This document shows, in pieces, positions 1 to 34,104 of a stretch of DNA of 34,104 nt. This DNA is from Alphaproteobacteria bacterium (GTDB taxonomy: Bacteria; Pseudomonadota; Alphaproteobacteria; Sphingomonadales; Emcibacteraceae), in NCBI GenBank assembly GCA_013152755.1, contig JAADFR010000024.1, positions 1 to 34,104 of the forward strand. Direction: 5' to 3'. Position 1 is the stretch's first letter; each line of letters begins with the position of its first letter. The position numbers and the translations under genes were made by a program. The notes beneath the pieces are model-generated. The model saw nothing but the letters and a program-made list of their open reading frames with translations, was not told the DNA's origin and did not search any database.

Positions 1-8855: not shown

Positions 8856-9653
8856 ATGAAATTAAAAGATCAAGTAGCCCTCGTTACCGGGGGTGCGTCC
8901 GGTATCGGCCTAGCCGTTGTTGAACGCTTTATCAAAGAGGGTGCCAAGGTGGCCGTTCTGGTCAAGGCGGAAAAAGATACAGAGATTTTGGCTGATCGGT
9001 TTGGCGGTGATGTGGCGGTCACGGTGGGCGATGTGCGAAATTTTGCCGACAACAAGGCGGCGGTGGACAATTGCGTGGGCCGCTTTGGCAAGCTGGATTG
9101 TTTTGTGGGTAACGCCGGCATATGGGACTATATGGGCAGCCTGGAGGGGCAGGATGAAAATGCTCTGTCACAGAATTATGAAGAATTATTCGATGTGAAT
9201 GTCAAGGGCTACTTGTTGGGGGCCAAGGCGGCCTTGCCGGCCTTGCGGGACAGCAAAGGCTCCATGATTTTCACGGCGTCAACCTCCAGCTATTTCACCG
9301 GCGGCGGTGGCTGTCTTTATGTGGCAAGCAAACATGCTGTTTTGGGATTGATCCGGGCGCTGGCCTGGGAATTAACCCCGGACATTCGGGTGAATGGGGT
9401 CGCAGCAGGCGGCACATTGACCAACCTTGCCGGGCCAAAATCTGCGGGCATGGACACGGCAATCATGTCAGAGATGCCGGGCATAGACAAAATGATTGCC
9501 GATATGACGCCGCTGGGTTTCCCGGCCAAACCAGAGGATCACGCCGGGATTTTTGCTCTGCTGGCCTCACGGGAAGATGGCCGTTATATGACCGGAACCG
9601 TCATTCTCAGCGACGGTGGGATCGGGGTCGGGATGCGTCCGCCTTCTGAATAG
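8856..9653 (+). CDS. nahB: cis-Dihydrodiol dehydrogenase (SDR family)
   Basis: This 265-residue short-chain dehydrogenase has TGGASGIG at 11-18 for NAD binding, NAG at 86-88, and the catalytic Y155 and K159 in YVASK with a serine near 142-144. I chose ATG 8856 because AAAGGA lies upstream and the protein then starts [13 protein letters not shown], as the family does; the longer frame from 8769 overlaps the beta subunit. Its position after the dioxygenase matches NahB/BphB enzymes, which oxidise the cis-dihydrodiol to the catechol-type diol (here probably 1,2-dihydroxynaphthalene). It is the last gene of operon A and converges with the LysR gene after 22 bases. Confidence 0.88.
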
Positions 9654-9675
9654 GGTCGCAGACCTAGAGTTAATC

Positions 9676-10581
9676 CTAGGACATACGGAACATTTCGATA
9701 AAGATACCGCGCAACCATTTGTTGGCCGGATCCTGATTATATTTCTCGTGCCAGAATATATTGATGGGGATTTCCGGATGGGAAACGGGATGGGCGGTAT
9801 ATTTCAAACCAAAAGGTTCCATCATGCGCTGGGCCAGATATTCGGGTACGGTGGCGATCATATTGGTGGTGCTGAGGATATAGCCGAGAGCGACGAAATG
9901 GGGTACGGTGAGCCTTATCCGGCGCCGTTGACAGCTGCGGTCAATATGGGTGTCAATCTGATCATGGCCGGTGCCGAGGGAGACCACGGAAACATGATCC
10001 GCTTCGGAAAATTCAGTGATGGTAATTTTTGGTTTATCCAATATATGGCCCTGCCGGAACAGACAGACATAATTCTGGGTGAACAGGCGGCTTTGAAAAG
10101 CGCCGCCCTTTATGTCCGGCAGATAGCCGATGGCCATGTCAACCTTTCCCATTGACATCTCGTCATTGAGATTGACGGCTGTATTGCGAACGGTGCTGAT
10201 GGACACGCCGGGGGCCAGCGCCAGCAGTTTTTCCATCAGGTCCGGCAAAAAACAAATCTCCCCAATATCGGTCATGCCGACCTTAAAACGGTGGTTGCTG
10301 GTGGCCGGGTCAAATTTTCTGTTGTGATTAACGGCGTTATGAATCAGGTCAAGCGCTTCTGTAACCGGTCCGGCTAGTCTGGCGGCAAAGGGGGTTGGCA
10401 CCATGCCTTGAGGGGTGCGGACAAAAAGCACATTGTCAAATTTTTTGCGCAGACGTGACAAGGCGTTACTCACCGCAGGCTGACTAACCCCGAGGTTATC
10501 GGCGGCCAGCGTAACACTGCGGTCCGTCAAGAGCTGACGGAAAACCACCATCAGGTTCAAGTCCATATTTTTCAATTCCAT
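9676..10581 (-). CDS. nahR: NahR-like LysR-family transcriptional activator
   Basis: This 301-residue LysR regulator resembles NahR/NagR closely as I remember them: MELKNMDLNLMVVFRQLL at the N-terminus, a winged HTH with GVSQPAVSNALSRLR at 31-45, FVRTPQGMVPTPFA, MTDIGEICFLPDLMEKL, and a C-terminal region with INIFWHEKYN. NahR and NagR bind salicylate and activate naphthalene and salicylate operons. I chose ATG 10581; an in-frame GTG lies one codon upstream. It is divergent from the LigAB operon, with operator copy B between them, and convergent with operon A. The likely effector is salicylate, by inference from family and context. Confidence 0.92.
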   Translation of the reverse strand: MELKNMDLNLMVVFRQLLTDRSVTLAADNLGVSQPAVSNALSRLRKKFDNVLFVRTPQGMVPTPFAARLAGPVTEALDLIHNAVNHNRKFDPATSNHRFKVGMTDIGEICFLPDLMEKLLALAPGVSISTVRNTAVNLNDEMSMGKVDMAIGYLPDIKGGAFQSRLFTQNYVCLFRQGHILDKPKITITEFSEADHVSVVSLGTGHDQIDTHIDRSCQRRRIRLTVPHFVALGYILSTTNMIATVPEYLAQRMMEPFGLKYTAHPVSHPEIPINIFWHEKYNQDPANKWLRGIFIEMFRMS

Positions 10582-10593
10582 CACAGATACCCT

Positions 10594-10627
10594 TATTCAT
10601 ATTTGTGATGTAGTCTATCACAAATAT
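10594..10627 (+). promoter_or_regulatory. Putative NahR-type operator, copy B
   Basis: This element lies 12 bases from the nahR-like start and 83 bases before the ligA-like start. It contains a perfect 11-bp inverted repeat, ATATTTGTGAT (10599-10609) and ATCACAAATAT (10617-10627), with a 7-bp spacer. ATTCATATTTGTGAT (10595-10609) fits the recalled NahR consensus at 10 of 13 defined positions. It matches copy A at 27 of 34 bases. It could serve both LysR autoregulation and activation of operon B. Confidence 0.78.
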
Positions 10628-10641
10628 AGTATTGTGGAATG

Positions 10642-10671
10642 TTGAAAATATGGATAAGTTTGTCGGATAAT
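10642..10671 (+). promoter_or_regulatory. Putative sigma-70 promoter of operon B
   Basis: TTGAAA (10642-10647) and GATAAT (10666-10671) are 18 bp apart. A start near 10678 would place operator copy B at about -84 to -51, close to the footprint I recall for NahR at its promoters (about -82 to -47). Confidence 0.5.
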
Positions 10672-10710
10672 CATTTCAGATATGGCCTGCCATCGAAATC
10701 GGAGAATTCT

Positions 10711-10968
10711 ATGAGCATCAACACAATTGAACGTGTTCTTTGGGATATTCATCATGATCCGCATCTTGCCGATCTCTTTCGGCAAACGCCGGATGTTCTT
10801 CTTGAGAGATACGGACTGGAGCCAGCGGAAAAAGACTTGGTAAAGACGCTGGATGTTCTGGCAATTGCCAAGCGGGGCGCAAGCCAGATGCTGTTATTTA
10901 ACGCGTGGCTGGCCATTAAGGGGCCGGGCGGCATTCCGGAATATCTTGGCCAAATGGCCGGGGCTTAA
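10711..10968 (+). CDS. LigA-like small subunit of an extradiol ring-cleavage dioxygenase
   Basis: This 85-residue protein resembles the small alpha subunit of LigAB-type (class III) extradiol dioxygenases. LLERYGLEPAEKDLV corresponds to the RYGLTEEE-type helix of LigA, and the rest (RGASQMLLFNAWLAIKG) continues the helical cap. I chose ATG 10711, with GGAG six bases upstream, over ATG 10639, whose extra 24 residues look unrelated. The large catalytic subunit follows after 20 bases. Such small subunits cover the active site of the LigB partner, as in LigAB and in the two-part CarBa-CarBb enzyme. The assignment rests partly on this pairing. Confidence 0.75.
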   Translation: MSINTIERVLWDIHHDPHLADLFRQTPDVLLERYGLEPAEKDLVKTLDVLAIAKRGASQMLLFNAWLAIKGPGGIPEYLGQMAGA

Positions 10969-10988
10969 CGCGCAGCAGGAGAGAGTAT

Positions 10989-11816
10989 ATGGCGGAAATC
11001 GTAAGCGGCTTTTTAATGCCTCATGATCCTTTGATCCCTTCAATGCCGGATGCGCCGCCCAAGGCACAGCAGGACGCCTGCCTTGGTGCCTATGCCACTA
11101 TTGTGGATCGGCTGCGGGCGCAAGAGGTGGATACGGTGGTGGTGATCGGGGATGATCATTATACCATCAATGGTCCCTATTGTATCCCACAGGCCATGAT
11201 CGGCATTGGTGATGTGGAAGGCCCTTGCGAGCCGTGGCTTGGCATTTCCCGGGAGAAAATCGAAAATAACGAAGCTTTGGCGCAGCATATCATGCAGCAT
11301 GGGCTGGATAATGGCGTTGACTGGACGGCGTCCAAGGCTCTGGTGGTTGATCATTCGGTGATGGTGCCGGTGCATTATGCGGTACGGCCCTTGGCCGGGG
11401 TCAGAACGATTCCAGTCTATATAAATTCAGGCATGGAGCCTTTGATCAGCAATTCACGGGCCTATGAAGTTGGCCAGTCGATTGGGCAGGCCATTGCGTC
11501 CTGGGACAAGGCGGAACGGGTTGCAATATTTGGTACTGGCGGCATCAGCCATTGGCCGGGCATGGCGGAAATGGGCCGGGTGAATGAACCGTGGGACCGC
11601 ATGATTATGGATTTGATTGTCAAAGGCGATCATGCGACCCTGATGGACCTCAGCGATGCGGATATATTACGGGATGGCGGCAATGGGGGTTTGGAGATCA
11701 AGAACTTCATCTGTGCCATGGGGGCCTTGGGCCAATGCCGGGGGGAGATCATCGCCTATGAAGCCGTGCCCGAATGGGTGGCAGGTTGCGGTTATATGGA
11801 ATTGAAAGCGGCATAA
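10989..11816 (+). CDS. LigB-like catalytic subunit of an extradiol dioxygenase (probable 1,2-dihydroxynaphthalene cleavage)
   Basis: This 275-residue protein has the LigB fold motifs: H12 in LMPHDP, H57 in VIGDDHYTIN, H122 in VVDHSVMVPVHY, and FGTGGISHWPG, expected around the Fe(II) site of class III extradiol dioxygenases. In place it would cleave 1,2-dihydroxynaphthalene to 2-hydroxychromene-2-carboxylate, because the isomerase for that product starts at the very next base. Classical Pseudomonas NahC is an unrelated vicinal-oxygen-chelate enzyme; class III enzymes do this type of job in the phn and car systems. The substrate is inferred from neighbours, not from sequence. Confidence 0.82.
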   Translation: MAEIVSGFLMPHDPLIPSMPDAPPKAQQDACLGAYATIVDRLRAQEVDTVVVIGDDHYTINGPYCIPQAMIGIGDVEGPCEPWLGISREKIENNEALAQHIMQHGLDNGVDWTASKALVVDHSVMVPVHYAVRPLAGVRTIPVYINSGMEPLISNSRAYEVGQSIGQAIASWDKAERVAIFGTGGISHWPGMAEMGRVNEPWDRMIMDLIVKGDHATLMDLSDADILRDGGNGGLEIKNFICAMGALGQCRGEIIAYEAVPEWVAGCGYMELKAA

Positions 11817-12431
11817 ATGAACGACAGGACATCCCCTAAAAAAGCGGCAATAGATTTCTATTTCGATTTTTTGAGTCCCTTTTCCTATCTTGCCCACCAT
11901 CGGTTGATGGGGGTTGCGGCCCGCTTTGGCCTTGATATTTCTTATTGGCCCCTTGAGCTGGCCCGGGCAAAGCTGGCCATCGGTAATAATGGCCCCACCA
12001 ACCGGGATTTGCCCATAAAGCTGGCCTATTTGACCAAGGACCTTGCCCGGTGGGCGGAGCGTCTTGATTTGCCGCTGATATTCCCACCTGGCTTTGCCAC
12101 CAACCTCATGAATAGCGGCACATTTTATGCCCGGAAAAAAGGCTGTGAGGCGGACTATGTCCGTCGGGCCTATCATTTGGTCTGGGGATTGGGGCGCGCG
12201 CCGGACGATGAGCAGGTCTTGCGGACATTGGCCCGGGAAATGGGGTGGGATGAAGATACGTTTCTGACATTCATCCGGTCGGAAGAGGCCCGCCGGGCGT
12301 ATGACCTCTCAACGGAAACGGCCATTGAAAACCATATTTTCGGTGTGCCGAGCATGTGTTACGGCGGGCAGACATGGTGGGGGAATGACCGGGTTGATTT
12401 TCTGGAAGAATATCTTGAGAAAAATCTTTAG
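11817..12431 (+). CDS. nahD: 2-Hydroxychromene-2-carboxylate isomerase (DsbA/kappa-GST fold)
   Basis: This 204-residue protein matches NahD in length (about 203) and in its N-terminal motif FYFDFLSPFSYLAHHRL, where S20 corresponds to the catalytic serine that activates glutathione (Ser11 in the Pseudomonas enzyme). It interconverts 2-hydroxychromene-2-carboxylate and trans-o-hydroxybenzylidenepyruvate. A later FGVPSMCYGGQTWWGNDR segment is typical of the family. The ATG abuts the TAA of the LigB-like gene, so the two are probably translationally coupled. Its product is the substrate of the aldolase at 5858, linking operons A and B. Confidence 0.9.
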   Translation: MNDRTSPKKAAIDFYFDFLSPFSYLAHHRLMGVAARFGLDISYWPLELARAKLAIGNNGPTNRDLPIKLAYLTKDLARWAERLDLPLIFPPGFATNLMNSGTFYARKKGCEADYVRRAYHLVWGLGRAPDDEQVLRTLAREMGWDEDTFLTFIRSEEARRAYDLSTETAIENHIFGVPSMCYGGQTWWGNDRVDFLEEYLEKNL

Positions 12432-12470
12432 GCCCCCTTTCTGCATACAGTGTTTCAGGAGTAGATGATT

Positions 12471-13115
12471 ATGGATTTATACGGCTTTTTCCGCAGTTCC
12501 GCATCCTACAGGTTACGGATTGCCCTGAACCTCAAGGGGTTGGACAGGACGGAACATTCGGTGCATCTGCGCCGGGGCGGCGGCGAACAATATTCACCGG
12601 AATTCAGGAAACTCAATCCTCAGGAATTGGTGCCGGTTCTGGTGGATGATGGCTTGACCCTGACCCAGTCTATGGCTATTCTTGAATATCTTGAGGAACG
12701 CTACCCCGAGGTTCCTTTGTTGCCCAAAGGGCTCGGCCCACGGGCAGAGGTTCGCAAGCTAGCCCAAGCCATTGCCTGTGACATTCATCCCATAAATAAC
12801 TTGCGGGTTTTGCAATATTTGACGGGTCCGGCGGGCCTGTCGGAGGAAGACAAGAACAATTGGATTTTGCACTGGGTCGGTATTGGCTTTCGGGCCTTGG
12901 AGACAGAGCTTGCCCGCTCAGATATGAGGGGGGACTATTGTGTGGGGGACAGCCCGACCATCGCCGACTGTTGCCTGATCCCACAGATATTCAACGCCAG
13001 ACGTTTCGGTCTGGATATGTCGGCCTATCCGACATTGGTAAAGATAGAAAACACCTGCGCGGCGCTTGGCGCGTTTCAGGATGCTCATCCTTCGAAACAA
13101 GATGATGCGGAATGA
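12471..13115 (+). CDS. nagL: Maleylpyruvate isomerase (zeta-class GST)
   Basis: This 214-residue protein is a zeta-class glutathione transferase. FFRSSASYRLRIALNLKG near residues 5-22 carries the serine-rich glutathione-activating motif, and the later LNPQELVPVLVDDG and LTQSMAILEYLEERYP segments are the conserved glutathione-binding part. I chose ATG 12471, 9 bases after AGGAG; the upstream in-frame ATG 12465 is only 3 bases away. In the nag pathway the enzyme isomerises maleylpyruvate to fumarylpyruvate. Maleylacetoacetate isomerase is the near relative, but gentisate genes are present and no homogentisate genes are. It is separated from nagI and nagK, which lie in operon A. Confidence 0.88.
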   Translation: MDLYGFFRSSASYRLRIALNLKGLDRTEHSVHLRRGGGEQYSPEFRKLNPQELVPVLVDDGLTLTQSMAILEYLEERYPEVPLLPKGLGPRAEVRKLAQAIACDIHPINNLRVLQYLTGPAGLSEEDKNNWILHWVGIGFRALETELARSDMRGDYCVGDSPTIADCCLIPQIFNARRFGLDMSAYPTLVKIENTCAALGAFQDAHPSKQDDAE

Positions 13116-13136
13116 TGTAACAGGAGAGAATGAAAG

Positions 13137-13808
13137 ATGAAAATATTAATGGTATTGACGTCCCATGATCAGTTGGGCGATACGGGGCTTAAAACTGGTT
13201 TCTGGCTGGAGGAATTTGCCTCGCCCTATTATATTTTCAAGGATGCCGGGGTGAAGATAACGCTTGCCTCACCAAAAGGGGGGCAGCCGCCTCTTGACCC
13301 CAAAAGCGATGAAGCGGATTTTCAAACGGACGCCACCCGGCGCTTTAAAGAGGATGCCGAAGCCCAAAAAATATTGGCCAATACGACGCGGCTGGATGCC
13401 ATAGATCCGGCGGATTTTGACGGGGTATTCTATCCCGGAGGTCACGGACCGCTGTGGGATTTATCAGAGGACAAAAATTCCATTGCCCTCATCGAAGCCT
13501 TTTATAACGGCGGCAAGCCCGTGGGGTTGGTGTGTCACGCGCCCGCTGTGCTGAAAAATGTGCGAAGTAAGGATGGTCGCCCCCTCGTACAGGGAAAACA
13601 GGTAACCGCTTTCACCAATACAGAAGAAGAAGCCGTACAATTAACAAAAATTGTTCCCTTTTTGGTGGAGGATATGCTGGTGGCTCATGGCGGCATTTTT
13701 GGCCGGGGTCCCGATTGGGAAAGCCATGTGGAAACAGAAGGTAATCTGATCACAGGTCAAAATCCGGCATCGTCAGAAGCCGTGGCCCGTAAACTTATCA
13801 TGCTTTAA
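13137..13808 (+). CDS. DJ-1/PfpI family protein (Hsp31-like)
   Basis: This 223-residue protein is a DJ-1/PfpI superfamily member of the class I glutamine amidotransferase-like type. The nucleophile elbow is GLVCHAPAVLKN with C133 and H134; an upstream acidic residue in GFWLEEFASPYYIF (about E26) would complete a triad as in Hsp31-type proteins. Such proteins have been linked to glyoxalase, deglycase or chaperone activity. It is the last gene of operon B, 21 bases after maleylpyruvate isomerase, and converges with the sigma-54 regulator gene. A role in protecting against reactive aldehydes or quinones is only a guess; no pathway step requires it. Confidence 0.8.
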   Translation: MKILMVLTSHDQLGDTGLKTGFWLEEFASPYYIFKDAGVKITLASPKGGQPPLDPKSDEADFQTDATRRFKEDAEAQKILANTTRLDAIDPADFDGVFYPGGHGPLWDLSEDKNSIALIEAFYNGGKPVGLVCHAPAVLKNVRSKDGRPLVQGKQVTAFTNTEEEAVQLTKIVPFLVEDMLVAHGGIFGRGPDWESHVETEGNLITGQNPASSEAVARKLIML

Positions 13809-13815
13809 TCTTTGA

Positions 13816-15660
13816 CTATTTCCGTTTTTTAAGGCGGTAGTCCAGCCGTGCGCGGGTAATGCCCAACAGTTTTGCCGCGTTGCTGACATTGCCATTGGCG
13901 GTTTCCATGGCTTTGTCGATAATGATATTCTCCATCTGGTCGAGGGACAGGTCTTCTTCAAAAAAGGCTGCGGCAATATCTTCCGGAATATTATCTTCGT
14001 CGTAATCCATATTCGTCGGACCGCCAGCTTTGAGTTTCAGGCTTCCTTTCTGATCCAGTCTGAAGACCGATGAGGTCATCCTCTCGCCATAGGTAAACAG
14101 GTCACACAGGTCAATGGGGCCATTCTCAGAGGCCATGATGATGCCCCGCTCAATGACATTTTCCAACTCCCGAATATTGCCCGGCCATTCATAGCTTAAC
14201 AGGGCCTCTACGGCCTTGGATGTAAAGCCGGTTACATTCTTTTTATGGGTAATGATAAAGCGGTTCAGGAAAGTATCCATCAGCAGGGGAATATCATCCC
14301 GCCGTTCACGCAGGGGCGGGATACGGATGGGAAAGACATTCAGGCGGAAGAATAAATCCTCTCGGAAACGTCCGGCCTTTACTTCTTCATGGAGATCAAC
14401 ATTGGTCGCGGCAATGACGCGCACATTCACCCGTTTGGTGGTGGTGCTGCCCACTCGTTCTATTTCCCTTTCTTGCAAGACCCGTAACAACTTTCCCTGT
14501 GATGACAAGCTCAATGTGCCAGCTTCATCCAGAAAAATGGTACCATTATGGGCCAGTTCAAACCGCCCGGCGCGGGAGGTGACGGCCCCGGTGAAGGCAC
14601 CTTTTTCAACACCGAATAGCTCAGCCTCGATCAGACTGTCTGGAATAGCCGCACAATTGACCGCCACGAAGGGGGCGTCAACCCGGTTGCTGATCCGGTG
14701 GAGCGTTCGGGCAAACATCTCTTTACCTACGCCGGTTTCGCCTAGGAACAGAACGGTGGCATTGGTGGGGGCGACCCGGGACAACATATGACAGGCGGCG
14801 CTGAAACGGGCGGAAACGCCAACCATTTCAGTATAGGGGCTGGTGGTATCTTCCTTAACAGGTTTGGCATCCACATCCGGGGTATATTCATCCGGCGCTC
14901 TTACTCCCGGTGACAGGGGATAGGATTTTTTCTGGGCCGTGATGGGTTCCATATCCTCTACTTTTTTATTCACAAAAGGTTGGGATTGGAAATAAATCAG
15001 ATCATTTTCCGTATTGTCCCATTCGCTGACAGGCTTGCCGATGACCCGGCAGGTTTCATGACCAAGGGCGCTGCATTGTACTTCCCTGAATATTATGGGT
15101 CGTCCCATGAATATACTGCAATAACCGCTGGCATAACCGACTTGCATCCAGCAGACGGGTTCCGAACCAATGCCGTAATTGTTGATGTGGACCTCGCCCT
15201 CCGATGAATCCCGCCAGATAAACTCGCCGTAAAATTTACCCTTGGTGATGTCTATATCCAGTTTGACCGGCTCAACAATCACAATCCCTTCCAAGGCATG
15301 AAGCTGTGGCCCGGCCAGAAAGCGTTCCATTAGATCTTCCTTGTCGCCGCGCACCTTCATGGCCAGTTGCGCATCGCGCGTGCCGCATGAATAGCCCATG
15401 CGGGTCAACAGGCCACGTGCAGTTTTGATGCCCAGAGCCTCTATTAATTCTATACGCAGTGCCCCCATTGAATAGGAGTCAATAAGCAACATGCGTCTGT
15501 TATCCAGCCAGATACGGCCATTGTCCGGTGAAAAATGGAGCCTTTCCGCAAGATCTCCAATCTGGGGCATAAGAACAGATACTTCGGGGTCAACCAGTGG
15601 TTTTGGATTAAATACTCTTTTTTGATCTTCGGTCTCTGTATCTGAAGAGTAGATGGGCAT
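13816..15660 (-). CDS. XylR/DmpR-type sigma-54-dependent aromatic-responsive activator
   Basis: This 614-residue activator has three parts. Residues 20-210 form an XylR_N plus V4R sensor, including [15 protein letters not shown] and [20 protein letters not shown], which in XylR and DmpR binds the aromatic effector. Residues about 275-510 form an AAA+ domain with Walker A GETGVGKE (307-314), the sigma-54 contact loop GAFTGA (354-359) and Walker B FLDEA (376-380). The C-terminus is a Fis-type HTH ([20 protein letters not shown]). I chose ATG 15660, preceded by GAGAGG, over an in-frame TTG at 15675. It is divergent from the transporter-tmo operon, whose promoter is of the -24/-12 type, so toluene, benzene or phenols are likely effectors. 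Confidence 0.92.
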
Positions 15661-15697
15661 TCTATCGCCTCTCAAAGCTGTGATTGTTGTTCATCAT

Positions 15698-15742
15698 TTT
15701 ATGAATTTAATTAATGGCTTCAATTCATAAATTTCATAAAAT
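15698..15742. repeat. AT-rich inverted repeats, possible upstream activator site
   Basis: TTTATGAATT (15698-15707) and AATTCATAAA (15722-15731) form a perfect 10-bp inverted repeat, and a third related copy, TTCATAAAAT, is at 15733-15742. They lie 38-82 bases from the activator start and about 200-250 bases upstream of the expected tmo transcription start. A role as activator site or autoregulatory operator is possible, but AT-rich DNA yields such repeats by chance. Confidence 0.4.
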
Positions 15743-15769
15743 TATAAACTCTTTATTTCTGGCCGCAAG

Positions 15770-15778
15770 TCAAATTGA
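15770..15778. promoter_or_regulatory. Candidate XylR/DmpR-type upstream activator half-site
   Basis: TCAAATTGA is a short palindrome resembling the TCAATTGA core of the XylR/DmpR upstream activating sequence as I recall it (TTGATCAATTGATCAA). It lies about 170 bases upstream of the expected start site, within the usual range for such enhancers. The evidence is weak. Confidence 0.3.
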
Positions 15779-15918
15779 GTTATTTAGGGGGTCATTCTGA
15801 AGAAAAACTTTTCACTCGGGATGAATTTTTTAAATAACACATTGATTTTAAATAATATTATTCGGAATTTATTTTCTTTGTATTTTTTAAATCACCTTTT
15901 CCTTAATTACTAAAATTA

Positions 15919-15935
15919 TTGGCATCTTCTTTGCA
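15919..15935 (+). promoter_or_regulatory. Sigma-54 (-24/-12) promoter of the transporter-tmo operon
   Basis: TTGGCATCTTCTTTGCA fits the consensus TTGGCACG-N4-TTGCW, with GG at 15921-15922 and GC at 15933-15934 in the required spacing. Transcription should start near 15946, about 60 bases before the first gene. It faces away from the sigma-54 activator gene. A near-identical copy precedes the alcohol dehydrogenase on the other strand (29455-29471). Confidence 0.82.
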
Positions 15936-16007
15936 TATTAGGTAGGGAGGCTTTTGAATTTATAAAAACATGAATTTGAGTTAACAATATTTAGGGAGTT
16001 AATTTGT

Positions 16008-17090
16008 ATGCCGATCGGGTTGTACTGGGGAAAAATACTCAAAAACAGGCATAACTGTTTATACAGTCTTTTGATGGTGCTTGGGATTCTTATGGTTGCT
16101 CAGTTGCCGTTACCGGCAATGGCCAATTCTGAAACTTCTCAGGACAAGCGGCTTGTGGCTGATAATCTGTTTGATGTGGATTTCATTGATACGCAACGGG
16201 GTTTGGCCTCAGGCTATTATGGTACCATTCTAAAAACCAGTGATGGCGGCGCCCATTGGGTCAGAATAGAAACAAATATCAAGGAATTGATCCGCAGACT
16301 TGATCTGGTCACAGCCGATAAGGGCTGGGCCGTTGGTCACCGGGGCAGTATTTTTCATACGGAAGACGGCGGGCTGAGCTGGAAAAAGCAGTTTCAGGTC
16401 AAGGGCGTTTATCTGCGTGATATTTCCTTTGCTTCGGAAAATACAGGCTGGGCCGTTGGTCAGAATATGACCATTCTCTATACAGGGGACGGCGGAAAAA
16501 CATGGCAGCAGCAAAAACTTACCGGCTTTAAGGGCCGCGATCTGCCGCGCCTGAACGGTGTTTTGGCCCTGAGCGAAACAACAGCTGTTTTGGTAGGTGA
16601 ATTTGGCGTGGTTGGCTACACAGCCGATGGGGGCGCGAATTGGCGGATTTTACCCTCGGGCATGGACACAACACTGACAACGCTTGCTCAAAGAGGGCAG
16701 GACGTCGTTGTTGTGGGCCTTGATGGTGTCGCCCTAGATGTCTCTTTGGGTGCAGAGCCCGTCGTTACCCCTCTTAATACCGGCGTCCACCAACATATTT
16801 TCGGCATTTCCTTTAACGGGGAAGGGCAGGGCATTGCTGTTGGCCGGACCATAATTTTACGGTTTGACGGGGACAAAATTATACCTGTTAAGGCGGACGA
16901 CAGTGTTATTTTGCCTTACCGCTGGTATCACGGCGTACAAATCCTGGATGACGGGCAGGTGATCGCCGTTGGTGCGCGGGGGGCCATTATTAAAACTGAT
17001 TCTCTGCAGGATGAATTTCGGAAAATAGCTCAGCTTGGTGATCCTGATACCGTGTCTGTTGCCGGTAAAGTAAAGAGTGAGGAGCAATAA
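16008..17090 (+). CDS. YCF48/Hcf136-like secreted beta-propeller protein
   Basis: This 360-residue protein starts with a signal peptide (hydrophobic LYSLLMVLGILMVAQL, probable cleavage after AMA near residue 39) and continues as BNR/YCF48-type repeats. Motifs such as ASGYYGTILKTSDGGAHW, GWAVGHRGSIFHTEDGG and GWAVGQNMTILYTGDGGKTW recur from about residue 64. It should be periplasmic. YCF48/Hcf136 proteins assist photosystem II assembly in phototrophs, but in heterotrophic proteobacteria they often accompany RND, DUF1302 and DUF1329 genes, as here. It is the first gene after the sigma-54 promoter, and only one base separates its stop from the RND start. Its role is unproven; helping to assemble the envelope complex is a reasonable guess. 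Confidence 0.82.
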   Translation: MPIGLYWGKILKNRHNCLYSLLMVLGILMVAQLPLPAMANSETSQDKRLVADNLFDVDFIDTQRGLASGYYGTILKTSDGGAHWVRIETNIKELIRRLDLVTADKGWAVGHRGSIFHTEDGGLSWKKQFQVKGVYLRDISFASENTGWAVGQNMTILYTGDGGKTWQQQKLTGFKGRDLPRLNGVLALSETTAVLVGEFGVVGYTADGGANWRILPSGMDTTLTTLAQRGQDVVVVGLDGVALDVSLGAEPVVTPLNTGVHQHIFGISFNGEGQGIAVGRTIILRFDGDKIIPVKADDSVILPYRWYHGVQILDDGQVIAVGARGAIIKTDSLQDEFRKIAQLGDPDTVSVAGKVKSEEQ

Positions 17091-17091
17091 A

Positions 17092-19482
17092 ATGGCTGCG
17101 CAAAGAATATCTAATTTTGTTGTACGTTACCCGGTCTGGTTTCTGGTTGTCATTATGAGCATTTCCTCATTTCTGGGCTATTATGCCTATAACGGCCTGT
17201 CGCTGAGGGTTGTGCTTGAGGAAATGATGCCGGTTGGCCGGACCAATGTACAATTGATCCAGAAATTCGGGGCCCAGTTTGGCGGTGCCAACAATGTGTT
17301 GATCGCCATTGAAAATGAAAAAGGCGATATATACAACACGGAATATCTGGAAACTTATATCAAAATTTCCGATGAGGTTTATTTTTATCCCGATACCATC
17401 CGCCATCTGGTGCAATCCTTGTCTTTGCAGAAAACTAAGGCCGTTACCGGGTCCGGTGGCCGGATTCAGATTGATGCATTGATGGCACGCGGCGCCCCGA
17501 AAACAGAGGCAGAAATTAGCCTTCTGCGCAAAAATGTGAATGCACAATATCGGGGTTTCCTAGTCTCAGATGATGAACGCTCTGCGATTATCATTGCCGA
17601 TTTCAAAGACAGTGTTGACTATGAGAAGGTGGTTGACCTGATTGATGGCTTTCGGGCTATGGCGGCTGAAAAAGGGATCAAGGTTTATGCGGCGGGCCGC
17701 CCGGTGTTGTTGGGGACAATCTATAAGGCCCTGAATAGAACCATGTTGATCCTGTTGGTCTCGGTCCTGCTCGTTGGCGTGATCCTGTTTGCCTATTTCC
17801 GTAATTTTATTGGTATCTTTGTGCCGATGCTCAGTGCGGGTATGGCGACGGTCTGGGGCTTGGGAGCCATGGGATTTGTGAATTATAATCTTGACCCGTT
17901 GTTGATCTTGTTGCCGGCGTTTATTTTTGCCATTGTATTATCGCATAGCGTTCAGTTTATCTCACGGGTTATCGAGGAATTTGAAGAACATCACCACATG
18001 AGAGATGCGGTCCGTCACGGGCTTGCCAAGCTGATGTTCCCGAGCATGGCGGCCATTGTGACCGATGCGGCTGGCTTTACGGTTCTGGTTCTGGTGGGGA
18101 TCCCCAGTATTCAGGCACTGGCGCTGATTTGTACCGTCTGGTTATTGTCAATCGGGCCGTCACTGGTTTTCTCGGCGGCGCTGCTGTGCATCCTGCCCCG
18201 GCCAAAAACATATCGGCTGGGAGTTCATTTGGTTGAAAAATTCTGGTCTCTGTTAAATTTGGAACGCCATGCGGGTGCGATGGTGTTGATAAGTTTTGTG
18301 GCCTTGGGCGTTGGCCTTGTGGGCGCGAGCCGTCTGACCATCGGGGATGCCACCGGTAGTCCCATATTATGGCCAGAAGACCGCTATAATCAGGATACGG
18401 AAGTGATCAACAAAGACTTCTCGGCCTTGGGGACTGATTTGATGCAGGTCTATATTGAGGGCGGCGAGAATACCATGCTGGACCCGGCCGTATATCACCG
18501 GATCGAAGCCATGGACCGGTTTGTGTATGAAACGGTACCACAAGCCCGTCCGGCCCAAAGCCTTGTGGGTATTATCAAGAAGATCAACAGCGTGTTGAAC
18601 GAGGGCGATCCCAGCTATGAACTTATTCCAGATACGGCAGAAGAAATCGGTTTTGACATCTATATGTTCCGCTCCAAGGGCGAACCAGGTGACTTTGCGG
18701 CCTACACCAACCCGGAATGGCAGATCGGTAACATCACGATACCGGTAAAGGATCATGCCAGTCAGACGGTGGATAAGGTAATCGGGCAGGTCGCCAAATT
18801 CCTTGATAATGCGCCGAAGCTGGAAAATGGCGCGGAGTTTCTTTATGCGGGCGGGCAGATTGGTATTGCCCGGGCTTTGAATGATGAAATACGCGATTCC
18901 AATACCAAGGTGATGCTGGCCATTGTGGCCGTTATCGCGGTTTGTGTGTTCATTCTCTATCGTTCCGTGACCATCGGTTTGGTCCTGATTTTAAGCCTCG
19001 CGGTGGCCAACTTTATTACCTATGCCTTCATGGCATTCAAGGGTATCGGCTTGAGTGTCAATACCTTGCCTCTAACGGCATTGGGTATCGGGCTTGGGGT
19101 GGATTACGGCATTTATATGCTGGATCGTATTCGGGAGGAAAGCGGCCTGCACAGCAGCAATTACGAGGCGGTGCGTGAAGCCATCAAAACCTCTGGCAAT
19201 GCGATATTCGTTACGGCCATGACCATGGTTCTGCCATTGGTGCCGTGGTTCATGTTTTCTACTTTGCGTTTTCAGGCAGAAATGGGCCTTCTGCTTGGGA
19301 TGGTGTTGTTTCTTAACATGGTCGGAGCATTGGTTTTTGTTCCGGCGGCGGTCCTGTATTTGAAGCCAAAAGCAATTTTTGGTGATCCGGCGTCGAGAGA
19401 AAATGGCAATGAACCGGATGCCAAGGAGGACGGTTCGGTAATGCGTAAAATCATTCAGCATCAGGGGGCAGGTGCAGAATAA
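17092..19482 (+). CDS. RND/MMPL-family inner-membrane transporter
   Basis: This 796-residue integral membrane protein has the duplicated RND layout: one helix near 15-33, a periplasmic domain to about 215, a five-helix block at 217-370, a helix near 396-415, a second periplasmic domain, and a final helix block that includes TALGIGLGVDYGIYMLDRI. It is of the shorter MMPL/HAE-like type, not the roughly 1,000-residue AcrB type. I chose ATG 17092, with GAGGAG upstream, over an in-frame GTG at 17077 that overlaps the previous gene. RND pumps use the proton gradient to move hydrophobic molecules; direction here is unknown. No membrane-fusion protein or TolC homologue is in the window. Confidence 0.88.
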   Translation: MAAQRISNFVVRYPVWFLVVIMSISSFLGYYAYNGLSLRVVLEEMMPVGRTNVQLIQKFGAQFGGANNVLIAIENEKGDIYNTEYLETYIKISDEVYFYPDTIRHLVQSLSLQKTKAVTGSGGRIQIDALMARGAPKTEAEISLLRKNVNAQYRGFLVSDDERSAIIIADFKDSVDYEKVVDLIDGFRAMAAEKGIKVYAAGRPVLLGTIYKALNRTMLILLVSVLLVGVILFAYFRNFIGIFVPMLSAGMATVWGLGAMGFVNYNLDPLLILLPAFIFAIVLSHSVQFISRVIEEFEEHHHMRDAVRHGLAKLMFPSMAAIVTDAAGFTVLVLVGIPSIQALALICTVWLLSIGPSLVFSAALLCILPRPKTYRLGVHLVEKFWSLLNLERHAGAMVLISFVALGVGLVGASRLTIGDATGSPILWPEDRYNQDTEVINKDFSALGTDLMQVYIEGGENTMLDPAVYHRIEAMDRFVYETVPQARPAQSLVGIIKKINSVLNEGDPSYELIPDTAEEIGFDIYMFRSKGEPGDFAAYTNPEWQIGNITIPVKDHASQTVDKVIGQVAKFLDNAPKLENGAEFLYAGGQIGIARALNDEIRDSNTKVMLAIVAVIAVCVFILYRSVTIGLVLILSLAVANFITYAFMAFKGIGLSVNTLPLTALGIGLGVDYGIYMLDRIREESGLHSSNYEAVREAIKTSGNAIFVTAMTMVLPLVPWFMFSTLRFQAEMGLLLGMVLFLNMVGALVFVPAAVLYLKPKAIFGDPASRENGNEPDAKEDGSVMRKIIQHQGAGAE

Positions 19483-19515
19483 TATTAATTAACAAAGCTA
19501 AAGGGAGCTAGAATA

Positions 19516-21372
19516 ATGAAACTGACAAAACTTAAAGCAGGTCTGCTTGGGGTAACGGCAATGGGGATATGTGCAACATCCGCTATGGCCGCCATCGAGG
19601 GCGAAAACTGGTGGATTGGCGGGCGAATTAAACAGGGTTTTTCCCTCGCCTATGATTTGGAGAATAACGGGGCCTCCAAAGGACCATCTAACTTTCTCTT
19701 GGAAGTCAGGGGGAATTGGCGCCCGACAAACAGTATCACCATTAAGGCTGATGTGTGGTTGCGGGGGGACTGGTACGCTGATATCGGCAGTGACATCAAA
19801 CAGGGTGGGATACAGGATTTTACCTCGCCGGGTTTTGTTGGTCAATTTGGCTTTAACATTAATGGTAATGGCGCAGGTTTTCCGGGCGAGCCCTTTGGGT
19901 CGCGGCCAACGGCTAATCGCTTCTTTTCCGATTTCAATGATGAAATGCTTCGGGAACTGTCCATTCAGTTTAAAGACCCGGAAGGGCGTTTCTCTTTAAA
20001 AGTCGGTAAATTCCAACGCGGCTGGGGGCAATCAGACGGCTTGAGACTGCTGGATGTTCTTAATGCGCAGGATCTGCGGGAACGTTTTGTACTCAGAGAT
20101 GCCGAGGATGTTCGTATTCCGGCCTGGACTGCGGCTCTGAATTTGAATTTCCGTCGCATGGGATTGTCCAAGCCTTTTGAAGCAATCGGCATGAAAAGAA
20201 CATCTCTTGAATTGATCTTTATGCCCGAAGTTCGCCATAGCAAATTTGTTATTAATAACCCGACAAGCGGGGCCACATCCGGCGGCATTTTTGGTTTTCC
20301 CTATCCGCGATTACTGGATAGTAAATCGGGTCTGGGCACGGCCTTCTTTGGTACCAACCTTACAGATAACGCCCCGGATAAATTCAGTTTTAGCGATCCT
20401 AACCTTGCCGCACGCCTGAAATTTGAAGCCTTTGGCGGGGATATGACTTTGAACTGGCTCTATGGCCATCAGGAGTTGCCGGTTACATCATTACAGGGTG
20501 CAAATCTGCTGCTTGGAACAGCTTTGAATGATGAACGTCAGGCCACGGCGGTTATCCCATTAACATTGGATCAAGGCTTGGGCGCGGCCCATGCGCCGGG
20601 TCAGTATCTGGACTTCTTGCGGTCATTGGTATCGGCGCCGGGTAGTGTGCCCTTTCCGCTGGCACCGTTCGGCTGTACCAGCCCGCTGGTAGGGGCGCCG
20701 AATTGTTCCCTGAACTATAATTTTAACCTTGATTATGATTTCCGCAAGAAACTGGTGGGCGGCAGCTTTACCCGGGAGATCAGTGAATTGAGACTGGGCC
20801 CGAAAAATGTGTCCCCCGTATTGCGGACAGAATTCTCCTATGAGTTTGACAAGCCTTTCAATACATCACGGGTGATCACGCCTTTCGGTGAAGAAGAAAA
20901 TGGGACAACGGCTTTGGTGAGTGCGCCGTCCAGTTCTATCGTTTTCCGGGATCAATGGTCAGTGATGGTCGGGGTTGATTACTTCCTGTGGTTGCCCTTC
21001 CTGAAGAACCAGCGCGGGTCAATCTTTACCAGTGCCCAGTTCTTTAACATCCATACCAACAATTCGGATAACCTATTGTATCAGGCCCCTTATGCCGCGA
21101 TCGATTCACGGGTGAACAAGAACCAGCAATTTGCCACATTATTATGGAACTTTGCCTTGTATAAGGAAAAACTGTTCATTGAGGGATTGAGTGTGTGGGA
21201 TATTTCTTTCAAAGGTTTCACCCATCGTCAGCGTATCGACTTCAATTTCTTTGGTGATACTTTCCGGCCCCGTCTGGAATGGATACATGTATCCGGGAAG
21301 AAAGAGCAGGGACTTCTCGGCTTCTTTAAGAACAGCGATATTATTGAAGCATCACTGACCGTACAATTTTAA
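19516..21372 (+). CDS. DUF1302 family outer-membrane protein
   Basis: This 618-residue protein has a signal peptide (MKLTKLKAGLLGVTAMGICA, probable cleavage after SAMA near residue 24) followed by a long stretch rich in alternating aromatic and polar strands. It ends in DIIEASLTVQF, with the terminal phenylalanine typical of outer-membrane beta-barrels. The sequence agrees with the DUF1302 family, which usually sits beside DUF1329 genes, as here. A porin-like channel for hydrophobic or aromatic compounds is the likely role, inferred from its place between an RND transporter and the monooxygenase genes. Confidence 0.83.
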   Translation: MKLTKLKAGLLGVTAMGICATSAMAAIEGENWWIGGRIKQGFSLAYDLENNGASKGPSNFLLEVRGNWRPTNSITIKADVWLRGDWYADIGSDIKQGGIQDFTSPGFVGQFGFNINGNGAGFPGEPFGSRPTANRFFSDFNDEMLRELSIQFKDPEGRFSLKVGKFQRGWGQSDGLRLLDVLNAQDLRERFVLRDAEDVRIPAWTAALNLNFRRMGLSKPFEAIGMKRTSLELIFMPEVRHSKFVINNPTSGATSGGIFGFPYPRLLDSKSGLGTAFFGTNLTDNAPDKFSFSDPNLAARLKFEAFGGDMTLNWLYGHQELPVTSLQGANLLLGTALNDERQATAVIPLTLDQGLGAAHAPGQYLDFLRSLVSAPGSVPFPLAPFGCTSPLVGAPNCSLNYNFNLDYDFRKKLVGGSFTREISELRLGPKNVSPVLRTEFSYEFDKPFNTSRVITPFGEEENGTTALVSAPSSSIVFRDQWSVMVGVDYFLWLPFLKNQRGSIFTSAQFFNIHTNNSDNLLYQAPYAAIDSRVNKNQQFATLLWNFALYKEKLFIEGLSVWDISFKGFTHRQRIDFNFFGDTFRPRLEWIHVSGKKEQGLLGFFKNSDIIEASLTVQF

Positions 21373-21395
21373 TAAAGAAATAAAAGGAGAGACTA

Positions 21396-22808
21396 ATGAA
21401 ACGTCGTTTTTTAAAAAGTGTTGCTGCGGCGGCATTAATATCAACATTAAGTATGGCGGCTCAGGCCGGTGAAAAATGGGTAGATGACTGGAAAGCATTT
21501 GCCGAAAAAACCGGTGAAGCGAAACATGCCGAATGGGCCAAGCTGATCGGGGATCCGGAATCAGTGAAGTTGGCCAAGGAATGGGCAGAGCTTCGTGGAT
21601 ATACCGCGTCAAGCCTGATTGAAAAGGCTAATCTGCCAGCGGAATTAAAACCGGGTCTGGTCATCAATAAAGACAATATTGACAGCTTTCCCTGGTTGAA
21701 AGACTATCTGCCACAAGCGTCCATGGATCGGCTGAAGTCCAGCGAATGGTTTAAATGGGGTGAAATCGTTATTGTGCCGACCAATTCCTATTATATGTCT
21801 CGGGGCGTATTGGAGGCGACCCGCAAAGCACAGAAAGATGGCCGCAAGCTGAATGCGACGGCAAAGGGTAACCTGCTGACCGAAGATGGTAAACATGCCT
21901 TTTTGGTTCAGAATGATGTGGTGCCGTTTCTTCATCCCAAAGATGGCACGGAATTGAACTGGACACAGGCTTTCCATTCCATTGGCGGTGATAACCTGGC
22001 CTTTAAGCATTTTGACCTGAAGGTTTGTAACAGCTCGAACAAGGTGGAGCGGGAATATTCAGCCGATCTATTCTGGGCCAAATTCCATAACCGTACGGAT
22101 TATGCCCCTCTGGGGTCTATGCCCGGAGAGGAAACAGCTGTTGAAGGCGGTTCTGTTTATTTCTTGAAACCCCTTGATATTCGCGGTCTGTCAGCGGTGC
22201 GTATCCGTTATGCGGATGTGGATAAGGATGATAACTTCCGGGTGTTCATTCCAAGCCTGCGCCGTACACGTACACTTGCCGGCTCAGACGGACAGGATCC
22301 TATGGCCGCTGGTCTGGAGATTACCTGGGATGACTGGCGCGGGTATTGGACCAAGACGGACCCACGCAAGTTTGAATATAAAATGGTTGGCGAAGGTTTT
22401 GTTCTCGGGCAACCTGATACGGGTCATGTTTATGTACCCATTGTTGAAAATGAGAATGGCTGTGAGGTAAAGCAGATCGAGCTTGAATTGCGCCCTGTCT
22501 GGATATTGGAAGTGAATGACAAAACCGGTCAGTATCTCTATTCCAAGCGTAAGCTCTATATCGACAAGGAAAACTACTATCAACAGTATCAGGAAATGTA
22601 TGACCGTCGTGGCAACCTGTTCCGTATTTGGGATGATTCCCGGGATTTCGACCCCAAGACAGGTCAGGCACAATGGCGTGAAGTTCTGAACTGGAACCCG
22701 ATTAGTAACCGGATGACCCATATGAATATGAATTCTTCATGGGAAACATTGAAGAAAGGCCTTGCGCCATCCTTGTTTGACATCGACGAACTGCGGGATT
22801 ACCGCTAG
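21396..22808 (+). CDS. DUF1329 family periplasmic protein
   Basis: This 470-residue protein has a signal peptide with probable cleavage after AAQA near residue 24 (MKRRFLKSVAAAALISTLSM is the first part). The mature protein matches the DUF1329 family as I know it, including YADLFWAK-like and RRTRTLAGSDGQDPMAAGLE segments and a tryptophan- and tyrosine-rich C-terminal half. The family is thought to have a LolA-like fold able to carry hydrophobic ligands through the periplasm. It lies 23 bases after DUF1302 and 39 bases before tmoA. A periplasmic shuttle between the DUF1302 barrel and the RND protein is inferred, not demonstrated. Confidence 0.83.
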   Translation: MKRRFLKSVAAAALISTLSMAAQAGEKWVDDWKAFAEKTGEAKHAEWAKLIGDPESVKLAKEWAELRGYTASSLIEKANLPAELKPGLVINKDNIDSFPWLKDYLPQASMDRLKSSEWFKWGEIVIVPTNSYYMSRGVLEATRKAQKDGRKLNATAKGNLLTEDGKHAFLVQNDVVPFLHPKDGTELNWTQAFHSIGGDNLAFKHFDLKVCNSSNKVEREYSADLFWAKFHNRTDYAPLGSMPGEETAVEGGSVYFLKPLDIRGLSAVRIRYADVDKDDNFRVFIPSLRRTRTLAGSDGQDPMAAGLEITWDDWRGYWTKTDPRKFEYKMVGEGFVLGQPDTGHVYVPIVENENGCEVKQIELELRPVWILEVNDKTGQYLYSKRKLYIDKENYYQQYQEMYDRRGNLFRIWDDSRDFDPKTGQAQWREVLNWNPISNRMTHMNMNSSWETLKKGLAPSLFDIDELRDYR

Positions 22809-22847
22809 ATTGAAGACTCGGAAACTGTAAGAAGAAAGGATTAAAAA

Positions 22848-24347
22848 ATGGCATTACTTAACAGGTCTGACTGGTATGACATTGCGCGCGATACCAACTG
22901 GACTCCCAAATATGTAACCGAAGAAGAGCTTTTCCCCAAGGAAATGAGTGATTGTTTCGATGTTCCTCGTGAGAAGTGGGAAACTTACGATGAGCCCTAC
23001 AAAACGTCTTATCGGGAATATGTTAAGGTACAGCGAGAAAAAGATGCCGGTGCCTACTCCGTGAAAGCGGCGCTTGGGCGTATGAAATTCCTTGATTCTG
23101 CAGATCCGGGTTGGAAATCCATATTGAAACTTCATTACGGCGGTATTGCCCTTCAGGAATATGCCGCCGGAATGGCCGAGGCAACCATGGCCCGTTTTGG
23201 CCGGGCGCCGGGTATGCGGAATATGGCGACCTTTGGTCTTCTGGATGAAACCCGTCATGGCCAGATACAGCTTTATTTCCCCCATGAATATGTCAGTAAA
23301 GACCGGCAATTTGATTGGGCCCATAAAGCCATGCACTCCAATGACTGGGCCGCCATTGCTACCCGTCATGCCTTTGCCGATATTATGAGTGGGCGCGATG
23401 CGACTTCTGTGGCGCTGATGTTGACCTTCGCCTTTGAAACGGCCTTTACAAATATGCAGTTTCTGGGGCTGGCGGCCGATGCCGCAGAGGTTGGCGATGT
23501 GACCTTCTCAAATCTGATTTCCAGTATTCAGACGGATGAGGCCCGTCATGCCCAGATCGGAACACCGGCCCTTAAAATCCTCATTGAGAATGGGCATAAA
23601 GAAAAAGCTCAGAAGCTGGTGGATATTGCCTTCTGGCGTAATTGGCGCCTATTTGCTGTAGTAACCGGACCTTCTATGGATTATTACACACCGCTGGCCA
23701 AACGTGAAAAATCTTTCAAGGAATTTATGGTTGAATGGATTGTGGGTCAGTTTGAACGGAATATTCTTGATATTGGTCTTGATGTACCATGGTATTGGGA
23801 CACATTCCTCGAAGATCTGAATACGACCCATCACGGAATGCATCTTGGCGTCTGGTATTGGCGTCCTACCGTATGGTGGGATCCTGCCGCCGGAGCTTCA
23901 CCTGATGAGCGTGATTGGCTTGAGGAGAAATACCCCGGTTGGAATGACACTTACGGCAAATGCTGGGATGTGATTATCGACAATATCAAAAATGGTCGTG
24001 AAGACCTGACATTACCGGAAACCCTGCCCATCGTGTGCAACATGAACCATCTGCCCATTGTGGGTGTGCCGGGCAAGAAATGGGACGTAAGGGACCATTA
24101 TCTGGACTACAAGGGACGGCGCTATCACTTTGGTTCCAAAGTGGATCGGTGGGTCTTTGAACAGGATCCGGATCGTTATGCGGGACATCAAGGTCTCATT
24201 GACCGTTTCCTCGCAGGTAAAATTCAGCCGGCAAATCTGGAAGGGGCGCTTAAATATATGGGCCTTCAACCGGAAGATTGTGGCAAGGATGCCCATGATT
24301 ATGCCTGGGTCTGGAATTACAACAAACCCGACAAAGTCGCGGTTTAG
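22848..24347 (+). CDS. tmoA: Toluene monooxygenase, hydroxylase alpha subunit
   Basis: This 499-residue protein is the diiron subunit of a group 2 soluble monooxygenase and matches TmoA of toluene 4-monooxygenase over its full length as I recall it. All six iron ligands fall at the classical positions: E104, E134, H137, E197, E231 and H234, with T201 and phenylalanines F176, F196 and F205 also kept. Two pocket or entrance positions differ: residue 103 is Q (G in T4MO, E in ToMO) and residue 285 is K (D in T4MO). It should hydroxylate toluene, benzene or phenols in the cytoplasm with the other tmo subunits. Exact substrate and ring position cannot be predicted. Confidence 0.94.
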   Translation: MALLNRSDWYDIARDTNWTPKYVTEEELFPKEMSDCFDVPREKWETYDEPYKTSYREYVKVQREKDAGAYSVKAALGRMKFLDSADPGWKSILKLHYGGIALQEYAAGMAEATMARFGRAPGMRNMATFGLLDETRHGQIQLYFPHEYVSKDRQFDWAHKAMHSNDWAAIATRHAFADIMSGRDATSVALMLTFAFETAFTNMQFLGLAADAAEVGDVTFSNLISSIQTDEARHAQIGTPALKILIENGHKEKAQKLVDIAFWRNWRLFAVVTGPSMDYYTPLAKREKSFKEFMVEWIVGQFERNILDIGLDVPWYWDTFLEDLNTTHHGMHLGVWYWRPTVWWDPAAGASPDERDWLEEKYPGWNDTYGKCWDVIIDNIKNGREDLTLPETLPIVCNMNHLPIVGVPGKKWDVRDHYLDYKGRRYHFGSKVDRWVFEQDPDRYAGHQGLIDRFLAGKIQPANLEGALKYMGLQPEDCGKDAHDYAWVWNYNKPDKVAV

Positions 24348-24362
24348 GACAGGAGAACAGAA

Positions 24363-24617
24363 ATGACAACAGTACCTTTATGCGTCAACTTTGAAAGTGA
24401 CTTCGTATTGCAACTGGTTCCTGTGGAAAGTGATTTTACCATGGATCAAGTCGCAGAAGCGGCGGCTCATCATTCCCTGAACCGGCGGGTTAAACCACAA
24501 CCGGGGCGGACATTACGGGTCCGCCTGCAGGATGGCGATGCCCCGTTTGACCGTGATGCCACGGTTGAACAGAGCGGATTTCAGGTGATGGAAACCATCG
24601 AAGTTTATTACGAATAA
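24363..24617 (+). CDS. tmoB: Toluene monooxygenase, hydroxylase gamma subunit
   Basis: This 84-residue protein is the TmoB-type gamma subunit, with the usual length. The motif LQLVPVESDFTMDQVAEAAA and the RPQPGRTLRVRLQDG-like segment (here VKPQPGRTLRVRL) are characteristic. It has a ubiquitin-like fold and packs on the alpha-beta hydroxylase core; it has no cofactor. It is 15 bases after tmoA and has AGGAG upstream of its start. Confidence 0.9.
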   Translation: MTTVPLCVNFESDFVLQLVPVESDFTMDQVAEAAAHHSLNRRVKPQPGRTLRVRLQDGDAPFDRDATVEQSGFQVMETIEVYYE

Positions 24618-24648
24618 GTATTTGGATTAAAGAAAAGATAGAAGACCT

Positions 24649-24984
24649 ATGGCTTTTACAAAAGTATGTTCTCTGGATGATTTATGGGAAGGTGAGATGG
24701 AACTTTATGACGTGAATGGACATGAAGTTCTGATCATCCACGGCGACGGGGGCTATGTCCGTGCCGTGCAGGGGATCTGCCCGCATCAGGAAATTCCCCT
24801 GGTGGAGGGAACCCTTCAGGGGAAGACCCTTACCTGCCGCGCACATCTATGGCAATTTGATGTGGAGGCCGGAGAGGGCATAAATCCCACGGGCTGCAAG
24901 TTGGCTATTTATCCGGCAGAGATACGGGATGACAATATTTTTGTGGATGTTGAGGGGATAGAACCCTTTTATACCTCCGCCTGA
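24649..24984 (+). CDS. tmoC: Toluene monooxygenase Rieske ferredoxin
   Basis: This 111-residue Rieske ferredoxin binds a [2Fe-2S] cluster through C44 and H46 (CPHQEIP) and C63 and H66 (CRAHLW). It carries electrons from the TmoF reductase to the diiron hydroxylase. It starts MAFTKVCSLDDLWEGEM, like T4moC. The ribosome-binding site is weak (GAAGA upstream). It is distinct from the operon A ferredoxin at 3998, so the window encodes two Rieske ferredoxins for two oxygenase classes. Confidence 0.92.
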   Translation: MAFTKVCSLDDLWEGEMELYDVNGHEVLIIHGDGGYVRAVQGICPHQEIPLVEGTLQGKTLTCRAHLWQFDVEAGEGINPTGCKLAIYPAEIRDDNIFVDVEGIEPFYTSA

Positions 24985-25024
24985 CGGGTCTGATATTTTA
25001 AATGATTTTCCAGGAGATAATTAC

Positions 25025-25336
25025 ATGACGACAAATATAAAAGACATACACAAGCATAATCGGGTCGGGCCAATTTTTCGCGGGGGGGAATTGGCGACGG
25101 CGGCCATAGATGCCCTGGAAGAAGATAATCCTGATAAAGAATTTACCATAGAAGACCGCGCGGCTTATATCCGCGTGGAAACAGACCATGAATGTATTAT
25201 CCGGCGCAAGACCATGGAAGAAATTCTGGGTCGTCCTTTTGAGATGCAGGAACTGGAAGTGATTCTGGGTTCATTCTCAGGTCAGATCGAGGCAGAGCAG
25301 GAATATGTCCGTTTTTATTTTGATACCAAAATATAG
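25025..25336 (+). CDS. tmoD: Toluene monooxygenase effector protein
   Basis: This 103-residue protein matches the cofactor-less effector (TmoD/MmoB family) that binds the hydroxylase and tunes catalysis. Recognisable segments are HNRVGPIFRGGELATAAIDA near residues 11-30, AYIRVETDHECIIRR, and EEILGRPFEMQELEVIL. A clear AGGAG precedes the start. The order tmoC-tmoD-tmoE is as in Pseudomonas mendocina. Confidence 0.92.
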   Translation: MTTNIKDIHKHNRVGPIFRGGELATAAIDALEEDNPDKEFTIEDRAAYIRVETDHECIIRRKTMEEILGRPFEMQELEVILGSFSGQIEAEQEYVRFYFDTKI

Positions 25337-25360
25337 ACGCAGTAAATAAAGGAAATCAAT

Positions 25361-26356
25361 ATGTCAGAAACAGCACAAAAATTAAAACCATTAAAAACCT
25401 GGAGCCACCTGAGTAAAAACAGGCGCCGGCCCAGTGAATATGAAATTGTCTCCGTGGGGCTGCATTTCAGCACCAATGATCCTGACTGTGCATGGGAACA
25501 GGATGCCGGTACATTTATGAATCAATGGTACCGTGACTACCGGGAAGGCAGTCCGGTAAATCATGAGGATTGGGACACATTTCGTGACCCTGATGAGCTG
25601 GTTTACCGTACCTATAATATCATTCAGGATGGTCAGGAAAACTATGTTGATGGTCTGATCAAGGAATTTGATGATCTGGAACATGATCAGGGATTGCAGA
25701 CAGAATGGGTGGATGCCCTTTCAAAGCTCTATACGCCAGGCCGTTATATATTGCATGGCCTGCAAATGGCATCAGTATATCTGGCCAAGATGGCCCCGGC
25801 CAGCACCATAACGAACTGCGCCACGTTTCAGGCGGCAGACAGCCTGCGCTGGTTATCCCATATAGCTTACCGGACCAAACAGCTTTCTCTGGTCTGGCCG
25901 GATTATGGCTTTGTGGATAATGAAAAGCATATCTGGGAAAATGCCCCGCATTGGCAGGGTTTCCGGGAGTTGCTTGAAAAAGCCTTGATTGCCTATGACT
26001 GGTGTGAAACTTTTGTCGCCATCAATCTGGTGCTGAAACCAGCGTTTGATGAGGCCTGCCTGCGTCAGTTGGGTCATGCGGCCCGACGTTTTGATGACAG
26101 CTTCCTGGGCTTCCTTACCGATGCACAGGCCGTTGATAGTCAGCGTTCCCGCCGTTGGACATCCAGTCTGGTTCAGTTTTTACAACAAAATGAAGCCAAT
26201 CAGGATGTTCTTGACGGCTGGGTTGAAAAATGGGTTCCATTGGGAGATCAGGCCATTGATATGTTCTGCGCTGCCTTGCCCGACAGCCCGTCCGCCGCTG
26301 ATGATGCCAAGAGGGATTGTTGGTCTTTCCGGGCTGGTCTTGGCCTTTCGGCTTGA
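25361..26356 (+). CDS. tmoE: Toluene monooxygenase, hydroxylase beta subunit
   Basis: This 331-residue protein is the beta subunit of the hydroxylase (TmoE is about 327 residues). It has the ferritin-like helical fold of the alpha subunit but lacks the diiron ligand set. Recognisable segments are LKTWSHLSKNRRRPSEYEIV at 10-29, the HGLQMASVYLAKMAPASTI helix, and the FLTDAQAVDSQRSRRW region. It lies 24 bases after tmoD and 17 bases before tmoF. Confidence 0.92.
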   Translation: MSETAQKLKPLKTWSHLSKNRRRPSEYEIVSVGLHFSTNDPDCAWEQDAGTFMNQWYRDYREGSPVNHEDWDTFRDPDELVYRTYNIIQDGQENYVDGLIKEFDDLEHDQGLQTEWVDALSKLYTPGRYILHGLQMASVYLAKMAPASTITNCATFQAADSLRWLSHIAYRTKQLSLVWPDYGFVDNEKHIWENAPHWQGFRELLEKALIAYDWCETFVAINLVLKPAFDEACLRQLGHAARRFDDSFLGFLTDAQAVDSQRSRRWTSSLVQFLQQNEANQDVLDGWVEKWVPLGDQAIDMFCAALPDSPSAADDAKRDCWSFRAGLGLSA

Positions 26357-26373
26357 GCTAGGGGAGAATATCT

Positions 26374-27390
26374 GTGCATAAAATTGAGGTCGAAGGTTTA
26401 AATACCTCTTTTGACTGTCAGGAGGGGGATACGCTTGTCCGCGCAGCCTTGCGAGCCGGAATTGCGTTTCCTTATGAATGTAATGTGGGCCAATGTGGCA
26501 GCTGTCGTTTTGAAGTCATAGAGGGTGATGTTGAGGCGTCATGGGCGGAGGCTCCGGCATTAACCCCGCGCGATTTGCGTAAGGGCAAGAAGCTGGGCTG
26601 TCAGTCAAAACCACAATCTGATTGTAAAATAAAGGTTAGGATTGATCAGAATTGCATCCCTCATTTTCGGCCACAGGCCAGAGCAGCAGAGTTGGTGTCT
26701 GTACGCGACGTTACCCATGATTTGCGGGAGTTCCATTTTAAATCAGATGGGAAGGCCGAGTTTATACCGGGTCAATATGCCTTGATGGCCTTGCCGGGGG
26801 TGGAGGGTCCAAGAGCCTATTCCATGAGTAATCAACCCAATGACGAAGGCGACTGGTGTTTCCTAATCAAGAAGGTGCCGGGCGGTGTTGGTACGGACTA
26901 TCTTTTTGATGACTTGAAAAAGGGTGATAAAATCACGTTGGACGGCCCCTATGGGCTGGCCTATTTCCGCGAGGATACGGACCGGGATATTGTTTGCGTT
27001 GCTGGTGGTTCGGGCTTGGCCCCTCTGATTTCCATCGCTACGGCGGCGGCCTATCATCCGGCCTTTCAAAACAGGCGCATCCGTTTCTTCTTTGGTGGAC
27101 GGGGTCCTGCGGATATTTGCGGAGATGATTATCTGCGGTTGTTGCCTGGCTTCGGGGACCGCATAACCTTTCATTCGACTATTTCAGTGCCGGAAATGGA
27201 TCCCAACGGGATGTGGGTGGGGCCGGTTGGCTTTATCCATGAATCTGTGGAGAATCTTTTAGGGGACGACCTGAAAAATTATGAATATTACATTGCCGGA
27301 CCACCGCCCATGTTACAGGCCACATTGCAAATGCTGGCCATGAAGCACAAGGTGAATGTGGAAGGCATACATTTTGACAGATTCTTTTAA
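26374..27390 (+). CDS. tmoF: Toluene monooxygenase NADH:ferredoxin oxidoreductase
   Basis: This 338-residue reductase has a plant-type [2Fe-2S] domain with C36, C41, C44 and C76 (CNVGQCGSC and LGCQS), then an FAD domain with RAYSMSN (147-153) and an NAD domain with GGSGLAPL (211-218). It would pass electrons from NADH to the Rieske ferredoxin TmoC. The start is GTG, preceded by GGGGAG. It is the last gene of the operon, followed by a strong terminator 83 bases later. As the only recognisable ferredoxin reductase in the window, it might also reduce the operon A ferredoxin; that is a guess. Confidence 0.93.
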   Translation: MHKIEVEGLNTSFDCQEGDTLVRAALRAGIAFPYECNVGQCGSCRFEVIEGDVEASWAEAPALTPRDLRKGKKLGCQSKPQSDCKIKVRIDQNCIPHFRPQARAAELVSVRDVTHDLREFHFKSDGKAEFIPGQYALMALPGVEGPRAYSMSNQPNDEGDWCFLIKKVPGGVGTDYLFDDLKKGDKITLDGPYGLAYFREDTDRDIVCVAGGSGLAPLISIATAAAYHPAFQNRRIRFFFGGRGPADICGDDYLRLLPGFGDRITFHSTISVPEMDPNGMWVGPVGFIHESVENLLGDDLKNYEYYIAGPPPMLQATLQMLAMKHKVNVEGIHFDRFF

Positions 27391-27472
27391 TACCAACGGC
27401 TTTATCCTACACCAGAGGGTGTGGTCAGGTCACATAATACTCCCGATCTGAATTCGCCTTTCTGGATACTTC

Positions 27473-27508
27473 AGGCCTGATATCTTATGATGTCAGGCCT
27501 TTTTTTTT
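27473..27508 (+). terminator. Strong intrinsic terminator of the transporter-tmo operon
   Basis: AGGCCTGATATC (27473-27484) pairs with GATGTCAGGCCT (27489-27500), a 12-bp stem with one G-U pair, around a TTAT loop, followed by a run of eight Ts. It lies 83 bases after tmoF and only a few bases from the end of the convergent hydrolase gene. A smaller hairpin (27407-27424) without a T-run precedes it. Confidence 0.93.
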
Positions 27509-27512
27509 AGCA

Positions 27513-28331
27513 TTACAGGAAATGAGCAACCAATTGGTTGAATTCACGCGCATGTTCAATCTGGGTCCAGTGACCACAGTTGCCAAACATATGGAGGCGG
27601 GCGTTTTTGATCAGTGAGAACAGCTGGTGGGCATTCTGCGGCGGGATTACTTTGTCCTCCCGGCCATGAATGATCAGGCAGTCATGGGGGATGGCCATAA
27701 TATCCTTTTCGGGGCTGGTCATGGCCTCTACCCATTGCTGGCGCGGGGCGGGGAACATGCTGGCATAGCTTTCCTGAAAGCCGGGTTGAATACTGGCTTC
27801 ATATCTTAATTTTGCCAGCTCATCGGAGACCAGATTCCGGTCATGGGCAAAAATATCCAGAAGCTGCCGCATATTTTCAATAGAAGGCGTATAGCCCCAT
27901 ACCTTGTCCAGCCCATCGGTCAGGGTGAAGGGTACGCCGACACTGCCCATAAGGACCAGTTTATTCACTCGGTCCGGGTGCCTGATGGCCATGGCAAGGG
28001 CCAGTGCGCCGCCAAATGAATTGCCGACAACAGATGTTTTTTCGATGCCAAGACTATCCAGAAAGCCCATGGTATGATCGACCCAGCTGGTCATGTTATA
28101 GTCAAAATGATCAGGCCGTTCCGTATAGCCAAAGCCGACAATATCCGGGGCAATGACGCGATTTTGGACGGACAGGGCCTCTATGGTCATGCGCCAGTTT
28201 GCCCAGGCGCTCACCCCGGGGCCGGAACCATGGATGAGCAGAACGGGCGCGCCCGTTCCCTGGTCATGGTAATTTACGCGGCCGCCAGCCGTCGATATAC
28301 TCTGGCCAACCTCTGGATTATTTTGGGTCAT
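27513..28331 (-). CDS. Meta-cleavage-product hydrolase (alpha/beta hydrolase)
   Basis: This 272-residue alpha/beta hydrolase resembles the XylF/DmpD/TodF/CumD group, which hydrolyses the C-C bond of extradiol ring-cleavage products such as 2-hydroxymuconic semialdehyde. The oxyanion region is HGSGPGVSAWANWR (34-47), the nucleophile S105 is in VVGNSFGGAL, the acid is D226 in HGREDKVIP, and the base is H254 in CGHWTQ. It lies 14 bases after the alcohol dehydrogenase, likely under the minus-strand sigma-54 promoter. Catechols made by the monooxygenase are the natural upstream source, but no dedicated catechol dioxygenase gene is nearby. Confidence 0.86.
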   Translation of the reverse strand: MTQNNPEVGQSISTAGGRVNYHDQGTGAPVLLIHGSGPGVSAWANWRMTIEALSVQNRVIAPDIVGFGYTERPDHFDYNMTSWVDHTMGFLDSLGIEKTSVVGNSFGGALALAMAIRHPDRVNKLVLMGSVGVPFTLTDGLDKVWGYTPSIENMRQLLDIFAHDRNLVSDELAKLRYEASIQPGFQESYASMFPAPRQQWVEAMTSPEKDIMAIPHDCLIIHGREDKVIPPQNAHQLFSLIKNARLHMFGNCGHWTQIEHAREFNQLVAHFL

Positions 28332-28345
28332 ATGGTCTCTCTATA

Positions 28346-29407
28346 TCAGGGGCGAATGAGCATTTTCAGCGCATTGTCAGATTTATCAAAGAATGTTTTA
28401 AAGGCCGTGTCAATAGCATCCAGTGAAAAGTCATGAGAGAAATATTCTTCCGGTGAAATGATGCCCTGTTCCATAAGGGATAACCCTTCGGCCATGAAGG
28501 GCTGTACATTGGCAAAACCATTCATATGCAGGCTGATGTCCCGCAGGAATACATCGGCCAGAACCAGATTGAATTCCTGATCACAGAAAACCCCGATTGC
28601 GGCGATGGTGCCGCCGGGCCGGACCAGGTCTAGGCTGAGTTGCAGGGACTCCGGTGTGCCAACCACCTCTATAATTTTGTCAAAGCCGCGCCCCTCACAG
28701 TGGGACAGGGCCTGCTCCTTTACGTCTGCGGCCCCCGGATCAAGTACGATAGCACCTTTTTTGGCCGCCACAGCCCGCCGGTGTGCCACCGGGTCAAAGG
28801 CAACGACAGATGCCGGTGATTTCTGTAATATAATGTCCAGACACATCAAGCCCGTAGGGCCGCATCCGATCAGAGCCACCTTTTCGCCCGGTTTAATCTC
28901 GGCCAGTTTATTGGCGATGATGGCGGAGGGCAGGTTACAGGACAGGGTCAGGGCGGCGGCATCACAAATGCTGTCCGGCACCTTGATCACATGGGCATCC
29001 GCATGGGGCAGAATCATGGCCTCTGCATGGCTGCCATTCAAATCGCCGAACGGAATACCAAAGCCGTAAACCGCTTTTTGTGTGGTTTCACAATGGGCTG
29101 TTTGCCCTACATTGCACATATAGCAATCGCCGCAGGAACAGGAATAGGCCATTGTCACCCGGTCGCCGGGGGTAAAATTCGCCACGTCCGTGCCGGTTTC
29201 AATGACTTTGCCGATTAATTCATGGCCAACCTGTGATCGGCCTCTTTCCAGGATCGGGTCAAAAGCCCCGCGATAAAGATGCAAATCAGAACCACAGATA
29301 GAGGTCGCCGTGACCTCCACCATCATACCGTGGGCGACATCCAGTTTAGGGTCATCAATTTGGGTGGCCCGAATATCTTCCGGCCCGTAATAAACGGCAG
29401 CTTTCAT
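28346..29407 (-). CDS. Zinc-dependent alcohol dehydrogenase (MDR family)
   Basis: This protein of about 353 residues is a medium-chain dehydrogenase. The catalytic zinc site uses the cysteine in SICGSDLH and the GHE motif; four closely spaced cysteines in CSCGDCYMCNVGQTAHC supply the structural zinc site. A Rossmann motif follows (VALIGCGPTGLMCLDI). I prefer ATG 29407 (MKAAVYYGPEDI), the usual family start; an in-frame ATG at 29416 is also possible. Sharing a sigma-54 promoter with the meta-cleavage hydrolase suggests a role in oxidising an alcohol formed during alkylbenzene degradation, such as a benzyl alcohol, but the substrate is not recognisable. Confidence 0.8.
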   Translation of the reverse strand: MKAAVYYGPEDIRATQIDDPKLDVAHGMMVEVTATSICGSDLHLYRGAFDPILERGRSQVGHELIGKVIETGTDVANFTPGDRVTMAYSCSCGDCYMCNVGQTAHCETTQKAVYGFGIPFGDLNGSHAEAMILPHADAHVIKVPDSICDAAALTLSCNLPSAIIANKLAEIKPGEKVALIGCGPTGLMCLDIILQKSPASVVAFDPVAHRRAVAAKKGAIVLDPGAADVKEQALSHCEGRGFDKIIEVVGTPESLQLSLDLVRPGGTIAAIGVFCDQEFNLVLADVFLRDISLHMNGFANVQPFMAEGLSLMEQGIISPEEYFSHDFSLDAIDTAFKTFFDKSDNALKMLIRP

Positions 29408-29454
29408 AATCCTCATCCATTTTGTTGTTAATAACTACTTATCATATGTATAAA

Positions 29455-29471
29455 AGCAAATATGATGCCAA
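29455..29471 (-). promoter_or_regulatory. Sigma-54 (-24/-12) promoter of the alcohol dehydrogenase-hydrolase operon
   Basis: Read on the minus strand the sequence is TTGGCATCATATTTGCT, with GG and GC in exact -24/-12 spacing. It shares TTGGCATC and TTTGC with the tmo operon promoter at 15919-15935. The expected start near 29444 would leave a leader of about 30-40 bases. This links the operon to the XylR/DmpR-type activator in the same window. Confidence 0.75.
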
Positions 29472-29554
29472 CAGAGGCCAAATATGTTAACTGGTTGAAT
29501 TATATGAAGTATGTTTTTATCAGAGTTGAACCAACCATTGAAAATATGCGAAAA

Positions 29555-29567
29555 TGATGAATTATCA
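29555..29567 (-). promoter_or_regulatory. Candidate upstream activating sequence for the sigma-54 regulator
   Basis: TGATGAATTATCA is a dyad (TGAT and ATCA) that resembles the XylR/DmpR enhancer as I recall it, TTGATCAATTGATCAA, with one base missing. It lies about 115 bases upstream of the expected start. The overlapping minus-strand 11-mer TTCATCATTTT also occurs at 15690-15700 in the tmo control region. Confidence 0.35.
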
Positions 29568-29754
29568 GCATAGGGTTTATAATTTTATTAAGTCCACGGT
29601 GGTGTACTAAAAGGGGCTATTCAGAATCAAGCTTGGTTCAGTTTTCGACAGTATGTTGGTTGTGCGCAGCTGATTGGTGCGGGGACGGGATGCCAGTTTA
29701 TCTTTTAAAGAGCGAGTGATTTTCCATTATTGACCAATGCCACATAAATTTTTC

Positions 29755-31278
29755 TTAACTTAACAGATCTTTATATTGCTGGCGCAACAAGTTTTTCTGA
29801 ACCTTGCCCATAGCATTCCTTGGCAACTCCTCTAACATAATAATTCGTTTCGGGACTTTGAAATTGGCAATCATGCTTTTCAGGGAAGTAATAATCTGGT
29901 CTTCATTGAGGTCCGCTTCCTTTGTTTTAACGATGACGGCAACCACGGCTTCGCCAAAGTCTGAATGGGGTACACCAATGACAGCAGATTCATATATGCC
30001 CGGGAGATTATCAATCAGGATTTCAATTTCTTTTGGGTAGATATTCAGCCCGCCACTGATGATTAGGTCTTTGGTCCTGCCCACGATTGAGACATAGCCA
30101 TCAGCATCAATTTGGCCCTTGTCACCGGTATCGAAAAAGCGGTTTTTCGTGAAAGCCTCATTGGTTTTTTCCGGCATACGCCAATATCCGCTAAAGACAT
30201 TTGGTCCGCGTACCTGTAAATTTCCTATTTCGCCAGTGGCAAGGGGGTTGCCGGTATCGTCTACAATCCGAATATCCACTTCGGGAAGGGGCAGGCCAAC
30301 AGTTCCTGGCTTGCGCACACCTTCAAGCGGGTTTGAGGTGTTGATACTGGTTTCTGTCATGCCATATCGCTCAAGGATACAATGGCCGGTTCGGTTCTTG
30401 AATTCTGTAAAAGTTTCTTCTTTTAGCGGCGCCGAGCCGGAGATAAACAATCTTATATTTCGCGCTATATCTGTGGTAAAAAGCGGGTCATCCAGCAAGC
30501 GGGTATAATATGTCGGCACGCCCATCATCACCGTGGATTCAGGCAAATACTTCAGGACATGATGCGTTTTAAAGGCGGGTAACCACCGCATTGAGGCCCC
30601 GGATAATAACACACAGTTAAGGGCAATGAATAAACCGTGAACATGAAAAGTTGGCAGGCAATGCAAGAGGTGGTCTTCTTCGGTAATTTGCCATATCTGA
30701 GCAAGAGATTTTGCATTGCTTAACAGGTTACCATGGGTGAGTTTGATTCCCTTGGGCACCCCCGTTGTGCCGGAAGAGTATAATAATGCCGCAAGATCAT
30801 TCTTTGACCTTGGGATGCCTTCAAATGTTGTAGAGCAATCACGGGCGTTATCAATTAAGGTTCCTGTGCCGTCTGCATCAAGTGTTAATATATGGGCGGT
30901 CTGGGATGATTTTGCCAAATGCAGCATGGCCTGAAATTTTGTTGTGACACAAACAATAATGGCCGGTTCGGCATTGTTGATGAAATAGTCCAGTTCATGG
31001 GCACTGTAGGCGGGATTAAGCGGGTGATAGACTAATCCCGCCCGCAAACAGGCAAGATACAAACACAGGGCCTGGGGGCTTTTTTCGACCTGAGCTGAAA
31101 CCCTGTCCCCTGGTTTTGCGCCAATCCCGACGAGGTAATTAGCCAGCCTTGCGGTTTCCTGATCAATATCATAAAAGCTATATGACTGTTCCTTCTCAGT
31201 CGTTAGCATGATCTTATCGTTAAACAATTCAAACTGGGTTTTGAAGTGGTTAAATAAGCTGTAATCTCGGGTTTTCAT
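29755..31278 (-). CDS. matB: Malonyl-CoA synthetase (acyl-adenylate-forming)
   Basis: This 507-residue ANL-superfamily ligase is close to MatB in length (about 504). The ATP loop is YSSGTTGVPKG (167-177), the A5-type motif RYGMTETSINTSN (304-316) is of the kind I associate with malonyl-CoA synthetases, and the C-terminal catalytic lysine is about K492 in RNAMGKVQK. It would activate malonate to malonyl-CoA in the cytoplasm. I chose ATG 31278; an in-frame GTG lies 12 bases upstream. The malonate transporter genes upstream support malonate as substrate. No malonyl-CoA decarboxylase gene is present in the window. Confidence 0.87.
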   Translation of the reverse strand: MKTRDYSLFNHFKTQFELFNDKIMLTTEKEQSYSFYDIDQETARLANYLVGIGAKPGDRVSAQVEKSPQALCLYLACLRAGLVYHPLNPAYSAHELDYFINNAEPAIIVCVTTKFQAMLHLAKSSQTAHILTLDADGTGTLIDNARDCSTTFEGIPRSKNDLAALLYSSGTTGVPKGIKLTHGNLLSNAKSLAQIWQITEEDHLLHCLPTFHVHGLFIALNCVLLSGASMRWLPAFKTHHVLKYLPESTVMMGVPTYYTRLLDDPLFTTDIARNIRLFISGSAPLKEETFTEFKNRTGHCILERYGMTETSINTSNPLEGVRKPGTVGLPLPEVDIRIVDDTGNPLATGEIGNLQVRGPNVFSGYWRMPEKTNEAFTKNRFFDTGDKGQIDADGYVSIVGRTKDLIISGGLNIYPKEIEILIDNLPGIYESAVIGVPHSDFGEAVVAVIVKTKEADLNEDQIITSLKSMIANFKVPKRIIMLEELPRNAMGKVQKNLLRQQYKDLLS

Positions 31279-31310
31279 GTTTTGTCTCACTTATTCGTCA
31301 CATTAAGCAT

Positions 31311-32075
31311 TTAAGTGGTTAATTGTTTAATGATCAGGAATAGAACTGATGGTGCCAACAGACAACCTACCCCCGTATAAAATGTTGCGGTCATCGCCCC
31401 ATAAGGTACGAGTTTGGGGTCAGTTGCCGCAAGGCCGCCCGATACGCCGCTTGTCGTACCCATTAATCCGCCGTAAATCATAGCTGCAGTTGGATTATCA
31501 AGACCAATTTTTTTGGCGACAAAAGGCGTTGAAACCATGACCAGAATTGATTTTACAAGGCCCGCTGCGATACTTAGTGCAATTATTTCTGATTCAGCCC
31601 CCAAAGATGCTCCGGTAACAGGACCGATAATATAAGTTGCCGCTCCTGCCCCAATAGTGGTGATGACAACAGGGTCCGTATATCCAAATGCTACAGCAAC
31701 GCCGGCACCAACAAAAAACGAAAGTATTACCCCAATAAAAATAGAGGCCACTCCGACAACGCCGGCCTTTCTCAGGTCATCAAGATTAACCCCGAAAGCC
31801 GTCGCAACGATTGCAAAATCCCGGAACATGCCGCCGCCCATGATGGCGACACCTGCGAGCAGGTCGAAATCTGCCACCCCTTTGCTGCCACCTGTGTATT
31901 TTCCGCTGAAATATGCCAAGACAAGCCCTGCTATAATTGCGATTGCCGACCCGTGCAAATGCCCGATGGTAAGATGTTTAGATACTTTGTATGAAAGCCA
32001 CATCACAACACCAACGAAAACAAAAGCAACAAGCAGACTGTTTTTTTGCGCGATTATGTCTAAAGCATCAGTCAT
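31311..32075 (-). CDS. madM: Malonate transporter subunit MadM
   Basis: This 254-residue, very hydrophobic protein has many predicted membrane helices. It matches MadM, one half of the two-part MadLM sodium-malonate symporter. Conserved-looking stretches are SKHLTIGHLHGSAIAIIAGL, the FDLLAGVAIMGGGMFRDFAI segment and GGLMGTTSGVSGGLAATDP. The 6-base gap after madL and a GAGGA site upstream indicate coupled expression. It would import malonate through the inner membrane for MatB. Confidence 0.88.
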   Translation of the reverse strand: MTDALDIIAQKNSLLVAFVFVGVVMWLSYKVSKHLTIGHLHGSAIAIIAGLVLAYFSGKYTGGSKGVADFDLLAGVAIMGGGMFRDFAIVATAFGVNLDDLRKAGVVGVASIFIGVILSFFVGAGVAVAFGYTDPVVITTIGAGAATYIIGPVTGASLGAESEIIALSIAAGLVKSILVMVSTPFVAKKIGLDNPTAAMIYGGLMGTTSGVSGGLAATDPKLVPYGAMTATFYTGVGCLLAPSVLFLIIKQLTT

Positions 32076-32081
32076 TATATT

Positions 32082-32444
32082 TTATCCTCGGCCATTGGAC
32101 AGGCGTATTAAAAGAGGAATCAGGGCAAAACTGAAAATGACAGCCAGGGCCCCAGCCGTGATTGCCAGTGCGCCTGAGGACATCGCGGCAACGGCATTTT
32201 GTTTTGCGGCCATGGCGACAATAATCGGAATATACATTGCACTCCAGAACCTCACCCCTTTTTGGCTTATTTCATCAATGTGAAATATTTTTTTAGGAAA
32301 ATTAGCCAGAACTATGAGAAGTAGCATAGCGATACCAACGCCACCAACATTAGACTGAACCCCGATCATTATGCCGATCAGATCACCTGTATATTTTCCT
32401 ACAAGCGTACAAAAAGCCAAAATAGCGACACCATAAATAATCAT
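32082..32444 (-). CDS. madL: Malonate transporter subunit MadL
   Basis: This 120-residue hydrophobic protein, with about four membrane segments, matches MadL, the small partner of MadM. It contains TGDLIGIMIGVQSNVGGVGI and the KGVRFWSAMYIPIIVAMAAK stretch typical of the family. GGGAG precedes the start at a good distance. It follows the amidase gene by 22 bases in the same direction. Confidence 0.88.
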   Translation of the reverse strand: MIIYGVAILAFCTLVGKYTGDLIGIMIGVQSNVGGVGIAMLLLIVLANFPKKIFHIDEISQKGVRFWSAMYIPIIVAMAAKQNAVAAMSSGALAITAGALAVIFSFALIPLLIRLSNGRG

Positions 32445-32466
32445 TCCATTTTCTCCCTTGGATGAT

Positions 32467-34014
32467 TTAGGCTTTCAAAGCCGGAGGTTGATAATCATAA
32501 TTCCATCTTGACGACTGTTCATAGGCATAGGCTATCTGGAGAAGCTCAAAATCTTTACCCATAGGGCCAATGATCTGCATCCCCATAGGCAACCCCTTGT
32601 CATTAAAACCAACCGGTACATTTATCACTGGACAGCCGGACATGGTGCCGGGCACAACGACCTCCATCCAGCGATGGTATGTATCCATATCACGTCCCGC
32701 CACCGTTTTCGGCCAATGAATATTTTTATCAAATGGAAAGACCTGCGCTGTCGGGATTATGAGGAAATCATGGCGTTCAAAGGCATGGGTGATTGCGGTA
32801 TAGAAATCGGCCCTTGCCGTTGTGGCCTTATAGACATCGCTGCCTGATAATTTTCGGCCATTCTCAATTTCCCAAATGGCTTCAGGTTTTAAAAGGCCCC
32901 GCGTTTTATGGTTATCATAAAATTGCCCCAGCCGACCATCCATCCACCAGTGGCGAAGATTTTTCCATGATTGCCAAAGGTCATTCATGGCGTAATCAAT
33001 GTTGGCTTCTTCGACGATGCAATCCATATCAGTGAAATGGCCCAAAGACTTCAGACATAGTTCCAATATACCCTTTTCCATGGGATAATAGCCATCCATA
33101 TTCCCGAGCCAGCCAATGCGGACGCCCGCCATATCTTTGTCAAGCGGCAGGGCAAATTGCCGTGGATCATCATGCAAAGACAGCGGTGACCTAGGATCAT
33201 ACCCCGCCATTGTTGACAGTAATTTAGCCGTATCCGCTACATTTCTGCCCATAGGACCGAGGCAGGCCAATTGTTGGTAAAAATTAACGTCGCCTGCCAC
33301 GCGGCCAAGGGAAGGCCGGAATCCGATGACATTATTAAAAGCCGCAGGGTTTCTTAAAGACCCCATCATATCGCTCCCATCCGCCACCGGCACCATTTTG
33401 AGCGCCAGACTGGTTGCGGCACCACCACTGCTACCGCCGGATGTCTTGGTGGGATCATAAGCACTGCCCGTGGCTCCGAACACAGTGTTATATGATTGCG
33501 ACCCAAGGCCGAATTCCGGCACATTGGTCTTGCCGATAAAAATGGCACCGGAGGCGCGTATTTTCTCAACAAAGATGCTATCCGTTTCCGCAATATGACC
33601 CTTGAATATCCGTGAGCCTAACGTTGTGTGAATATCTTTGATATCGGCCAGGTCTTTCACGGCATGGGGAAAGCCGTGCATCCAACCATGATAAACCCCC
33701 TTTTGAAGGTCCTGATCCCGCGCTTTGGCCTCAGCAAGCAATTCATCATGATTCCGACGGAGAATGATAGCATTCACTGCGGGGTTATAGCGATCAATAT
33801 GGGCGAGGTAACTCGTCATTACTTCGACACAGGAAACGGCACGGCCCTTAATTGCAGCAGAGAGTTCAAGAGCCGACATATTAATAATATCGCCTAAGTA
33901 TCTGTGAAGCGTAACCGTGGACCTGGCATTTGATACCGCAAGCCCGGTTCCAATCATTGCAGAACCGGCTAAAAAAGCTCTGCGATGTATTTTCCTCTTC
34001 ATACCCATCGGCAT
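32467..34014 (-). CDS. Exported amidase (amidase signature family) with Tat signal
   Basis: This 515-residue protein begins with a twin-arginine signal (HRRAFLAG at 10-17 followed by a hydrophobic stretch to about 30), so it is probably periplasmic. The amidase signature triad is visible: K120 in HAVKDLAD, the serine pair in SGGSSGGAA (192-200) and the nucleophile S219 in GSDMMGSLRNP. GAGGG lies 6 bases before the chosen ATG. It heads a malonate uptake and activation operon, so it may release malonate from an amide such as malonamate or an ureido compound. Malonamidases and ureidomalonase belong to the same family, but the real substrate cannot be read from the sequence. Confidence 0.85.
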   Translation of the reverse strand: MPMGMKRKIHRRAFLAGSAMIGTGLAVSNARSTVTLHRYLGDIINMSALELSAAIKGRAVSCVEVMTSYLAHIDRYNPAVNAIILRRNHDELLAEAKARDQDLQKGVYHGWMHGFPHAVKDLADIKDIHTTLGSRIFKGHIAETDSIFVEKIRASGAIFIGKTNVPEFGLGSQSYNTVFGATGSAYDPTKTSGGSSGGAATSLALKMVPVADGSDMMGSLRNPAAFNNVIGFRPSLGRVAGDVNFYQQLACLGPMGRNVADTAKLLSTMAGYDPRSPLSLHDDPRQFALPLDKDMAGVRIGWLGNMDGYYPMEKGILELCLKSLGHFTDMDCIVEEANIDYAMNDLWQSWKNLRHWWMDGRLGQFYDNHKTRGLLKPEAIWEIENGRKLSGSDVYKATTARADFYTAITHAFERHDFLIIPTAQVFPFDKNIHWPKTVAGRDMDTYHRWMEVVVPGTMSGCPVINVPVGFNDKGLPMGMQIIGPMGKDFELLQIAYAYEQSSRWNYDYQPPALKA

Positions 34015-34104
34015 TTTTAACCCTCTTATTCATAATGAGCAGGTTAATAAAGAAGGGGCATTCATAGACATATCTTCTTTATCATTCAGCTTCTTATTAG
34101 AAGT

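Follow-up and report, generated by a model that had tools for sequence, protein, structure and literature searches.

A four-gene envelope transport cassette heads the toluene-oxidising operon of a marine alphaproteobacterium. In the DNA stretch analysed here (34,104 nucleotides, hereafter the window), genes for a YCF48-like protein, an RND/MMPL transporter, an outer-membrane protein and a DUF1329 protein follow one another in this order. All four open reading frames are present between an exact sigma-54 promoter and tmoA, as the first-pass annotation had described, and the gaps within the tetrad and then up to tmoA amount to 1, 33, 23 and 39 bases, which agrees with the 1 to 39 bases given there, when the RND gene is taken to start at the ATG at 17092. 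This ATG lies behind an AGGAG and is probably the start, rather than the GTG at 17077 that opens the frame; the gap of a single base follows from that placement.

Operon layout and the four envelope proteins

The operon ends in tmoABCDEF (22848-27390, plus strand), a complete set of six genes in the order A to F that includes TmoB, the Rieske protein TmoC and the MmoB-like TmoD. Its domain content and the match of TmoA to the ToMO/T4MO hydroxylase over the full length, with solved ToMO/T4MO chains as the closest ones, place it among the toluene/o-xylene-type four-component diiron monooxygenases. The predicted sigma-54 (-24/-12) promoter at 15920-15935 (plus strand) reads TGGCATCTTCTTTGCA, an exact instance of TGGCAY-N5-TTGCW, and stands ahead of the tetrad, not ahead of tmoA; only two such exact matches occur in the window, against a chance expectation of 0.10 for its whole length. 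Divergent from the operon runs the gene of a XylR/DmpR-type sigma-54-dependent activator (13816-15675, minus strand) with XylR_N, V4R, Sigma54_activat and HTH_8 domains, so that the -24/-12 promoter is combined with a divergent XylR_N/V4R/AAA+ activator as in sigma-54 aromatic-responsive (XylR/DmpR) operons. An intrinsic terminator with a 12-bp stem followed by T8 (27473-27500, plus strand) closes the operon after tmoF. Sigma-70-like and terminator-like sites in the window are, taken as a whole, at chance level, and of the latter only the strong one after tmoF was used. With a single promoter ahead of the tetrad and a single terminator behind tmoF, an envelope module that spans both membranes and the periplasm could be cotranscribed with tmo, in agreement with the first-pass annotation, and we infer that it is.

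The second exact sigma-54 site (29455-29470, minus strand) lies before alcohol dehydrogenase/hydrolase genes, and is predicted to serve a second operon that probably belongs to the same regulon. Elsewhere in the window, positions 543-13808 carry genes for two Rieske dioxygenases, a LigAB-type ring-opening dioxygenase, a hydratase-aldolase-like protein, a DsbA-fold protein, a GST and a LysR regulator, and by these families the cluster looks like a bicyclic or aromatic-acid pathway. At 29755-34014 (minus strand), genes for the MadL/MadM malonate transporter subunits stand beside those for an amidase and an AMP-binding enzyme; this region may possibly serve malonate or malonamide use, unrelated to the tetrad.

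The first tetrad gene (16008-17090, plus strand) encodes an exported, AmeC-like beta-propeller with one N-terminal hydrophobic stretch, which scores 82 bits against PF14870 (cut-off 27) and is matched by solved Ycf48 proteins at E 1e-18. The second (17092-19482, plus strand) encodes the AmeD-like RND/MMPL inner-membrane transporter, with 133 bits for PF03176 (MMPL; cut-off 20.5) and MmpL3, MexB and HpnN among its solved relatives. It is nearest to HAE3, the score of 174.4 bits for TIGR00921 lying under the curated cut-off of 351.9, yet at the top among all NCBIfam models. The fourth gene (21396-22808, plus strand) encodes an AmeB-like, LolA-like periplasmic protein that reaches the gathering scores of both PF07044 (DUF1329; 92.0 bits, cut-off 23.1) and PF17131 (LolA_like; 49.5 bits, cut-off 30), and its profile matches the LolA-like solved chains 9tp6, 3bk5 and 4z48.

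The third gene (19516-21372, plus strand) encodes an AmeA-like, outer-membrane beta-barrel-like protein with a signal-peptide-like N-terminus and F as its last residue, as in outer-membrane barrels. The label DUF1302 given to it at first pass stands as a distant relationship and fails as a Pfam assignment: no Pfam match was found even at E = 10, so that the gathering score of DUF1302 (PF06980) is not reached, whereas the profile of seven orthologues, compared with one built from sixteen DUF1302 proteins of other cassettes, matched it along 401 columns that reach the C-terminus (hhalign probability 98.9%, E = 1.2e-17). Judged by these profiles, the protein is a strongly diverged, distant DUF1302 relative. 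A search of its profile against the PDB returned no solved relative, three weak hits being judged chance. Modelled with AlphaFold, the DUF1329 protein reached a mean pLDDT of 39.7 from 5 sequences and the outer-membrane protein one of 26.5 from 3, both too low for use.

Counted from the GTG at 17077, the RND protein carries a His at position 290 in TM4, which is shared by 82 of the 89 aligned RNDs, and an Asp at position 676 in TM10, which is present in all 89. The remaining seven rows have Asp at 290 and belong to another layout, with a short LolA-like partner and without YCF48. MmpL3-type pumps have Asp in both TM4 and TM10. The combination of TM4 His and TM10 Asp is, on this alignment, a usable signature of these RNDs. 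The simpler related layout (L030, L249-L255) places the short LolA-like protein beside the RND, mostly together with an outer-membrane protein, and again lacks YCF48; TM4 Asp is found in its RNDs except in L252.

Relatives of the cluster and of the module

The complete arrangement recurs, in the same order and spacing, in a different genus of the family (G016, L025), where an activator 82% identical to that of the window stands before the operon and the identities are 51% for YCF48, 75% for RND, 70% for the outer-membrane protein, 67% for DUF1329 and 82% for TmoA. In a genus-mate (G014, L024) the cluster is cut by contig ends, and regulator, YCF48 and RND are 93-99% identical. From a TmoA alignment scan of GTDB genomes, the best 80 of 434 loci were taken. 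Among these 80, a full tetrad lies directly upstream of tmoA at two loci, namely in Robiginitomaculum sp. NORP17 (L057; complete synteny, 93-100%) and in a Chromatiales MAG (L056; complete synteny, RND 74% identical). At the 58 tmo loci with at least 7 kb upstream, again from the best 80 of 434, the tetrad is found twice, DUF1329 four times and a FadL relative 26 times. PF03349 (FadL) was not detected in the window's own genome (95.5% complete), in G013 or in G016. This absence is not general, since FadL relatives are present in the NORP17 genome, which holds a near-identical cluster, and in the Chromatiales genome as well.

Parts of the tetrad also occur beside tmoA. DUF1302 and DUF1329 adjoin it in Pseudomonas benzenivorans (L058), the pump being absent there, and DUF1329 alone lies beside it in Zavarzinia aquatilis (L123), where a 203-aa ORF between the two was judged spurious by eye and dropped. 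Zavarzinia and its relatives (L177, L180, L182, L183, L185 and L123) have a window-type DUF1329 beside phenol hydroxylase, meta-cleavage or tmoA genes and no RND pump, as if DUF1329 alone could serve the monooxygenase.

A second tetrad of the same gene order lies on contig 58 of the same genome (L029:916-17231). It diverges from a XylR/DmpR-type regulator 57% identical to that of the window, and is followed by DsbA-like and GST genes, the phenol hydroxylase genes dmpKLMNOP and a catechol 2,3-dioxygenase-like gene. The same layout is found in G013, G015, G016 and G017 and, up to the contig ends, partly in G036; G011 and G018 have match positions that are consistent with it. Before YCF48, 10-11 of the 11 sigma-54 consensus positions are found in the window and in nine related clusters of both kinds. 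In a single genome, a tetrad precedes each of the two diiron monooxygenases through which toluene would pass in turn; going by established knowledge of such systems, these steps would presumably lead from toluene to cresol (tmo) and from cresol to methylcatechol (phenol hydroxylase).

RND relatives at E <= 1e-50 were found in 75 of 397 sampled Pseudomonadota genomes. The expectation that the four families recur together holds, as all four lie within 8 kb at 50 of the 62 sampled RND places; 39 of the 62 show the Ame order and 3 the window order. That they do so chiefly near catabolic genes is a weaker claim than it had appeared, because the commonest families among 94 flanking ORFs of 24 non-redundant cassette places are aminopeptidase N, glutamate dehydrogenase, short-chain dehydrogenases and AMP-binding enzymes, and only two of the 62 places (L191 and L192) adjoin a diiron monooxygenase. 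With housekeeping genes (aminopeptidase N, glutamate dehydrogenase) as the commonest flanks and so few diiron monooxygenases nearby, the cassette is a recruited general envelope system, not one specific to aromatic oxidation. Conservation independent of aromatic oxidation, which the first-pass annotation had named as the outcome that would tell against its proposal, is thus seen for the module overall and not for the two monooxygenase-linked clades.

These clades emerged when 89 RND proteins, without the reference AmeD sequence, were placed in a tree by a quick IQ-TREE search, in which the 14 monooxygenase-linked RNDs form two groups with SH-aLRT 100 each. The first comprises the window-type RNDs with tmo or, in G078, with phenol hydroxylase, together with one G078 copy without a nearby monooxygenase; the second comprises the contig-58-type RNDs with phenol hydroxylase. 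The genome of the window holds one copy from each group. Three label changes are required on the tree versus 13.3 for shuffled labels, a contrast that is helped by near copies. The window RND falls into a supported clade of its own, apart from the large Ame-order group, and the deeper branching order, with its long branches, is unsure.

Comparison with described systems

The suggestion made at first pass that the tetrad is an undescribed system is ruled out by AmeABCD, the apolar monoterpene efflux system of Castellaniella defragrans 65Phen, which consists of the same four families (DUF1302 outer-membrane protein, DUF1329, YCF48-like protein and RND) and has a deletion phenotype (PMC6394551). 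AmeABCD is located among catabolic genes for an apolar hydrocarbon and is expressed on its substrate (PMC6394551), and the window tetrad likewise stands beside such genes. When ame is deleted, the cells grow less well on apolar monoterpenes, tolerate them less and accumulate slightly more Nile Red, the latter effect being small and real-time efflux the same, and on acetate with limonene growth falls only at high limonene (PMC6394551). The order DUF1302-DUF1329-YCF48-RND is described as conserved for the Ame lineage (PMC6394551), whereas the window has YCF48-RND-DUF1302-like-DUF1329. Unlike AmeABCD, moreover, the window tetrad is placed inside a sigma-54 monooxygenase operon, and its outer-membrane protein has diverged beyond Pfam. 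By its four adjacent families and its differing order, the tetrad is to be classed as a variant of the AmeABCD-type tetrapartite RND cassette and not as AmeABCD itself. The new part seems to be the recruitment: the tetrad is coupled to two kinds of monooxygenase operon, in two separate clades, and its outer-membrane partner is a diverged one.

Other described clusters share the families in part or in full. The 'Nanopod' cluster of benzene-degrading ORM2 Desulfobacterota likewise has DUF1329, YCF48, MMPL and a porin-like protein, is highly expressed on benzene and has been proposed to transport it, the direction being left open; it differs from the window in its anaerobic host, two extra genes and the lack of a monooxygenase operon (PMC13101534). 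In P. putida, PP_0765/PP_0766 and PP_2018/PP_2019 likewise supply DUF1302, DUF1329, a periplasmic protein and an RND-type transporter, all needed for Tween 20 use and with predicted contacts reported, but from two separate loci not tied to an oxygenase (PMC10866462). DUF1302 and DUF1329 are listed without analysis in a Zoogloea oleivorans phenol-hydroxylase cluster (PMC7012976), and an RND and a BNR-repeat gene lie near a catechol dioxygenase in P. veronii (PMC11052242). The order YCF48-MMPL-DUF1302-DUF1329 is identical in a cassette on plasmid 2 of Aromatoleum aromaticum EbN1, whose RND (33% identical) is the best plasmid match; in contrast to the window, this cassette lies within a beta-oxidation-like operon without a diiron monooxygenase. 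In other tmo operons, FadL/TodX-type toluene porins fill the envelope-transport place, but these are single outer-membrane proteins of another Pfam family, without an inner-membrane pump or a periplasmic carrier.

Hickey 2012 is reportedly the source cited for an association of phnL genes with oxygenases. PMC3958437 already states that phnL-type genes associate with oxygenases, and reports slower phenanthrene growth and fewer outer-membrane vesicles upon disruption of phnL (YCF48) in Delftia. A Delftia DUF1329 deletion that impairs phenanthrene growth according to PMC13101534 was not used here; the paper cited for it describes, in the text searched, the phnL (YCF48) disruption instead. Among the open-licence papers searched, we found none that combines three of the cassette terms with toluene monooxygenase.

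Proposed function and its alternatives

The likeliest of the readings, which we put at even odds, is that an AmeABCD-kind tetrapartite RND envelope transporter was recruited to form the promoter-proximal half of the tmo operon, where it would clear the inner membrane of toluene and cresols by proton-coupled efflux. The XylR/DmpR-type regulator would be activated by toluene or a related effector, and sigma-54 polymerase would then transcribe the tetrad and the monooxygenase together. Powered by the proton gradient (TM4 His290 and TM10 Asp676-Tyr677), the RND protein would pull hydrophobic aromatics and cresol-type products out of the inner membrane, with the YCF48 propeller docked on the pump. 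The LolA-like DUF1329 protein would ferry the ligand through the periplasm to the DUF1302-like barrel, by which it would pass the outer membrane, and as a result the membrane load would stay tolerable while the monooxygenase works. Gene content and order, a promoter and a terminator common to tetrad and tmo, conservation, phylogeny and the residue signature can be read directly; we infer proton coupling, the ligand, the sequence in which it is handed over and, most of all, that it moves outward. The earlier, broader proposal of a likely role in either hydrocarbon uptake or efflux is supported.

RND relatives of known direction (MmpL3, MexB and HpnN) export; by analogy with such RND/MMPL pumps, and with the tolerance phenotype of the ame mutant, we favour efflux. 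Against efflux stand the FadL-less state of the window's own genome and the TM4 change from Asp to His, which leaves proton coupling conjectural. The small Nile Red effect and the unaltered real-time efflux of the ame mutant count against it as well (PMC6394551). Loss of parts in relatives also hurts growth on monoterpenes, Tween 20 and phenanthrene, which uptake would explain too (PMC6394551, PMC10866462 and PMC3958437).

A serious rival, though somewhat unlikely, is that the tetrad is an uptake machine replacing FadL/TodX-type porins, in which the barrel would take up the aromatic, DUF1329 would carry it, and RND/YCF48 would insert it into or move it across the inner membrane, feeding TmoA. 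FadL occurs in 26 of 58 tmo loci, yet PF03349 is absent from the own genome, G013 and G016, as would suit such a replacement; on the other hand, the NORP17 and Chromatiales genomes do have FadL relatives. Toluene, moreover, crosses membranes by itself, and the export direction of the characterised RND proteins argues against uptake as well. Relatives that lose parts grow worse on poorly soluble substrates, and the benzene 'Nanopod' paper leaves the direction open (PMC13101534), both of which would be compatible with uptake, but the growth drop of the ame mutant is confined to high limonene, as with a tolerance defect (PMC6394551).

We consider it quite improbable that the tetrad exports or rearranges lipid (membrane repair, vesicles or surface hydrophobicity) for a life with solvents, the aromatic not being the cargo. 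Such envelope upkeep would fit the fact that most relatives are not near catabolic genes. MmpL3 and HpnN are lipid movers, and DUF1329 is LolA-like. The Delftia YCF48 mutant phnL loses outer-membrane vesicles (PMC3958437). Nevertheless, in two clades the tetrad has become part of a monooxygenase operon whose regulator is of an aromatic-responsive type, and a general lipid role would not call for such a link. A chance or recent neighbourhood, in which tetrad and tmo share a promoter and no joint function, is extremely improbable and in its simple form rejected, for although few tmo loci have the tetrad (2 of 58, from the best 80 of 434), a second genus of the family (RND 75%) and a Chromatiales MAG (74%) show the same order and spacing, a second clade makes the same link with phenol hydroxylase, and the promoter precedes the tetrad and not tmoA.

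A wider reading, which we hold to be unlikely, would make the monooxygenase-linked tetrads a distinct, substrate-committed branch of the Ame type, by which soluble diiron monooxygenases would be fed with BTEX and phenols or have their supply metered. DUF1329 would then be a periplasmic carrier of aromatic hydrocarbons, and FadL-less hosts would possess a dedicated envelope route for toluene, with an RND that has TM4 His where MmpL3-type pumps have Asp. Ame-type cassettes are widespread; here, the adjacent enzyme names the likely ligand. Two clades have made the same kind of link, and with a likely ligand named by the enzyme, efflux versus uptake could therefore become decidable for the whole kind with a defined substrate. 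The tetrad may also be the reason why a FadL porin is dispensable for some toluene degraders.
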